Positions 1 through 64,000 of a stretch of DNA of 64,000 nt are shown piece by piece (positions within the stretch are counted from its first letter, which is position 1; each line of letters opens with the position of its first letter). Made by a program: the position numbers and the translations under genes. Where the stretch lies: the NCBI GenBank assembly GCA_945639195.1, contig CALZEE010000002.1, forward strand, positions 124,001-188,000, given 5' to 3'. This DNA is from an uncultured Ignatzschineria sp. GTDB lineage: Bacteria > Pseudomonadota > Gammaproteobacteria > Cardiobacteriales > Wohlfahrtiimonadaceae. The notes beneath the pieces were generated by a model, which worked only from the letters and a program-made list of their open reading frames with translations, did not search any database and had not been told where the DNA came from.

Positions 1-1
1 G

Positions 2-271
2 AAAATGCCGGCGGCCCGAGGATCCTCATTTGAGGTGTTAGGACCTTATTATGCGAGAGATACTTGGAATATCTACGCAGGCGAGCGACCCATTGCAGAC
101 GTTAGTCGTCATACTTTTGAGATCTTAGGCTGGGGTTATGCAAAAGATGCTTGGAATGTCTATTATCACGGTCAAAAAATTGAGGGCGCGAATGCGATGA
201 CTTTTAAAGTAGAGGGTGAAGGGCGCGCTTCGGATATACGTCATCGGTATGACCAAGGAAAGCGTCTCTGA
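2..271 (+). CDS. DKNYY-repeat protein, C-terminal fragment
   Basis: The reading frame is open from the left edge, so this is the C-terminal part of a gene that starts before the window. An internal ATG at 5 could initiate, but no ribosome-binding site can be seen. Two tandem units of the form YAKDxWNVYYxGxxIxGAxxxTFxVxG match the DKNYY family (repeats in which a Lys-Asp pair precedes an aromatic Tyr-Tyr and a later Thr-Phe). These proteins are usually exported or surface-associated and their role is unknown. The frame stops at 271 and is followed by a strong hairpin terminator. Confidence 0.6.
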   Translation, partial: KMPAARGSSFEVLGPYYARDTWNIYAGERPIADVSRHTFEILGWGYAKDAWNVYYHGQKIEGANAMTFKVEGEGRASDIRHRYDQGKRL

Positions 272-330
272 GAATAGTGCGAACGTTCAGGCTGTCATAA
301 TCCTAAAAGTCTGCATTTTATCTTCACCTG

Positions 331-376
331 CCTACAAAAAAACCTCATAGATAACCTGGATCTATGAGGTTTTTTG
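331..376. terminator. bidirectional terminator
   Basis: A near-perfect inverted repeat (left arm about 336-352, right arm 360-376, 7-nt loop) is flanked by an A-run on the left and a T-run on the right. It sits between two convergent genes and can end transcription from both. Confidence 0.85.
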
Positions 377-440
377 TAGAGGTAGGGAATTTCGCTTTTT
401 AGATAGATCTCCTAAAGAAGAGATTATCTTGGTAGATCAT

Positions 441-1493
441 TTACCAGTGATATCCTACGCCAATAGAGATCGTGCTATTACGTGCATCTCCGCGTTTTGC
501 TTTGAGTTTTTCATAGTTGTAACCCGTTTTTAGTGCGAGGGATTCAGTAAGCTTGTAAGCGAGTGTGGCATTGAGATTGAGATCTAATGCAACATCTGCG
601 TTAAAGCTTCGCCCCACAGAGCCTGTGGTATTAAACTTGAAACGTTGATTAAAAAAATATTGCTGAAAATCCCACTTTAACGTTGCTTGCGGGCTATTGC
701 TTGATTCTCCCGTTTTATACTCTAGCTGTTGGAAGTTAAGCAGCGTCGCCATTGAAAAACTCGATCGTTCGTTATTCCATAACTGCCAACCAGGACCTGT
801 ACCCACTAAAAGATTTTCGCGGATATCTTCAACCCAGTCATGCTGATAATCCACCGATCCTTGCCAGAAGAAACGGCGGCTAAAGAAGCGGTCAGCAGCG
901 TAGTTAATATTGTAATTATGATTTTTTGTGCGGTCATTATCGCGTTTGCGGTAATAATTCACGCCCACATGATGACGCCATAATCCATGCTCTAGCTTAT
1001 AGTTTCCGCGAACACGATAGCGGGTGGTTTTGGACGTATCTTTATCTAAGTAAGCACTTAGATCGACATTCCCTGAATGCCGGAACTCTTCTGCCTTTAA
1101 CGTCGCGCCATTAATTTTGGCAACGAGTAATTCTTTATCAAAAGGAATGGATTTAGGGATTCCGTGGCTTTTAATGAGAAGCCTATTTTCAGCCCCTTTT
1201 TTAGAGCGATCAAACTCAATCTCCGTTGCCGGCATACTCTCTGTAAAGCGGTTCTCTTTAATGGAGACAGGCGCATTCATTTTAAATCGTTCAATATGAT
1301 GACTTTTAATGAGTAAGTTTCCGGCAAACTCCGTACGAATCATGACCGTATTCTCTTCAATAAGAATAATCTTCCCCGTAATATGGTCTCCATTTTTTAG
1401 CGAGATCGTATCTGCCATGGCATTGCTCATTAAGGTGAGAATGCAGAGTAAGCTCATGGATTGAATAGATAAAGGTAGCGATTTAATCGTCAT
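441..1493 (-). CDS. DUF481 family outer-membrane beta-barrel protein
   Basis: The 350-aa product has a signal peptide (charged N-terminus, hydrophobic stretch, cleavage after about NAMA at residue 27). A short N-terminal module, DTISLKNGDHITGKI, is typical of DUF481/YdiY-like proteins. The C-terminal two thirds are rich in alternating aromatic strands with Asp/Asn turns, and the protein ends in an aromatic residue (W), as expected for a barrel inserted by the BAM machinery. Related proteins are reported as salt- or acid-induced; function here is inferred only from the family. It stands alone, convergent with the DKNYY gene. Confidence 0.75.
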   Translation of the reverse strand: MTIKSLPLSIQSMSLLCILTLMSNAMADTISLKNGDHITGKIILIEENTVMIRTEFAGNLLIKSHHIERFKMNAPVSIKENRFTESMPATEIEFDRSKKGAENRLLIKSHGIPKSIPFDKELLVAKINGATLKAEEFRHSGNVDLSAYLDKDTSKTTRYRVRGNYKLEHGLWRHHVGVNYYRKRDNDRTKNHNYNINYAADRFFSRRFFWQGSVDYQHDWVEDIRENLLVGTGPGWQLWNNERSSFSMATLLNFQQLEYKTGESSNSPQATLKWDFQQYFFNQRFKFNTTGSVGRSFNADVALDLNLNATLAYKLTESLALKTGYNYEKLKAKRGDARNSTISIGVGYHW

Positions 1494-1790
1494 TTTGGGG
1501 CGTGTATCTCAGTGACTCAGGCGAAAAAAAGATGCCTGATTGCACAGGCTAGAATCTGTACAGGATAGAGAGAGAAAGTGACAAAATCAAATCTAAAAAT
1601 TAAATCAAATCCCCGGCGTTACAAGATCTTATATTGTGAAAATCTTTGGGATTAAACGGAAATGTTGAGCGTTAAGTTAATGATCTATTTTAAGAAATTT
1701 GATTCATGCTTTCAGCGCTCATTCAATGCGGGTAAAGGGAGTATGGCGCTAAAAGTATGGAAAGGTGGGGATGTTGATAGAGACGGTGTA

Positions 1791-2549
1791 TTAAACCCTC
1801 TCAATCACCCAATGCAGATATCTTGCATGAGGCTGATAGTCCGAATTTTCTGAATAGTGTAGCTCCATTTTTAAATGATCTTCCTCACTAATACGATTAC
1901 GTGCTTCGCGGTTCATAAAGTCGTAATAGGTGCGAATTCCACTCTTTTTTAAGAGGGAATAGCCATTTTGTATGAGATGCGATTCAAGCGTCGGCGGATC
2001 AATGGGGGAGATCGGGGTAAAACCGCCTTTTTCGCCACTGAAGTTGCCGCGTTCTATATAGTGGAAATTGCCACGAATAAGATTGTGGTAGATCAAGCCT
2101 TCGCGATTATAAAAGAGCAGGGATAACTTCCCGCCTTTTTTAAGAAGTTGTTCGATAATCTCGAAAAAAGCGAAAGGCTCCGGCAACCATTCGAGCATCG
2201 CATGACAGGTAATCAGATCAAATTGCGGGAGATTCATATGCGGGAGATCCGCAAGATATGCAGAATGAAATTCGGCACTTAAGGCGCGTTCTTCAAAGCG
2301 TGCTTTAGCAAGTTCTAGCATCTCTACAGCAGGCTCAACGAGCGTTAATGTATGTCCCTTTTCTGCTAAAATGCCGGCAAACTGACCTTGGCCTGCGCCG
2401 ATATCTAAGATATTGAGGGGCGTATCATTGAGTCCGAGCGCTTCAAAGTCCCGCGCTAAGATCGCAAGACGTAATCTTCCCTTAAAACTATCGTAGATAT
2501 TACGGGTGAATTTTTTGCTGAGATCATTGAAGATGGGCGGGTTATTCAT
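1791..2549 (-). CDS. cmoM: tRNA 5-carboxymethoxyuridine methyltransferase CmoM
   Basis: This is a class I SAM-dependent methyltransferase. It has the SAM-binding motif LDIGAGQGQFA near residue 47, the acidic motif TLVEPA, and the CmoM-specific stretches CHAMLEWLPEP and LSLLFYNREGLIYHNLIRGN. In E. coli CmoM methylates cmo5U34 in wobble-position tRNAs to mcmo5U34. The N-terminal segment KKFTRNIYDSFKGRLRLAIL also follows the E. coli protein. I chose ATG at 2549 because it gives the MNNPPIFNDL start; a TTG at 2567 would add six residues without a convincing ribosome-binding site. It is monocistronic. Confidence 0.85.
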   Translation of the reverse strand: MNNPPIFNDLSKKFTRNIYDSFKGRLRLAILARDFEALGLNDTPLNILDIGAGQGQFAGILAEKGHTLTLVEPAVEMLELAKARFEERALSAEFHSAYLADLPHMNLPQFDLITCHAMLEWLPEPFAFFEIIEQLLKKGGKLSLLFYNREGLIYHNLIRGNFHYIERGNFSGEKGGFTPISPIDPPTLESHLIQNGYSLLKKSGIRTYYDFMNREARNRISEEDHLKMELHYSENSDYQPHARYLHWVIERV

Positions 2550-2671
2550 AGCTATGAGCAGTACCAAAGGATAGATTTAGTGAAATGACGAAAGTCGGTG
2601 CAGATGCACGTTAGCAGTAGATACTCAATGAATCCCTGTTTTTATTGGGATAGATAAAGACAAGAAAACGA

Positions 2672-3190
2672 TTAAATCCGATGATATTGCGGGTAATGCA
2701 TGATATCTGCAAGCATAGATGCCGGGAATTTTGAGACTAACTCATCATAATCATGCACTGCATCATTATAGTAAGAGGCAGATTCATCGATATTACGATT
2801 GGTGATCTCTATTTTAGTCCAGAGTGGTATTAATGCCGGATCTGCTTTGAGCTCGGGGTTTTTGAGGGAGCGTTTGTAGAGATGCTTAATCTTATTACGG
2901 AACAGTAAAATCGCATGGACGCGTGCTTCTTGCGTCCGCTCTATGTCCGTATCACTCATATTACGAATATCTGTAAAGAGCTGCGCTTCATCGCGGAGCA
3001 CTTTTTGGGTGATGAGAATGATCGGGGCAGAGCGGCTAATCAGCTGTGCTTGCAAAATCTCGACATCTTTAAAAGCCGTATCACACCGTTGGCGGTATTG
3101 GCGAAGCTTGCGATAATGATGCAAGAAGAGATAGATAATAGATATTGCAGCGCCTGCTGTAAGTAGCAAGCTGATAACTGTCGTTGTCAT
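2672..3190 (-). CDS. LemA-like membrane protein
   Basis: The 172-aa product has one N-terminal transmembrane helix (about residues 5-24) followed by a helical domain. RQRCDTAFKDVEILQAQL corresponds to the LemA 'W/F-xDV-xxQL-xRR' region. The C-terminal YYNDAVHDYDELVSKFPA corresponds to the LemA 'YN-xxVxxYN-xxxxxFP' motif. LemA proteins are single-pass inner-membrane proteins of unknown function. The match is diverged, so family assignment is moderate. A gene of the LprI family lies upstream on the same strand about 300 bp away. Confidence 0.6.
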   Translation of the reverse strand: MTTTVISLLLTAGAAISIIYLFLHHYRKLRQYRQRCDTAFKDVEILQAQLISRSAPIILITQKVLRDEAQLFTDIRNMSDTDIERTQEARVHAILLFRNKIKHLYKRSLKNPELKADPALIPLWTKIEITNRNIDESASYYNDAVHDYDELVSKFPASMLADIMHYPQYHRI

Positions 3191-3489
3191 GTTAAAGACT
3201 CATTAACCATTGGTGAGATATTGAGTGGATAAAAAGGGTTTCAAAAGAGACGTTACGCTTGATTTTAACGCCTTCCTCTATTGTTGCAATAATCGAAGAA
3301 AATGCAATATATAAAGCATAACTTTTTTGAAAAAATTTATGTCGAGCATTTCGTGAGGAATAATAAGGCTTAAAATGCCGGTAATCGCGATTATCGCGTT
3401 CTCTTTTATCAATGCGTTTGTACTCAAAAAGATATAAAAACGATAAGCCGTTAATACGGGTTGATCTCTATTAGATAGGATCATGCTAT

Positions 3490-3996
3490 TTATAATGGCA
3501 TTTCAAGAAGCGAGGTTACATCTAAGCGAATCTCTTCATAATGATGTTTAAGCTGCTCGTAGCGATCTTTACTGTGGCGTTGTTGGCACTGGCGCTCTAA
3601 GATGTTTTTAGCCGTTCCACGCGATGCCATCTCACGAATGACATCGCAAGCGCTGGTGCGGTATTGAGACCAGAGCACTTGCGATTGAATGAGAGCGTTT
3701 TTTACAGCTTCATAAGGCATCTCATAGTTATCATAATAAGCGTGATCATATTTTTGTTGATAGAAGATCATGCTTTGATCTAATAAGGAGAGCGTTTCTT
3801 TATATAGAAGCGCAATTTGCTGATCAATCTCATCGAGCTTTTGATTTTCACAAAACGTTTGTACGTCTGGGGAGTAGTTATGTTCGCACTCATAAGCAGA
3901 AGGAAGGGGCTGTGCAGCAAGCATACTGGTTAATAATATGAGAGCTGATAAATACCAGAGATAGCCAGCTTTGATATGCGTGGAGATTTTTAGCAT
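3490..3996 (-). CDS. LprI-like (DUF1311) periplasmic protein
   Basis: The 168-aa product has an N-terminal signal peptide or anchor (about residues 10-29). The conserved LprI/DUF1311 pattern follows: YECEHNYSPDVQTFC, then a 'LDEIDQQI..LY' helix, then 'LIQSQVLWSQYRTSACD' and a late 'CQQRHSKDRYEQL'. Four cysteines are spaced as in the family and probably form two disulphides. Some LprI proteins inhibit lysozyme; activity here is not shown. The start at 3996 gives a normal signal peptide. Confidence 0.7.
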   Translation of the reverse strand: MLKISTHIKAGYLWYLSALILLTSMLAAQPLPSAYECEHNYSPDVQTFCENQKLDEIDQQIALLYKETLSLLDQSMIFYQQKYDHAYYDNYEMPYEAVKNALIQSQVLWSQYRTSACDVIREMASRGTAKNILERQCQQRHSKDRYEQLKHHYEEIRLDVTSLLEMPL

Positions 3997-4271
3997 GATT
4001 TTCCTATGATTTTGTCGCGCTATTTTTCTTTTGTGTATAACGATTTTTAAACGCTTTTGAGGATATTTTTAAAAATATTTTAATCGGTAATCCAAATTGC
4101 GTAAAAATAGTAGTGTAGCATTGTTTTTAAAGTGAAAATTACGAAAACGTCATATTTGCGACAATTTTGGAGCGGTGCTATCTCTTTATTATTATTTTTT
4201 ATTCACTGATTATCGATTCATGGACGGAGATTAAAGGCTTTTTTATCTAAAAAAATAGCATGCAACCCGTG
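3997..4271. other. intergenic region upstream of purE
   Basis: AT-rich divergent region between the LprI-like gene and purE. It contains the purE promoter at its right end. I see no coding potential, and no convincing PurR palindrome. The only partial resemblance is the stretch acgaaaacgtcat at about 4141-4153. Confidence 0.5.
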
Positions 4272-4300
4272 TTGACTAAAATCAATCTTAAGGATAGAAT
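4272..4300 (+). promoter_or_regulatory. sigma-70 promoter of the purine operon
   Basis: TTGACT at 4272-4277 and TAGAAT at 4295-4300 are separated by exactly 17 bp, each one mismatch from consensus. The purE ATG at 4365 leaves a leader of roughly 57 nt. It is the only strong promoter-like element visible before the purE-K-L-C-F block. Confidence 0.75.
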
Positions 4301-4364
4301 CAACTCTCAGAAATCGGCATCTAGCTCCGATTGATATCTACTTATTTATGGGTTGAATTTCTCA

Positions 4365-4859
4365 ATGAAAAAACAGAAAGTCGCCATTATTATGGGAAGC
4401 AAAAGCGATCTGCCTACAATGCAGAATGCCGCTCAGATGCTTAACCAATTTTCCATCTCCTATGACATGAAAGTTGTCTCTGCACATAGAACGCCAGAGC
4501 ATATGGTCTCGTTTGCATTAAATGCAAAAGATGCCGGCTATGACGTGATTATTGCCGGAGCGGGTGGTGCTGCGCACTTACCTGGAATGGTTGCATCCTT
4601 AACACCGCTTCCTGTCATTGGTGTTCCAATAAAGACAAGTACGCTGAGTGGAGTTGACTCCCTCTATTCCATTGTCCAGATGCCGGGTGGTATTCCTGTG
4701 GCAACGATGGCTATTGGTGATGCGGGCGCAAAAAATGCAGGCCTCTTCGCAGCACAAATTTTAGCCCTTACTAACGACGATTTATATCATAAGCTAAAAA
4801 CATTCCGCGAAAAGCAGACTGAAAATGTTTTAGCAGATAGCACTATAGAGGAGAGATAG
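4365..4859 (+). CDS. purE: 5-(carboxyamino)imidazole ribonucleotide mutase PurE
   Basis: PurE class I interconverts N5-CAIR and CAIR in de novo purine synthesis. The motif GSKSDLPTM near the N-terminus, [11 protein letters not shown], and the glycine-rich [12 protein letters not shown] are the class I signature; SAHR contains the catalytic histidine. The length (164 aa) is normal. ATG at 4365 gives [15 protein letters not shown]; a TTG at 4353 would add four residues. It is the first gene of a tight operon, five bases before purK, and both genes of the two-step carboxylation route are present. Confidence 0.95.
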
Positions 4860-4864
4860 TCATC

Positions 4865-5989
4865 ATGCACATTTTACCCGGAAAAACTATTGGTATTATT
4901 GGTGGTGGGCAACTAGGTAAAATGTTAGCAGAAGCAGCAAATAGGATGGGCTATTATGTCATTACCCTTGATCCTGCTTCAGATGCACCGGCTGTATCAG
5001 CCTCCCATGGGCATATTGTCTCTGGGTTCTCCAATGAAGAAGGATATGAAACCCTCATCTCTCGTTGTGACGTTGTCACTTATGAGTTTGAGAACATCAG
5101 TGCGGCGCTAGTAAAGCGCCTTAATGCTGAGTACCATAACATTCCTCAAGGTGAGCTTCCGCTCTACCTCGCACAAAACAGAAAACGTGAAAAAGCAGCG
5201 CTCACGGAAGCAGGTCTTCCCGTGGCGCCTTATGTTGTGCTTGAAAATCCGGAAGCAGAGATCTCAAATGCAGTTAATACACTCAATTTCCCCTTCGTCG
5301 TGAAGACACAAGAGGGTGGATATGATGGGAAAGGGCAAGTAGTGGTGAGAAGTGAGGCCGATCTTTCTAAGGTCGCAACACTTTATGGCATTCCTTGTGT
5401 GGCTGAGAAGTTTATCCCTTACGATTGGGAATGTTCTATTATCGGCACTCGCTCGATTAATGGCGAGTATCGACACTTCCCAATTGCCGAGAATCATCAT
5501 GTTAACAATATCCTCTTTAAAACCACGGCAGGTGGTGAAAAGGTAACAAAAGCGCTTGAGCTAGAGCTCAATGAAATGCTACAGACCTTTATGGAGACGC
5601 ATAACATCGTAGGAACGCTTGCAATGGAAGCATTTATTGTAGGCGAGACGGTATATGTCAATGAGTTAGCACCAAGACCGCATAACTCAGGACACTTTAC
5701 GATTGAAGGCTGCGCAACAAGCCAGTTTGAGCAACATATCCGTGCGATTTGTGGCTTACCACTCGGCGATACAACGCTGCTTCAAAAAACCGTGATGTTT
5801 AATATCCTCGGACAAGATAAAGCATTTTTATTTGATTACATTCCAAAAATGTCACCGGATGCGCATCTTCACCTCTATGGTAAAAAAGAATTTAAGAATA
5901 ACCGTAAAATGGGTCATGTCACCTTTACGGGGAATGAAGGCTTAGCCGCTTTCGAAGCAACAATGACAGAAAGTTTTGAAATAAACTAA
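4865..5989 (+). CDS. purK: 5-(carboxyamino)imidazole ribonucleotide synthase PurK
   Basis: This ATP-grasp ligase carboxylates AIR to N5-CAIR using ATP and bicarbonate. It begins with TIGIIGGGQLGKMLAEAA, the PurK N-terminal dinucleotide-like motif. FVVKTQEGGYDGKGQ is the ATP-grasp glycine-rich loop, and VNELAPRPHNSGHFTIE is the metal/ATP-binding strand. The length (374 aa) is normal. A good ribosome-binding site (gaggagag) precedes ATG 4865. It is followed 15 bp later by purL. Confidence 0.95.
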   Translation: MHILPGKTIGIIGGGQLGKMLAEAANRMGYYVITLDPASDAPAVSASHGHIVSGFSNEEGYETLISRCDVVTYEFENISAALVKRLNAEYHNIPQGELPLYLAQNRKREKAALTEAGLPVAPYVVLENPEAEISNAVNTLNFPFVVKTQEGGYDGKGQVVVRSEADLSKVATLYGIPCVAEKFIPYDWECSIIGTRSINGEYRHFPIAENHHVNNILFKTTAGGEKVTKALELELNEMLQTFMETHNIVGTLAMEAFIVGETVYVNELAPRPHNSGHFTIEGCATSQFEQHIRAICGLPLGDTTLLQKTVMFNILGQDKAFLFDYIPKMSPDAHLHLYGKKEFKNNRKMGHVTFTGNEGLAAFEATMTESFEIN

Positions 5990-6004
5990 CACTCAAGGAC
6001 TCCA

Positions 6005-9000
6005 ATGAAACGCCGATTTTATATTGAAAGTACGCCATGCTATTCAACTGAGGCTGCTGCCTTATTAAGAGAGCTTAACGCCGCGCTTAATATTCAGACA
6101 TTAACAAAAGTGCGACTCATTCAAGTTTATGACCTCTTTGCTTTAGAAGAGAACGAACAGGATAAAGTACGTGCAGTCTTAATGCAGCCGACACGTGACG
6201 AACTAGTGGATGAAACTGCCTTGTTGCAATCATTGAATAGTACGCCACATTTTGCAATTGAGAGCTTGCCGGGTCAGTATGATCAGCGTGCTTACAGTGC
6301 AGAGCTAGGTTTTAAAGTGGCAGGTGCTTCACATAAAACGCAAGTTTCAACGGCGCTCCTCTACTGCTTTAATGAGGATCTTTCAGGAAGTGATCTTGAG
6401 AAAATACAAAACTACTGCTTTAACCCGATTAACTCACGCTTAAAAGATTTAAGCCTTGAGATTAACGACACGCGCTTTATTGATACTCGCGCACCTAAGG
6501 CCGTTGAGAAAATTGCAGACTTCATTCATATGTCAGAATCTAAACTCGTAGAGTTTAAGCTTGGCATGGGGCTTGCAATGGAGTTTGAAGATCTTGAGCA
6601 TATTCAAAAATATTATCAATCAGAAAAGCGTAACCCGACAGAAACAGAGCTCCTTGTGCTCGATACTTACTGGTCGGATCACTGCCGTCATACCACGTTT
6701 GAAACCTCGCTTTTAGATCTCGATTTCACTGCAAGTCAGTTCCACGAGCAGTTACAACAAGCTTATGATGATTATCGCGGTCTTCGTGAAGCAACGGGGA
6801 TTACTGCACGTCCTGAAACACTTATGGATATGGCAACCGTATTTGGCCGTTATCAACGTAAAACAGGCGAGCTTGCAGATATGGAAGTATCTGATGAAGT
6901 GAACGCATGTTCTGTGCGTATTAATGTGGATGTCGATGGCAAACTTGAGCCTTGGCTCTTAATGTTTAAAAACGAAACGCATAACCACCCGACAGAGATC
7001 GAGCCATTTGGTGGCGCGAACACTTGTGTAGGCGGCGCGATTCGTGACCCATTATCTGGCCGTGCGTATGTTTATCAAGGCATGCGTATCACAGGCGCCG
7101 GCAATGTATTAGAAGCAGAAGAAGCAACGCTTCCGAATAAGCTTTCACAACGCCGTATTAGCCGTGTTGCAGCACTCGGTAACAGTTCATATGCGAATCA
7201 AATTGGGGGCACGACTGCTTTTGCAAAAGAGTATATCCACCCAGGATTTGTGGCAAAACGCATGGAGCTTGGTGCGGTTGTTGGGGCAGTACGTGAAGAC
7301 TTCGTTGTGCGTGAAAAACCTATTGATGGCGATGTGATTATCCTTTTAGGCGCAAAAACAGGCCGTGATGGCGTGGGCGCAGCAACAGGATCATCAAAAG
7401 TACAAACGGTAGAAACGGTAGAAACAGCAGGTTCAGACGTACAGAAAGGTTGCGCAAGTGAAGAGCGTAAGATTCTTCGCCTCTTCCGTAAAAAAGCGGT
7501 GACAACCTTAATCAAAAAATCCAATGACTTTGGCGCGGGCGGTGTGTCCGTTGCGATTGGTGAGCTTGCAGATGGCGTTTACGTTAATCTTGATAAAGTG
7601 CCTACTAAATATGCCGGCCTTAACGGTACGGATCTTGCGATCTCAGAATCACAAGAGCGTATGGCAGTTGTGGTTGCAAAAGAGAATGCCGATAAATTCA
7701 TCGCGCTTGCTAAAGAAGAGTCAGTAGAAGCGATTATTGTTGCGACTGTGACCGCAGATCCGCGTTTAGTGATCGAGTGGAAAGGCGAAAAAATCGTTGA
7801 TATCGCAAGATCATTCTTAGATACCAACGGTATTCGTAAAAATGCAACGGCGAAAGTGGTTGATAGCAACAAACCTTCACCGCTTCTGCATCGTGAAGAG
7901 ACTGCCGATATCCAACTTGCATGGAAAACCTTACTTGCAGATTGCAATATCGCGAGCCAAAAAGGGATGAATCAGAACTTTGATTCAACGCTCGGCCGCT
8001 CAACTGTATTACTCCCATTTGGGGGCAAATGCCAAGCAACACCGGCAGAAGTTTCATTACAAAAAATTCAAGTCGAAGCAGGCGAAACGCAAACTGCAGC
8101 GATCTTAGCACACGGTTATAACCCTTACATCGGCGAATGGTCTCCGTTCCATGGTGCAGCTTATGCAGTGATCGAATCACTCTGCCGTACCGTTGCAAGT
8201 GGCGGTAACCCAACGCGTGCGCGCCTCTCATTCCAAGAGTACTTCGAGCGCCTTGATGGTGTTCCTGAGCGCTTTGGTAAGCCTGTTGCGGCATTACTTG
8301 GTTCAATCGATGCACAAAAAGCATTTAACGTGCCAAGTATTGGTGGTAAAGACAGTATGAGTGGTTCATTCGAAGATATCGATGTCCCACCAACGCTCGT
8401 TTCATTTGCGGTAACGCCAGTGAAAACAGAAGATGTGATCTCGCCTGAATTTAAAGAGAGCGGCGATTATATCTACCTTCTCCCAGTAAAAGAGAATGTG
8501 ACTAGCGCTATTCCTTACGCAGAGATTAAACATAACTTTGAAGTGTTCCAAGCGCTCCATGCAAAACATACGATTCATTCAGCCAGTTCTGTTCGCCAAG
8601 GCGGCGTTGCAGAGAGCTTAGCGATGATGAGTTTTGGTAACCGCATTGGGGCAAACATTGAGAATATCTCAACGCATGATCTCTTCCGCCCACAATACGG
8701 CGCATTTGTGATTGCAACGCGTCAAGCATTACCAGAATCAGATGATTACTGCTTAATCGGAACAACTTTAAGCGAATATCGTTTCGACTTTGGTCAAACA
8801 ACGATCTTAGGAACAACGCTTCAAGCAGCTGCAGAAGACCGTTTCGAGTCAATTTACCCGATCTATCAAAAGAGCGAAGGTTTAGCAGATAAAGTTCCGG
8901 CAAATGCCTTAAGCCAAGCGGCAGCATCACTGAAAGTGGCTAAAGCATCAGCACTTATTCCAGTGTTTGAAGGCACGCACAGTGAATATGACGTCGCAAA

Positions 9001-9742
9001 AGGCTTTGAGCAAGCAGGTGCTACGGCAACGATGCTCCCGATTGTGATGCTCTCTGAAGCAGATTACAAAGCGTCTATCGATGCCTTTATTAAAGGTTTA
9101 GAAAGCGCACAGATCTTAAGCTTAGCCTCTGGTTTTGCAAGCACAGAAGAGCCGGCAGGTACTGGTTCGACAATGGCACTCTTCTTGGCACGCCCAGAAG
9201 TGAAAGCAGCCGTTGAAGCATTCATTGCAAAAGGCGGCTTAATCGTTGGGATCAACGCTGGCTTCCACGCATTGATGAAAACAGGGCTTCTCCCTTATGG
9301 TGAGTATCGTGATAATAACGATGCGATCTTGGCGACAAACCTTTATGGTGAGTTTAAAGCACAAATGGTGACGACAGAAGTTGTAAACAACGCTTCACCA
9401 TGGTTCAGCAATGCCCAAATTGGCGAGCAGCATGTCTTACCGTTTGCAGCACTTGAAGGTCGTTTAGTAATTACGGACGCACTCTTTGAAACGCTAAAAG
9501 CTAATGGTCAAATCGCGACGCAATATGTGGATCATAAAGGGCGTGCAACACTTGATGCGACCTTTAACCCTGCAGTATCGCAACATGCTATTGAAGCGCT
9601 TACAAGCCCGAATGGTCAGATCCTTGGTAAAATGGCGCATAGTGAGCGTTATGAAGCAGGGCTCTTCCTCAATATGCCGGGCAACAAACAACAATCAATC
9701 TTTGAAAATGCAGTGGCACATGTGACCACTTCTCAACAATAA
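6005..9742 (+). CDS. purL: FGAM synthase PurL, single-chain Firmicutes type, glutaminase nucleophile lost
   Basis: PurL converts FGAR to FGAM, normally with glutamine as nitrogen donor. This 1245-aa chain matches the large single-chain form typical of streptococci and clostridia. The synthetase core is intact: DTYWSDHCRHTTFE near residue 221, KNETHNHPTEIEPFGG near 325, and GGKDSMSG near 780. In the C-terminal class I glutaminase domain the nucleophile elbow, GICNGFQ in the Streptococcus protein as I remember it, reads GINAGFH here (residues 1082-1088). The catalytic Cys is therefore Asn1084. The upstream oxyanion segment, normally GGFS, is SGFA. His1212 and Glu1214 (AHSER) are kept. The domain is present at full length but should not hydrolyse glutamine. 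See the findings for the matching defect in PurF. Confidence 0.93.
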   Translation: MKRRFYIESTPCYSTEAAALLRELNAALNIQTLTKVRLIQVYDLFALEENEQDKVRAVLMQPTRDELVDETALLQSLNSTPHFAIESLPGQYDQRAYSAELGFKVAGASHKTQVSTALLYCFNEDLSGSDLEKIQNYCFNPINSRLKDLSLEINDTRFIDTRAPKAVEKIADFIHMSESKLVEFKLGMGLAMEFEDLEHIQKYYQSEKRNPTETELLVLDTYWSDHCRHTTFETSLLDLDFTASQFHEQLQQAYDDYRGLREATGITARPETLMDMATVFGRYQRKTGELADMEVSDEVNACSVRINVDVDGKLEPWLLMFKNETHNHPTEIEPFGGANTCVGGAIRDPLSGRAYVYQGMRITGAGNVLEAEEATLPNKLSQRRISRVAALGNSSYANQIGGTTAFAKEYIHPGFVAKRMELGAVVGAVREDFVVREKPIDGDVIILLGAKTGRDGVGAATGSSKVQTVETVETAGSDVQKGCASEERKILRLFRKKAVTTLIKKSNDFGAGGVSVAIGELADGVYVNLDKVPTKYAGLNGTDLAISESQERMAVVVAKENADKFIALAKEESVEAIIVATVTADPRLVIEWKGEKIVDIARSFLDTNGIRKNATAKVVDSNKPSPLLHREETADIQLAWKTLLADCNIASQKGMNQNFDSTLGRSTVLLPFGGKCQATPAEVSLQKIQVEAGETQTAAILAHGYNPYIGEWSPFHGAAYAVIESLCRTVASGGNPTRARLSFQEYFERLDGVPERFGKPVAALLGSIDAQKAFNVPSIGGKDSMSGSFEDIDVPPTLVSFAVTPVKTEDVISPEFKESGDYIYLLPVKENVTSAIPYAEIKHNFEVFQALHAKHTIHSASSVRQGGVAESLAMMSFGNRIGANIENISTHDLFRPQYGAFVIATRQALPESDDYCLIGTTLSEYRFDFGQTTILGTTLQAAAEDRFESIYPIYQKSEGLADKVPANALSQAAASLKVAKASALIPVFEGTHSEYDVAKGFEQAGATATMLPIVMLSEADYKASIDAFIKGLESAQILSLASGFASTEEPAGTGSTMALFLARPEVKAAVEAFIAKGGLIVGINAGFHALMKTGLLPYGEYRDNNDAILATNLYGEFKAQMVTTEVVNNASPWFSNAQIGEQHVLPFAALEGRLVITDALFETLKANGQIATQYVDHKGRATLDATFNPAVSQHAIEALTSPNGQILGKMAHSERYEAGLFLNMPGNKQQSIFENAVAHVTTSQQ

Positions 9743-9764
9743 TCCGAGCGGAAAGGTATTAACA

Positions 9765-10478
9765 ATGTCAGAATTACTCTATGAAGGTAAAGCAAAACAG
9801 ATCTATAGCACCGATAATCCTAACCAAGTGTTAATTCACTACAAGGATGATGCGACCGCTGGAAATGGGGCGAAAAAAGCACAGTTTGAAGATAAAGGCG
9901 TTTTAAACGCAGCAATCTCAACCATGATTTTCGATTACTTAATCGAAAACGGCATTAAAACGCACCTTGTTGAGCAAGTGAATGATCGTGATGTATTATG
10001 CGAAAAGATCGATATCGTATTGCTTGAAGTGATTATGCGAAACATCGCAACAGGCTCACTCACAAGCCGTTTAGGAATTAAAGAAGGGACGGAATTAAAT
10101 CCACCAATCCTTGAGTTCTGCTACAAAAAAGACGAATTTAACGATCCCCTTATCAACGTAGATCACGCGCTTGCATTGAATCTTGCAACTCGTGAAGAGA
10201 TCGAAACAATCTCTGTTGAAGCACGTAAAATTAACGAATTGTTAAAAGTGCTCTTCGCGGAGATCGGTATTTCACTCGTTGACTTCAAAGTAGAATTTGG
10301 CCGTAATCCAGAGGGCAACATTGTCTTAGCGGATGAGATCAGCCCAGATACTTGCCGCCTTTGGGATATCGAAACACATAGCAAGCTCGATAAAGACCGT
10401 TTCCGCCAAGATTTAGGCAACGTGATTGATGCTTACCGTGAAATTCATAAGCGTCTTCTTGCGCGCAAGGAGAAATAA
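9765..10478 (+). CDS. purC: SAICAR synthetase PurC
   Basis: PurC condenses CAIR with aspartate, using ATP, to give SAICAR. ELLYEGKAKQIYSTD at the N-terminus, the RNIATGSLTSRLGI loop and DEISPDTCRLWD are family signatures. The 237-aa length is that of the short bacterial form. The ribosome-binding site is gcggaaagg. Its last codons carry the AAGGAG that serves as the ribosome-binding site of purF, and the TAA stop directly abuts the purF GTG. Confidence 0.95.
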   Translation: MSELLYEGKAKQIYSTDNPNQVLIHYKDDATAGNGAKKAQFEDKGVLNAAISTMIFDYLIENGIKTHLVEQVNDRDVLCEKIDIVLLEVIMRNIATGSLTSRLGIKEGTELNPPILEFCYKKDEFNDPLINVDHALALNLATREEIETISVEARKINELLKVLFAEIGISLVDFKVEFGRNPEGNIVLADEISPDTCRLWDIETHSKLDKDRFRQDLGNVIDAYREIHKRLLARKEK

Positions 10479-11846
10479 GTGTTTGCAGTTATTGGTAATC
10501 CAAATGCTGCTTCCTTAACGTACTACGGGCTGCATAGTTTGCAGCACCGTGGGCAAGAAGGTGCTGGAATCTCAGTGCTCGATCATGAGGGTGAAATGCA
10601 TACGATCAAAGGGGAAGGTCTTTTAACCGACGTTTTCTCAGATCCTGCTATGCTCTCTAAATTGCCGGGTACATCAGGGATTGGTCATATTCGTTATCCC
10701 TCAAACGGGGAGAAAGGTTATGACAACGTTCAGCCACTCTTAATGAAGATGAGCGATGAGAAATTCGCGATCTCCTACAACGGTAACATCACAAATACGC
10801 AAGCCCTTCGTCGTGATCTTGAAGCACAAGGCAGTGTATTTCACGCATCAGGCGATGCCGAAATTCTCGTGCATCTGATTCGCCGTAAAAAAGGGACATT
10901 CTTAGAGCGCTTAACCGCCTCACTTTTAGAGCTCGAAGGCGCATTTAACTACTTCATTTTGCATGATAGTGGTGTATATGCGGTGCGAGATCGTAAAGGG
11001 ATTCGTCCACTTTGTATCGGTAAATTGGCAGATGGCGGTTACGTCTTTGCCTCTGAAACTTGTGCGCTCGGTATCGTCGGCGCAACTTACATTCGTGATG
11101 TCATGCCGGGCGAGATCGTCTACGTGGAAGATGGCCGTATTATCTCGAGCTTCTTCACAGAAGATCGCCTTCATGCAATCTGCTTAATGGAATATGTCTA
11201 CTTTGCGCGCCCAGATAGTGATTTGGAAGAGCGTAACGTCCATAGCTTTAGAAAGCAGAGCGGTATTGAACTCTGTAAAGAGACGCATGTGGATGCAGAT
11301 ATGGTGATTGGTGTGCCAGATTCATCAATCTCGGCGGCCAATGGTTATGCAGAAGCGGCGGGGCTCCCAAATGAGATGGGACTCATCAAAAACCGTTATG
11401 TTGGCAGAACCTTCATCAAGCCGACACAAGCGCTTCGTGAGCAGGGTGTTCGTATGAAGCTTGCCCCGATTCCATCAGTGGTGAAGGGCAAACGCGTTAT
11501 TGTGATTGATGACTCGATTGTCCGCGGTACAACTAGCCGCCGTATCGTGCAGATGTTACGAGATGCCGGCGCGACAGAGATTCATATGCGAGTTTCATCA
11601 CCACCGATTATGTATCCATGCTTCTATGGCGTAGATACGTCTCATCGAGAAGATTTATTAGCACATCAGCTTGATCTCGAAGAGATGCGCCGTCATATTA
11701 AAGCAGATTCATTAGCGTTCTTAAGTAGAGAAGGCACGGTAAGAGCATTGAAGCGCTCTGAATCACTCGGCCCTAATTGCGGCGTGTGTATGGCGTGCTT
11801 CACGGGCGAATACCCAACGGATGTTGCGCATTTAAGCAGTAAATAA
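10479..11846 (+). CDS. purF: amidophosphoribosyltransferase PurF, Fe-S type, lacking the N-terminal Cys
   Basis: PurF makes phosphoribosylamine from PRPP, the committed step of purine synthesis. The protein is of the Bacillus/Streptococcus type. The transferase half has the PRPP motif VIVIDDSIVRGTTSRR. The four Fe-S cysteines of that type are visible at about residues 235, 381, 434 and 437 (HAICLMEY, YPCFYG, NCGVC). Normally the mature chain begins with the nucleophile in CGVFG. Here the chain starts M(GTG)FAVIG. Aligning on LTYYGLHSLQHRGQEGAGI puts Met at the family's Val, so Cys and Gly would fall on the codons AAA TAA, the end of purC. The GTG has AAGGAG six bases upstream. Other glutamine-site residues also drift: SDTE to GDAE (125-128), AHNGN to SYNGN. 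Glutaminase activity is probably lost. Confidence 0.9.
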   Translation: MFAVIGNPNAASLTYYGLHSLQHRGQEGAGISVLDHEGEMHTIKGEGLLTDVFSDPAMLSKLPGTSGIGHIRYPSNGEKGYDNVQPLLMKMSDEKFAISYNGNITNTQALRRDLEAQGSVFHASGDAEILVHLIRRKKGTFLERLTASLLELEGAFNYFILHDSGVYAVRDRKGIRPLCIGKLADGGYVFASETCALGIVGATYIRDVMPGEIVYVEDGRIISSFFTEDRLHAICLMEYVYFARPDSDLEERNVHSFRKQSGIELCKETHVDADMVIGVPDSSISAANGYAEAAGLPNEMGLIKNRYVGRTFIKPTQALREQGVRMKLAPIPSVVKGKRVIVIDDSIVRGTTSRRIVQMLRDAGATEIHMRVSSPPIMYPCFYGVDTSHREDLLAHQLDLEEMRRHIKADSLAFLSREGTVRALKRSESLGPNCGVCMACFTGEYPTDVAHLSSK

Positions 11847-11858
11847 TCAATAATCAGT

Positions 11859-11905
11859 CCGGCATTTATCTTACCAAACGATATGGATATGGGAGAAAAT
11901 GCCGG
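11859..11905. repeat. inverted pair of ATGCCGG words between purF and purM
   Basis: ccggcattt at 11859-11867 and aaatgccgg at 11897-11905 form 9-bp complementary arms around a 29-nt loop in the 123-bp purF-purM spacer. There is no T-run, so efficient termination is doubtful. It may act as a 3' stabilising hairpin or simply hold an uptake-word pair. Confidence 0.6.
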
Positions 11906-11969
11906 GATTGAGATCAGATAACAGATTGAAATGAAATTTTTAGCTAAAAATTTTTCAAAGGAATAGAGC

Positions 11970-12980
11970 ATGAGTGATGCATATAAGAAAGCCGGCGTAA
12001 ACCTTGAAGCAGGTTATGAATCGGTTGAACGTATTAAAAAGCATGTCGCAAGCACAATGCGTATTGGCGCAATGGACATCTTCGGAGATTTTGGCGGATC
12101 ATTCGATCTCTCAGAGCTCAACTATAAAAAACCTGTTCTCGTATCAGGAACAGATGGCGTTGGTACAAAGCTTAAACTTGCATTCGAAATGAATATCCAC
12201 GACACCATCGGGATTGATGCGGTAGCAATGTGCGTGAATGACATCTTAACGCAAGGCGCAGAGCCACTCTTCTTCTTAGATTACATTGCTTGTGGTAAAA
12301 ACGACCCAGCACAAATCGAAGCGATCGTAAAAGGCGTTTCAGAAGGCTCTAAAATGTCAGGTTCAGCGCTTCTTGGTGGTGAAACCGCAGAAATGCCGGG
12401 CTTCTATCAAGATGGCGAATACGATATTGCAGGTTTTGCAGTCGGCGTTGTTGAGAAAGATGAGCGTGTTACCAAAGCGAATGTTAAACCTGGCGATGTT
12501 ATCATCGGTTTACCTTCAAGCGGCGTGCATAGTAATGGTTTCTCATTAGTGCGTCATATCATTAAAGAGCAAGGTTTAGACTTCCATACAACGTACGAAG
12601 GCTTTGATAAGCCATTAGGCGAGGTGCTCTTAACACCAACGATGATCTACGTTAAAGAAGTTTTAAACCTTCTTAAATCCGTTAAAGTGAACGCAATGGC
12701 GCATATCACTGGTGGCGGTTTCTATGAAAACGTTCCAAGAATGCTCTCTGGCAACTTAGGCGCAAAATTTGATTCAAACGCATGGACAAAACCAGCAGTA
12801 TTCCCATTCCTTCAGAAGCAAGCGGGCATTTCAGATAAAGAGATGTTCACGGTCTTCAACATGGGCGTGGGCTATATGATCGTGGTTGATCCTAGCGTTG
12901 CAGATCAAGCGCTTTCGCTTTTAGAGAATGCATCAATCATTGGTGAAATCACTGAAACAGGCGAGGTTGAGATCGCATAA
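11970..12980 (+). CDS. purM: phosphoribosylaminoimidazole synthetase (AIR synthase) PurM
   Basis: PurM cyclises FGAM to AIR with ATP and belongs to the same ATP-binding superfamily as the PurL core. The N-terminal [20 protein letters not shown], the [14 protein letters not shown] nucleotide loop, [11 protein letters not shown] and [16 protein letters not shown] are all diagnostic. The 336-aa length is normal. The ribosome-binding site aaaggaa precedes ATG 11970. The gene follows purF after a 123-bp spacer that carries an inverted uptake-word pair, and its stop overlaps the purN start by one base. Confidence 0.95.
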
Positions 12981-13552
12981 TGAAAAATATTGCCATCTTT
13001 GCATCAGGAACAGGCTCTAACTTTGACGCGCTCATCAGTGCGATCGAAGCAGGGAAGCTTAGCGCAAACGTGAAGCTTTTAGTCTGTGATAAAAAATCCG
13101 CGAAAGTCATCGAAAAAGCAGAAGCGAAGGGCATTGCCACACTCGTTTTCTCTGCCAAAGATTACGCATCAAAAGCAGAATACGAGACAATGATTGTCGA
13201 GCGTCTGCGTGGGCTCGATGTAGAGTGGGTAGTATTAGCGGGCTATATGCGCCTATTGGGCGAGGTTCTATTAGACGCATATCCGCATAAAATCATTAAC
13301 ATTCATCCCTCTCTATTGCCGGCATATAAAGGCAAAGATGCAGTGCTTCAAGCGCTTAAAGCCCGTGAAAAAACGGTCGGCGTGTCGATTCATTACGTCG
13401 ATGAGGGAATGGATACCGGTCAATTGATCGCGCAAGAGTCCATCCATCTAACGGGACGCGAAAGCGAAATGGAAGTCATGGAGATGGTGCATCACATCGA
13501 GCATCAACTCTATCCTAAAACCTTAGAAGCACTCTTTACCGGTCAAAAATAG
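12980..13552 (+). CDS. purN: phosphoribosylglycinamide formyltransferase PurN
   Basis: PurN transfers the formyl group of 10-formyl-THF to GAR. It has the N-terminal IFASGTGSNFDAL phosphate loop, and the catalytic INIHPSLLPAYKG with the Asn and His of the family. The later catalytic Asp lies in HYVDEGMDTGQLIAQ. The 190-aa length is normal. The TAATG overlap with purM implies translational coupling. A hairpin terminator follows at 13563. Confidence 0.95.
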   Translation: MKNIAIFASGTGSNFDALISAIEAGKLSANVKLLVCDKKSAKVIEKAEAKGIATLVFSAKDYASKAEYETMIVERLRGLDVEWVVLAGYMRLLGEVLLDAYPHKIINIHPSLLPAYKGKDAVLQALKAREKTVGVSIHYVDEGMDTGQLIAQESIHLTGRESEMEVMEMVHHIEHQLYPKTLEALFTGQK

Positions 13553-13927
13553 GCATTGAAAGAATCCCATTAGGTGAAATTCCTGATGGGATTTTAAATG
13601 CCAAAAACTTGGCAAATGCCGGAAAAATGATGCCGAAAAGCATCGGAAAGTATCGAAAAGCAGTGAAGCTAAAAGGCAGCACTAAAGCTGGCAAGCGGTA
13701 GCAACAAGCATGCAATCCTTCAACCCAGCTTTGAATCAGCCGGAATCTACAAAGAGAAGGCTAAGACAGAAACACCAAACATATAACGCTCAGAGCAACA
13801 CTCTGAGCACCTCATTCGGGCATGACGGGCGTCATTCCCACGCGGTACGTTGATGAGAGATCTTAAGCAGACCCTTCAGCAGTATCGCAATATTATCGTT
13901 GTTATTTTAGAAAGGACAGATCTAATC
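13553..13927 (+). other. purN-purH spacer
   Basis: This 375-bp gap starts with the purN terminator. It then holds several short near-copies of the ATGCC word: atgccaaaaa about 13598, atgccgg 13616, atgccgaaaag about 13629. The remainder is unremarkable, with no convincing ORF. An in-frame ATG at 13850 would extend PurH by 26 residues, but these do not look like PurH. I looked for a ZTP riboswitch and did not find its conserved segments. Confidence 0.5.
13563..13595 (+). terminator. terminator after purN
   Basis: aatcccat at 13563-13570 pairs with atgggatt at 13586-13593, with an inner agg/cct extension, followed by a short T-run. It would separate purH from the purE-N transcript unless read through. 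Confidence 0.65.
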
Positions 13928-15469
13928 ATGACTAAGCGACGCGCTCTTTTAAGTGTAAGTGATAAAACAGGTATTACCGACTTCGCAGCGAAGCTTGTAG
14001 ATTTAGGCTTCGAGCTTATCTCAACAGGTGGTACTAAAAAATCAATCGCTGATGCGGGAATTCCCGTAAAAGATATTTCAGACATTACTGGCTTCCCAGA
14101 GATCATGGATGGACGTGTAAAAACGCTTCATCCTATGGTTCATGGCGGTCTTCTCTCTGTTCGCGGGAACGATGTTCATACAAAAGCAATGACAGATAAC
14201 GGTATTGAATATATCGATATGGTTGTTGTGAATCTCTATCCATTCAAAGAGACTGTTTCTAAGCCAAACGTACAGTACAAAGACGCGATTGAAAACATCG
14301 ATATCGGTGGACCTTCAATGCTCCGTAGTGCGGCGAAAAACCACGAATCAGTAACGGTTATCACAGATCCAGCAGATTACGATATCGTGATTGAAGAGTT
14401 CAAAGCCAATGGCGACACAACGTTCGCAACTCGCCAACGTTTAGCGCTTAAAGTGTATCAAACGACAGCAGCGTACGATGCGTTGATCGCACAATACTTC
14501 GCCAACGAATTAGGCGATGAGTTCCCAGAGAAACTCACTTTAACCTACGAGAAGCAACAAGGTCTTCGTTACGGCGAAAACCCGCACCAAGAAGCGGCAT
14601 TCTACAGAACGCCACTTGCACAAAACAACTCACTTGCGCACGCAACGCAAATTCACGGTAAAGAGCTCTCATACAACAATATCCAAGACGCAAACGCGGC
14701 TGTGAATATTATGCTTGAGTTCAAAGAGCCTGTGGTTGTCGCAGTAAAACACATGAACCCATGTGGCGTTGGCTTAGGCAAAACACTCTTTGAAGCATGG
14801 ACAAAAGCGTACGAAGCAGACTCAACGTCTATCTTTGGCGGTATCATCGCAACGAACTGTGAAGTAGATGCGAAAACAGCAGAGAAAATGAGCGAGATCT
14901 TCCTTGAGATCATCATTGCACCAAGCTTCACAGAAGAAGCGAAAGCAATCCTCATGGCGAAGAAAAACATCCGCTTATTAGAAAACAACGTTCAAGAAGC
15001 ACGCATTGCAGAGACAATGACAACAACAGCTGTGAACGGTGGTCTTTTAGTACAAAACCTCGACCGCGCAGAGATCGATGCAGATGACTTCCAAGTGGTA
15101 ACGGATCGTAAACCATCACAAGAAGAGATGGATGCATTAGTATTCGCATGGAAAATCGTGAAGCACGTTAAATCAAACGCGATCGTTGTTGCTAAAGAAG
15201 GCCAAACGCTTGGAATCGGCGCGGGTCAAATGAACCGTGTTGGTGCTGCGAAAATCGCCCTTGAGCAAGCAGGCGAAGAAGCAGTGGGTAACGTACTTTC
15301 ATCAGATGCATTCTTCCCAATGCCGGATACGCTTGAAAACGCTGCAAAAGCAGGTATCAAAGCAGTTATCCAACCAGGCGGATCAATCAAAGACCAAGAT
15401 TCAATTGATGTTGCGAACAAATACGGCATCACAATGGTCTTCACAGGAATGCGTCATTTCAAACACTAA
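13928..15469 (+). CDS. purH: bifunctional AICAR transformylase / IMP cyclohydrolase PurH
   Basis: PurH performs the last two steps to IMP. The N-terminal MGS-like cyclohydrolase domain starts [15 protein letters not shown] and contains [11 protein letters not shown] and DGRVKTLHP. The AICAR transformylase domain has [11 protein letters not shown], the catalytic KHMNPCGVG, and [12 protein letters not shown] near the C-terminus. I chose ATG 13928 (513 aa, normal length) because aaagga lies upstream and the protein then begins at the conserved start; an ORF start at 13850 adds non-homologous residues. It is the last gene of the main cluster, and purD lies at 36 kb. Confidence 0.95.
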
Positions 15470-15495
15470 TCAATCCTAGGGTTGAGAAGTATATC

Positions 15496-15517
15496 GAGCG
15501 GGCAAAGGCCCGTTCGT
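15496..15517 (+). terminator. GC-rich hairpin after purH
   Basis: The arms gagcgggc and gcccgttc flank a 4-nt loop just after the purH stop. There is no clear T-run, so it may be a weak terminator or an mRNA 3' stabiliser. A longer inverted repeat (gttggttc at about 15549 and gaaccaac at about 15593) follows. Confidence 0.4.
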
Positions 15518-15626
15518 GGAGGAAGCCTTAAAAGTAACGGAGTCAAAGTTGGTTCAATAATTACTCTATTGTGTGGTGCTTTAGCGATTAAAGAACCAAC
15601 CAAAAATCCCTGTTTTTAAGGAATGA

Positions 15627-15659
15627 AAATGCCGGAGAATGTTAAGTTCTCCGGCATTT
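15627..15659. terminator. terminator built from an inverted ATGCCGG pair
   Basis: A 13-bp perfect stem (15627-15639 with 15647-15659, 7-nt loop) contains ATGCCGG on both arms with A/T tails on each side. It sits between the purine cluster and the convergent Shedu gene and could end transcripts from both. This is the arrangement well known for uptake sequences in Neisseria and Haemophilus. Confidence 0.85.
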
Positions 15660-15676
15660 ATGTGTTTGCATAAAAA

Positions 15677-16846
15677 CTATGATTTATCCTGTTCTTCAGC
15701 ATTGTGAACTATGAATTTGGCTCGTTCATAAAGCTCGTCAAAAGTTATTATTTCTGGGTTATGTGTGTTCTTTCTATATAATTCTAATGAACGATATTGC
15801 TCTTCATTGATACCATTTTTATTTACTAATTCTGATAATTTACCGATGATAAGATATGATTTTGGTAGATAGTTAAATATATTCTCACCTGTAGGAAAGC
15901 CCTTTAAATCAGTAATAGTTATTTTGTTTCCAATTGTTTCAATGGCTGAAGCTACTGTACCTTGTACTTGAGCTACAGCACCGGCTAATTCATTTGATGG
16001 TCTCCAGCAACCAACACGATATGGAGTATTATGAAGTAGAGATGTTCTATGAGTTTTTATCTCTATAAAACATAAGTTTGATATAAAACCTTTTGATTTC
16101 ATAAGAGCATCAACTCGTTTTCCATGTGTAGCTATGTCGTAACCAGCAACAACCTGTTCGAGCTTTTTATCATTTAAAGAAGAGAGGTAAATATAATTTA
16201 AACTATAACCAAAAATCCAAGGGTTTTTTTCAAAAAATCGTTGCCATACGCCCTCATCTGTACAATTCATTTTTTGTTTACAAGATTCAAAATATACTGA
16301 ATCATTCAAAAGGGATTCAAAAATATTTAACTGCTTTTTACGATATGCAATAGCTACAATATCTTTTTTAGTAAGGGAGGAACGAACAACTTCTAATAAT
16401 ATTTCTTCATTATCTTTTAAGAGATTAACAAGTTGTTGATCTGATAATTGCGTGTGCCGTAATTTATCGTCATTTATATTAAGCGGGGCATTACTATCCA
16501 AAGGTATAAATTCAATATTTTGAATAAACTCATAAAGTTTTCCTATCTCATCGCCAACAAATGAAAAACTTGCATTGTGGGGCTTATCTGTGGCAACTGA
16601 ATACCCTTGAATATTTAAAACTGTTATATCACGAGATTTTTCAAAGAAAGTTGCTTTGATATAAGTTTTGGCATTTTCTTTGTGTCGTATTATAGTTTCT
16701 TCTTTAATTTTTGAAAATGCGTAAGAATCTTTAGATTCAATGACTTTAGAGACAATTCTAATTCGTCTATTATCGTCCCCAAAAGCTTTTAGGCTCGGGC
16801 TAACATATGTTTTATCAGGTTTTGGATCTAAATAATTATCTGTCAT
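15677..16846 (-). CDS. Shedu-family (DUF4263) antiphage nuclease
   Basis: The 389-aa product has a C-terminal DUF4263 domain, the nuclease core of the single-gene Shedu (SduA) defence system. Visible core: NPWIFGYSLNYIY, then GKRVDALMKSKG (catalytic Asp, about residue 240), then CFIEIKTHRTSLL (E-x-K, about 260), then SNELAGAVAQVQG, the conserved glutamine helix. This is a PD-(D/E)XK fold. The N-terminal about 200 residues form the variable sensor region seen in Shedu proteins. The gene is AT-rich compared with its flanks, lacks the ATGCCGG word and lies beside another AT-rich gene on the same strand, all suggesting recent transfer. Start ATG 16846. Confidence 0.8.
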   Translation of the reverse strand: MTDNYLDPKPDKTYVSPSLKAFGDDNRRIRIVSKVIESKDSYAFSKIKEETIIRHKENAKTYIKATFFEKSRDITVLNIQGYSVATDKPHNASFSFVGDEIGKLYEFIQNIEFIPLDSNAPLNINDDKLRHTQLSDQQLVNLLKDNEEILLEVVRSSLTKKDIVAIAYRKKQLNIFESLLNDSVYFESCKQKMNCTDEGVWQRFFEKNPWIFGYSLNYIYLSSLNDKKLEQVVAGYDIATHGKRVDALMKSKGFISNLCFIEIKTHRTSLLHNTPYRVGCWRPSNELAGAVAQVQGTVASAIETIGNKITITDLKGFPTGENIFNYLPKSYLIIGKLSELVNKNGINEEQYRSLELYRKNTHNPEIITFDELYERAKFIVHNAEEQDKS

Positions 16847-17081
16847 TATGCACTCCCAATTAGTTGTATTAAAAAATAGAAGTAGGAATTTTCCATTTAC
16901 CCCTTGGTTTGCTTATAGTAACTTGTCTAGTTTCTGAGAATAGTCGTATTACGATAAAAGTTCGGTGTTTGTAAAGGCTTAAGAAGATTACATAAAGTTA
17001 GGTTTGTATCAAAATTTTTATTACCTTGATGCTAAATTATTTAAAAATAAAATTCTTTTTTAAGATATATTTAAATAGATT

Positions 17082-18839
17082 TTATTTTGAGCATAATATT
17101 TCTACTTTAATGCCATTTTCACGGCATATTCCAATAAATGAAGATAATAGCCATAACAGTTGATAGATATGTGCACGTACAGAATTTCCCATTGTTAAAC
17201 TATGAAGTTGTTCTAATAAATCTTTTTTAGAAAGAAAGGGGGTTGCTAGAATTACTTTTTTGCTTGCATTAGGATTGGTATTTAGTTTATTTAATATTGT
17301 TTTTAAATTTTCTTTTTCTTCTTTTGGACTCAGATTAGTTTTTCCAGTTATATTAAACAGTTTTATTCTAGAATTTGCATAATATCCAGACCAAGATCTA
17401 TCATATTTATCAAGGTAGTCTTCCGTTGTTGCATTTATATACATTAAGTTTTTTATGGCTTGAGAAATAACCTCATGGAAATAAGATGCTCCAAGGGATT
17501 TTTTATTAATATATTTTTCGTGGATATAAGATATTTCCTTAGCTGTTATTATTATATGATCTGCCCATTCATTTCCTAAATCATCACATATACTGATAGA
17601 GTCCCCTGTATTATAAATATTTTCTATATGCTTAAATAATGAAGTATCGGGAAATGATGTCATTTCTTTTGTAATTTTCTCCGTTTCCTTTTCAGTTATA
17701 ACATTAGAAAAATCATGCTTATCGATTAAAACGTGAGTTAGAGTTGGAATAATATCGGTTATGCTTTTATCTATATAACATGTATTCCCATAGTAAGCGT
17801 ATTTAGGGGAATCAAACATACATTGTATTATTTTTGAACTATTAATGTATTTTGGCAATGATATTTTTGAATCTTTAAAATTAATAATGAATTCATTTAA
17901 AAATTTAGACTGAATAGTAATAGTTTTTTTGTTTATTTTAATATTCCCAAATTTAGAGTATTTATCATTTTTGATCTTAATAACTTTTTTAAAAAAATTA
18001 AAAAGCCTATCAATTTGATCTTTTTTTAAAATGTTATTGTTATAACTTATTGTTACCTCAGAAGACTCTACTAATTTATTGAGTCTAGCTAAGTCAATAA
18101 AAGTGGCAATAACCTTTCTGTTATCCTTAATAATAACAGATGTTAGATCTATTTTTTTAGCGAATTGCTTAATAAAAGAACTTAGTTGTTTATTCGAAAA
18201 TTGGTCACAGACTGTTTTAATCCAATTTATAATTTCAGTTATATTAAGGGGAGATTTTTGTTCTCGAATCCTATTCGTTGATGGAGTAACGCTCCAAATA
18301 TTATCTACCTTAAATGTAAACTGATTTATTATAGAGCGAGATGTAACTGATGAGGATAAGCTTTTATCTAAGTTTCCAAATGTTTCATATGAACGTTTAA
18401 AAATTGTATTAGGCCCCATATTCATGTTATTAGCGGACATCTTATTATATGACGGAGAGTTGTGCGATTGAAAATGAAGAAAATAGTCTAAAGGAAGTTC
18501 AGAATAATTTAATGTTGAATATAATAAATCCGTGTTTGATATATTTTTTTGAAAAACTATCACATAGTTTTTATATTCAATGATTAATATCATCGCAAAT
18601 TTTATTTCAACTTCTGAGGAATTAATTAAAAAACTAGGTTTATCCTCATATTTAAAGCTCATTAATGAGTAGGTTACATCCATTTTAGAAATGTTTTTTT
18701 TAACTGTTCTATAAATATAATTACCTTTTCGATGTTCTGATAATTTTCGAAATAGATTTGTGATTAAATTTTTAGATAAATTAATGTTTTTTTTATAAAA
18801 TTGTGCTGATGTTGGAAAGACAAAATTATTTTCATCCAT
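17082..18839 (-). CDS. unknown 585-aa AT-rich accessory protein, possible defence gene
   Basis: I do not recognise this protein. It is Lys/Asn/Ile-rich, with no signal peptide or obvious transmembrane helix. The N-terminal 200 residues look like a beta-rich domain. Near residue 425 there is ICDDLGNEWADHIIIT, followed by ISYIHEKYINK and SYFHEVISQAIKNLMYI. This Asp-strand-'IHxK'-'QAxKNL' arrangement recalls phage-defence proteins that end in a nuclease-like domain, but I cannot name the family. Its base composition, strand and lack of the ATGCCGG word match the Shedu gene 235 bp downstream. The two probably arrived together between purH and the 18.9-kb gene. Confidence 0.6.
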   Translation of the reverse strand: MDENNFVFPTSAQFYKKNINLSKNLITNLFRKLSEHRKGNYIYRTVKKNISKMDVTYSLMSFKYEDKPSFLINSSEVEIKFAMILIIEYKNYVIVFQKNISNTDLLYSTLNYSELPLDYFLHFQSHNSPSYNKMSANNMNMGPNTIFKRSYETFGNLDKSLSSSVTSRSIINQFTFKVDNIWSVTPSTNRIREQKSPLNITEIINWIKTVCDQFSNKQLSSFIKQFAKKIDLTSVIIKDNRKVIATFIDLARLNKLVESSEVTISYNNNILKKDQIDRLFNFFKKVIKIKNDKYSKFGNIKINKKTITIQSKFLNEFIINFKDSKISLPKYINSSKIIQCMFDSPKYAYYGNTCYIDKSITDIIPTLTHVLIDKHDFSNVITEKETEKITKEMTSFPDTSLFKHIENIYNTGDSISICDDLGNEWADHIIITAKEISYIHEKYINKKSLGASYFHEVISQAIKNLMYINATTEDYLDKYDRSWSGYYANSRIKLFNITGKTNLSPKEEKENLKTILNKLNTNPNASKKVILATPFLSKKDLLEQLHSLTMGNSVRAHIYQLLWLLSSFIGICRENGIKVEILCSK

Positions 18840-18939
18840 AACTATTATCCTGTTTTTGTTTTGTTAATTAATTTATGAATATAATAATATATGATTTAAA
18901 GTCCACTTACTAATAACAAAAGTTTTGTATGAGTTAAAA

Positions 18940-19860
18940 ATGATCTTAAGCTTCTCCTCAAAGGAACAATCCTTCCTCCAAGATCTCTGCAAACTCTTCT
19001 GCTCAGATTATCTCTATGAACCGCAATTTTTCTCGGTTCATGAGTTTTATCGGATTACCGAAAACTATGTGAGCCAATTAGAGATTGCTGAATCTCGAAT
19101 GCCGGCAATGAGCTGGCAGTTTGCGTTGAATCTTGTGGGGCATCTGAATCGGCATCAGTTTTTGAGCGTTGATAAAAGCATGCGAGTGCCGAGCATTGCC
19201 GGCATTGATAGGGCGATGGAGAATGATCTTGCGATTTTCCCGCCTAATATCGGTTGGCGCACGCCTTATGTGGGAATGTCCGATGTGGGGATTCAGTTTT
19301 TAGAGAGTTGTCATCCTCAGCGTTTTGTTCGGGGTTCTCAGATGAATCATGAGGATTATCTTGCGGCATTTTATCCGATTTTTATCGCACAATTCCCGGC
19401 AATCATGGGCTTTAGCAATTTTCATCAATGGTTGAAAAGCGGTAAAGTCATGGTGAATACGCCCCTGTTAGCGTATCGACGAGATTCCCGGCATTGTGAT
19501 GCTTGGAAGCGGGCGAAAGGTCTTGCTCTTACAGAAACGGTGGATCAAGCGCAATTACCCTTTATGTCCTTAGCGGACGTGATCCCATTTTTAGAGATGT
19601 GCCGGCAAGAAGGCTTTGTGTTGGATGATATCTGGGGATATGCCGAGAATGGCGCGGATATGGATGGGCGATTATCGCGAGTGGAGATTTTAACGAATGA
19701 TGAGAAAAGCGCTTACCGGCAATTACTGCGAGGCGATAATATTGCTGTTGAATCATGTAATTACTTAATCGCGTGCTTTACACAGAATCCTGAACGATTT
19801 ATGCAAGATGGAGATCACTATTTTGAGCGTTTTGGGTGCTCAGCGATTGCTAAAAATTAA
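18940..19860 (+). CDS. conserved hypothetical protein
   Basis: The 306-aa product is predicted soluble and cytoplasmic, with no signal peptide. It is rich in aromatic residues (WQFALNLVGHLNRHQFLSV, GWRTPYVGMSDVGIQFL). I cannot assign a family. Codon use and three ATGCCGG words inside the gene mark it as native, in contrast to the AT-rich islet just upstream. ATG 18940 is preferred over a TTG at 18925, though neither has a strong ribosome-binding site. It probably has its own promoter in the AT-rich stretch before it. Confidence 0.6.
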   Translation: MILSFSSKEQSFLQDLCKLFCSDYLYEPQFFSVHEFYRITENYVSQLEIAESRMPAMSWQFALNLVGHLNRHQFLSVDKSMRVPSIAGIDRAMENDLAIFPPNIGWRTPYVGMSDVGIQFLESCHPQRFVRGSQMNHEDYLAAFYPIFIAQFPAIMGFSNFHQWLKSGKVMVNTPLLAYRRDSRHCDAWKRAKGLALTETVDQAQLPFMSLADVIPFLEMCRQEGFVLDDIWGYAENGADMDGRLSRVEILTNDEKSAYRQLLRGDNIAVESCNYLIACFTQNPERFMQDGDHYFERFGCSAIAKN

Positions 19861-19918
19861 AAAATAGGCATGATAAAGTCTTTATGATTTAATCGTTTAG
19901 CTTTTTAAAAGGATGCTT

Positions 19919-20500
19919 ATGAGACAGATATTGAATCTCTTTATAATTTTAATGATGACTTCATTGCCGGCAATGGCAGAGACCAAACAGCCCGCGTCAT
20001 TATCAATAGCAGATGATGCCTTGATATGTGATGCAAAAGATCAAAGCTCCGCAGAAGCGCTACTGAAAACGATTTTTGCTTGTCAAAATAGTCAGCGCTC
20101 GAAAGAGATCATTCATCTGGTATTTTTAGGCACGGATATTCATGATGACTTAATCGGAGTGACAGAGTCAGATGGATTATTAGTGCCAAATCCGCTGCAA
20201 GACAGTACGATTTCGATAAAAGCATGGCGTGAAAAGATGCTGGCTGATTTTACCAAAATGGATGAGAGAGCGTTAAAGCATATTCGTTTGCAGGAAGTGA
20301 GTGAACCGAGCATGCACGACCAAAATCCTTTCCGTACAGGAACAGGACAGACTTTTGAGAAAGCATTAGTACGCTATAGCTTTACAGCGACGGATCTTCA
20401 TAGTGAAGAGACTGAAGCTTATCTGCAAACGGGGTGCCAGCTCGTTATTTTTATGGATGGTAAAGCCTATTTGAATCAATTCCCGATTGATCGCTTTTAG
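19919..20500 (+). CDS. hypothetical periplasmic protein
   Basis: A 193-aa protein starts with a clear signal peptide, with hydrophobic residues 5-16 and probable cleavage after SLPAMA. ATG 19919 is chosen over ATG 19913 because aaaagga lies 7-8 bases before it. The mature part contains two cysteines early (LICDAKDQ, FACQNSQ) and one late (TGCQLVIF). No family is recognised. It lies 58 bp after the previous gene on the same strand and could be cotranscribed. Confidence 0.6.
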   Translation: MRQILNLFIILMMTSLPAMAETKQPASLSIADDALICDAKDQSSAEALLKTIFACQNSQRSKEIIHLVFLGTDIHDDLIGVTESDGLLVPNPLQDSTISIKAWREKMLADFTKMDERALKHIRLQEVSEPSMHDQNPFRTGTGQTFEKALVRYSFTATDLHSEETEAYLQTGCQLVIFMDGKAYLNQFPIDRF

Positions 20501-20546
20501 GCTTTACGCGGCGTAATACAATCGCTATCAGCCATAAACAGACTAT

Positions 20547-21428
20547 TTATTCTTCGGCATTATCATGTTGAATTTTGATATTGTCTTCAAAGTATTTTAG
20601 ATAGATATAACGGCCAGTGCCATCAATAAGATCAATCGCCATATAGCCATTATCAGTAATGCCGGAGATCGGTAGCGTGTTATCAAGCGCACCGAGATAA
20701 GGGCTATTTTTGCTAGGGTACAGATATACTTCTGTCGGCATTGGGTCTTCGTTTGTGTAGTACGCGAATTTTTTAACAGGGAAGAGCGTAACAGGTTCTG
20801 CGGCAAGCGCCTCTATCGTTTTGATCTGCGTATTGGGTATTGAAAGTGGGATGTTCTGGATTAATGCCTCAATATCGTTAGGCTCAATCTCGATGGTAAG
20901 ATTGTCTTTATCGCCGTAGATCACGGTAGGGAAGTAAGACTGTGTTTCTGGCGAGAAGATATTAGAAGCGCGAAGGTAGATAAACCCCGTAAAAGTCATT
21001 GAGGCGATTCTTTTGATACGATCCACATCCTGAACTTCTGGAATGATGCCGTTTATCATGGCATTTTTAAGGGCTTCTGGCGTGCGAGTTTCATATAAGC
21101 CATCGACGCTTAGATCCCCACGTTGAATCGGAATCCAGCGGATATTCACCTGATCCAAGAGATCGCGGGTTTGGGTATAAAGTGCGCGACTCTCTTCCGA
21201 GTTTGGTGCGTAGAAAATATAGAGATATTTCCCCTCGCCTTGCTGCGAACCTTCTTCAATCCAAGGCATGCTCTCAAATATGCGAAGGATATTGGTAGCA
21301 TGGTTTTCGGTCAGGGTTGCGACTTTTTGTGAAATGTCTCTATCAATCAAAAAAGACCAAGAAATCTCGGCAGCTGCGACTTGCAGGCAACAGATTGAGA
21401 GGATAATAGATTTTAACAAGCGTTTCAT
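20547..21428 (-). CDS. DsbG/DsbC-like thioredoxin-fold protein without CxxC, with C-terminal SH3-like domain
   Basis: The 293-aa product has a signal peptide (cleavage near QVAAA, residue 20). The segment KYLYIFYAPNSEESRALYTQTRDLL has the shape of the active-site strand and helix of DsbC/DsbG (F-x-DPNCPYC-xxL), but the CxxC positions are Ser/Glu, so it cannot be a disulphide oxidoreductase. The C-terminal about 65 residues (VYLYPSKNSPYLGALDN, then IDGTGRYIYLKYF) resemble a bacterial SH3 domain. I infer a catalytically dead periplasmic thioredoxin-fold binding protein. It converges on the previous gene. Confidence 0.5.
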   Translation of the reverse strand: MKRLLKSIILSICCLQVAAAEISWSFLIDRDISQKVATLTENHATNILRIFESMPWIEEGSQQGEGKYLYIFYAPNSEESRALYTQTRDLLDQVNIRWIPIQRGDLSVDGLYETRTPEALKNAMINGIIPEVQDVDRIKRIASMTFTGFIYLRASNIFSPETQSYFPTVIYGDKDNLTIEIEPNDIEALIQNIPLSIPNTQIKTIEALAAEPVTLFPVKKFAYYTNEDPMPTEVYLYPSKNSPYLGALDNTLPISGITDNGYMAIDLIDGTGRYIYLKYFEDNIKIQHDNAEE

Positions 21429-21678
21429 GTTTTCCTACGCCAAGCGCTTACAAATGATGAACACTCGATCATAGCAAATTACAAATAAAGAATATATCCC
21501 CCTTATGGCGAAGGGAATTGTAGCGGATATGGCAAAGGGATGATGCAAAATATTGATCTCTATCTACTCCTTTCGTAAATCTTGGGAACAAATGAAAGAT
21601 AGTCACAAAAAATTATACGAAATAGATTAGAATAGCGTGAAGTAATTATTGTGTTTAGTACTCATTTCGAGGTAATGC

Positions 21679-23310
21679 ATGGATTGGCAGCAAGTACTCT
21701 TCCATTTTTTAGGTGGACTTGGTTTATTTCTTTTCTCTATAAAACATATGGGGGATGGATTACAGAAGTCAGCTGGCAATCGCCTCCGGACGATTTTAGA
21801 TCGATTCACAACGAACCCATTTATGGGGATTTTAGCGGGAATCGTCGTTACAGTTTTGATTCAATCAAGCTCCGGTACGACAGTGATTACCGTAGGGCTT
21901 GTGAGCGCCGGGTTAATGACGCTGCGCCAAGCAATCGGTGTGATCATGGGGGCAAATATCGGGACAACCGTTACAGCCTTTATTATCGGGATCGATATTG
22001 GTGAATATGCTTATCCCATTTTACTCATGGGCGCGGTGATGCTCTTCTTCTTTAAATCCGCAAAAATACAAAATATCGGGCAAATCTTCTTTGGCTTTGG
22101 GGGACTCTTTATTGGTCTTGATCTGATGAGCAGTGGCTTATCACCGCTTCGAGACTTGCCAGTATTCACCTCTTTAATCTTAGAGATGAGCCACAGTCCG
22201 ATTTTAAGCGTTGTTGTCGGAACCGTATTTACACTGATTGTACAATCTTCAAGTGCGACAATCGGGATCTTACAGGGCTTATATGCCGAGAATCTTATCT
22301 CGCTAGAAGCAGCGTTACCAGTTCTCTTCGGGGATAATATCGGAACGACCATTACAGCAGTATTAGCAGCGATTGGGGCAAGTATTGTCGCCAAAAGAGC
22401 GGCTGCGGTGCATGTACTGTTTAATCTGATTGGAGCGGTAATTTTCCTGATCTTTCTGGGGCTCTTTACGAGTTTCATCCTCTGGATTACAACGGTGCTT
22501 AATCTTGAAGCCAAGATGCAGATTGCTTTTGCGCATGGAACCTTTAACGTCGTGAATACGCTTATTCAGCTTCCGTTTATTGGCGTTTGGGCATTCCTTG
22601 TAACGAAGCTATTGCCGGAAAGAGTGAAACCTGCAGAAAAAATCGCGCTCTATCTTGATGAGACATTAATTAAGAAATCACCTTCCATTGCGATTGGGCA
22701 AGCGAAGAAAGAGGTGATTCATATGGGGAATCTTAGCCTTGATGGCTTAAAATACTCGCTTGCGTATCTTAAAGATAATAATACGGTTGATGCTGAATTT
22801 GCGGCGACCTTAGAGAAAAACATTAATATCTTGGATGAAGAGATCACCAAGTATTTAGTGAAGATTTTCCCACACTCTATTACGCCAGCGGACTCTAACG
22901 AGCTTCAAGCGTTGCTAAATCTAGTATGTGATATCGAACGTATCGGCGATCACTCAGAGAATATTATTGAGCAGATTGAATATATGAACGAGCGTAATAT
23001 CAGCTTAAGTGATGATGCAAGAAATGAAGTCTATGAGATGTTTGATCTGACGATTCGTTCTGTAGCGCTCTCAATTGAAGCGTTAGAGAAAGGCGATCTA
23101 TCAAAGGCGCGTCGAGTTTATGAATTAGAAGAAGAGATTGATGAGATGGAACGTTACTTAAGAAAACGTCATATTCATCGTTTAAACCATGGTGAATGTA
23201 CCGCAAAAACCGGGCTAACCTACACAGATCTTCTCTCGAACTTAGAACGCATTGGCGATCACGCACATAATATTGCTGAGATGTTATTAGAAAAAAGAGG
23301 CAAAGCTTAG
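21679..23310 (+). CDS. Na+/phosphate cotransporter family protein with PhoU domain
   Basis: The 543-aa membrane protein has two QSSS repeats, QSSSGTTVITVGLVSAG (about residue 62) and QSSSATIGILQGLY (about 189), diagnostic of the NptA/YjbB Na/Pi-cotransporter fold. Each is followed by a 'GxNIGTTxTA' segment. From about residue 350 a cytoplasmic PhoU-like helical domain follows, with the IERIGDHSENI and LERIGDHAHNI metal-binding motifs. It imports or exports phosphate with sodium. Ribosome-binding site gaggt precedes ATG 21679. It is monocistronic, with a strong terminator after it. Confidence 0.9.
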   Translation: MDWQQVLFHFLGGLGLFLFSIKHMGDGLQKSAGNRLRTILDRFTTNPFMGILAGIVVTVLIQSSSGTTVITVGLVSAGLMTLRQAIGVIMGANIGTTVTAFIIGIDIGEYAYPILLMGAVMLFFFKSAKIQNIGQIFFGFGGLFIGLDLMSSGLSPLRDLPVFTSLILEMSHSPILSVVVGTVFTLIVQSSSATIGILQGLYAENLISLEAALPVLFGDNIGTTITAVLAAIGASIVAKRAAAVHVLFNLIGAVIFLIFLGLFTSFILWITTVLNLEAKMQIAFAHGTFNVVNTLIQLPFIGVWAFLVTKLLPERVKPAEKIALYLDETLIKKSPSIAIGQAKKEVIHMGNLSLDGLKYSLAYLKDNNTVDAEFAATLEKNINILDEEITKYLVKIFPHSITPADSNELQALLNLVCDIERIGDHSENIIEQIEYMNERNISLSDDARNEVYEMFDLTIRSVALSIEALEKGDLSKARRVYELEEEIDEMERYLRKRHIHRLNHGECTAKTGLTYTDLLSNLERIGDHAHNIAEMLLEKRGKA

Positions 23311-23677
23311 TGCCTGATACCTATTGAAAAGCCTGAATACTTGTCTGTATTTGGGCTTTTTTGTGGGGATAAATAAGTACTTGAGATGCTAATTATGTAG
23401 GTAGCTCATTAAATAATTACATGCATCATTCTCACTAAATACTGGCGAATTATTTCATTAAAAAATTTTCGAAATATATTTTTTCATCTTTAATTCATTA
23501 ATAATAAAGCAGTTAATAAATTCCTAGAGCCTCAATATTTTATATTGCTACTCTCAAAGATCGGGGATTATCTGTGAGATATACGATTCTTGCTATGCAA
23601 GAAAGCCCTGCAACATTATAAATAAACTTCAAACGACGTTATAATAGTTAAATTATAATAAATAAAGAAAGATAACT
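23311..23677 (+). other. AT-rich spacer before the RecQ-UvrD gene
   Basis: After the terminator at 23327-23362 the spacer is AT-rich with no ORF of note. It presumably carries the promoter of the helicase gene (tataatagttaaattataat at about 23639-23658). No repeat or RNA is recognised. Confidence 0.4.
23327..23362 (+). terminator. terminator after the Na/Pi cotransporter gene
   Basis: Fourteen base pairs (two G-U) between 23327-23340 and 23347-23360 with a 6-nt loop, ending in a T-run. Confidence 0.8.
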
Positions 23678-26600
23678 ATGATGACTATTCTAGGGATGGG
23701 GCACCTTTTATTTTTGGATTTGGAAGTGAATCCAGCAGATAATCATATTTTTAAAGTAGGCGCTTTAAGTATTGTCAATTATGGACAAGCGAATGAGTCT
23801 ATTATCCGATATGAGAAAGATACACGTTCAATATCGACTTTAAAAGTAGCATTACAAGAAATTGCGGAGCTGGGAAAAGGCGCGAACTATCTTGTTGGTC
23901 ATAATTTAATAGAGCATGATTTGCCTTTATTGCGTGATCTGGGGATGGCGCTTGATTTCTTAGAACTTGATGTCATTGATACATTGCAATTATCGCCATT
24001 AGCTTTTCCTAAGAATCCTTATCATAGACTACTAAAAGATTATAAGCTGATACGCAGCGAGTTAAATTCACCATTACAAGATTGTGAAGCGACGAATATA
24101 TTGCTGAAAGAGCAATTAGTAGCTTTAACAGATTTTGCTGTCGATAATCTGAATGAATTACGTTGTTATCAGACAATATTATCCAAGGTAAATCCAACTT
24201 ATGCGTCGATATTATCACAAGTCACAAAACACGATGATTTAGAAAATGATGAATTTAAAAGCATTATGCTAACAATTCTTCGTAATGATAATACGGATAT
24301 TGAGATGTCGTATAAAGTCTGTACCACGCGGCTGAATAAGTTTTTAAATGAGGATACGCTTTTTGAATTAGACGTTGCGTTTCCTTTTTTATATACATTG
24401 TCATGGCTTCATGTAGCAGGAAGTAATTCGGTATTAGCGCCTTGGGTACGTTATCAATTCCCACAAACGGCGACTTTAATCTCTATGCTGCGAGAGGAAT
24501 CTTGTCAGCGGGCAGAATGTAGTTATTGCAATACGATTCATAATCCTCAGAAAGAACTCCAGCGTTATTTTGGTTTTGATGATTTTCGTTATGAAGACAT
24601 TGATAAAAATGAGAGTATTCAGCGTGATATTGTTGAGATTGGGATGAAAGATGAAAATATATTCGCGATATTACCTACGGGAGGTGGTAAATCCCTCTGT
24701 TATCAACTGCCTGCTTTAAATCGGTATTTTAGAAATGGTAGTTTAACTATTATTATTTCTCCATTACAAGCTTTAATGAAAGATCAGGTAGATGGTTTGA
24801 TTGAGAAAAACATCCATTGTGTTGCTGCATTAAATGGTCTGTTAAGTATGCCGGAACGAGCTGATGTGTTAGAAAAAGTGCAAATGGGGGATATTGGTGT
24901 TTTATTTGTATCGCCAGAGCAATTTAGAAGTTCTCGTTTTAAACGCGCCATCGAGCAACGTCAGATTGGGGCTTGGATCTATGATGAAGCTCACTGTTTG
25001 TCAAAGTGGGGAAGTGATTTTAGACCGGATTATCTCTATGTCGCGAAGTGCATTAAAGATTTTGCCGGTAAAAATGCGATTCCTCATGTCGGTTGTTTTA
25101 CGGCAACCGCTAAACAAGAAGTGATAGATGATATCAAAAGTCACTTTAAAGAGGTTCTAGGACTCTCTTTTATCGATAAAATTAGTTTGAAAGAACGAGA
25201 AAATTTATCCTTTGATATTGTGCAATGTGAAAGTCACGAGAAAACAGCGATTATTGCGGAATTATTAGATACGCATATTAATGAAGAAGGCGGCGGTATT
25301 GTATTTGTTGCGCGCCGAAAAAATGCAGAGGATATTGCTAAGCAACTCCAAGCGCAAGGGTGGAATTGTCAATATTTCCATGCCGGATTACCGGCGAATG
25401 AGAAAAAAGATATTCAAAATGACTTTATTGCAGGAGATATTAAAGTCATTGTTTCAACCAATGCTTTTGGAATGGGGGTTGATAAAGAGAATGTTCGTTT
25501 AGTCGTGCATGCAGATATCCCGGGGTCTTTAGAGAATTACTTGCAGGAAGCGGGTAGAGCGGGGCGAGATCAAGCCGCAGCAAAGTGTATCTTATTATAT
25601 GAACCTAGTGATATAGAGACGCAATTTCAATTAACAGAGTTTTCGAAGTTAACATATGGCGATATTGTCGCGATTTATCGTAAAATCCGCACAGAGCATG
25701 CCAAGCGGAATAAGAGTGCTGAGTTAATTATCAGCCCTCGAGAGATATTAAAAGATGCCTTGGTTGAGTCGATTGATGTTGATAATGACAATGCTACGAC
25801 AAAAGTAATCACAGCGGTTGCTTGGCTTGAGAAAGAGGGGTATTTAGAGCGTACGGATAATGTGGTACGAATTTTTCCTGCGCATCTCAAAGTGAGTTTA
25901 GAAGAAGCCCTTGAGAAGATTCATCAAGAGAATATCGGGCAAAGAAGAACACAAGAGTTTGTGAGTATTATTGAATATATTGCAAAAAGTCCTTCAGATA
26001 AAATCATTGCCACCGACATCTTAGCAGATCTTATAGCAGGTGGTTTAGAGGATGTTGCTGATATTTTACAGCAATTACAAAAAATGGGGATTTTAACAAA
26101 CAATACCTTGCTCACCGCCTATGTACGGCATGGAATTGTAGATACAACACAAAGGCGTTTAGAGTTATGTTTGTGGTGTGAGGACAATATTTTTTCATTA
26201 TTAAGCGAGATAGCATCCGGTGTTGAAGCTGATGAATGGTATACATTGGATTTAACCCTACTGTGCAATCGCATGAATGAGTTATTTGAAGGACATGCCT
26301 TAAAAGAACCCCTTAAGGGCTATCTTCTTAATAAAAAAATCATGCCCAAAATGATTAGTAAGATCTTAAAAGTCTTATGTGAAGATAAAGGGTTTAATAC
26401 AAATAAGGAGACTACATCACAGTCTATTCGCAATGAAAAAAACCTAGAAATTCGTAACGACTGTCGACGTGATGTTATTCAGTTAAAAGTACATAAACAG
26501 AGTTCTTGGCAAGATATTGAAGATAATGGTGCTGTAAGACGACTTATTGCTCAAGAGATTGTCTCCCATCTTATTAAAAAGGCAAAAGGGCAAGGAAAAG

Positions 26601-28918
26601 ATCTCTTAGTTGAAACGACTTTTGAGGAGCTACAAGTAGAGATTTTTAGTAATTCTATATTAGTGGAGCAGTATTCAGATCCAGAGCAACAGCGGGCGAT
26701 GATTGAAAATGCACTGCTTTATCTTCATAACTTACAGATGTTAACGTTGAATCATGGGATGACAGTGATGCGTAACGCACTCACCATAAAAGTGAATCCA
26801 GATGCGCACAATCGTTACCGTAAAGAGGATTATAAGGCTTTAGAAAATCATTATAAAGAGCGTAGATTACAGATACATGTAATGAGAGAGTATGCTGAAA
26901 TTGGGTTAAAAGCATTGCAAGATGCATTAAAATTCGTATTAGATTATTTCTCCTTACGGGAAGCCGCGTTTAACAAGCGATATTTTAAAGGTCGGGAAAA
27001 TATCTTGGAGTTGGCAACAAGTGAAGATTCCTGGCATGCAATTGTTGGAAACTTAAATGAAGTTCAGCGAAAAATAGTGGAAAGTAATGATGATAATCGA
27101 TTGATTTTAGCAGGTCCTGGTTCAGGAAAAACACGTGTTATTGTACATAGAATTGCTTACCTTTTACGTGTCCAGCGGGTTCCTTCTCATGCCATTATTG
27201 CTTTAGCTTATAATCGCGCGGCAGCCAATGAAATTCGTAAACGGTTATATGAGGTTGTAGGAAAAGAATCTTACGGCGTAACAATCATGACTTATCATAG
27301 TATTGCGATGCGCTTAACGGGCTCTGTCTATGAAAACAGTCAGAATGATTTATCAGAGAGTGCCATACAAGATCGCTTTAAAGCGATGATTAAAGATGCG
27401 ATAGAAATGTTACGGGGAAATGATACAGGATTAGATCTCCATGACGAGGAAGATGATGCTCGTACAGATTTATTACGCGGTTACCGATATATTTTAGTCG
27501 ATGAATACCAAGATATTGATGATGACCAATACAGTCTAATTAGTGCTTTGGCCGGTAGAAATTTACCCGATGAAGATGGTAAGTTAACGATATTAGCGGT
27601 TGGAGATGATGATCAAAATATCTATACATTCCGAGGCAGTAGCAATCAATATATTGATCGTTTTACGGAAGACTACAGTGCTACTATGCATTACTTAGTC
27701 GAGAATTATCGCTCAACAAAGGGTATTATCGAGGCATCTAATGATGTCATTGGGATTAATACTAATCGATTAAAGGCGCAGTATCCGATTACGATTGATC
27801 AAAATAGGGCCGATGATCCTCATTATGGACGATGGGAAACTATTGATGCTAATAGAGCCGGAAGGGTCGTCGTACGCATACTAGCGCATGAAAATTATCA
27901 GGCACAAGCCTTTATTGTGATACACGAACTATCTCGTTTGAAAAGCATTGATCCTGAAGCGCTCAATAGCTGCGCAATTTTATCTCGGAAGAAATCTCCT
28001 TTGGCATGTTTTGCGGGAGGATTGGAAAGTCGTCAATATGATTATTACTATGAGCATGATAAGAGTAGTCACTTTTCAACACCTAGCCATCGATACTTTC
28101 AGCAATTATTAAGTACGATTGCTGGTATTGGACGCTTGGAGGTTATTAGTGATATATGGACGTTAATTTCCTTAGATGACTATCCTGATCGCTGGAAACA
28201 GTATTTTGAGGGCGCTTTTGAACAGCTTATTTTAGCCTTTAATGAATTATCAGGAGAAGCACATAGCATCATACAATGGCTTTTAACTTATGCTTACGAA
28301 ATACCTATTAGTGCTAAAAAAGGTATTTTTCTTGGAACAATGCATTCAGCAAAAGGCTTAGAATTCGATCATGTTTTTATTCTTGATGATTTAGATTCCT
28401 TTGTTAAGAGTGATAATGAAGAGGAGAGACGTTTATTCTATGTTGGAATGACGCGGGCTAAAGAGACATTAATGTTATGTAGTTTTGGGAAAAAGCATAC
28501 GATGATTGAGTCGATTCAGAATATTCTCAATAGCCCAGTCTCTAAGGCGGGAGATATGCCCTCATTACATCAAAAACATGTTCTTTTATCACCTAAGGAT
28601 ATTTATATGGACTATCTGGGAAGTCTCTTCAATGAAGCTGATCAAAAAGCATCGGCATGCTTAGAAGAGGGGGCTCTATTAGTGGTAGAGAAAGTCCATG
28701 AACGTTTAGTGTTTAAATACGAGAAAACGGGTGCTATAGTCTGTAAAAGTGCTAAAAACTTTGCACATAACGATTTAGATTTGGATGATATTATTCATTG
28801 TTCAGTGCATTCAATTACTCAGCGTAGAGTAGAAATGATAAAAGATGAAGGATTTAGAGCTCGATGTCGTTGTGAGATTTGGGAAGTGATCCAACCCTTA
28901 ATTATATTAAAGGGCTAG
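23678..28918 (+). CDS. three-module protein: DEDD exonuclease, RecQ helicase, UvrD/PcrA helicase
   Basis: This single 1746-aa chain carries three enzymes. Residues about 1-160 form a DnaQ-like 3'-5' exonuclease: FLDLEV (D14/E16), LVGHNLIEHDLPLL, and NSPLQDCEATNILL with the last acidic residue. Residues about 320-700 are a RecQ-type SF2 helicase: LPTGGGKSLCYQLPAL, YDEAHCLSKWGSDFRPDY, TATAKQEV, LQEAGRAGRDQ. A cysteine cluster (CQRAECSYC) precedes it. Residues about 1125-1640 are an SF1 UvrD/PcrA helicase: LAGPGSGKTRVIVHRIAYL, VDEYQDIDDDQ, GDDDQNIYTFRG, TMHSAKGLEFDHVF, FYVGMTRAKETLML. Such fusions are known in scattered proteobacteria, but I know of no experimental characterisation. It may process damaged or foreign DNA, and its sporadic distribution would fit defence. 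Only two ATGCCGG words occur in 5.2 kb. Confidence 0.85.
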   Translation: MMTILGMGHLLFLDLEVNPADNHIFKVGALSIVNYGQANESIIRYEKDTRSISTLKVALQEIAELGKGANYLVGHNLIEHDLPLLRDLGMALDFLELDVIDTLQLSPLAFPKNPYHRLLKDYKLIRSELNSPLQDCEATNILLKEQLVALTDFAVDNLNELRCYQTILSKVNPTYASILSQVTKHDDLENDEFKSIMLTILRNDNTDIEMSYKVCTTRLNKFLNEDTLFELDVAFPFLYTLSWLHVAGSNSVLAPWVRYQFPQTATLISMLREESCQRAECSYCNTIHNPQKELQRYFGFDDFRYEDIDKNESIQRDIVEIGMKDENIFAILPTGGGKSLCYQLPALNRYFRNGSLTIIISPLQALMKDQVDGLIEKNIHCVAALNGLLSMPERADVLEKVQMGDIGVLFVSPEQFRSSRFKRAIEQRQIGAWIYDEAHCLSKWGSDFRPDYLYVAKCIKDFAGKNAIPHVGCFTATAKQEVIDDIKSHFKEVLGLSFIDKISLKERENLSFDIVQCESHEKTAIIAELLDTHINEEGGGIVFVARRKNAEDIAKQLQAQGWNCQYFHAGLPANEKKDIQNDFIAGDIKVIVSTNAFGMGVDKENVRLVVHADIPGSLENYLQEAGRAGRDQAAAKCILLYEPSDIETQFQLTEFSKLTYGDIVAIYRKIRTEHAKRNKSAELIISPREILKDALVESIDVDNDNATTKVITAVAWLEKEGYLERTDNVVRIFPAHLKVSLEEALEKIHQENIGQRRTQEFVSIIEYIAKSPSDKIIATDILADLIAGGLEDVADILQQLQKMGILTNNTLLTAYVRHGIVDTTQRRLELCLWCEDNIFSLLSEIASGVEADEWYTLDLTLLCNRMNELFEGHALKEPLKGYLLNKKIMPKMISKILKVLCEDKGFNTNKETTSQSIRNEKNLEIRNDCRRDVIQLKVHKQSSWQDIEDNGAVRRLIAQEIVSHLIKKAKGQGKDLLVETTFEELQVEIFSNSILVEQYSDPEQQRAMIENALLYLHNLQMLTLNHGMTVMRNALTIKVNPDAHNRYRKEDYKALENHYKERRLQIHVMREYAEIGLKALQDALKFVLDYFSLREAAFNKRYFKGRENILELATSEDSWHAIVGNLNEVQRKIVESNDDNRLILAGPGSGKTRVIVHRIAYLLRVQRVPSHAIIALAYNRAAANEIRKRLYEVVGKESYGVTIMTYHSIAMRLTGSVYENSQNDLSESAIQDRFKAMIKDAIEMLRGNDTGLDLHDEEDDARTDLLRGYRYILVDEYQDIDDDQYSLISALAGRNLPDEDGKLTILAVGDDDQNIYTFRGSSNQYIDRFTEDYSATMHYLVENYRSTKGIIEASNDVIGINTNRLKAQYPITIDQNRADDPHYGRWETIDANRAGRVVVRILAHENYQAQAFIVIHELSRLKSIDPEALNSCAILSRKKSPLACFAGGLESRQYDYYYEHDKSSHFSTPSHRYFQQLLSTIAGIGRLEVISDIWTLISLDDYPDRWKQYFEGAFEQLILAFNELSGEAHSIIQWLLTYAYEIPISAKKGIFLGTMHSAKGLEFDHVFILDDLDSFVKSDNEEERRLFYVGMTRAKETLMLCSFGKKHTMIESIQNILNSPVSKAGDMPSLHQKHVLLSPKDIYMDYLGSLFNEADQKASACLEEGALLVVEKVHERLVFKYEKTGAIVCKSAKNFAHNDLDLDDIIHCSVHSITQRRVEMIKDEGFRARCRCEIWEVIQPLIILKG

Positions 28919-29045
28919 CACTTCGGAAAGGGGCGCTGATAATGAATAAATGGTTAAGCAACATTACTGTATTCACTTCAATCTCTAACGATTAAGGGGA
29001 TTGAAAGGCTGAAGTCGGAATGCTCTTTTAGATGCTTCACGCCGT

Positions 29046-29510
29046 CTACAATCTTCTCGCCTGATAAAAATGCTTTTTCCAATATGGATTATCAAGTGCT
29101 GAGGTGATAACCCCGCGTGAAGTCGAGGCGTGGACAAATTGATTGTTGCCACTATAAATTCCCACGTGCAGATTATTGCCGCCCCAATTAGTCTTAAAGA
29201 AGACGAGATCGCCGGGTTTGAGTTGGGATCTTTTAATTTTACGACCAATACTTGTCTGATCGACAGTGGATCTGGGGAGCTGAATGGCGAATTTTTCATA
29301 AAATGTCCGCTGAACGAAGGCAGAGCAGTCAATTCCTGTAGGCGAGTTGCCGCCTAATTGGTAAGGCGTTCCGCGCCAAAGTTGCTCTTGCGCCGTTAAT
29401 GCTTGCGTTACGACCTGACTGTTTTGTAATTGTCTATAACTAGACGGCTTAGAAGAGGCGCAGGCAGTCAATGTGAATAAGAGTAATGTGAGTAGGAGAT
29501 ATTTTTTCAT
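29046..29510 (-). CDS. NlpC/P60-family lipoprotein (Spr/NlpC-like endopeptidase)
   Basis: The 154-aa product has a lipoprotein signal with lipobox LTAC (Cys17). It is followed by an NlpC/P60 cysteine peptidase domain: GIDCSAFVQRTF with the catalytic Cys, and NNLHVGIYSGNNQFVHAS with the catalytic His and third polar residue. Family members cut peptidoglycan cross-links (D,D- or L,D-endopeptidase) from the outer membrane. Length is typical for NlpC of E. coli. It is monocistronic. Confidence 0.85.
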   Translation of the reverse strand: MKKYLLLTLLLFTLTACASSKPSSYRQLQNSQVVTQALTAQEQLWRGTPYQLGGNSPTGIDCSAFVQRTFYEKFAIQLPRSTVDQTSIGRKIKRSQLKPGDLVFFKTNWGGNNLHVGIYSGNNQFVHASTSRGVITSALDNPYWKKHFYQARRL

Positions 29511-29584
29511 GGCGTATATTGCAAGGAGAGTGATAAAGCGTAGATCATGAGGATGCGTGCTGGGCTGAGTATATTAAAATTAAA

Positions 29585-29632
29585 TCCCCTCATCGATATA
29601 TTGTGTATTAATTCATTATATCGATGAGGGGA
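29585..29632 (-). terminator. long hairpin terminator of the ABC transporter operon
   Basis: A 16-bp perfect stem (29585-29600 with 29617-29632, 16-nt loop) lies 100 bp after the ABC ATPase stop. Read on the minus strand it is followed by a T-rich stretch. Confidence 0.7.
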
Positions 29633-29733
29633 AAGTCTGATCACGCTATGCCTGAGATATCATGCGTGAGAATAATCTCTGAATGAAAGACAAAGATGAT
29701 CGGTTATTAGCGAATACTCAACCTCGTTGGGGG

Positions 29734-30531
29734 TTATCCTAATAATAATGCATCATCCGCCACTTTTTCGCCACGGCTCTGTTCAAAGAGCATGAGAAGA
29801 TCTGAAATACTCAAGTTTTTACGAAGATCGCCAGCGACATCAAGGACAATCTCTCCTTGGTGAAGCATGATGGTACGATTCCCATAAGAGAGCGCTTGCT
29901 GCATGGAGTGCGTCACCATAAGGGTTGTGAGCTTGTTTTTATTCACGATCTCTTCGGTGAGTTGCAGCACAAATGCCGCAGTTTTCGGGTCGAGCGCTGC
30001 TGTATGTTCATCTAGGAGCAGAATCTTAGAGGGTTGAAGCGACGACATTAAAAGGCTAATCGCCTGACGTTGCCCACCAGAAAGTAAGCCCATGCTATCT
30101 TCTAAACGATTCTCTAAACCGAGTTTAAGCGTTGCGAGATGTTCTCTAAAGATCTCCCGGCGATCCTTATTAATTGCCGCGCCAAATCCAGAGGATTTAT
30201 TCCCACGGCCATAGGCTAGTGCAAGGTTCTCTTCAATTGTGAGGCTTTCGCAGGTGCCTGTCATGGGATCTTGGAACACACGGGCCACTAAACGAGCGCG
30301 ATCTGAGACGGATTTTGTCGTGACATCTTCTTCATTGATAAAGATCTTGCCTGACGTTGTCTCCGCATTGCCGGAAACCACATTAAGAAGCGTCGATTTT
30401 CCCGCGCCATTGGTCCCGATTACGGTGACAAATTCCCCTTCTCGGATGGTGAGATTAATCTTCTTAAGGGCGACATTTTCTAAAGGCGTGTGCTCATTAA
30501 ATACCACATGAATATCTTCTAAACGCATCAT
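29734..30531 (-). CDS. ABC transporter ATP-binding protein (TrpXYZ type)
   Basis: The 265-aa ATPase has Walker A GTNGAGKSTLLN, the Q-loop, signature LLSGGQRQAISLLMS, Walker B KILLLDEHTAALD and switch His in MVTHSMQQAL. The partner genes, a LivH-like permease and an ABC_sub_bind family binding protein, mark a small importer of the group named TrpXYZ in streptococci, where aromatic amino acids are the proposed substrate. It is the third gene of the operon and starts within a few bases of the permease stop. Confidence 0.85.
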   Translation of the reverse strand: MMRLEDIHVVFNEHTPLENVALKKINLTIREGEFVTVIGTNGAGKSTLLNVVSGNAETTSGKIFINEEDVTTKSVSDRARLVARVFQDPMTGTCESLTIEENLALAYGRGNKSSGFGAAINKDRREIFREHLATLKLGLENRLEDSMGLLSGGQRQAISLLMSSLQPSKILLLDEHTAALDPKTAAFVLQLTEEIVNKNKLTTLMVTHSMQQALSYGNRTIMLHQGEIVLDVAGDLRKNLSISDLLMLFEQSRGEKVADDALLLG

Positions 30532-30533
30532 AA

Positions 30534-31442
30534 TTAACGTCTCCCTTTAAATCTTTTTTTAAGTTTGGTTTTAATTTGGGGTAACACAAGGGCGATGACA
30601 ACTAGCGTTGCCGTAATAAAGTTAAGATCCTGCGCACCTACGCCAATTTTTTGTAAGGGCTCGCTATGAAGCGCGAGGGCAATGAAGAGGCGATAGAGAA
30701 TGGCGCCAATGATGACAGAGAAGGTAATCCAAAACATCTTTTTGGAGGTAATGAGCGTCTCGCCAATAATGACAGCGGCAAGCCCAATGACGATGGTACC
30801 GACACCAATTGAGATATCTGCGCCGCCTTGAGTTTGTACATAGAGCGAGCCACCGAGTGCGATCAAGCCATTGGAGATCATCATGCCGAGATAGGTCATT
30901 TTACCGGTATTAATCCCTTGTGCTTGCGCCATCTTAATATTCGCACCTGTTGCTCTTGTTGCAAGACCTGTACGGCTTTTGAAGAAGAGATCGAGCAGAA
31001 TCTTTGCGACAATCACAAAAAGGAGAATGATAAGCGGTTTTACCCAGAACTGATTACTATAATCTTCATTAATAAATGGCGTGAGAACGGTGGGTTCCCA
31101 GATCAGTGGAATATTCGGCGCGCCCATAATGCGTAAGTTAACAGAGTAGAGCGCAATCATGACTAAGATACTCGCGAGCAGCTGCATAATTTTAAGCGAA
31201 ACATTCAACCACGCCGTTACAAATCCAGCGGCAGCGCCGGCAATAGTCCCAAGAAGCGTTGCAATCCAGGGATTAACGCCGGCAACAATAGATACGGCGC
31301 AAACAGCGCCCCCTAGCGGAAAGCTTCCATCGGCGGTAAGGTCGGGGAAATTTAAAATTCTAAAAGAGATCAAAACGCCCAATGCGACTAATCCGTAGAT
31401 TAATCCCACTTCTAAGGCGCCAAAAAGAGAGATAAGCGACAT
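30534..31442 (-). CDS. ABC transporter permease (TrpXYZ type)
   Basis: The 302-aa protein has 8-9 hydrophobic segments of the branched-chain/ribose-type permease family. Conserved pieces are LFGALEVGLIYGLVALGVLISFRIL at the N-terminus (given here as the first helix) and FPDLTADGSFPLGGAV just after it. ATG 31442 is chosen because ggag lies 5 bases upstream; the frame stays open 36 bases further. The gene is followed within 2 bases by the ATPase gene. Confidence 0.85.
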   Translation of the reverse strand: MSLISLFGALEVGLIYGLVALGVLISFRILNFPDLTADGSFPLGGAVCAVSIVAGVNPWIATLLGTIAGAAAGFVTAWLNVSLKIMQLLASILVMIALYSVNLRIMGAPNIPLIWEPTVLTPFINEDYSNQFWVKPLIILLFVIVAKILLDLFFKSRTGLATRATGANIKMAQAQGINTGKMTYLGMMISNGLIALGGSLYVQTQGGADISIGVGTIVIGLAAVIIGETLITSKKMFWITFSVIIGAILYRLFIALALHSEPLQKIGVGAQDLNFITATLVVIALVLPQIKTKLKKRFKGRR

Positions 31443-31469
31443 TAAAACTCCAAAATGAATGAGACAAAG

Positions 31470-31497
31470 AAACCTCAAGTTTGAAGACGTGAGGTTT
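31470..31497 (-). promoter_or_regulatory. intercistronic hairpin between binding protein and permease genes
   Basis: aaacctca at 31470-31477 pairs with tgaggttt at 31490-31497 (12-nt loop). On the minus strand it lies in the leader of the permease gene and is followed by a pyrimidine-rich run. Such hairpins commonly reduce downstream expression relative to an abundant binding protein. Confidence 0.5.
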
Positions 31498-31584
31498 ACT
31501 TAACGTTGTTGCGTAAGCCATTATAAAAGTGGCTAATAGCGGTTTAGGTGAATACGGGTGCGATTAGAAAAAGCGTTGTAACAG

Positions 31585-31621
31585 TAAAGGGCTCATCACA
31601 AAATGCCGGGATGAACCCTTT
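31585..31621 (-). terminator. hairpin after the binding-protein gene carrying an ATGCCGG word in its loop
   Basis: aaagggctcat (about 31586-31596) pairs with atgaaccctt (about 31611-31620) with one mismatch. The loop contains ATGCCGG at 31603-31609. It lies just past the stop of the binding-protein gene on the minus strand. Confidence 0.5.
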
Positions 31622-31629
31622 ATGCACGT

Positions 31630-32601
31630 TTATTCAATGACTTTAGTCGCACTATCAATCACAGATTGTGGCAAGCTGATGCCTTGTTGTTCTGCGGCTT
31701 TAAGATTAACGTAGAGTTCTGTTTTCTGCGGTTTTTCAGAAGGGATATCGCCGGCTTTTTCTCCATTGAGAATACGGACGACGATTTTACCAGTCTGTCT
31801 GCCCATGCCGTAGTAATCCCCACCGAGCGCCGCGACTGCGCCGCGTTCTGCCGATGAAGTGTCCGATGCAATCAGCGGAATCTTAGTTTGCACAGCCGCT
31901 TGATACATTGACTCATACGCAGATACCACGTTGTTATCGGTACTCGTATAGATCACATCCACGCGTCCTTGTAAGCTCTTAACAGCTGTTGGGATATCCG
32001 TTGTGCGCTGCGCGGGTGCGGGTACAACTTTGATATTTTGCGGTTGTAAGATCTCTTCGAGTTGCTTGAGCACAATCGTGGAGTTTACTTCGCCGGGGCT
32101 ATAGACAAAACCGATGCTTTTAACTTCAGGGATAATGGTCTTTACGAGTTCCATTTGCGGCTCAAGCGGTAAGTGGTCTGAAACGCCTGTCACATTTCCG
32201 CCTTTCGCTTCCCAGCTACGGACCAAGTTTGCAGCAACAGGATCTGTGACTGCCGTGTAAACAATCGGTACGGTTCTGGTAGAAGCAAGGAGTGCTTGCG
32301 CGCTAGGCGTACCGATTCCGATAGCGACATCTGGGTTATCGCCGGCATATTTTTTCGCGATCTGCGCAGCGGTTGCACTGTTTCCTTGTGCGCTTTGGAA
32401 TTGTAGACGAAGGTTTTCCCCTTCTATAAAGCCCGCATCTTTGAGCTCATCGATAATGCCTTGACGCGCTTGGTCTAATGCCGGGTGCTCTACAATTGCG
32501 GTAATTGCCACATGTTTCTGCTCATTTGCACCCCATGCGAGCGTGCCAAAAGAGAGGGGCGCCAAAAGGGATAACATCAATAACATTTTTCTACGTTTCA
32601 T
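31630..32601 (-). CDS. ABC transporter substrate-binding protein (TrpX-like, ABC_sub_bind family)
   Basis: The 323-aa protein has a signal peptide (cleavage near LAWG-ANE). The body is the PF04392-type periplasmic binding fold: HVAITAIVEHPALDQARQGI at the start, DVAIGIGTPSAQALLAST, VTDPVAANLV, GVSDHLPLEPQMELVKTI and ALGGDYYGMGRQTG are all family motifs. It is the first gene of the operon, with ggag before ATG 32601, and hairpins separate it from the permease gene. The substrate is probably an aromatic amino acid, judging by homologues. Confidence 0.85.
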   Translation of the reverse strand: MKRRKMLLMLSLLAPLSFGTLAWGANEQKHVAITAIVEHPALDQARQGIIDELKDAGFIEGENLRLQFQSAQGNSATAAQIAKKYAGDNPDVAIGIGTPSAQALLASTRTVPIVYTAVTDPVAANLVRSWEAKGGNVTGVSDHLPLEPQMELVKTIIPEVKSIGFVYSPGEVNSTIVLKQLEEILQPQNIKVVPAPAQRTTDIPTAVKSLQGRVDVIYTSTDNNVVSAYESMYQAAVQTKIPLIASDTSSAERGAVAALGGDYYGMGRQTGKIVVRILNGEKAGDIPSEKPQKTELYVNLKAAEQQGISLPQSVIDSATKVIE

Positions 32602-33024
32602 AAGACTCCGATCCTTTACCTATTCATTATTTATTATTGGTCTGATGCCTAATATATGGCTGTTATATTCGTTGCTTGGGGAAGGTTGATAACTTTTCGC
32701 CCAATTCTTTGAACATAGCATAAAAGCGGTCACGAGGGTAGTTGAAAATAAAATAAGCAACGGCGGACTGAGGGGGAATTTTATTTGTCAAAAAGATGAC
32801 AACTTATCGTCCTTAAACGGCCTAAAATAGGATCAATTTTTACAAGAAAAGCAGAGAGTTGTATTGTGAATATTTGCGATATGGTCGATACTGATGATCT
32901 AAGTCGTCAATAAACGTCAGATTTTGGTCTGGATCATTTTATGAATAATGGTCAGCGCCGAATTCCTTAAAAGGGCGTAATGTTAGACCGACTATTTCAA
33001 CCCATCAGGATGAAGGAGAGAGCG
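32602..33024. other. divergent regulatory region
   Basis: This 423-bp gap separates the minus-strand ABC operon from the plus-strand DsbA-like gene. It should hold both promoters. No clear consensus promoter, operator or RNA element could be defended. Confidence 0.4.
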
Positions 33025-33723
33025 ATGAGCGATCAAAGTTGTGCAGAGGGTGTTTGCCGTGTTGAGCCTGTAAAAAATGCCGGCGCTGCCCCTGAGTTAA
33101 ATCAAGATACGCGTGTTATTTATGTTGGAGATCCGATGTGCTCCTGGTGTTACGGGGTTTCTCCTGTGGTGAATGACTTACAGCAATATTGTACGGCGCA
33201 TGATATTCGTTTTGAGATTGTTGTCGGCGGATTACGTGCGGGGGGAGGCGATCAATGGAACGAAGGGTTTATCGCTTTTTTACGTAATGAGTGGGGCATT
33301 ATTGCCGATAAAACGGGGGTGGAGTTTAACTTTGGTATCTTAGATCAAGATTACTTTAATTATAATACCGAGCAGAGCTGCCGCGCTGTCGTGATCGCCC
33401 GTAGCTTATTACCCGATGATAATAATGCTTTGTTAACTGCCTTTTTTAAAGGGATTCAAACCAAATTCTATCTTTATAATGAAGATCCTAAAGAGGTCTC
33501 GTTTTATGAGAATTTATGTGCTGAAGCAGGGATTGATTTCTCGGCATTTAAAACCTGCTTTGAGGATCGTGAGTGGAAAAAGCGTACGATCGCCGAGTTT
33601 AGATATCGTAGTCAATTAGGCGTGAATTCATTCCCGAGTTTCTTGTTGGTAAAAGGTGATAAAGTCACGTTATTAGCAGCGGGATATGCGACCTTATTAG
33701 AATTGGTTCAGCGTATAAAATAG
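33025..33723 (+). CDS. DsbA-family thioredoxin-fold oxidoreductase (FrnE-like)
   Basis: The 232-aa cytoplasmic protein has the active site DPMCSWCYG (CxxC) after a first beta strand. NTEQSCRAVVIARSL and the cis-Pro loop VNSFPSFLLV near the C-terminus are typical of the DsbA/FrnE branch that lacks a signal peptide. ATG 33025 is chosen because aaggag lies 7 bases before it; an upstream ATG at 32980 has none. It probably reduces or isomerises disulphides in the cytoplasm. Confidence 0.75.
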   Translation: MSDQSCAEGVCRVEPVKNAGAAPELNQDTRVIYVGDPMCSWCYGVSPVVNDLQQYCTAHDIRFEIVVGGLRAGGGDQWNEGFIAFLRNEWGIIADKTGVEFNFGILDQDYFNYNTEQSCRAVVIARSLLPDDNNALLTAFFKGIQTKFYLYNEDPKEVSFYENLCAEAGIDFSAFKTCFEDREWKKRTIAEFRYRSQLGVNSFPSFLLVKGDKVTLLAAGYATLLELVQRIK

Positions 33724-33875
33724 TGGATTACCGATATAACCGGTGTAGGGTACATGATCGTAAACCTTTGGAGGTTCGATGATGCGCATCTATTGAGATG
33801 ATTGCATGAAGCGTATACTAAATGCGCCGGCTGATTTGACACCTGAGCAATTTCATCATAATTTTAAGAATCCAT

Positions 33876-33903
33876 AAAAGCGAGGAGAAGCCTCGCTTTT
33901 TAA
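33876..33903. terminator. strong terminator
   Basis: aaaagcgagg at 33876-33885 and cctcgctttt at 33891-33900 form a 10-bp perfect stem with a 5-nt loop. A-run and T-run flanks allow use in both directions. Confidence 0.85.
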
Positions 33904-34003
33904 TCTCAAGATGAATAACTCCTGATGAATATTGCCTATTCATCACAATAAAAATAACTGTCATCCTCTTTTCTGAAATCCGTACCCTAAGGACGCACTC
34001 TGA

Positions 34004-34861
34004 ATGAAACACTCAATACTGGCTTTAAGCTGCTCACTTTTACTTGCTTGTGGTGCATCATCATGGGTGATGGCAGAACCAACTACGGTAACGACAGATG
34101 TTATTGAGAGGGTTGATGCCTCGCAAAATCAATTTGTGCAAAATGATCGCCATGCCTTTTTCTTAAAAGGGGATGTAAAGCAGTACAGCGCGCGTATTTA
34201 CTACTTTGATTATGAGGATTTGGATGCAGATTTAAATGTTATAACTCCGGAAAATCTGGGATTCAGCATTGATGCTGATTTTAATGAAGCCGGATTTTCT
34301 GATTTTATAAAGCTTGCTTTCTATCAAGACGGGGAGCTGCAATTCGCGGCTTATCGTACCGCTGAGCCCTATGAGAATAATGCGCGAAAGATCTATTCTC
34401 TCATGCGTAATGCCGGCGATTCTCATGATAAAGCAGAGATTCAGCAAACATTTACAGATCAATCAGAACTAGAAGAGGTTCAGCAATCGTGGACGCATCA
34501 GCGGAGTACGACCAATGTCGCGAATGGCGTGCGGACGATTATCGAAGAATTTGATGGCGAGCATCGCCCAACGTTAATCTCCACGATACAAGATGGGAAT
34601 ACCACCCATAGCCACTATCTCTATCTCCCTTTTGCTGAATTAAAAACAGCAGATTTTGAGAGTATTGACGCAGATATCATCGAAATTCAGGCATCAAGAG
34701 CTGATATTCAAACCTTTACGGATGATGATTTTCAGATGCTCGATCCGCGGGTGAAAATTGTGGTAAAAGAGATGCTTGATACTGCCGGAAACCCACAAAT
34801 TCAGTGGACTTACTCAAGAGATAGCCTGGATAAAGAAGTCGTAACCTATCAATACTACTAA
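34004..34861 (+). CDS. hypothetical exported protein
   Basis: The 285-aa product has an N-terminal export signal. LLLACGASS could be a lipobox (Cys16), or cleavage could fall after VMA at residue 24; I cannot choose. The mature part is acidic with beta-rich stretches (AFFLKGDVKQYSARIYYFDY). No family is recognised. The ribosome-binding site is weak (ctaagga). It is followed 37 bp later by the VOC gene and the two may be cotranscribed. Confidence 0.55.
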   Translation: MKHSILALSCSLLLACGASSWVMAEPTTVTTDVIERVDASQNQFVQNDRHAFFLKGDVKQYSARIYYFDYEDLDADLNVITPENLGFSIDADFNEAGFSDFIKLAFYQDGELQFAAYRTAEPYENNARKIYSLMRNAGDSHDKAEIQQTFTDQSELEEVQQSWTHQRSTTNVANGVRTIIEEFDGEHRPTLISTIQDGNTTHSHYLYLPFAELKTADFESIDADIIEIQASRADIQTFTDDDFQMLDPRVKIVVKEMLDTAGNPQIQWTYSRDSLDKEVVTYQYY

Positions 34862-34898
34862 CCATAAAACTCAATAAAAAACCTTCGGAATAGACGCA

Positions 34899-35252
34899 AT
34901 GACAGATCCTATCGCAATTAATTATATCGAGTTTAATGTGGCGGATATCGCCAAGAGTAAAGCCTTCTACACGCATCTTGGCTGGTATTTTACAGATTTT
35001 GGGCCGCAATATTGCGAGTTTCATTCGGGAAGCATTAAGGGCGGATTTTATCAAAACAGTGAGATCACTGAGATAAATGCTGGCGGCGGCGCGTTAGTGA
35101 TTCTCTATAGTCCTGAGATCGAGAAGAGTTATCAGATGCTTCAAGCGATAGGTGCAGAAATAACGATGGAAATTACCCCATTTCCGGGAGGTAAGCGTTT
35201 TCACTTTAAAGATCCAGATGGTTATGTCTTAGCAATTTGGAGCGATCAGTAA
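34899..35252 (+). CDS. VOC (glyoxalase/bleomycin resistance) family protein
   Basis: The 117-aa single VOC module starts IEFNVADIAKSKAFYTHLGW and ends KRFHFKDPDGYVLAIWSDQ, both strongly conserved in the family. The metal-binding Glu/His pattern is partly visible. These proteins bind a metal and act on small electrophiles or antibiotics; the substrate cannot be told. A bidirectional terminator follows. Confidence 0.8.
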   Translation: MTDPIAINYIEFNVADIAKSKAFYTHLGWYFTDFGPQYCEFHSGSIKGGFYQNSEITEINAGGGALVILYSPEIEKSYQMLQAIGAEITMEITPFPGGKRFHFKDPDGYVLAIWSDQ

Positions 35253-35333
35253 TGCTCTTTAATAATCTGTAAAATCTGCAACAGCCTTAATAGCGCTGTT
35301 ATCTCAAATGTGAAAACAGATAGTAGATAGCAC

Positions 35334-35371
35334 AAAACCCCGAAAATGCTTCGTATCATTTTCGGGGTTTT
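35334..35371. terminator. bidirectional terminator
   Basis: A 15-bp perfect stem (35334-35348 with 35357-35371, 8-nt loop) with A and T flanks lies between the convergent VOC and Pmp3-like genes. Confidence 0.85.
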
Positions 35372-35396
35372 ATAATAATTGAGCGCTCAAAAGATA

Positions 35397-35597
35397 TTAA
35401 AACTGACCTTGGCCTCTACGAAAAGCCTCAATCTTCTTATCTGTATTATATTGTGATAATGCATAAACACCCCAGATGACAGCAGGAATCCAGCCAATTA
35501 AGGTGATTTGAAGAATCAGACAGATAATGCCGGCAATCGGACGACCAATTGTGAAAAAACCTAACCATGGAAATAATAATGTGATGAGTAAACGCAT
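35397..35597 (-). CDS. Pmp3/YqaE-type small hydrophobic membrane protein
   Basis: The 66-aa product has two transmembrane segments: LLITLLFPWLGFFTIG and IICLILQITLIGWIPAVIW. The length, the GWIPAVIWGVYAL ending and the short charged tail fit the Pmp3/YqaE stress-associated proteolipid family. The ribosome-binding site aagggg lies 8 bases before ATG 35597. It is thought to affect membrane potential under stress. Confidence 0.75.
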   Translation of the reverse strand: MRLLITLLFPWLGFFTIGRPIAGIICLILQITLIGWIPAVIWGVYALSQYNTDKKIEAFRRGQGQF

Positions 35598-36116
35598 GTG
35601 ATAACCCCTTCAATGGATTTGCTTGTTATAAAATAGGTGACTGTATCGCAGATGATGGTGTCGACTAAGGTTGATCTCATCCTATTCAATAGTGAGGAGG
35701 AGATTTCTATTAGAAATAAGGGTACAGAAAATTGTGACGGAGTACTAGCGCGATCTCTTATAATTTTAAGGTGTTTATCATTGAATAGGGGAGATTAGTG
35801 CATCTCAATCGTAGAGAATAATAGGCGTTATTAGCGAGTAGAAATAGGGAGAAACATTATTTCATTTTTGAAAAATTGATCGATATTAATATGGCTTTAT
35901 TGATGCCAATGCGATGTCAAGGTGCTATAAAGCGCTATATATAGCAAGAGTGCCAAGATGAGCGTCTGATTGCCTCTAGGAATTTAAAAGCATTTTCGCA
36001 TCTTTAATGCGTGTGCTTATATGCTATACTTCCCACTCAATTTACAGATGATAAATCACTGTCTCAATGTAGATAGACCTCCCAAAACTCATGTTAGATC
36101 AGGAAGAGATTAATAG
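35598..36116 (+). other. 519-bp region upstream of purD
   Basis: No coding potential was found. It contains a consensus TATAAT at 35759-35764 without a good -35, and the extended -10 element of purD near 36022. The rest is AT-rich without a recognisable repeat. Confidence 0.4.
36022..36030 (+). promoter_or_regulatory. extended -10 promoter element of purD
   Basis: TGCTATACT is a match to TGnTATAnT about 87 bases before the purD ATG. No good -35 is found at 16-18 bp, which extended -10 promoters tolerate. Confidence 0.4.
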
Positions 36117-37379
36117 ATGAAAGTTTTAATTGTTGGTAAAGGTGGCCGCGAGCATGCGCTTGCTTGGAAAAGTGGTAAGAGTTCATTAGTATCGGAAGTC
36201 TTTGTAGCGCCAGGCAATGCCGGCATGAAAAACGATGCAACGCTCGTTGATATCGCAGAAACAGATGCGGTGGCACTCGCGGATTTTGCGGTTGCAAATA
36301 ACATTGAGCTAACAATTATTGGCCCAGAAGCAAGCCTTGTAGCCGGCGTTGCAGATGAGTTTAAAAAGCGGGATTTATTGGTGTGGGGGCCAGATAAAGC
36401 GGCAGCACAAATTGAAGGCAGTAAAGATTTCTCTAAACAGATGATGGTGAAATACGGTGCGCCAACAGCGCATTCAGAGAGCTTTACACAGAGTGATAAA
36501 GCACGTAGCTATGTCGAAAAAATTGGTTTGCCGATTGTGATTAAGGCAGATGGATTAGCGGCAGGCAAGGGCGTTGTGATTCCGGAAACACTTGAAGAAG
36601 CATTTGCCACAATTGACGATATGCTTGAAGGCAATCGCTTTGGTGCGGCCGGCGCTTGTATCTTAATTGAAGAGATGCTGATCGGTGAAGAGTTCTCGCT
36701 CATGTGCTTCGTACATGATGGGCAGATTATCCCGATGGTAATGGCGCAAGACCATAAACGTGCTTATGATAATGATGAAGGCCCTAATACGGGCGGAATG
36801 GGCGCATATGCACCGATCTTTGATGCGCAGAGTGAAGAAGTACAATCATCTGTAAAAGCGATTATGCAACCGATCGTAGATGGTTTAACAAAAGAGGGCA
36901 TGCCTTATACCGGATTCCTCTACGGTGGCTTATTCCTCACGCAAGAGGGCTTTAAGGTGATCGAGTTTAATGCGCGCTTTGGGGATCCTGAAGCACAAAT
37001 TATTCTCCCACTCTTAGAAACAGATTTTGTCGAGATTATCTATAATCTTCTCACGGATAAAAAGGTTCCCGAGATCAAATGGCGCAAACAGTTCGCAATC
37101 GGCGTTGTGCTTGCTTCAGAGGGATATCCAGATAACCCACAAACAGGTTATCCGCTCAATACGCCGACCTTTAATAATGAAGATGCGTTAATCTTCTATG
37201 CGGGCGTCAAAGAAGTGGATGGTAAGCTCGTCAGTGATGGTGGCCGTATTCTTCTAAATGTGGCAATTGCAGATGATTTCAAATCGGCGTACGATACAGC
37301 TTATGAGAATATGAAGCAGTTAGATGTGCCGCATACTTTCTTCCGTAGCGATATTGGTCATAAACAATTTAAGCGTTAA
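36117..37379 (+). CDS. purD: phosphoribosylamine-glycine ligase PurD (GAR synthetase)
   Basis: PurD joins phosphoribosylamine, the product of PurF, with glycine. The N-terminal VLIVGKGGREHALAWK, the ATP-grasp loop IVIKADGLAAGKGVVI, GPNTGGMGAYAPIF and IEFNARFGDPEAQIILPLL are diagnostic. The 420-aa length is normal. It is separated from the other pur genes by 20 kb and has its own promoter and terminator. The ribosome-binding site is caggaag. Confidence 0.95.
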   Translation: MKVLIVGKGGREHALAWKSGKSSLVSEVFVAPGNAGMKNDATLVDIAETDAVALADFAVANNIELTIIGPEASLVAGVADEFKKRDLLVWGPDKAAAQIEGSKDFSKQMMVKYGAPTAHSESFTQSDKARSYVEKIGLPIVIKADGLAAGKGVVIPETLEEAFATIDDMLEGNRFGAAGACILIEEMLIGEEFSLMCFVHDGQIIPMVMAQDHKRAYDNDEGPNTGGMGAYAPIFDAQSEEVQSSVKAIMQPIVDGLTKEGMPYTGFLYGGLFLTQEGFKVIEFNARFGDPEAQIILPLLETDFVEIIYNLLTDKKVPEIKWRKQFAIGVVLASEGYPDNPQTGYPLNTPTFNNEDALIFYAGVKEVDGKLVSDGGRILLNVAIADDFKSAYDTAYENMKQLDVPHTFFRSDIGHKQFKR

Positions 37380-38156
37380 GACGGAAATCTTCCTTCTGAA
37401 GATCTCTTAAACCGACTGGTTATAAAATCTATAAAAATCCCGTAAAAATTTATTTTGCGGGATTTTTTACGTCTAGAGAATTTTGAATTTTTAAATAAAG
37501 CGTATGTTGCTTGATAAGGCGTAAAACAGTCATTGTGGACTGATAATAAGGGGCAAGGTATTGGCTTCATATTGGCAGTAACCCCCTTTATTCCTCTGAT
37601 TGGAGAGAATTACGCGCTTTTTTACGAGCGTTAGTGTATATATATAAATTATATTATTATCAATAAACTATTTTAAATAACAATATGTTGATTAACTTTT
37701 TTGCCAATTTATCGCTGATTGTTGTCTTTTTTTAAGGTGGGCGAAAAAAAGTTGTCAAGAGATTGTATAAATTTTAAGAGAATAAAGTTTCTGGATTGGT
37801 TAGCAAAGGGCACTTTTCTTGACAAGGATAAACGGTAGATGAATGATAGGCGCATTATTTGTAAAGTTTCTTTTAAATCAGTGTCTTGAGCTGTATTTAG
37901 TTTAGGAGGTATTTTTCCTGATTTTTGGGGCGATTGGCGCACAATATGTTTTTTAAACACCTAAATTTAATTTTTTTGCTGGGTAATAAATAGACAAATC
38001 TTTACATTTGATTTCAGTTGCAACATGAGAAGCTATTGATTTTGTGATAATATCTTGCGGTGAATTTCAAAAAATATTATAAAAAGAACAGGGGACATGG
38101 GGTCTCTTGGAACAATTATCTCTTGCTAAATTAGCAGAGGAAGGACGACATTTATT
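37380..38156 (+). other. 777-bp AT-rich spacer between purD and the BCCT gene
   Basis: The purD terminator occupies 37433-37467. The remainder is very AT-rich with no supported gene. TTGACA at about 37818 followed 17 bp later by AATGAT could be a promoter for the transporter, leaving a long leader. Nothing else is recognised. Confidence 0.4.
37433..37467 (+). terminator. terminator after purD
   Basis: aaaaatcccg (37433-37442) pairs with cgggattttt (about 37458-37467). The inner A/T arms extend the stem, and a T-run follows. Confidence 0.8.
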
Positions 38157-40304
38157 ATGGTGGCAACAAACATTAAAGGGAACTTGCCAAAGAAAGAGAC
38201 AGCCGAAGAAAAAGATAAAAAAGGCCTGTTCTCTTCCTTACATCTTCCTGTCTTTATTAGTGCGAACATCATCATTTTTGCAATTATTGCATTAGCGATT
38301 TTGCATCCAGATGCGCCCGCATTTTTCTCAAGTGTATTAAGCTGGATTACTGAAAATCTTGGCTGGTACTATCTCTTAACCGTAGGGATTATTTTAATCT
38401 CCTTTATTTACGTCGCATTAAGTCGTTACGGAACCATTAAACTTGGACCGGACCATTCAGAAGCCGCTTATAGTGATAGAAGCTGGTTTGCCATGCTCTT
38501 CTCGACAGGGATGGGGATTGGGATCATGTTCTTCGGTGTCGCAGAACCGCTCCTGCATTATCTTGCGCCGCCGGTAGGTGATCCGGAAACGATTGCAACG
38601 GCGAAAGCGGCAATGAATATTACCTTCTTCCACTGGGGAATCCATGCGTGGGCGATCTATGGGGTAGTGGGTCTGATTCTTGCGTACTTTAGTTTCCGTA
38701 TGAACTTACCGCTTGCAGTAAGATCAGCACTTTACCCAATGATTGGCGACAGAATATATGGCCGCTGGGGAGATGCGATTGATACATTTGCCGTAATTGG
38801 TACAGTCTTTGGGGTAGCGACAACGCTTGGATTCGGGGTAATGCAGATCAATACTGGTCTTAACTATCTCTTCCCCTCCATTCCTGTAGCATCAACAACG
38901 CAAGTCATCTTGATTATTGTTACGACGGCTTGTGCAACACTCTCGGTGAGTATGGGGCTTGATAAAGGGATTAAAATCCTTTCAGAGTTAAATCTGATTC
39001 TTGCTTTTGCATTAGTGCTCTTTGTATTCCTCTTTGGTGGGAAGGTACTCTTCTTACTTGAAGTGATGATGCAAAACATTGGTTACTACTTCTCAAGTAT
39101 CTTTAATAGTACCTTTAATATGTATAGCTATGATGCAACGGCGTCACCTGCAGCAGCGAAAGGGATCGATAGTTGGTTAGGTGGTTGGACAATTGCTTAT
39201 TGGGGTTGGTGGATTGCGTGGTCACCATTTGTGGGAATGTTCATTGCGAAAATCTCACGTGGTCGTACGATTCGTAACTTTGTGGGTGGCGTTCTCTTAA
39301 TTCCTGCAGGATTTACTTTCTTCTGGATGACAACCTTTGGTAACTCAGCAATTGACATGATTGCCTCAGATGGCATCACGGAGTTAAAAGACACGCTTCT
39401 TGGTGAGAATGGAAGCTCTAAAGCACTCTTTGCTTTCATTAGTCACTTCCCGGTTGCTGAATCTATTCAAAACTTTATTCCTGCAGAGTGGATCCGCGGT
39501 ACGATCTCATTTATCGCAGTAGTGATGGTTGCGGTATTCTTTGTAACAAGTGCGGACTCAGGTGCGTTAGTAATGGATATGCTTTCAAGTAAGAAAGATG
39601 TTGAAGTTACGCCGCTTTGGCAACGTATTTTCTGGGGATCTATTACGGGTGTGATTGCGATTGTTTTACTCCTTAATGGGGGTCTTGGATCCTTACAAGC
39701 AGTATCAACAATGACGGCATTCCCCTTTAGTATCGTGATTTTAATCTCGATCTACGGGCTCTTTAAAGCGCTCCGCATGGATCACGGTAAGATTGATATC
39801 CGTAACAAAGCGAATATGTATGTACAGCCGAGTACGGTAGATTCAGGGGGGTGGCAGAAACGTCTTCGTAACGTGATGGTTTACCCACGTCGTGCAAACG
39901 TGCTTAAATTCTTAGAGCATGTCGTATTACCGGCATTTGATGAGGTAAAAGCAGAGTTTGTGAAGCAGGGCTTAACCGTAACAATCAATACAGAAGACGA
40001 GAGCGATATTCGTTTTGAAGTCGATCATGGGGACAATGCAACCTTCGTATATCGTGTAAAAGCGAAGCATTACCTCAAGCCAAGCTTCTCATTACTTGAA
40101 GAAGAAGCAGATATTGAAGATCAGAAGTACTTCCGTGCTGAAGTTTATCTCGATGATGGTAGTAAGGGTTACGACATCATGGGATACACGAAAGAAAATA
40201 TCACGAATGATATTGTTGACCAATACACGAGTCATCACTACTTCATTCAAAACTATGAGATGCGTTCTGACTACGAGTTTGGATCAAATCCTAACGAAGA
40301 TTAG
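38157..40304 (+). CDS. BCCT-family choline/betaine transporter, BetT-like
   Basis: The 715-aa transporter has about 12 transmembrane segments. BCCT signatures: FSTGMGIGIMFFGVAEP, the Trp-rich WWIAWSPFVGMFIAKISRGR and TSADSGALVMDML. A long C-terminal cytoplasmic domain (about residues 540-715) matches the E. coli BetT extension. In E. coli BetT, as I recall it, the central motif is GMGID with choline as substrate, whereas here it is GMGIG, as in betaine carriers, so choline versus glycine betaine is open. ATG 38157 has aggaagg about 11 bases upstream. It may feed the trimethylamine cycle that also supplies TMAO for the tor genes downstream, but that is inference. Confidence 0.88.
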   Translation: MVATNIKGNLPKKETAEEKDKKGLFSSLHLPVFISANIIIFAIIALAILHPDAPAFFSSVLSWITENLGWYYLLTVGIILISFIYVALSRYGTIKLGPDHSEAAYSDRSWFAMLFSTGMGIGIMFFGVAEPLLHYLAPPVGDPETIATAKAAMNITFFHWGIHAWAIYGVVGLILAYFSFRMNLPLAVRSALYPMIGDRIYGRWGDAIDTFAVIGTVFGVATTLGFGVMQINTGLNYLFPSIPVASTTQVILIIVTTACATLSVSMGLDKGIKILSELNLILAFALVLFVFLFGGKVLFLLEVMMQNIGYYFSSIFNSTFNMYSYDATASPAAAKGIDSWLGGWTIAYWGWWIAWSPFVGMFIAKISRGRTIRNFVGGVLLIPAGFTFFWMTTFGNSAIDMIASDGITELKDTLLGENGSSKALFAFISHFPVAESIQNFIPAEWIRGTISFIAVVMVAVFFVTSADSGALVMDMLSSKKDVEVTPLWQRIFWGSITGVIAIVLLLNGGLGSLQAVSTMTAFPFSIVILISIYGLFKALRMDHGKIDIRNKANMYVQPSTVDSGGWQKRLRNVMVYPRRANVLKFLEHVVLPAFDEVKAEFVKQGLTVTINTEDESDIRFEVDHGDNATFVYRVKAKHYLKPSFSLLEEEADIEDQKYFRAEVYLDDGSKGYDIMGYTKENITNDIVDQYTSHHYFIQNYEMRSDYEFGSNPNED

Positions 40305-40370
40305 TAACTTGTTTCTGACCCAAAGTATGGCGCATTAATTCATTAATCGCGCGATATAACAAGGGGATAA

Positions 40371-40409
40371 AAAAATGCCGGCATTCTTGAATGAATGACC
40401 GGCATTTTT
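40371..40409. terminator. terminator built from an inverted ATGCCGG pair
   Basis: An 11-bp perfect stem (40371-40381 with 40399-40409) contains the word on both arms; the left arm is part of the full palindrome ATGCCGGCAT. An inner cattc/gaatg extension fills the 17-nt loop. A- and T-runs flank it. It serves two convergent genes. Confidence 0.85.
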
Positions 40410-40432
40410 GTGCGTCATCTGAAAGGTAAGAA

Positions 40433-40798
40433 TTAATAGTAGGTAATCATCTGCTTTTCTAAATAGGTCATCACGGCATATTCCAATACAAAAATCCCCA
40501 TATAGATCATCAGATAATAGTGCTTTTGCTGAAGATAGCGCGCCCGCATAAAGAGATAAATAGGCGGAATAATAATCCAAGCAATGCTGAAGAGTTTAGG
40601 TGCCGGCATTTTTTCTTTAAGATAATTATGATCGGCGACTAACAGTAATAGGATTGTTAAAATCGTCACCCAAAACAGCATCATAAAGTAGATCTCATCA
40701 GCGCTGTGCAATAACATCATAATAGAGGCTACAGCGCTCATCGCATAAATCACAATGATTGATATGATGAAGGCGTTTGTTATCGGTTTTTTATCCAT
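40433..40798 (-). CDS. hypothetical inner-membrane protein
   Basis: The 121-aa product from ATG 40798 (MDKKPITNAF) has about four transmembrane segments (AFIISIIVIYAMSAVASIMM, FMMLFWVTILTILLLLV, LFSIAWIIIPPIYLFM, YLMIYMGIFVLEYAVM). An ATG two codons upstream is equally possible; the frame is open further but has no ribosome-binding site. No family is recognised. Confidence 0.6.
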   Translation of the reverse strand: MDKKPITNAFIISIIVIYAMSAVASIMMLLHSADEIYFMMLFWVTILTILLLLVADHNYLKEKMPAPKLFSIAWIIIPPIYLFMRARYLQQKHYYLMIYMGIFVLEYAVMTYLEKQMITYY

Positions 40799-40930
40799 AA
40801 TCATCTCTCTGTCTTTATCTTGATATTTCTTTATATTAATGGCATTTGAAAAGTCATTAATATAGAGGGTTTTGAAACGTTTTGAAATAGGTCTATCGAG
40901 TGATATCGATGAGAACGAGCACAAGGATTG

Positions 40931-40949
40931 CCGGCATATAAAATGCCGG
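40931..40949. repeat. short hairpin made of two ATGCCGG words
   Basis: ccggcat at 40931-40937 and atgccgg at 40943-40949 are separated by only 5 nt. It lies between two minus-strand genes, about 80 bp past the stop of the epimerase-like gene, and may act as a terminator. Confidence 0.65.
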
Positions 40950-41025
40950 GGTTTATTGATCGTGAATGATTTGAATGTGCTTAATCCGCCGTAAGGCTTT
41001 TTGTCATACTCTGTGCGAGAGCACT

Positions 41026-42012
41026 TTAAAGCGTTTCAGGTGCGTTAAGAGGCTCCAGAATTTCAAGAGGTACATTGACAAGATCTAGCATCTGATAGCT
41101 GAAGTCACCCATTTCAGTAATCTTACCGCCATCGATGATGCGCTTGAGTAAGGGCTTCGCTGTCTCAAATTGCGGCAGTGGCAGATTTAAGCGCTTCGCA
41201 ACTGCATGATAGTAGCTTTCTCGATTTGGATGCGTCGGTGTTACGAGATTATAGATCTCAAAGTGTCCTGGCATTGTCTCGCGTTGCAATAAGGCATGAA
41301 TGGCGTTGATAAGATCCGTAATATGGAGCAGATTAATCGCATCTCTCGGTGCGCGGATATTATCCCGGCCACTTAAGGGATAAACCGGATGACGACCATT
41401 GCCGATGAGCCCTGCGAGCCTGAGGATGATAACGGGAATGGTGAGCGATGATTCAAGTGCGATTTCAACCTCACGAATCGCTTTTGCACTTGCTGTTTGC
41501 GCCATTGCCGGCAATGCTTCATGAATAATCCCACTACTATTGCCATAAACAGATGTCGAGCTGGTATAGATAATTTCACGCGCGCCATATTGTTCTGCCA
41601 AGCGGGCAGTGCCGAGGATCATCTCGGTGTAGGTGAGTGATCTATTGGTGGCTGTATCCTCAATCGTTTCTTCAGCAGTACGTTTGATAAATGCACTTGG
41701 AGGAATTGTGATAATCACTTGGCGAGATTCGAAAATATTTTGTAAAAAAGTGTCGTTTTCAAGGCTTTTTTCCTGCTGAAAACGGCATAAATCTTGTTGA
41801 GAAAAGGGAAATAGCGGGATTTCTTGTAAATATTGAGGCGATTTTAGGATGCTTTCGTGATTTTGCTTAGTCGCAATCACATCGTACCCTGATTTTTTAA
41901 GGGATATTGCAAGGGGAGAACCTAGCCATCCTGCGCCAATGATGAGGGGTTTTATAATTTTTGAGGGTTGTGAATAATTCATAGGTTTAATAATCGCGAT
42001 AACCTTAAACAT
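41026..42012 (-). CDS. NAD(P)-dependent epimerase/reductase-like protein (YeeZ-like)
   Basis: The product is a Rossmann-fold extended SDR protein. LIIGAGWLGSPLAISLKKSGYDV is the NAD(P)-binding start (glycines at about residues 26-31). IIYTSSTSVYGNSSG contains the conserved Ser/Tyr strand, and VIILRLAGLIGNGRHPV is typical of the YeeZ/SDR_a5 group. The precise substrate is unknown. The start is uncertain: 42012 is the longest, and ATG 41979 (MNYSQPSKI) is equally plausible; neither has a clear ribosome-binding site. Confidence 0.7.
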   Translation of the reverse strand: MFKVIAIIKPMNYSQPSKIIKPLIIGAGWLGSPLAISLKKSGYDVIATKQNHESILKSPQYLQEIPLFPFSQQDLCRFQQEKSLENDTFLQNIFESRQVIITIPPSAFIKRTAEETIEDTATNRSLTYTEMILGTARLAEQYGAREIIYTSSTSVYGNSSGIIHEALPAMAQTASAKAIREVEIALESSLTIPVIILRLAGLIGNGRHPVYPLSGRDNIRAPRDAINLLHITDLINAIHALLQRETMPGHFEIYNLVTPTHPNRESYYHAVAKRLNLPLPQFETAKPLLKRIIDGGKITEMGDFSYQMLDLVNVPLEILEPLNAPETL

Positions 42013-42177
42013 AGATCAGGAAATATTCATATTGTCCTGAATGATTAGAGGGAATTTGTTATAGTTTAGATAGATTAATAAAATTAATAAGTTGCAATAA
42101 ATCGCATTTATTTAAATTAATAAAAATAGTTTTATCTAGGTTTACATCGGGGATTTACAACTTAAAAGGGGTTAGCT

Positions 42178-42348
42178 ATGAAAAACAGTCGTCTTACCCA
42201 CGAAGACAGCGTAACAAAAGGCGGAGAATGGCGCCGCTTTATTTTATTAATGATCGTTGTTTTACCACTATTAGCTGCATGTGCCATTGGTGGCTATGGT
42301 CTCTTTATCTGGATTATGCAGATGTTTGTTTGGGGACCACCCGCATAA
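42178..42348 (+). CDS. torE: TorE/NapE-family small membrane protein
   Basis: A 56-aa ORF begins at ATG 42178 with aagggg 8 bases upstream. It has a polar N-terminus containing GGEWRRFILLMI, and one transmembrane helix (FILLMIVVLPLLAACAIGGY). The end, GYGLFIWIMQMFVWGPP, is the conserved NapE/TorE tail. TorE occurs as the first gene of torECAD in Shewanella. Its exact role is unclear; it is thought to assist membrane electron transfer. It heads the tor cluster, 127 bp before torC. Confidence 0.85.
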   Translation: MKNSRLTHEDSVTKGGEWRRFILLMIVVLPLLAACAIGGYGLFIWIMQMFVWGPPA

Positions 42349-42475
42349 ACACAACATATGAGTGGTGTACGTTATGACACTCATGAGTACGGAGTTCGTT
42401 GCCTTAACATCATTCGTACATCAGTGATCGCTATCAAGGGTGATTATCAATAATAATACGTAAGGAATACACATC

Positions 42476-43666
42476 ATGGGAATGATCAAGCGCACCAAAA
42501 GCGCACTTTATAATCTTTTTTTACGACCGAGTATGCGTATCGGGCTCGGTGTTCTCGTTACGGGCGGCTTTATTGCCGGCATTTTATTCTGGAATGCATT
42601 TGATACCGGGCTTAAATATACCAACTCAGAAGAATTCTGTACAAGTTGTCACACGATGGCAGATAACGTCTACCCAGAATTACAGCAAACAGCACACTTT
42701 AGAAATAGAACCGGCGTAAGAGCTTACTGTGCAGACTGCCACGTTCCGCATAATTTTACGGATAAAATCGCTCGTAAGGTACAAGCAAGCCGAGAAGTGG
42801 TCTCTCATTTAATGGGAGATATTGGCACGCGTGAGAAATTCTTAGATAAACGCTTAGTCCTTGCACAACGTGAGTGGGCAAGAATGAGTGCCAATGGCTC
42901 AAAAGAGTGTCGTTCATGTCATGACTACGAGCATATGGCGTTTGAGAAGATGGATATCATGGCGGAGATGGAGATGCGTGGTGCTGCAGCGCGTAACACT
43001 AGCTGTATCGAATGTCATAAAGGGATTGCGCACCAATTACCAGTTGTCCAAAGTGTTCGTAATGAAGATCTTGAGAAGCTTCTTGCGAATGCCAATAAAG
43101 AGACCACCACGGTCAATACGGATTACTACAACGTCTTGCCACAACCGCTCTATCTTGATGAATCCTTAAGTGAAAAAATCGGATCATTAGAAGTGGCAAC
43201 GGAAGTGAAAGTGCTCGATAAAAAAGGCGATGCAGAGTTGATCGAATACGAGCTCTGGCGCAAAAACAAAGGCTACGGACGTGTACTTTATGGCGCTTAT
43301 AGCCTTAATACGGTGAGTGCAATTTTAGAGAAAGAAGTAGCGCAAAATAGTGAGTTTACCGTATTAGAAGTAGAAGAAGATCCATTAACAGGGCTTGAGT
43401 GGCAGAAAGTGAAAGGCACCGCATGGATTGAAAAAGGCGGCTTAACGGCGGATGTCACACCGATTTGGGAAGTGGCAAATGCCAGTTACACCAAAAGCTG
43501 TAGTACCTGCCACGTGCAACCCGATATCGCTCATTACGATACGAACACTTGGCCAGGGCTCTTCTCAGGAATGGTCGGCTTTACAAATATGGATGAAGAC
43601 ACCTCAAAAGTGGTCTTAAAGTACCTCCAGATGCATTCCATGGATTTTGCAAAACCTGCACATTAA
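42476..43666 (+). CDS. torC: pentahaem c-type cytochrome TorC
   Basis: TorC carries electrons from the menaquinol pool to periplasmic TMAO reductase. The 396-aa chain has an N-terminal membrane anchor (about residues 21-40) and five CxxCH haem motifs: CTSCH (about 55), CADCH (85), CRSCH (145), CIECH (176) and CSTCH (342). The fifth lies in a C-terminal domain, the arrangement typical of TorC/TorY rather than NapC/NirT, which have only four. It lies between torE and torA. The ribosome-binding site is taaggaa. Confidence 0.93.
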   Translation: MGMIKRTKSALYNLFLRPSMRIGLGVLVTGGFIAGILFWNAFDTGLKYTNSEEFCTSCHTMADNVYPELQQTAHFRNRTGVRAYCADCHVPHNFTDKIARKVQASREVVSHLMGDIGTREKFLDKRLVLAQREWARMSANGSKECRSCHDYEHMAFEKMDIMAEMEMRGAAARNTSCIECHKGIAHQLPVVQSVRNEDLEKLLANANKETTTVNTDYYNVLPQPLYLDESLSEKIGSLEVATEVKVLDKKGDAELIEYELWRKNKGYGRVLYGAYSLNTVSAILEKEVAQNSEFTVLEVEEDPLTGLEWQKVKGTAWIEKGGLTADVTPIWEVANASYTKSCSTCHVQPDIAHYDTNTWPGLFSGMVGFTNMDEDTSKVVLKYLQMHSMDFAKPAH

Positions 43667-43892
43667 TCAGCACAGTGCATATTGAAAACCAATAGAGAAT
43701 CGCATCCTGCCATGGGGCGATGTGTCAACTCATCATGACGATAGAGATCATCGATGACACACAGATCTCCCCATCGCACTTAGATTAATCAACGTTGAAA
43801 ATGCCGGAGTTTTAAATAGCCACATATCGAAGTATACGATTGCAAGGCGCATCTCCTTCACATTTTCAGCGGATAGAGAAAGGACAGATATT

Positions 43893-46421
43893 ATGAAGCA
43901 GCAATCTTATCAATCTCGCCGTGGATTTTTAAAAACAGCCTCACTGATTGCCGGCGGTTCACTGCTTGCACCAAGTTTAATGGCAGAAACCTTATTAACC
44001 ACCAAGCAGCCTACAGATGTTGATTTAGACACATTGGTAAGCTGGCGTATTTCTGGGGCTCACTGGGGCGCGTTTAGAGCCAAAGTGGTTGCAAATCGCT
44101 TAGTTGAAGTAGAGCCTTTTGAATATGATAAGCACCCCACGCGTATTTTAGACGCGGTTCCCGGCATTTTGTATAGCAGCGCACGCGTTCGCTATCCATT
44201 AGTGCGTTTAGATTGGTATAAAAACCGACACAATAGCGACACGGCGCAGCGCGGTGATAATCGCTTTATTCGTGTGAGCTGGGACGAAGCGCTAGATCTG
44301 ATGTATGAAGAGTTAGAGCGAATTCAAACCACTTATGGTCCTTGGGCGCTTCATACCGGAAACGTGGGTTGGCGTTCTGTGGGGCAGGTTCATAGCTGTG
44401 GTAACCATATGCTAAGAGCGATTGCCATGCACGGTAATAGCGTTGGCACTGCCGGCGACTACTCAACGGGTGCGGGGCAAGTCATCATGCCGTATATCCT
44501 GGGTTCAACCGAGGTTTACTCACAAGGCACCTCATGGGACATTATTCTTGAAGAGAGTAAAGTCTTGGTGATTTGGGGCAGTGATTTAGTCAAGAACCTG
44601 CAAGTGGGCTGGAATACCGAAACGCATGAAGCGTATGCGTATCTGAAGCAGTTAAAAGCGAAAGTTGAGAAGGGCGATATTCGTGTCATCTGCGTGGACC
44701 CTGTGAAGAGCATGACGGCCAATTATCTTGGTTGTGAGCATCTTTATGTAAACCCGATGACAGACCTGACGGTAATGCTCGGGATTGCCCATACGCTCTG
44801 GAGCGAAGATCTTTATGATAAAGAATTCCTAGAAACATACACGCTCGGCTTCGATGAGTTCCTCCCTTACCTGAAAGGGGAGAATGAGGATATGATCGAA
44901 AAAACGCCTGAGTGGGCAGAATCTATCTCCGGCGTTCCTGCTGAGACGATTCGTGAGCTTGCGCGTGCAATGGCGGCGAACCGTACGCAGATGATGCTTG
45001 GTTGGTCGATGCAGCGTCAACAACATGGAGAGCAACCTTTCTGGATGGCAGCGATCGTTGCGGCGATGCTCGGACAAATTGGCTTACCTGGCGGCGGGAT
45101 TAGTTACTCGCATCACTATAGTTCTGTGGGCGTTTCATCATCGGGCGCTTCAATGCCGGGCGCATTCCCGCTTAACTTAGACTTTGGGCGAGAGCCAAAA
45201 CATAAGAGTACAGATTATAAGGGCTACGCGAGCTTTATTCCGGTTTCCCGCGTGATTGATGCATTGCTTGAGCCAGGTAAAGTGATTCCTTATAACGGCA
45301 ATACGATTAAACTTGCGCCTTATAAAATGGCGATATTCTCCGGTTGTAACCAGTGGCATCGTCAGCAAGATCGTAACAAGATGAAGCTTGCCTATCGAGA
45401 TATCGAAACAATTGTTGCGGTAGATTATAACTGGACAGCAACCTGCCGATTCGCAGATATTGTCTTACCGGCATGTACGCCGTACGAGCGCAATGACTTG
45501 GATGTTTACGGCACATACAGTAACCGCGGCGTGATTGCGATGCAAAAGCTTGTAGATCCGCTCTATTATTCGAAGACAGACTTTGATATCTGGCGTGAGT
45601 TTAGTAAGCGTTTAAACCGTGAGCGTGAATATACGCAAGATAAAAACGAGATGCAGTGGATCGAAAAGCTCTATATGGAGTGCTATAACGAAAACTATCC
45701 TAAGGGCTTCTATATGCCGTCCTTTAGAGAGTTTTGGCAGAAAGGATATGTACTATTCCCAGAGGGTAAACCTTGGGTACGTCATGCAGACTTTAGGGAA
45801 GATCCTGAGGTGAATGCGCTCGGTACGCCATCAGGCTTTATCGAGATCTATAGCCGAACGATCGCAAGCTTTGGCTATGATGACTGTAAAGGGCATCCGA
45901 TCTGGATGGAAAAAGCAGAGCGTTCTCATGGTGGGCCAAAATCTGATCAGTTCCCGCTTTGGATGCAATCTGCGCACCCGGATAATCGCCTGCATTCACA
46001 AGGTTGTGAGTCTAAAGAGATGCGTGAAAGCTACGCCATTGCCGGACGTGAACCTGTCTTTATCAGCCCTCAAGATGCGGAGAAACGCGGGATTGTCCAT
46101 GGGGATTTAGTGCGCGTTTATAATGATCGTGGGCAACTGCTTGCCGGCGCGCATGTGAGCGATAACTTCCCAAGTGGCGTTGTGCGAATCTTTGAAGGTG
46201 CATGGTATTCACCGCTTGATGAGACAATTGGTGCAATCGATACGTATGGCGATCCTAATACACTCACCATGGATGTCGGAACTTCTAGCTTGTCACAAGC
46301 GCCGAGTGCGAATACGTGTCAGGTCGAGATCGAGAAGTTTGTCGGCGTTGCCCCTGCACCGAACGGCTTTACAGGCCCGACGGTCGTGGATATCGAAGGT
46401 CAACCGACCACAGAGATGTAA
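43893..46421 (+). CDS. torA: trimethylamine-N-oxide reductase TorA, molybdoenzyme
   Basis: TorA reduces TMAO to trimethylamine in the periplasm as a terminal anaerobic electron acceptor step. The 842-aa chain has a twin-arginine signal (SRRGFLKTASLIAGG) and the bis-MGD molybdopterin domains of the DMSO reductase family. AGDYSTGAG near residue 191 supplies the Ser ligand to Mo. No Fe-S cysteine motif is present at the N-terminus, as expected for TorA/BisC. The length matches E. coli TorA. It is followed by a terminator and then torD. Confidence 0.95.
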   Translation: MKQQSYQSRRGFLKTASLIAGGSLLAPSLMAETLLTTKQPTDVDLDTLVSWRISGAHWGAFRAKVVANRLVEVEPFEYDKHPTRILDAVPGILYSSARVRYPLVRLDWYKNRHNSDTAQRGDNRFIRVSWDEALDLMYEELERIQTTYGPWALHTGNVGWRSVGQVHSCGNHMLRAIAMHGNSVGTAGDYSTGAGQVIMPYILGSTEVYSQGTSWDIILEESKVLVIWGSDLVKNLQVGWNTETHEAYAYLKQLKAKVEKGDIRVICVDPVKSMTANYLGCEHLYVNPMTDLTVMLGIAHTLWSEDLYDKEFLETYTLGFDEFLPYLKGENEDMIEKTPEWAESISGVPAETIRELARAMAANRTQMMLGWSMQRQQHGEQPFWMAAIVAAMLGQIGLPGGGISYSHHYSSVGVSSSGASMPGAFPLNLDFGREPKHKSTDYKGYASFIPVSRVIDALLEPGKVIPYNGNTIKLAPYKMAIFSGCNQWHRQQDRNKMKLAYRDIETIVAVDYNWTATCRFADIVLPACTPYERNDLDVYGTYSNRGVIAMQKLVDPLYYSKTDFDIWREFSKRLNREREYTQDKNEMQWIEKLYMECYNENYPKGFYMPSFREFWQKGYVLFPEGKPWVRHADFREDPEVNALGTPSGFIEIYSRTIASFGYDDCKGHPIWMEKAERSHGGPKSDQFPLWMQSAHPDNRLHSQGCESKEMRESYAIAGREPVFISPQDAEKRGIVHGDLVRVYNDRGQLLAGAHVSDNFPSGVVRIFEGAWYSPLDETIGAIDTYGDPNTLTMDVGTSSLSQAPSANTCQVEIEKFVGVAPAPNGFTGPTVVDIEGQPTTEM

Positions 46422-46510
46422 GGCGCAATGCATCATCAATATCGAAAATAGATCCATGATGATGTTGTAAACGAGAGAAGCGTTATAAGAGACGTATTAC
46501 AAGCATACAG

Positions 46511-46540
46511 AAGAGGAATATCAATCGGTATTCCTCTTTT
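46511..46540 (+). terminator. terminator after torA
   Basis: aagaggaata (46511-46520) pairs with tattcctctt (46529-46538), 8-nt loop, followed by T-rich sequence. It would lower torD expression relative to torA, or torD has its own promoter. Confidence 0.7.
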
Positions 46541-46693
46541 CTCTTATATTGAATGATGTGCATCACAAGATTGTAAAGATTGTGCAATAGGAAGATGGCT
46601 AAAGGCACTTTTTAAGCCATAATAGAGATTCAGTATCCGATTGTCAGTACTCAAGACAGATAGATGAACTAACGACGAGGTTAATGAAAATAG

Positions 46694-47398
46694 ATGACAA
46701 AGATGACACCGCTCAGTAATGAAGTTTCGATCATTGCTAAACTCCGTGCAGAGACTTATCAATGGTTTGCGCACCTTTTTTCGCAAGAGCTCACTCATGA
46801 TGAGATCAAGCTGTATCAAGAGGGTGCGTTGAATACACTCTTTGCTTACTTTAATGAGATCGGGCTGACACATGAAGTCGCCCGCTGTAAGCAGGCGATT
46901 GAAATGTTGAAAACGATCCCTGATGCCGCGTTAGAGCTGAAAGGGGATTTTGCGGGTTGTTTCCTTCTAGATGAAGAGAATGGGGCAATGCCATATGCAT
47001 CTTTACATTTAGGCGAAGATGGCATGATGTATGCCGAAGCCGAACGTAAAATGCGCGAACTTCTCTCAAAAAGTGGGCTGCAAATATTAGAAAGTTTTAA
47101 AGAGCCCTCGGATCATTTAGCGATCTATCTGGCATTAATGCAAAAATGGTGTGAGCAGTTAAGTCGTGAGGTTCTTAAAGCAGAGGAACCCACGAATTAT
47201 GTTTCAGATGAGTATCGTGCGCAACGCTCTTTTGTGTCTAATGGTATCCTCGCATGGTTGCCCGCTTGGAATGAGCGATTGTCGCGCGTTGCCAATTGCC
47301 AGAGTGAGTTTTATCAAGCGCTAGGGGCATTACTGCTGGGCTTTATTATGGCAGATGAGGATTATCTCAATAGCGAGTTAGAGCGTTTATTAATCTAA
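46694..47398 (+). CDS. torD: TorD-family chaperone for TorA
   Basis: The 234-aa all-helical TorD protein starts with the typical RAETYQWFAHLFSQELT. It contains LKGDFAGCFLLDEENGAMPYASLHLGE, cited here in pieces, and EPSDHLAIYLALMQKWCEQL, which holds the family EP-D-H motif. TorD binds the TorA signal peptide and helps molybdenum cofactor insertion. The gene lies after the torA terminator, so the order torE-C-A-D matches Shewanella. ATG 46694 has only a weak ribosome-binding site (gaggt). Confidence 0.88.
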   Translation: MTKMTPLSNEVSIIAKLRAETYQWFAHLFSQELTHDEIKLYQEGALNTLFAYFNEIGLTHEVARCKQAIEMLKTIPDAALELKGDFAGCFLLDEENGAMPYASLHLGEDGMMYAEAERKMRELLSKSGLQILESFKEPSDHLAIYLALMQKWCEQLSREVLKAEEPTNYVSDEYRAQRSFVSNGILAWLPAWNERLSRVANCQSEFYQALGALLLGFIMADEDYLNSELERLLI

Positions 47399-47631
47399 CA
47401 CTATGCTTAAGCGCAGCCGAAAGCCAGTGCAGCGCTTTATTGAAAGAATAATGCCGGCATGATCATCATCAAATAGGCTCGTAAATGCGGATCACTTTAT
47501 GTGGGATTTGGTAAAATGATGGCGTTAAATATTATCTTTGAGATTTGGGCTTGTCATAATGCCGGGAACGAGTTATTTCCGGGAGCATCATAAAGCAGTG
47601 GATCTCTGCCTTTCATTATAGGAAATCGGTT

Positions 47632-47847
47632 ATGAAAAAAATTACTTTAAGCATTCCAGAGATCAGCTGTGGTCACTGTACATCAAGTATTGATGAAACA
47701 TTAAAAGATCTTCCCGGCATTATTGCCGTCTCTTCAAGCGTTGAAGAGAAGACGACAACGGTAGAATTTGAAGAAGCCTTAACATCTGTAGGCGCGATTA
47801 TTGAAGTGATTGATGATATTGGATTTGCCGCGACTGAGGTTGCCTAA
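47632..47847 (+). CDS. heavy-metal-associated domain protein, CopZ-like
   Basis: The 71-aa single HMA domain begins KKITLSIPEISCGHCTSSIDE. The metal-binding motif CGHC lies at residues 13-16, in place of the common MxCxxC the first residue is Ile. DIGFAATEV is the typical last strand. It probably shuttles copper in the cytoplasm. The ribosome-binding site is taggaaa, and a strong terminator follows. No copper ATPase is nearby. Confidence 0.8.
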   Translation: MKKITLSIPEISCGHCTSSIDETLKDLPGIIAVSSSVEEKTTTVEFEEALTSVGAIIEVIDDIGFAATEVA

Positions 47848-47879
47848 ATCCACTGTGTACATATTAAATGACGCAAATA

Positions 47880-47913
47880 AAAAAGGTCGCGCTCCATAGG
47901 AGGCGACCTTTTT
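47880..47913. terminator. bidirectional terminator
   Basis: aaaaaggtcgc pairs with gcgaccttttt, with an inner ctcc/ggag extension. A- and T-runs flank it, between convergent genes. Confidence 0.85.
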
Positions 47914-47969
47914 ATCTGGCTGATCTAGAATCTCAAATCTAGATTCTAGATAGCTTCATTTCTATCCTA

Positions 47970-48791
47970 TTACCGGCATTGTGCGGTGATAAACGGATTA
48001 TCATTGCCTTGTTGCTTTGCAATAATCTGATTGCGCTTGCATTCCCATGCTTTAGGCGGGTGCTGTTTGTCCCATGTACGCATCAGTTTTTGCTCACGAT
48101 CTGCGATCTCAAGGTTATAACGATCGATCATATAGAGATAGGTGCGTGCGATCATCCCTTTTACTTCATTGCGAGGATGCACCTGACGATTCTTGAAGTC
48201 TGTGGCAAATTCACAGCGACCATATTGATCAAAGCGTTTGGCAAACTCCCCAAAGCGGAAGTTAGAGCGATCGGCATTCACCTCACCAATAGCGGGCTGT
48301 AGATTATGCATATCGCCCTCCATCTCATTAAAGAATGCGCTGTAGTTTGGCTGTGTCTTACAGTTTTCACGGCCACCATTTTGCCAGCATTGAAGCTGAT
48401 TACCGAAGGCATATGCCGGCATTACATGCTCCCATTCGATACGATTAGCACGTACATCATTACTACGAACCTTATAACCACAGCTCTTTAAATCCGGAAT
48501 ACCTTTTTTACCTTCCCAGCTAAAATCACAGCCACAATAGAACTCTTTTTGTTCTGGATGGGCTTGATAAAGATTGATGAGTCGCGTTTTTGCCTTATTA
48601 AAGGTCATCTCACTATTCGTTGGGATTTCAGGCTGATGACCGCCGGTTAAACCGCCTAAATCGATATCCCCAAAGTAGCTACCGATAGCAATAAGGATAA
48701 TACCGCCGATCCAGTAGAGCGGGTTCTTTTTCTTGAAGAGCTGTTTTGCGATCTGCTCGAAAATATTTTGTTGTTTCTTTTTACGTGCCAT
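47970..48791 (-). CDS. membrane-anchored endonuclease I family nuclease
   Basis: The 273-aa product has an N-terminal basic stretch and a membrane anchor (about residues 25-44) instead of a cleavable signal. The EndA/Dns beta-beta-alpha-metal domain follows: RIEWEHVMPAYAFG with the catalytic His, EMEGDMHNLQPAIGEVNADRS (quoted in part) with the metal-binding Asn, and KGMIARTYLYMIDRY. Several cysteines suggest disulphides in the periplasm. In pneumococcus the EndA nuclease acts in DNA uptake, which is of interest given the putative uptake word, although secreted nucleases may also just feed on DNA. Confidence 0.85.
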   Translation of the reverse strand: MARKKKQQNIFEQIAKQLFKKKNPLYWIGGIILIAIGSYFGDIDLGGLTGGHQPEIPTNSEMTFNKAKTRLINLYQAHPEQKEFYCGCDFSWEGKKGIPDLKSCGYKVRSNDVRANRIEWEHVMPAYAFGNQLQCWQNGGRENCKTQPNYSAFFNEMEGDMHNLQPAIGEVNADRSNFRFGEFAKRFDQYGRCEFATDFKNRQVHPRNEVKGMIARTYLYMIDRYNLEIADREQKLMRTWDKQHPPKAWECKRNQIIAKQQGNDNPFITAQCR

Positions 48792-48935
48792 TAAATACTG
48801 TAATCCAATTTAACTCATGATTTTAAGGGGGTTTTACCAGAGAATAAGCATTCCCCGAATGATTTTAAGTAGACTATTATACGGATAAAGTGCCATAAGC
48901 ACAGGATACGATCATTGCTTGAACTGTTTTTGCTC

Positions 48936-48941
48936 TATAAT
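48936..48941 (+). promoter_or_regulatory. -10 element upstream of the DIP1984 gene
   Basis: A perfect TATAAT lies 40 bp before ATG 48982. The best -35 (TTGCTT at 48915-48920) is 15 bp away, which is short. Confidence 0.4.
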
Positions 48942-48981
48942 AGAGCGCTATTATCAATTTTTGATGTAAGAAGGAATAAAC

Positions 48982-49443
48982 ATGACAATGACACTCGGTG
49001 AAGCTTTAAACGTTCGCGCTGATCTCCAAACCCGTATTGCGCAATTAACTGCGCGCTTAATGGAAAATGTGAAAGTTCAAGAGGGCGATTCTCCGGCATT
49101 GTCGCCACAAGATCTTCGTAAAGAGCTCTTTATTGCGGTCGATACGTTGGGGAAATTAGTGGCAAGAATCAACCAAACGAATAATCTTACCGCAATCAGT
49201 GACGAGCAGAAGCTGGTTGATGCATTAATTGAGCGTGAAAACCTCATGAAAAAGCGCAATATTATTAATCAAATGATCGAAAAAGCCTCTAACAATGAGA
49301 ACCGCTACAGCATGTCTGAAATCAAGTTCGTGAGCGTCGTAGACGTCGCTGGGCTTCAAAAAGAGTATGACGCATTATCTAAAAAATGGCGTGAGCTCGA
49401 TAACAAGATCCAAGGAATTAATTGGATCACAGCGCTTATTTAG
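48982..49443 (+). CDS. DIP1984 family (septicolysin-like) protein
   Basis: The 153-aa mostly helical coiled-coil protein matches the DIP1984 family: LGEALNVRADLQTRIAQL at the start, ARINQTNNLT in the middle and 'KWRELDNKIQGINW' near the end. Function is unknown despite the 'septicolysin' name given to some members. The ribosome-binding site aaggaa lies before ATG 48982. A terminator that includes an ATGCCGG word follows at 49631. Confidence 0.8.
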   Translation: MTMTLGEALNVRADLQTRIAQLTARLMENVKVQEGDSPALSPQDLRKELFIAVDTLGKLVARINQTNNLTAISDEQKLVDALIERENLMKKRNIINQMIEKASNNENRYSMSEIKFVSVVDVAGLQKEYDALSKKWRELDNKIQGINWITALI

Positions 49444-49630
49444 TTACAATAAAGACGGCAAAATAGAGAAGGCGAGTACAAACCAACCCAACTGTAGTGT
49501 TAACAGCACAAAAACCTTAACCATTTACGTTAAGAACAGTTTACTCCGCAGCGCAAGTTGCAGAACGGTGAACAAAGTATCATTTACTCCCACGTACTGA
49601 TTCTCTATTAGGGTGGGATTGGGGAAACTC

Positions 49631-49660
49631 CTCGGCGTTTTATAAATGCCGGGTTTTTTT
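49631..49660 (+). terminator. terminator after the DIP1984 gene
   Basis: A 10-bp stem (49631-49640 with 49644-49653, 3-nt loop, one G-U or two) ends in seven T. The right arm carries ATGCCGG at 49646-49652. Confidence 0.7.
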
Positions 49661-49993
49661 ATGGGTGGTTGAAAATTGTAAAGATTACTTAGTAAAAATA
49701 GAATATTATTAGGTATATCAATTATTTATATTAAAAGTCACCATCCGAAAATGCCATTGAAAAGCCATAAAACATCAGTCTGTCAATCATTTTTGATGAG
49801 GATATAGGCATAAAAATATAATCCGCAATATTAAATTTATTTGAAAATCAGTGATTTGTTAAATAATTAAAGAAGATGACTTGTTTCTTGACGAGTGAAA
49901 GGTTAATATATGTAAATCCTGTAAATAAAGTTACATTTTGCAACAAAAAAGTCTTAGTATTCAGTAAGATATTAAGCAATATCCCCAATAAAG

Positions 49994-50026
49994 AAACCGC
50001 CAAGATACGTCTTCGGTGGTTTTTTT
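49994..50026 (+). terminator. orphan intrinsic terminator
   Basis: Twelve base pairs (one bulged C, one G-U) capped by a tacg tetraloop and followed by seven T. No gene ends just before it. It lies 100 bp before the GNAT start codon, so it ends either a small RNA or an attenuated leader. Confidence 0.75.
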
Positions 50027-50126
50027 GTGTCTATTTTATTGAAGAAATTCTCAAAGAGATTAATCCCGAGGATAATAGGGTCTCTGTTAAACTGGTTTCT
50101 TTTGTAAAAATTATGGAGCTAATTTT

Positions 50127-50567
50127 ATGGCATCTTCAGACTTATTAATTCGGGAACTTAGTCGTCCTGAGGATCTTCCTGCAATTGTAGACATCTGGTT
50201 AGATGCTTCCATTATTGCGCATGATTTTATATCTGAGGACTTTTGGAAAAGTCAGGTAGCAAATATGCGCGATCTCTATTTACCTTCAGCAAATGTGTAT
50301 CTCGCAATTGAAAACCAACAAATTTTGGGATTTTATGCGGTAAACAATAACAGGCTAGAAGCTCTTTTTGTCACACCAGAAGCGCAGGGAAAGGGAATTG
50401 GTCAAGCATTATTGAATCATGCAAAACAGATGTTTCGATCATTAACACTTTCTGTCTATCAAGAAAATAAACGAAGTTGTGATTTCTATTTAATGCAAGG
50501 ATTCTCAATCGTGAGTAAAAATATTGATGAAAGCACAGGGCATTTGGAATGGGAAATGAAGTGCTAA
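50127..50567 (+). CDS. GNAT-family N-acetyltransferase, YjaB-like
   Basis: The 146-aa single GNAT domain contains PAIVDIWLDASIIAHDFI at the N-terminus, as in YjaB. The acetyl-CoA motif is LEALFVTPEAQGKGIGQALL (R/Q-x-x-G-x-G/A). LSVYQENKRSCDFYLMQGF is the conserved C-terminal helix. The substrate is unknown. Ribosome-binding site tggag lies 9 bases before ATG 50127. It marks the left edge of an AT-rich accessory region. Confidence 0.8.
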   Translation: MASSDLLIRELSRPEDLPAIVDIWLDASIIAHDFISEDFWKSQVANMRDLYLPSANVYLAIENQQILGFYAVNNNRLEALFVTPEAQGKGIGQALLNHAKQMFRSLTLSVYQENKRSCDFYLMQGFSIVSKNIDESTGHLEWEMKC

Positions 50568-50639
50568 AGTAAATGTTCTATAAGTTTCAAATCAATATTT
50601 CTAATATATCAGGATACGTGGATATTTTACCTAGCCGTA

Positions 50640-50817
50640 ATGAAGAATAAAAGACATCCAAATGTGCGACAGGAAATAGAATGAAGTAAATTATTTTTTC
50701 AATAAGTTATTATTAGAATATGGCATCGTAGAAAAATGGACAAACGAACCGAAGAAGGATGTAAAGAATAAAATAGGTAGTGTATGGGTATTAGTGAATC
50801 TAAAAGAGAGAAAATAA
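50640..50817 (+). pseudogene. frameshifted remnant of an unknown gene
   Basis: From ATG 50640 one frame reads MKNKRHPNVRQEIE and stops at 50682. A single-base shift near 50680 continues into NEVNYFFNKLLLEYGIVEKW and then TNEPKKDVKNKIGSVWVLV, stopping at 50815-50817. Together they give about 59 plausible residues. The final stop overlaps the ATG of the next gene (TAATG), the usual sign of translational coupling, so this looks like the decayed end of a former upstream partner. No family is recognised, and the ATG lacks a ribosome-binding site. Confidence 0.35.
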
Positions 50818-51527
50818 TGAATAATTCTGAGTTATATAATTTATACGATAAGCTTTTGCATGAGCAAGAGGGTAAGGCTTGGTCAGAAGAATGGCATCAG
50901 CGCTATAAAGCTTTACATACTCAGGCACTTGAGTATTGTGTCAAAGGATTCACACTGCCACATAGTGAAAAACAAAGAATATTTCTTGAAGAGTTGTTAT
51001 ATAAAAACTTTGATAATCGTATTGCCTCTAAAGGACTATCAACTTTAAGTTGGGCAACCTTTAATAACCTCATTGAGGACGAAGAGTTTATCACTGCGCT
51101 AAATGATCTTTTTAGACTTTTTGCGGATAAAATTTCACTCGATCAACTAGAAATGGTCGAAGCAAAATATCAGGCGTTTAAAGAAATTTGGCTTCAAAAG
51201 AAAGGTAACAATAATCCTGTTATTACGAATCGGATCATCGCGACATTAACATTGCATGTCTCTTCTACTGTAGATAGGGCCAAGTTTAATCAAGTCTTAG
51301 AATATTTAGCAGGTAAAAATTTTATTGATATGAAAGATTATGATTATAAACCTTGGCTCACGCGCAATTATTTATTAATGGAAGCACTTCGTAACGCGTT
51401 TAAAGATCATAACCTAGCGGATACAATAGATGATTATTACTTAAGTATCTTTGTGTGGATGATCTATTTAGATATTCAAAAGAAGGCTAAACCTAAACTC
51501 CTAGAAATAAAAAGCGGGAACGATTGA
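50817..51527 (+). CDS. hypothetical protein
   Basis: The 236-aa helical, acidic, soluble protein starts MNNSELYNLYDKLL. ATG 50817 is chosen because gagag lies 7-8 bases before it and because its A overlaps the stop of the frameshifted remnant upstream; an ATG at 50784 has no ribosome-binding site. Tryptophan-rich segments such as GKAWSEEWHQRY and YLSIFVWMIYLDIQKKAK are visible. No family is recognised. A strong terminator at 51558 separates it from the AAA-HNH pair. Confidence 0.6.
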   Translation: MNNSELYNLYDKLLHEQEGKAWSEEWHQRYKALHTQALEYCVKGFTLPHSEKQRIFLEELLYKNFDNRIASKGLSTLSWATFNNLIEDEEFITALNDLFRLFADKISLDQLEMVEAKYQAFKEIWLQKKGNNNPVITNRIIATLTLHVSSTVDRAKFNQVLEYLAGKNFIDMKDYDYKPWLTRNYLLMEALRNAFKDHNLADTIDDYYLSIFVWMIYLDIQKKAKPKLLEIKSGND

Positions 51528-51557
51528 TTCAACAATTGTGATGATTTAAACAGATAG

Positions 51558-51590
51558 AAGCGCAATGGATTGCCAGCATTGCGCTTTTTT
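51558..51590 (+). terminator. strong terminator
   Basis: aagcgcaatg (51558-51567) pairs perfectly with cattgcgctt (51577-51586), 9-nt loop, followed by T-run. Confidence 0.85.
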
Positions 51591-51701
51591 ATGGGTATGG
51601 ATAAATCTTTTTAAAAGTATGCGCTTTGTGGATTTTTTCTAGCTATAGTAGAAGCAGATAATTTAAAGCTTTAAAAATATTAAAAGAATAAGAGGATAAG
51701 C

Positions 51702-53618
51702 ATGACTTCCGAAATCTCATCAGCGCCAGAGTTAATTTATTATTGTGAGTTTGATCCTGAAAATTGGGAAGATCGATTAGAGATCACTTTTTCTAATAAA
51801 CATATAGTGATTTTAAAGTTTCTCTCTTTTAAAGCAGGAGAAATAGAAATTGAGATAGATATTCAACTTAAGAATCTTCTTGTTCCAGTAGGTTTTTTTG
51901 GAGATCATATATTAAATACTATTGCAATAGTTGGTAAAAATGGTGTTGGTAAAAGTAATATCTTGAAGGGGATTTTTATTAATGAAAACCATGAATCGTA
52001 TGAGAGTTTCAATATTTATAAGGTACATGATTTTTTATTTCTTATAGAGTTATCGGATAGAGAAAATGTCTTTATTAAAAATAAAAACACAGGAATTCAG
52101 ATTTATACTACAAGAGAACCATATTTAGATTCTGTAAATGGCCAATATATTAAAGAAGAAAAGTGCTCAAATGCATTAATAATTGGAATGAATTTTCACG
52201 AAGAAAATCATAAAGTAAAAAATTATGTTTATAAAAGAATTTTTCTTGAGCCCAATAATGCAGAAACATTAGAGTTGATACAAGATGTTTTATTCATGGA
52301 ATCTTTTTTTGAAAAAAAAGTGATGCCCATTATAAAGACTAATGATATCGTTGACTTTTATAATGAGGACCAAAAATTTCATAATGGTCAGAGTAATTAC
52401 GTAGTTAAGGCTGATATTTTACAAAAATCCTTATCAGATTTAAAAATATTATTTTTATTTTATATCTCTATTACAGTATTGCGATTCTGTCTCCAAGAGA
52501 ATGGAATAGAGCCTTCCAATGAGCAAGAACAAGAGTTTAATAACTTGGAAGATGCCATTCATAAAATACTATCTATAATGCAGGGGAAATCTGTTAGGCA
52601 TACAGAAAAATATCCAAATCTTATTAAGAAAAAATCAATAGACTTATATGATTTGATGATTAGCCTTTTAAATTGTATATCTTCAATTGAGTGTAGTGTT
52701 GATATTTATAAAAGACGATTAGTTTACAAAGTACTGGTATCAAATGCAGAAGATACCTTTAACCTATTAGAAAGTATTGATTTATTAAATAAAGTTACAA
52801 ACTTAGAAATTTTAGAAGTTTTAATTGGAGAGCATAGTTCTGGTGAGAGATATATACTCGAACAGTTTTCTTCTTTAAGAAAAACGCTTAAAAAAGTAGT
52901 TGAAAATCCTTTTATTCTATATGACTCTATTAAATATAATTCTGTTATTCTTTTAATTGATGAATATGAGCAATACTTGCACCCTGAGTGGTCAAGAAAG
53001 TACTTATCACATCTTTTACGATTTTTGAAAATTGAAAGTGTTAATTTAAATATAAAAATACAAATTATTATTACAACACATTCCCCTTACTTAATCAGCG
53101 ATCTTCCTAAAGAAAACATTCGCTTAATTCAAAAAAACGAAAAAACAGGAAGGCGCACAGTTTCTATTCCTAAGCATGGCTTTGCCAGTAACTATTACGA
53201 TATCTTAAGCGATAGTTTTTTCTTAGAAGATACGATTGGCGAATTTGCCAAACAAAAGATTAATAGCTGGATTAAAGAGCTCAATGAATTAGGAAAGAAA
53301 AATATAGCTGCTTTCAAAGATGATGATCAGGAAATAATATGGGTGATTAATAAAACAGGGCTGAATATACCTGTTAATTTGCTTATCTATACGGATCGTG
53401 AAAAAATTACAAGAATTGATGAGCTTAAAGTGCTTATTCATATTGTAGATGATCAGTTTATCCGTAATAAATTATTAGAATTAGCTGAAGATGTTAGGTG
53501 CCATATTCTTACAAAGGCTGAAAAAAGTAAAAGTTCACGCATAAAACTGATTGAGCAAGAGATCGAAAGGCTAAAAGCAATGAAGAATCAATTGAGCGAG
53601 GAATCAGAAAATGATTAA
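51702..53618 (+). CDS. AAA/ABC-type ATPase of a Septu-like defence pair
   Basis: The 638-aa SMC/OLD-like ATPase has Walker A IVGKNGVGKSNILKG at about residue 87, a signature-like SSGERYILEQF at about 381, Walker B VILLIDEYEQYLHPEW at about 415 and the H-loop IITTHSPYLISDLP at about 462. Such AAA proteins paired with an HNH gene define Septu (PtuA/PtuB) and some retron effectors; no reverse transcriptase is present here. The C-terminal about 40 residues are charged and coiled-coil-like. It overlaps the HNH gene by 8 bp. Low GC and the absence of ATGCCGG words suggest transfer. Confidence 0.78.
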   Translation: MTSEISSAPELIYYCEFDPENWEDRLEITFSNKHIVILKFLSFKAGEIEIEIDIQLKNLLVPVGFFGDHILNTIAIVGKNGVGKSNILKGIFINENHESYESFNIYKVHDFLFLIELSDRENVFIKNKNTGIQIYTTREPYLDSVNGQYIKEEKCSNALIIGMNFHEENHKVKNYVYKRIFLEPNNAETLELIQDVLFMESFFEKKVMPIIKTNDIVDFYNEDQKFHNGQSNYVVKADILQKSLSDLKILFLFYISITVLRFCLQENGIEPSNEQEQEFNNLEDAIHKILSIMQGKSVRHTEKYPNLIKKKSIDLYDLMISLLNCISSIECSVDIYKRRLVYKVLVSNAEDTFNLLESIDLLNKVTNLEILEVLIGEHSSGERYILEQFSSLRKTLKKVVENPFILYDSIKYNSVILLIDEYEQYLHPEWSRKYLSHLLRFLKIESVNLNIKIQIIITTHSPYLISDLPKENIRLIQKNEKTGRRTVSIPKHGFASNYYDILSDSFFLEDTIGEFAKQKINSWIKELNELGKKNIAAFKDDDQEIIWVINKTGLNIPVNLLIYTDREKITRIDELKVLIHIVDDQFIRNKLLELAEDVRCHILTKAEKSKSSRIKLIEQEIERLKAMKNQLSEESEND

Positions 53619-54606
53619 GCTTTCTCATGATTTATATGATCATTTCATTGATAATTATATTACGCTATTACTCCGAAAAGAATTTGATAAAGATAGCTTC
53701 TTCGAGCTCATATCTAGAGCCGCTAATGATAATGAAGATTACAGAATTCTTGATGAACAAAAAGAAGATTTTTTAAGGACTATTTTAGTTAATCCTTTTT
53801 CTAAAGCGTCTTTAGGAAAATATCCATTATTGAAAGACTATTTTCAGTATGTAGTTAATAATAAAAAACCTAACCCAATAGCTGGTGTTGAGGCTGTGAA
53901 AGATGGGAATATTATTACCTTCGAGATGATTTTTGATTATCAAAAATATATGGATAAAATAGAGAAAAAAAAGAAGCTGAGAGTTTATATTATCGAAGCT
54001 GCCGGTGTTGAGGTCTGTCCCTATTGTAATCGGCAATATATTGATATTTTTGATAAAACTAATGGGGGAGCAAAGGCTATTGCGCAGTTAGATCACTATT
54101 ATCCTAAAGAAAAATATCCGCTTTATGCATTATCGTTATATAACCTCATTCCTGTTTGTGGCTCGTGTAATCAAGGGAAATTAGAAGAAGTTGGCAGGGT
54201 TATTTATCCCTTTTCAGAGAATGCTGATAAAGAAAATCAAAGGCCGTATTTTAAAATTAAAGCCGATGATTTGGATAAGTTAACAGGAAAAGCACTTCCT
54301 CAAATCGAATATGCTTTCGAGCAAGATGAAGCAAGTGATGCGAAGAAACAGCACGCAGACTTTTTTCACCATAAAAATATGTATCAAAATCATCAACGAT
54401 TCGCACAGCGATTGTTACAAGCTCAAAAGCTCGATAACCAAGCTTATTTAGATGGAATGAATAAAGTTTTAGAAAAGGAAAATTTACGCCTCAGTAAGAA
54501 TGAGTTAAAGGAACTACTCTATGGTTTCAACGGCTCTGATGAAGAGCTTTTGCAAAAACCATTATCAAAATTAGCGCGAGATCTTATTCCAAGCTTGAAG
54601 CGTTAA
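53611..54606 (+). CDS. HNH endonuclease, PtuB-like partner
   Basis: The 331-aa protein has a central HNH domain. The zinc-type CPYCNRQYIDIF (about residue 136) is followed by AQLDHYYPKEKYPLYALSLYN (quoted in part; D-H catalytic pair, about 157) and PVCGSCNQGK (about 180). The 'DHxxPK...N..PxCxxCN..K' layout is that of PtuB. The C-terminal region is a helical tail. Its ATG overlaps the ATPase stop by 8 bp, so the two are coupled. The predicted role is DNA or tRNA cleavage after phage sensing. It is longer than the classic PtuB. Confidence 0.8.
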   Translation: MIKLSHDLYDHFIDNYITLLLRKEFDKDSFFELISRAANDNEDYRILDEQKEDFLRTILVNPFSKASLGKYPLLKDYFQYVVNNKKPNPIAGVEAVKDGNIITFEMIFDYQKYMDKIEKKKKLRVYIIEAAGVEVCPYCNRQYIDIFDKTNGGAKAIAQLDHYYPKEKYPLYALSLYNLIPVCGSCNQGKLEEVGRVIYPFSENADKENQRPYFKIKADDLDKLTGKALPQIEYAFEQDEASDAKKQHADFFHHKNMYQNHQRFAQRLLQAQKLDNQAYLDGMNKVLEKENLRLSKNELKELLYGFNGSDEELLQKPLSKLARDLIPSLKR

Positions 54607-54707
54607 AATAGGAGTGAGATTACGATATGATGATTAGGGTGTTGGGTATCTTTATTAAGAAAGCATACTGAGTGAGCCGAAGCTTTCATTTTCATGCAGA
54701 GGACAAT

Positions 54708-56105
54708 ATGAAATTTAATATCACTATAAAAATAATAATCCCCCTCAAAATTGTGCTCATCTCAATCTTGCTATGGGTAGGATTATTAGGAAGTGAAGCG
54801 ATCGCAAGTGATGAGAAGCTTGTCGTGCTAGGGAAGTATGAGACGCTTGAATTGGCGCAGGAAGCGGCGCTAAATATTACGAAGATCGATGAGTATATGG
54901 GCATTGATGAACGTTATTTTATTGAATTTGTGGCAGGAGAAAATTCGCCGTATCAGCTTAATTTAGGGCCTTTAGATAAAAGTGAGATTTCGACATTAAA
55001 TCGTGCAAAGACGTTTGCGGATTATTATCCGGATAATGTGCTAGTAGATTTTGCACCACTCTATGAGCGCACGAGCCCTTTCTATATAACGCATTGGGAT
55101 ACGGGGCTTGTGTTAGAGATTATGCCGATCACTCAAACTGCCTTTTATCAAGCTAAGAAGCAGGCCAATATGGTGCGTGATCAGATAAAAACAAGCGCAG
55201 ATCAGCTAGGGGCAACCTATATTAATGAGAGTTTAACCGGTGCTTATCGGGCAATAGAGAAAAACGGCGAGCTGACATTAGAAAAAGCGGTGGAGCATGA
55301 CGGGGCGCGCAGTGATGAATACCAGTTTTTCTATAATTTTACAGATTGGGCGGTGCAGGATCTAAAGATTCCTCCGGCATCATTGTTGATGATCATCGAA
55401 TATTGGGGTGAAGAAGATCTACCGATCACAACAGTGATTGATCAACGCAGTCATACACTTGCTTATTATCGGATGGCAGTTGATAAAGAGGCGATAAAAA
55501 TGCCGGCAATAACGATGAGCCCGATCCGCTATATAGATAATGATTGGATAAAGAAGACGAATATCTCAAAAGAGCGATTCACCAAAATTATGGGTTCTGA
55601 AGAGATCCTACAAGCATTAACGGGGCATTTAACGATCGATGCAAAGATGCTTGATCACTATGATATATTGCAGATTGTTTGGGAAGGGGAGATCATCCCG
55701 CTCTCGGTTTATGGTTTAGAAGGCTATTATCCCGAAGAGGCAATGCTTGTCTTTAGCGCACTTGAAAATTCGCGCGTAGGGCTCGCATTAAATAGAGCCG
55801 GCGATGATCGATTCCAATTTGGGGTGGATTCCGCGAATACAAAATATTCTCCCAATCGGACTTACCGCTTAGTAGGAACTGAAGATGACCGGATGAGTGG
55901 ATATGGTGCGCGATTTTATATTGAAGCGGTCAATAAAGACGATGTTTTAACACATCAAATTCTGCCGCTGCATCTTCCCTTTGGGTTTATCGGCGATCCT
56001 GAAAGTGTTTGGGTGAGTGATGATGAATTATTAGTGAATCCTGGTATGTGGGACGAATTTGAGTATTATTCAATAAAAGTACATCCACTAGAAGAGCATG
56101 ATTAA
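54708..56105 (+). CDS. hypothetical periplasmic protein with SPOR-like N-terminus
   Basis: The 465-aa product has a signal peptide or anchor (about residues 9-31, ending EAIAS). ATG 54708 is chosen because gagg lies 5-6 bases upstream. The first 90 mature residues (VVLGKYETLELAQEAALN, YQLNLGPLDKSEISTLNRA) resemble a SPOR domain, which binds denuded peptidoglycan. The rest is unrecognised. It follows the HNH gene but has the GC content of the core and contains two ATGCCGG words, so it is probably outside the defence region. Confidence 0.55.
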   Translation: MKFNITIKIIIPLKIVLISILLWVGLLGSEAIASDEKLVVLGKYETLELAQEAALNITKIDEYMGIDERYFIEFVAGENSPYQLNLGPLDKSEISTLNRAKTFADYYPDNVLVDFAPLYERTSPFYITHWDTGLVLEIMPITQTAFYQAKKQANMVRDQIKTSADQLGATYINESLTGAYRAIEKNGELTLEKAVEHDGARSDEYQFFYNFTDWAVQDLKIPPASLLMIIEYWGEEDLPITTVIDQRSHTLAYYRMAVDKEAIKMPAITMSPIRYIDNDWIKKTNISKERFTKIMGSEEILQALTGHLTIDAKMLDHYDILQIVWEGEIIPLSVYGLEGYYPEEAMLVFSALENSRVGLALNRAGDDRFQFGVDSANTKYSPNRTYRLVGTEDDRMSGYGARFYIEAVNKDDVLTHQILPLHLPFGFIGDPESVWVSDDELLVNPGMWDEFEYYSIKVHPLEEHD

Positions 56106-56133
56106 GCTATTAACGCCGATTAATAGATATCTT

Positions 56134-56349
56134 TTAAGAATGATCTTTTTTCATCTCTTCTAATAAAGAATTTTCTGATGAGATATTCGCTTTTTGCAAA
56201 GGAAGACTTATTTCGACTTTTGGGGCAGAAAATTTTATAAATAAGAAAGTCAAAAATATGAGAAGCACTAGCTTTCCAGCAACTCTTACCCAGAATGTAC
56301 GATTTTTCATAGGTTTATGGGCTTTAAGAGAATCAGTAGAGCGCGCCAT
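56134..56349 (-). CDS. small membrane protein
   Basis: The 71-aa product has one transmembrane helix (FWVRVAGKLVLLIFLTFLFI) with a basic cytoplasmic side. Aaaggag lies 7 bases before ATG 56349, an almost ideal ribosome-binding site, which supports a real gene. No family is recognised. Confidence 0.6.
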   Translation of the reverse strand: MARSTDSLKAHKPMKNRTFWVRVAGKLVLLIFLTFLFIKFSAPKVEISLPLQKANISSENSLLEEMKKDHS

Positions 56350-56577
56350 GGAAAGACTCCTTTAAGAGGAATTAAAAGGAATTATTTTATTACAGATATT
56401 GTCAATAATCTTCAATAACAATAATTATAAGGTATTTTATATATCTAAAATGTTTTATGAATGAAGCAAAAACTTTATATATGTGAATACAACGTTTTCA
56501 TAAAATTCCACAAAAATTCGGGATTCAGCGTAAAATAAGCCACTTTAAAAAAACATGATCATTATTGGAAGTTGTTG

Positions 56578-57492
56578 ATGGATAGAAATAGGGCGACCCT
56601 CATTGGTTTACTGGCCATATTATTATGGAGCTCCATGGTGGGGATGATTCGGATAGTCAGTGATTATTTTGGCGCGTTAGGTGGAGCCGCCATGATCTAT
56701 TCGCTTGCCACAATTTTCTTGATATTCACGATCGGCATGACAAAGTTTCGGGGCTTTCCTAAACGGTATCTTATTTGGGGGGCGATTCTTTTTGTCTCTT
56801 ATGAGCTCTGTTTAGCTCTAGCTATCGGTTACGCTAAAACCCCCAAACAAGCGATAGAAGCAGGGATAGTAAATTATCTCTGGCCGACATTTACGATTAT
56901 TGCGAGTGTCTTATTTAATAAGCAAAAGGCAACGTGGCTACTGATTCCCGGCGTTATATTATCTCTTGTTGGCATTACATGGGTATTAGGGGGAGATGAG
57001 GGCTTTGATATTGCCGGCATGGCTGCCAATATTCAGAGTGATCCACTGAGTTATATCTTAGCGTTTACAGGGGCAATTATATGGTCAGGATATTGTGTTG
57101 TTACGGCACGTTTAGCAAAAGGGCATAATGGCGTTACGATCTTCTTTCTTCTAGTTAGTCTCTCGTTATGGCTACAGTACCTGATGCAATATGGTGTTTC
57201 ATTTTCGGCTTTTACGCTCAGTTGGCAAGCAGTTTTATCGTTAATCGTTGCAAGTTCTGCCTTAGGCTTTGGTTACGCGGCGTGGAATGTCGGCATTTTA
57301 CACGGTAATGTTCTCACCTTAGCCACCGCATCTTACTTTACCCCAATTTTCTCCGCACTCTTTGCTTCAATGGTCTTAGGCGAAATCTTGGCATTTAGCT
57401 TCTGGCAAGGCGTCATTTTAGTCTGTATTGGTTCTACCTGCTGCTTCGTCTCTACAAGAAATGCCCGCTTTAAGGGGACTAAGTCGGTTTAA
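56578..57492 (+). CDS. yddG: aromatic amino acid exporter YddG, DMT superfamily
   Basis: The 304-aa protein has ten transmembrane segments (two EamA repeats). LIGLLAILLWSSMVGMIR, SYELCLALAIGYAKTPKQAI and GIVNYLWPTFTII are strongly YddG-like, and the C-terminal TASYFTPIFSALFASMVLGE is the typical DMT helix. YddG exports aromatic amino acids and derivatives. ATG 56578 follows ggaag by 7 bases; the frame opens with an upstream TTG. Confidence 0.85.
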   Translation: MDRNRATLIGLLAILLWSSMVGMIRIVSDYFGALGGAAMIYSLATIFLIFTIGMTKFRGFPKRYLIWGAILFVSYELCLALAIGYAKTPKQAIEAGIVNYLWPTFTIIASVLFNKQKATWLLIPGVILSLVGITWVLGGDEGFDIAGMAANIQSDPLSYILAFTGAIIWSGYCVVTARLAKGHNGVTIFFLLVSLSLWLQYLMQYGVSFSAFTLSWQAVLSLIVASSALGFGYAAWNVGILHGNVLTLATASYFTPIFSALFASMVLGEILAFSFWQGVILVCIGSTCCFVSTRNARFKGTKSV

Positions 57493-57550
57493 GTCATAAA
57501 ATAGACAGTAACTTATTGTCTAATATTTCACACACAAGTTTTTTAAAACC

Positions 57551-58417
57551 CTACAGCTGACTGCCATGTGCCATTGGGTGTAGATGGCTTTGTATAATAT
57601 CGCGATTTTCTAACCAGAGATGATAATGGTTAGGATCTAAAATAGCATCTTTGGAACAATCCACATACCAAGCACGTAAGAAGTAATTAATCAGTGCCTT
57701 TCTGATCGGTATTATACGTTGACGGCGAATCATCTGGTATTCATATGCAATGATTTCAGCCTGTTTTTTTGTGAATTTGGGGTGAGGTATAAGATGAAGA
57801 TTAACAATATCATTCCAGAGAGTGTCATAAGCGATTTTTTCATGGATTTGTGGTGACTCATTTAATAAGCTTGCTGAGATAATTCTTGAGGGAGAAAAAT
57901 CCAAAAAGCATTTTCGATCCCGATCAAATAATCGAATATAGAGTTTTAATCCATCATTAAATAGAGAGTGAGGAACGATAATGCGGGTTCTTTCACTTTC
58001 ACTACTTAATGATAGATAACGGATAGACACGCATTTTTGATGCATTATTCCCTGAATAATAGGGGCCAGAGATCTATTATCTGGAATATTAATGTAGGGG
58101 AAATTCTCAATAAGGGCACTATTACGTTGGGGTGCATTTTCTAATTGCAACCAATATAAGGCTTCTTCTTCTGCGATGTTATAGAGCGGGCTAAAATCAC
58201 TTGTAATTTCGTTAGCCTTGGTTTCGCTATTAAAACAGGCATTTTTTTGACCGCTAAAATCAATATATTCCTTAATCGCACGTGTTGCAGAGGCATCACT
58301 AATATTAAACTTGGTAACAAGATCAGCGCGGGTAATCGCGCCTTTATAAAGCAAGCTAAATTCAATATAGCGCAAACGATCCGAGAGCTTCTGAAATAAG
58401 TTAATTGAGTGATCCAT
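57551..58417 (-). CDS. WYL-domain transcription regulator, BrxR/CapW-like
   Basis: The 288-aa protein has an N-terminal winged helix-turn-helix (RLRYIEFSLLYKGAITRADL, FNISDASATRAIKEYI), a central WYL domain (CVSIRYLSLSSESERTRIIV, then DGLKLYIRLFDRDRKCFLDF) and a C-terminal extension. This is the architecture of BrxR/CapW, dimeric repressors placed divergently before BREX, CBASS and other phage-defence operons. Here it is divergent from a helicase-nuclease gene across a 276-bp gap containing candidate operators, so I infer that it controls that locus. Confidence 0.8.
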   Translation of the reverse strand: MDHSINLFQKLSDRLRYIEFSLLYKGAITRADLVTKFNISDASATRAIKEYIDFSGQKNACFNSETKANEITSDFSPLYNIAEEEALYWLQLENAPQRNSALIENFPYINIPDNRSLAPIIQGIMHQKCVSIRYLSLSSESERTRIIVPHSLFNDGLKLYIRLFDRDRKCFLDFSPSRIISASLLNESPQIHEKIAYDTLWNDIVNLHLIPHPKFTKKQAEIIAYEYQMIRRQRIIPIRKALINYFLRAWYVDCSKDAILDPNHYHLWLENRDIIQSHLHPMAHGSQL

Positions 58418-58476
58418 AGTGCATTCTTTAGTTGATGATTAAGGAAGATAAAAAATAGATCATTTTAGGATTTACG

Positions 58477-58533
58477 ACTTCAAAACGATCATTCTGTATT
58501 ATCCCACAAAGTACTTCAAACGGCACTTGAAGT
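58477..58533. promoter_or_regulatory. candidate operator of the WYL regulator
   Basis: The word acttcaaa occurs at 58477-58484 and 58513-58520 as a direct repeat. ttgaagt at 58527-58533 completes an inverted repeat with 58513-58519 (7-bp arms, 7-bp spacer). It lies between the regulator and the helicase gene, upstream of the candidate helicase promoter. Confidence 0.5.
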
Positions 58534-58565
58534 CATTTTGATTCGAATAATAAGATCAAATAGAT

Positions 58566-58594
58566 TTGACATCGCTATTGTCATTGAATATGTT
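58566..58594 (+). promoter_or_regulatory. candidate promoter of the helicase-nuclease operon
   Basis: A perfect TTGACA at 58566-58571 is followed 17 bp later by TATGTT at 58589-58594 (4 of 6). The leader to ATG 58694 would be about 93 nt. Confidence 0.5.
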
Positions 58595-58693
58595 TTAATA
58601 TATTGATCATAATATCATCAGCATTTATGGGTGAATAATTCATCAATAATTAAAACTGAAACTGAAAAATCAATCATAAAAAAGGATGATTAG

Positions 58694-61600
58694 ATGCCGG
58701 AATTATTAGATAAGTTGTTTTCAAAAGGTATTCCCGTTAAGGATTTTTCTAATCCTATTTATAATCTCATTTACGAGCGGTTTTATAAGCTAGCATTAGA
58801 AGATGTAGAAGGAATACTATTACCATTGCCATTTCCAACAGGTATTGGGAAAACTTATCAAACAAATTCCCTGATTTTTCAGATACTATTAGATGGATCA
58901 AAAAAAGATTATGATCGACATCAAAATAAACATCTAAATAAGCGAAAAAAGGGGGAAGTAGGTAAGCGTATAGATGAAGAGGAAGATCCTCCTAGGATTT
59001 GCTATTACATTACAAATTCTGTTGATAATGTTCAAGACGCTTTTGATAGCTTAAACCAGCGTATTGATGAAGCTTCAGAACTTACCAATGCACAAAAAAC
59101 TTATTATAAAAAACAGTTGCTCCTCGCCCCAGCGAACTCAAGAATTCTTTTAGATGCCATGCGCTTATATCCGCAAGAATATGAAGAAGCATTAACAAAG
59201 TTTAAAATTCAAGAGGATAAGTTTCTCTTTAACGAGCTGAAAGATATTCGAAATTTAGACAATCTCTTAAGAGAGATGAAAGGAAATGAGGGGATTAAAG
59301 GCACTCTTTCGCGCGATTTAGAGCAGAAAGCAAGTCGGGCTTATTCAAAATTAATTTATAAAATTCAGGCTCAACAGCGCTCGGAAGATGGTTTTTTTCT
59401 GAAAGATCTCTCCCGATATTTACAATACCTTGTCCCTGGAATTTTGCTAGAGCCAGAAATATCCCAAGTACGAGTGGTCTTTATGACGACAAAGAAATTT
59501 CTGCATGGTTTACAGCAGTCCACCGGAAAGTTTCATCCTGCAAGAAATCTTAAAAACCAATTTTTAATGATTGATGAAATCGATCTACAACAAGGGGAAA
59601 TATTAGATCATTTAGTCAAAACAAATGAGATCGATATTCTAGGGATGATCTGCACGATCCATTCTAATCTTAAACAACAAAAATTGAGTGAAAGAAAAGA
59701 ATATGAGGGAATTGCCGAATACTTTGAAAAATATTTAGATGATCTGATTTATGTTTATGAAAAATGGGCGTTACAACATAGCTTTAATCTGCACTCGAGT
59801 TTAAAAGATAGCGTTGAAGAAACTACCGTGCTTCTATTTAGTGACAAGCTTGCAACTCACACGTCCAGTTATAAAGAGAAGCTGGTGTTTCAACAAAATC
59901 CCGAAACGTTACAACATGAGATAGGTATTAAAGGGAAGGTTCACACGGATGAATACGAGTTCCCAAAATTTGCGGGCGCTTTAGAAAAGCTCGTCAATCA
60001 AGATTTCTTTGCGTTAATCCATAAAGCGGAGGAGCGCTATAGAAAGAATGTCCTTAAATACAAGATACCTGGCAAAATTGAGCGAACATCGGCAGAAATT
60101 ACGACAACTATTTTAAAGCAATTTAATCTCTATGGATTGAAAGTTTGGTTACAAACGCAGTTAAATTTTCTGATAGGTAGACCCAAAAGCGCTCGAAATC
60201 ACGCGGGGAATTTTCATACTCGAGGATTAAGGATTATCGAGGTTGATTATTTAGAAGATGCCAAAGATTCTGTCATATTCAAACACCATGGTTTTGATAT
60301 TTCCCCAACAGGTATGATTGCCTCATGGGTAGAGCAAGGCGCTAATATATTAGGTATCAGTGCAACTGCAGAAAATGAAAGTGTTATTCATAATTTTCAT
60401 ACCGCCTATTTGAAGGATTCTTTAGGGTCGAAATTTGTGTCCTTATCAGCAAAAGACCGAAAATTAGTACAAGATTATTATGATCAGGAGCGAAATTATG
60501 AGGCGGCAGGGGTCGTATTGTCAGTCAATGCTTTTGATAGAAACCCTAAAATGATCAAAGCGCTTATTGCCGAATATTTAGGAATACCTATTATTAATGA
60601 TGCACCTTATCAGAAATTTTTTAATATAAAAGATAATAGCTCTCCTTCATATCTATTGGGGGAATTAGCTAAAATTTGTCAGGCAATTCAGGCATTTTTT
60701 GATGAAAAAGATAATCGTTACATGATGCTGATGCTCACAAAACACAAATATATTAATATGAGTCAGTTAGATCAAAAGGGGGAGAGTGAGTTTTTATATT
60801 GGTATATTCAAAAATTATCTGCGCAGTACGATATCGAGGCAAAAGCTGTCTTTGGTTTATCAGCTCAGGCGTTAAAGCAGGGAAGGTTTGAAGAGGATGT
60901 CATAAAATATCTTGAGACCCAGAAAGGGAAGCTGATTGTTTTTACTGCCTATGCAACGATGTCTTCCGGTAAAAACCCCGACTATAAGTTCAATCCCTTA
61001 TATGAAAATAATTCTTTAAGAGGCATGGGGACTACTTATGCTAATCAGCGTACAGATATTGATACGTTATATCTGCAATGTCCTAGTCATCTTATTTCTT
61101 ATAATGATCAAGAAAATAGAGTCAGTAATCAATTGAGGTTAATGAGTTATGGATTGGTACTTCAAGAAGCCAATTTCAATAGTCCCTCAGAGATTAAACG
61201 TTGGTGTAATCAGGTTTTAACATCTAGAAGCCTCGAGAATACCTGTCGAGTTTTAAAGAACCAATTCTATTCAACAAAACCTGAAGATTATTCAGAAGAC
61301 GCTATTTCTGCTGTATTTAGAATATTAGAGCAAGCAATAGGGCGTAGCGCAAGAACGGCAAATAAACGGCATATTATTCTCTTATTACTGGATGACAAAC
61401 TCCTACCTATACTTGCTCAAGATAACCGTAAGACGGCTATTTTAACCCATGAATATCGCGCAATTAGAGATTTTGCGAAGCAAAAATGTCGTATTATTCC
61501 TAACCTGAGTCGATCATCTAGAAAGACTGCCAATCAGGCGCTTAAAAATACAGACCGATCATGGCAGTCCATTGAAAGAAGATTAATCGCAATTTCAAAC

Positions 61601-62386
61601 AACCCTGATGAAAGGGCGATTAAGAGATGGCAAGGACTCCGTGAATTAGCATTAAAATATCCCGTATCCCTAGATATGCCTAATTTAGCAGAATATTACC
61701 TCTATTCTGAAACGCCAGGAGAGTACCATTACGCTAGAGGAGGTGATGGGTTACAAATAAAAGAATATCAATTTTTCGATCAAGTTCAAGAGAATCGCAA
61801 GCGGTATTATATTAATGAGTCGGACTCTCGGTTACCGATTCTTATGAAGAATAAGGATATCAAATCATATTTTGAAAAAAATGCCTATTGTACGGCGTGG
61901 TCTCAAGAGGCTCATTATCTTTTAACGCCACCAATGTATGTCAATATTTACTTAGGGGCATTAGGGGAAGCGGGAGGAATGGCTGTTTTAGAAGCTCAAG
62001 GCTGTCAGTTTAAAGAACTTCCTAATGCTGTATACGAGTACTTTGATGCAATATTAACCTTCAATGGAAAGGAGGCTTTGATTGATTTTAAACATTGGAA
62101 TTTACCGGCATGGCGATTAGTGAATCCTACAAAACAGTTAGAAACAATGGAAGGGATTTCTCGAAAACTCGCCCTGTTTGAAAAAGGAAAAAAGCTTATT
62201 ATTTGCAATCTTTTATCTGACGCTAATACTCATGATTCGATTAAGTTTTATGATGATAATTTTAATATCACGACAGCGGCAAAAGGCGTAATCATTGAGA
62301 TTCCAAGGCTTATTGATAATTTAGGGAATTTAGATATCGACAATATTAAAGCCCTATTAATCTGGTTACAACAGGAGGCATATTAA
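58694..62386 (+). CDS. large SF2-like helicase with C-terminal PD-(D/E)XK nuclease, candidate defence effector
   Basis: The 1230-aa protein has Walker A LPFPTGIGKTYQTN at about residue 49 and Walker B FLMIDEIDLQQGE at about 295. A motif III-like LGISATAENE is near 556, a VFTAYATMSSGKN strand near 755, and motif VI LEQAIGRSARTANKRH near 880, a layout closest to DinG/Cas3-like helicases. The four-Cys Fe-S cluster of DinG is absent. The last 200 residues contain GALGEAGGMAVLEAQG, then EYFDAILTFNGKEALIDFKHW, an E-D-(D/x)xK nuclease core (the last motif quoted here as 'FDA...IDFKHW'). No known defence family is matched with certainty. The gene overlaps the next ORF by one base and is divergent from a WYL regulator. 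Its codon use is AT-rich, with only one ATGCCGG word near each end. Confidence 0.7.
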   Translation: MPELLDKLFSKGIPVKDFSNPIYNLIYERFYKLALEDVEGILLPLPFPTGIGKTYQTNSLIFQILLDGSKKDYDRHQNKHLNKRKKGEVGKRIDEEEDPPRICYYITNSVDNVQDAFDSLNQRIDEASELTNAQKTYYKKQLLLAPANSRILLDAMRLYPQEYEEALTKFKIQEDKFLFNELKDIRNLDNLLREMKGNEGIKGTLSRDLEQKASRAYSKLIYKIQAQQRSEDGFFLKDLSRYLQYLVPGILLEPEISQVRVVFMTTKKFLHGLQQSTGKFHPARNLKNQFLMIDEIDLQQGEILDHLVKTNEIDILGMICTIHSNLKQQKLSERKEYEGIAEYFEKYLDDLIYVYEKWALQHSFNLHSSLKDSVEETTVLLFSDKLATHTSSYKEKLVFQQNPETLQHEIGIKGKVHTDEYEFPKFAGALEKLVNQDFFALIHKAEERYRKNVLKYKIPGKIERTSAEITTTILKQFNLYGLKVWLQTQLNFLIGRPKSARNHAGNFHTRGLRIIEVDYLEDAKDSVIFKHHGFDISPTGMIASWVEQGANILGISATAENESVIHNFHTAYLKDSLGSKFVSLSAKDRKLVQDYYDQERNYEAAGVVLSVNAFDRNPKMIKALIAEYLGIPIINDAPYQKFFNIKDNSSPSYLLGELAKICQAIQAFFDEKDNRYMMLMLTKHKYINMSQLDQKGESEFLYWYIQKLSAQYDIEAKAVFGLSAQALKQGRFEEDVIKYLETQKGKLIVFTAYATMSSGKNPDYKFNPLYENNSLRGMGTTYANQRTDIDTLYLQCPSHLISYNDQENRVSNQLRLMSYGLVLQEANFNSPSEIKRWCNQVLTSRSLENTCRVLKNQFYSTKPEDYSEDAISAVFRILEQAIGRSARTANKRHIILLLLDDKLLPILAQDNRKTAILTHEYRAIRDFAKQKCRIIPNLSRSSRKTANQALKNTDRSWQSIERRLIAISNNPDERAIKRWQGLRELALKYPVSLDMPNLAEYYLYSETPGEYHYARGGDGLQIKEYQFFDQVQENRKRYYINESDSRLPILMKNKDIKSYFEKNAYCTAWSQEAHYLLTPPMYVNIYLGALGEAGGMAVLEAQGCQFKELPNAVYEYFDAILTFNGKEALIDFKHWNLPAWRLVNPTKQLETMEGISRKLALFEKGKKLIICNLLSDANTHDSIKFYDDNFNITTAAKGVIIEIPRLIDNLGNLDIDNIKALLIWLQQEAY

Positions 62387-64000
62387 TGACAGGGCCACAG
62401 CCATCCCTTAAAAATCAGTCGGTAAAGAAAAAACAGGATATTCATAATATTCAATTTAATCGCATGAATATTATATTTAACTATCCGGAAATTACGGCAG
62501 ACTTTAAAATTTTCTTAGTCAGTTATTGCGAAGATTTCAGTGAAAAAGTTAGTTTTGGGAAAATTATTAATAAAATTTATAAAGCATTATCCCCCCTTTC
62601 TCTGGTTAAATCTCAGCAACGAGAATTTTACGTTCTGCTAGCGTGCGCGAATAAGTCTGTGATGGAAGATGCAGCTTATACAATGAGAGAGATTGACCCA
62701 CAGAATATTCATGATCTTTTTTTAGCACGATTACTCATTGGTGCATTACCCAGTATTTCCAGTCATGCCCATCGTTCTTGTGAAAAAATGGGGTTGTTTT
62801 ATTTAAATAAAATTGAAAGAATTCATGATATTGATGTTCTAAGAACCCTGAAAGTCGATATCACACAAGATCGTGCGCCTTATGAGGGACTGATTTTAAA
62901 CTTGAAAGGAGTGACGTTTACACCGCTGGATTATCATTATTATAAGGGAAAGATCAACAAGCGTTGCGCTAGATTACCGCGCTTTAGATTTGATGAGTTT
63001 TCATTAATGATGAAAAAAAGTGCTGACGGAGAATATATTCAAAAAGGGCATAAAACGCACAAAATGAAGAGTCCAATGATCTCTTTATCAACAAAAGATC
63101 CGGAGATTTTTTGGCAAACGAAGATGGGGGTTATGACGTTATTTATGAGGGATATCTCTCAATATATGGGGGAATATCTAACGCTTTCCTTTAAAAAAAT
63201 GCCTGGTGACTATCGTTTCTTTTTCTCAGATAGTCAGCTGAAAAAACAGTATCAGCAAATTGATCAAATTCTGAAAAAGCTTCCGATTCATCTTATTAAT
63301 CTCAGTGGTAAGGATATTTCACTATTAACTGTTGCTTTAAAAGAGGAAGGATTTATTGTTTCAGAAAGTCTTGAGCCAGCATCCTCTAAAGGAAATATCG
63401 CAATTCATCATGATAAGGATTTTTATCGACAGCAATCTACAGAAGATCCTTATCTTAAGTTACATAAAAAAGGGATGATCCTTCAGTCAATAATCTATGA
63501 TTCTTTGTTAGCGCCGCAAAAACTATTAAAGGAAGTATACGAAGCCTGTAAGAAGGAGCTGCTAATTAAATATGAAGTACAGAATCATCAGTTATTACAT
63601 GTTATTCCAAATGGTTCATGGCGATGTATTGGTGTTGAGAAGGTTAAACGTAAGCTTGAACCTCAAGATCCTTATTCTAAGGAGATAGAGATCGTCTTAT
63701 ATCATCAAATGGATGTCATAAATGGACAGCTATCTTACTCATTACTCAGTGAAGATGAGGCTGAAGATTTATTATTAGATCTTCCGGAGTTATCCATCAA
63801 GTATTGGCAGTATGCAATGATTGATTTGAAAACGGGGAGTCCCTTTATTTTTGAAGAGACAGATTATGTTGGACTTCCAGAATTTGAAAAAGTTGGCCAA
63901 ATTATGCAAGAGATCACCCAGAGCCTTGATGCGGGCGTACCTCGAGAATGGTTTGAGGAGTTTTTAGTTCATCTTGATACGGTTTCTGAAGCCTATACGG
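62386..64000 (+). CDS. partner of the helicase-nuclease, 5' part of a large unknown gene
   Basis: ATG 62386 overlaps the helicase stop (TAATG) and has aggagg 7 bases upstream. The frame stays open to the right edge: at least 538 codons, with the end outside the window. The visible part starts MTGPQPSLKNQSVKKKQDI. It is lysine-rich, has no signal or transmembrane segment, and contains NIAIHHDKDFYRQQ followed by EDPYLKLHKKGMILQSIIYD. That last pattern (strand, 'H-x-K-xx-Y', 'DPY', 'Q-x-I') faintly recalls the MID/PIWI region of PIWI-RE proteins, which are encoded beside a DinG-type helicase and a nuclease. This is only a suggestion; the rest of the gene is needed. Confidence 0.65.
   Translation, partial: MTGPQPSLKNQSVKKKQDIHNIQFNRMNIIFNYPEITADFKIFLVSYCEDFSEKVSFGKIINKIYKALSPLSLVKSQQREFYVLLACANKSVMEDAAYTMREIDPQNIHDLFLARLLIGALPSISSHAHRSCEKMGLFYLNKIERIHDIDVLRTLKVDITQDRAPYEGLILNLKGVTFTPLDYHYYKGKINKRCARLPRFRFDEFSLMMKKSADGEYIQKGHKTHKMKSPMISLSTKDPEIFWQTKMGVMTLFMRDISQYMGEYLTLSFKKMPGDYRFFFSDSQLKKQYQQIDQILKKLPIHLINLSGKDISLLTVALKEEGFIVSESLEPASSKGNIAIHHDKDFYRQQSTEDPYLKLHKKGMILQSIIYDSLLAPQKLLKEVYEACKKELLIKYEVQNHQLLHVIPNGSWRCIGVEKVKRKLEPQDPYSKEIEIVLYHQMDVINGQLSYSLLSEDEAEDLLLDLPELSIKYWQYAMIDLKTGSPFIFEETDYVGLPEFEKVGQIMQEITQSLDAGVPREWFEEFLVHLDTVSEAYT

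Follow-up and report, generated by a model that had tools for sequence, protein, structure and literature searches.

Can de novo purine synthesis in a bacterium rely on an FGAM synthase whose glutaminase domain has lost its nucleophile, and what would then serve as the nitrogen donor? This question is raised by purL within a 64,000-nucleotide stretch of DNA from an uncultured Ignatzschineria sp. of the Gammaproteobacteria, order Cardiobacteriales (this DNA is hereafter called the window, and the corresponding genome G000). The encoded PurL scores well above the curated TIGR01857 cut-off (1571.2 vs. 1057.05 bits) and covers almost the full profile (positions 1-1238 of 1239). The gene, its C-terminal domain and the active-site residues were located as follows:

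6005..9742, plus strand: purL, single-chain FGAM synthase of the TIGR01857 type, 1245 aa (1571 bits, profile positions 1-1238)
8939..9742, plus strand: C-terminal glutaminase-like domain of PurL, residues 979-1245, predicted from its sequence to be inactive (Pfam GATase_5, 168.6 bits)
9128..9139, plus strand: oxyanion strand SGFA, residues 1042-1045, GGFS in 90/90 outgroups (alignment)
9248..9268, plus strand: nucleophile elbow GINAGFH, residues 1082-1088 (alignment)
9254-9256, plus strand: AAC codon of Asn1084, in place of Cys (alignment)
9446..9460, plus strand: AALEG, residues 1148-1152, second altered pocket motif, SHGEG in outgroups (alignment)
9638..9646, plus strand: His1212-Ser-Glu1214 with the other two triad residues, Asn and Asp in the sister genus (alignment)

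The PurL alignment comprised 102 sequences, among them 90 outgroup rows with a residue at the Cys1084 column, which include many streptococci and clostridia and hence represent fewer independent samples than 90. All 90 read GICNGFQ at the elbow and possess Cys1084, Asn1085, Gln1088, Gly1042, Ser1045, His1149 and Gly1150, whereas the genus has Asn, Ala and His at positions 1084, 1085 and 1088, and Ser, Ala, Ala and Leu at 1042, 1045, 1149 and 1150. A preliminary description of this DNA had reported the GINAGFH elbow with both the Cys and the following Gln replaced, the change of the oxyanion motif from GGFS to SGFA, and the retention of His1212 and Glu1214, and all of these readings were borne out; however, the elbow had been placed at 9251-9271, and its true span lies three bases to the left. 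The Cys-His-Glu triad of a glutamine-hydrolysing FGAM synthase (EC 6.3.5.3) is therefore incomplete in this protein, as Cys1084 is replaced by Asn, and each of the pocket motifs of that enzyme (GGFS, CNGFQ, SHGEG) is altered (SGFA, NAGFH, AALEG). Within the glutaminase domain, 15 of the 63 near-invariant positions are changed, vs. 15 of 214 such positions in the synthetase part. As AAC differs at at least two bases from both Cys codons, a single sequencing error is excluded for Asn1084.

The preliminary description had further argued that this is not simple decay, and our results agree. The glutaminase domain is full length, in frame and under purifying selection, with dN/dS values of approximately 0.03-0.13 in most pairs (0.26 in one very close pair with few changes) that were slightly higher than those of the synthetase part in most genome pairs. 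Relaxed decay of the domain was rejected on the basis of these low values. An AlphaFold2 model of the domain produced with 24 homologues (pLDDT 91.6) predicts a confident PurL-GATase fold, and the top matches of this model in Foldseek were PurL structures, with Salmonella PurL ranking first (TMq approximately 0.8). A CPS1-like state, in which the GATase fold is kept and the catalytic Cys is replaced, was found for PurL and also for the full-length CarA of G000. From the chemistry of the reaction, PurL is expected to have lost glutamine-dependent FGAM synthesis.

Fixation of Asn1084 in the clade had been proposed as a test, and GINAGFH was indeed present in 8/8 genus genomes that have PurL (G000 and G002-G008; in G008, the elbow is located on a second contig). 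The sister genus (G011, G013) reads GLNGGMS, which also has Asn at the nucleophile position, and has in addition lost both remaining triad residues (His to Asn, Glu to Asp). The closest named genome by PurL is Ignatzschineria sp. F8392, with 80% identity. The protein is a full-length orthologue of the single-chain PurL of Streptococcus and Clostridium (TIGR01857; 51-52% identity to Streptococcus), but the elbow Cys, Asn and Gln and several pocket residues are replaced solely in the Ignatzschineria/sister clade. In the PurL tree, the genus and the sister genus are positioned beside Streptococcus (100/100) and apart from most order-level relatives, which makes it probable that purL arrived by transfer, with the Cys being lost afterwards.

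Genome searches identified no second PurL in G000 or in the single-contig genome G004. In G002 and G007 (loci L154 and L155), two PurL types per genome occurred, one Cys-bearing and one Cys-less; the second PurL is of the E. coli type with the motif GVCNGCQ and is 61% identical to that of other gammaproteobacteria vs. 55% to that of a second genus, g2. G001, one of the genus genomes, yielded no PurL, PurF or PurD match in the family searches. All gene absences described here derive from such searches, run on genomes that are either drafts or single contigs.

Within the window, purL is part of a cluster of eight intact genes in the order purE-purK-purL-purC-purF-purM-purN-purH (4353-15469). With purD nearby, the purE,K,L,C,F,M,N,H,D set is complete:

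4353..4859, plus strand: purE (TIGR01162)
4865..5989, plus strand: purK (NF004675)
9765..10478, plus strand: purC (TIGR00081)
11970..12980, plus strand: purM (TIGR00878)
12980..13552, plus strand: purN (TIGR00639)
13850..15469, plus strand: purH (NF002049, TIGR00355)
36117..37379, plus strand: purD (TIGR00877 match at G000:C2:160117-161370; GARS domains)

Just downstream of purH, at 15677-16846 and 17082-18839 (both minus strand), a homologue of Shedu SduA (548 bits) lies beside the candidate defence protein PDC-S71 (479 bits). Further putative defence genes on the plus strand of the window are a 1746-aa protein combining a DpdF-like DEAD-box helicase half with a UvrD helicase half (23678-28918), which is unusual and perhaps a defence gene; an overlapping AAA ATPase and partner gene (51702-54606), which match the PADLOC candidate pair PDC-M62A/PDC-M62B and are followed by a 477-aa protein with no Pfam or PADLOC match; and a 1230-aa protein matching the PADLOC DdmD model almost end to end (58694-62386; 532 bits), a candidate for anti-plasmid defence. 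A NapC/NirT-type multihaem cytochrome, a molybdopterin oxidoreductase and a chaperone-like protein of the TorD family at 42476-47398 (plus strand) probably form a TMAO-type reductase operon.

The loss of the catalytic Cys is wider than the preliminary description had seen, as it also concerns PurF, encoded in the same operon, as well as CarA, TrpG and PabA elsewhere. For PurF, the region around the gene start is laid out as follows:

10467..10472, plus strand: AAGGAG ribosome-binding site, 6 nt upstream of the purF GTG and shared by six genomes
10476..10481, plus strand: purC stop TAA abutting the purF start GTG
10479..11846, plus strand: purF, amidophosphoribosyltransferase without propeptide, Cys1 and Gly2, starting at a GTG equivalent to Val3 (TIGR01134, 470 bits)

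PurF passes the TIGR01134 cut-off of 350 bits, possesses the PRTase motif VIDDSIVRGTT, aligns with B. subtilis-type PurF (1AO0, 1GPH) over residues 2-449 and shares the C-terminal NCGxCxACFTG motif with it. Unlike that enzyme, however, it begins so late that the Phe4 position of mature 1AO0 is occupied by its second residue, whereas Cys-Gly precedes Val-Phe in 29/29 Cys-bearing relatives. The Cys1 that an N-terminal-nucleophile hydrolase carries at its mature N-terminus is accordingly absent. A misplaced gene start was considered and rejected, as an in-frame TAA is located right before the GTG, no Cys occurs in frame, and AAGGAG is present at the same distance in the six genomes. The shortened start was found in G000, G003, G004, G005, G006 and G008, which form one clade (100/100). 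The PurF proteins of G002 and G007 are Cys-bearing and are nested with those of g2 in the tree (98/97); these two genomes appear to have regained glutamine-dependent PurF and PurL copies by transfer, with the Cys-less PurL being kept. Apart from its start, the glutaminase domain of PurF is strongly conserved, with four mostly mild changes at 59 near-invariant positions and a dN/dS of 0.03-0.08. No second PurF was identified in G000 or G004; a search with the PurF class-II domain gave GlmS as the only other match.

CarA of G000 has GFGYQ in place of the GICLGHQ of relatives and FQASPE in place of FQGHPE, and the CarA proteins of G001, G004 and G008 read GLGHQ or GLGSQ; in all four, Phe or Leu stands in place of the Cys, and the His of the triad is missing. 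In G003, G005, G006 and G007, CarA consists of the N-terminal domain only, with carB adjacent and intact, so that every genus genome in which CarA was found has lost either the Cys or the whole glutaminase domain. The family search did not detect CarA in G002 or the sister genus. A separate Cys to Gly change (GLGLGHQ) occurs in CarA of the g2 genomes G016 and G017 (L197, L198). A PF00117 search of G000 recovered only GuaA, PyrG and the dead CarA, with the same result for G004, and no TrpG or PabA in either. Even so, G000 encodes TrpE (NF010079) and PabB (NF005486), and the trp operon of the sister genus genome G011 (D-CF-B-A-E) likewise has no TrpG. The Cys is retained in GuaA (GICYGMQ), PyrG (GLCLGMQ) and GlmS (MCGIFG) of the genus, which makes a general glutaminase artefact unlikely and also indicates that any switch of the nitrogen donor is not total, as these enzymes still use glutamine. 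Several genomes of the family have a second GMP synthase, 424-434 aa long, in which a short remnant is left at the N-terminus and no GATase domain is recognisable (L290:1606-2877, L292:1564-2865); in the sister genus, this is the only GMP synthase.

We consider it likely that de novo purine and carbamoyl-phosphate synthesis in Ignatzschineria have switched to free ammonia in place of glutamine as their nitrogen donor. The folded glutaminase-like domain of PurL would have lost the ability to form the glutamine thioester, cytosolic ammonia would directly enter the FGAM synthetase site, and the dead domain would persist in a structural or regulatory role. PurF, which keeps its N-terminal domain but starts past the nucleophile, would produce phosphoribosylamine from PRPP and ammonia only. 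For a protein-degrading bacterium in a maggot-associated niche, plentiful NH3 may remove the benefit of a glutaminase. Ignatzschineria is described from fly larvae and infested wounds, and the secretions and excretions of fly larvae are alkaline, probably via ammonia (PMC12435625). PRPP amidotransferases can form phosphoribosylamine from ambient NH3 or glutamine, and in yeast the balance depends on ammonium (PMC12017579). Ammonia as the actual donor, a sufficient supply in the niche and a structural role of the dead domains are what we infer. The family searches identified neither an Amt transporter nor a full-length GltB (glutamate synthase large subunit) in the genus, which fits a cell that is not short of ammonia. 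Urease was rejected as a genus-wide ammonia source, as it was seen only in G002 and G007. The regain of Cys-bearing PurF and PurL in the same two genomes suggests that ammonia use may have a cost. The strong constraint on the PurF glutaminase domain exceeds what a purely structural relic should need and hence counts against the ammonia explanation; the conservation of this domain beyond the first residues is its least certain step and may reflect a need for fold, oligomer or regulation.

The Cys losses could alternatively be early steps of a decay towards purine auxotrophy in a niche that supplies purines or nucleotides. The absence of PurL, PurF and PurD matches in G001 and the graded erosion of CarA across the family are in line with this reading, but it is unlikely, as the cluster holds eight intact purine genes and purD lies close to it, and it is the glutaminase functions that are hit and the synthetases that are spared. 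In addition, the synthetase and PRTase domains show dN/dS values of at most approximately 0.1, with similar values for the GATase domains, and the Cys-less states have persisted over large synonymous divergence (dS >1). Somewhat less probable still is a separate glutaminase acting in trans, i.e., a free-standing enzyme or a partner docking on the dead domains that feeds PurL, PurF and CarB. The conserved dead domains would offer possible docking surfaces, and PurQ and TrpG are known examples of split glutaminase subunits; however, the PF00117 search showed no extra class-I glutaminase in G000 or G004, the class-II search matched GlmS only, and a single partner is unlikely to serve several unrelated synthetases. 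Residual glutaminase activity via another nucleophile, or a native PurF Cys generated by unusual translation, is very unlikely. The glutamine-site residues of PurF beyond the N-terminus are largely kept, but Asn provides no thioester-forming nucleophile, and in PurL of the sister genus the His and Glu of the triad are gone as well. For PurF, no in-frame Cys is located near the start, readthrough of the TAA would give KEK-X-VFAV, and Phe as second residue is not expected to permit removal of the initiator Met. A sequencing, assembly or gene-start artefact has a negligible probability even though G000 is a draft assembly of 19 contigs, as the same states occur with different synonymous codons in independent genomes including single-contig assemblies, and an assembly error in purL was rejected because eight genomes share its state with different codons.

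The switch to ammonia has a parallel in vertebrate CPS1, in which the glutaminase domain is likewise retained with its nucleophile Cys replaced; the human enzyme has Ser at this position, does not use glutamine and takes free ammonia (PMC4655335). However, CPS1 is one enzyme serving ammonia detoxification, whereas in Ignatzschineria three or more unrelated biosynthetic enzymes are changed. Instead of the Ser of CPS1, Asn, Phe or Leu occurs, or the start of the protein is lost. Cys mutants of PRPP amidotransferases made in the laboratory by Zalkin and co-workers (cited in PMC12017579) reportedly keep ammonia activity and lose glutamine activity. By analogy, the Ignatzschineria PurF is predicted to behave alike; those mutants were engineered, whereas the Cys-less state described here is natural and fixed.

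On a broader scale, it seems fairly probable that a free-living, culturable clade has given up glutamine as donor network-wide, with ammonia as the general donor and with some species having regained PurF and PurL by transfer. The glutaminase of PurL, PurF, CarA, TrpG and PabA would then have been lost by point change, start deletion, domain deletion and gene loss. No published report of such a loss in bacteria was found, which is weak evidence of absence given incomplete literature coverage; as far as we found, a donor change across a whole bacterial genus has not previously been reported.

Glutamine amidotransferases are a textbook case of coupled catalysis with ammonia channelling, which is usually explained by the avoidance of ammonia loss. 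A lineage that repeatedly sheds the glutaminase half and keeps the synthetase half allows one to ask when channelling is needed, what level of ammonia can substitute for it, and which function remains to a dead glutaminase domain, with G002 and G007 and their regained Cys-bearing enzymes as a natural control. Automatic annotation still labels the Cys-less enzymes as glutamine-hydrolysing. If the switch is real, the affected steps would be predicted to resist the glutamine analogues DON and azaserine, and metabolic models of this carrion and wound bacterium would be affected.
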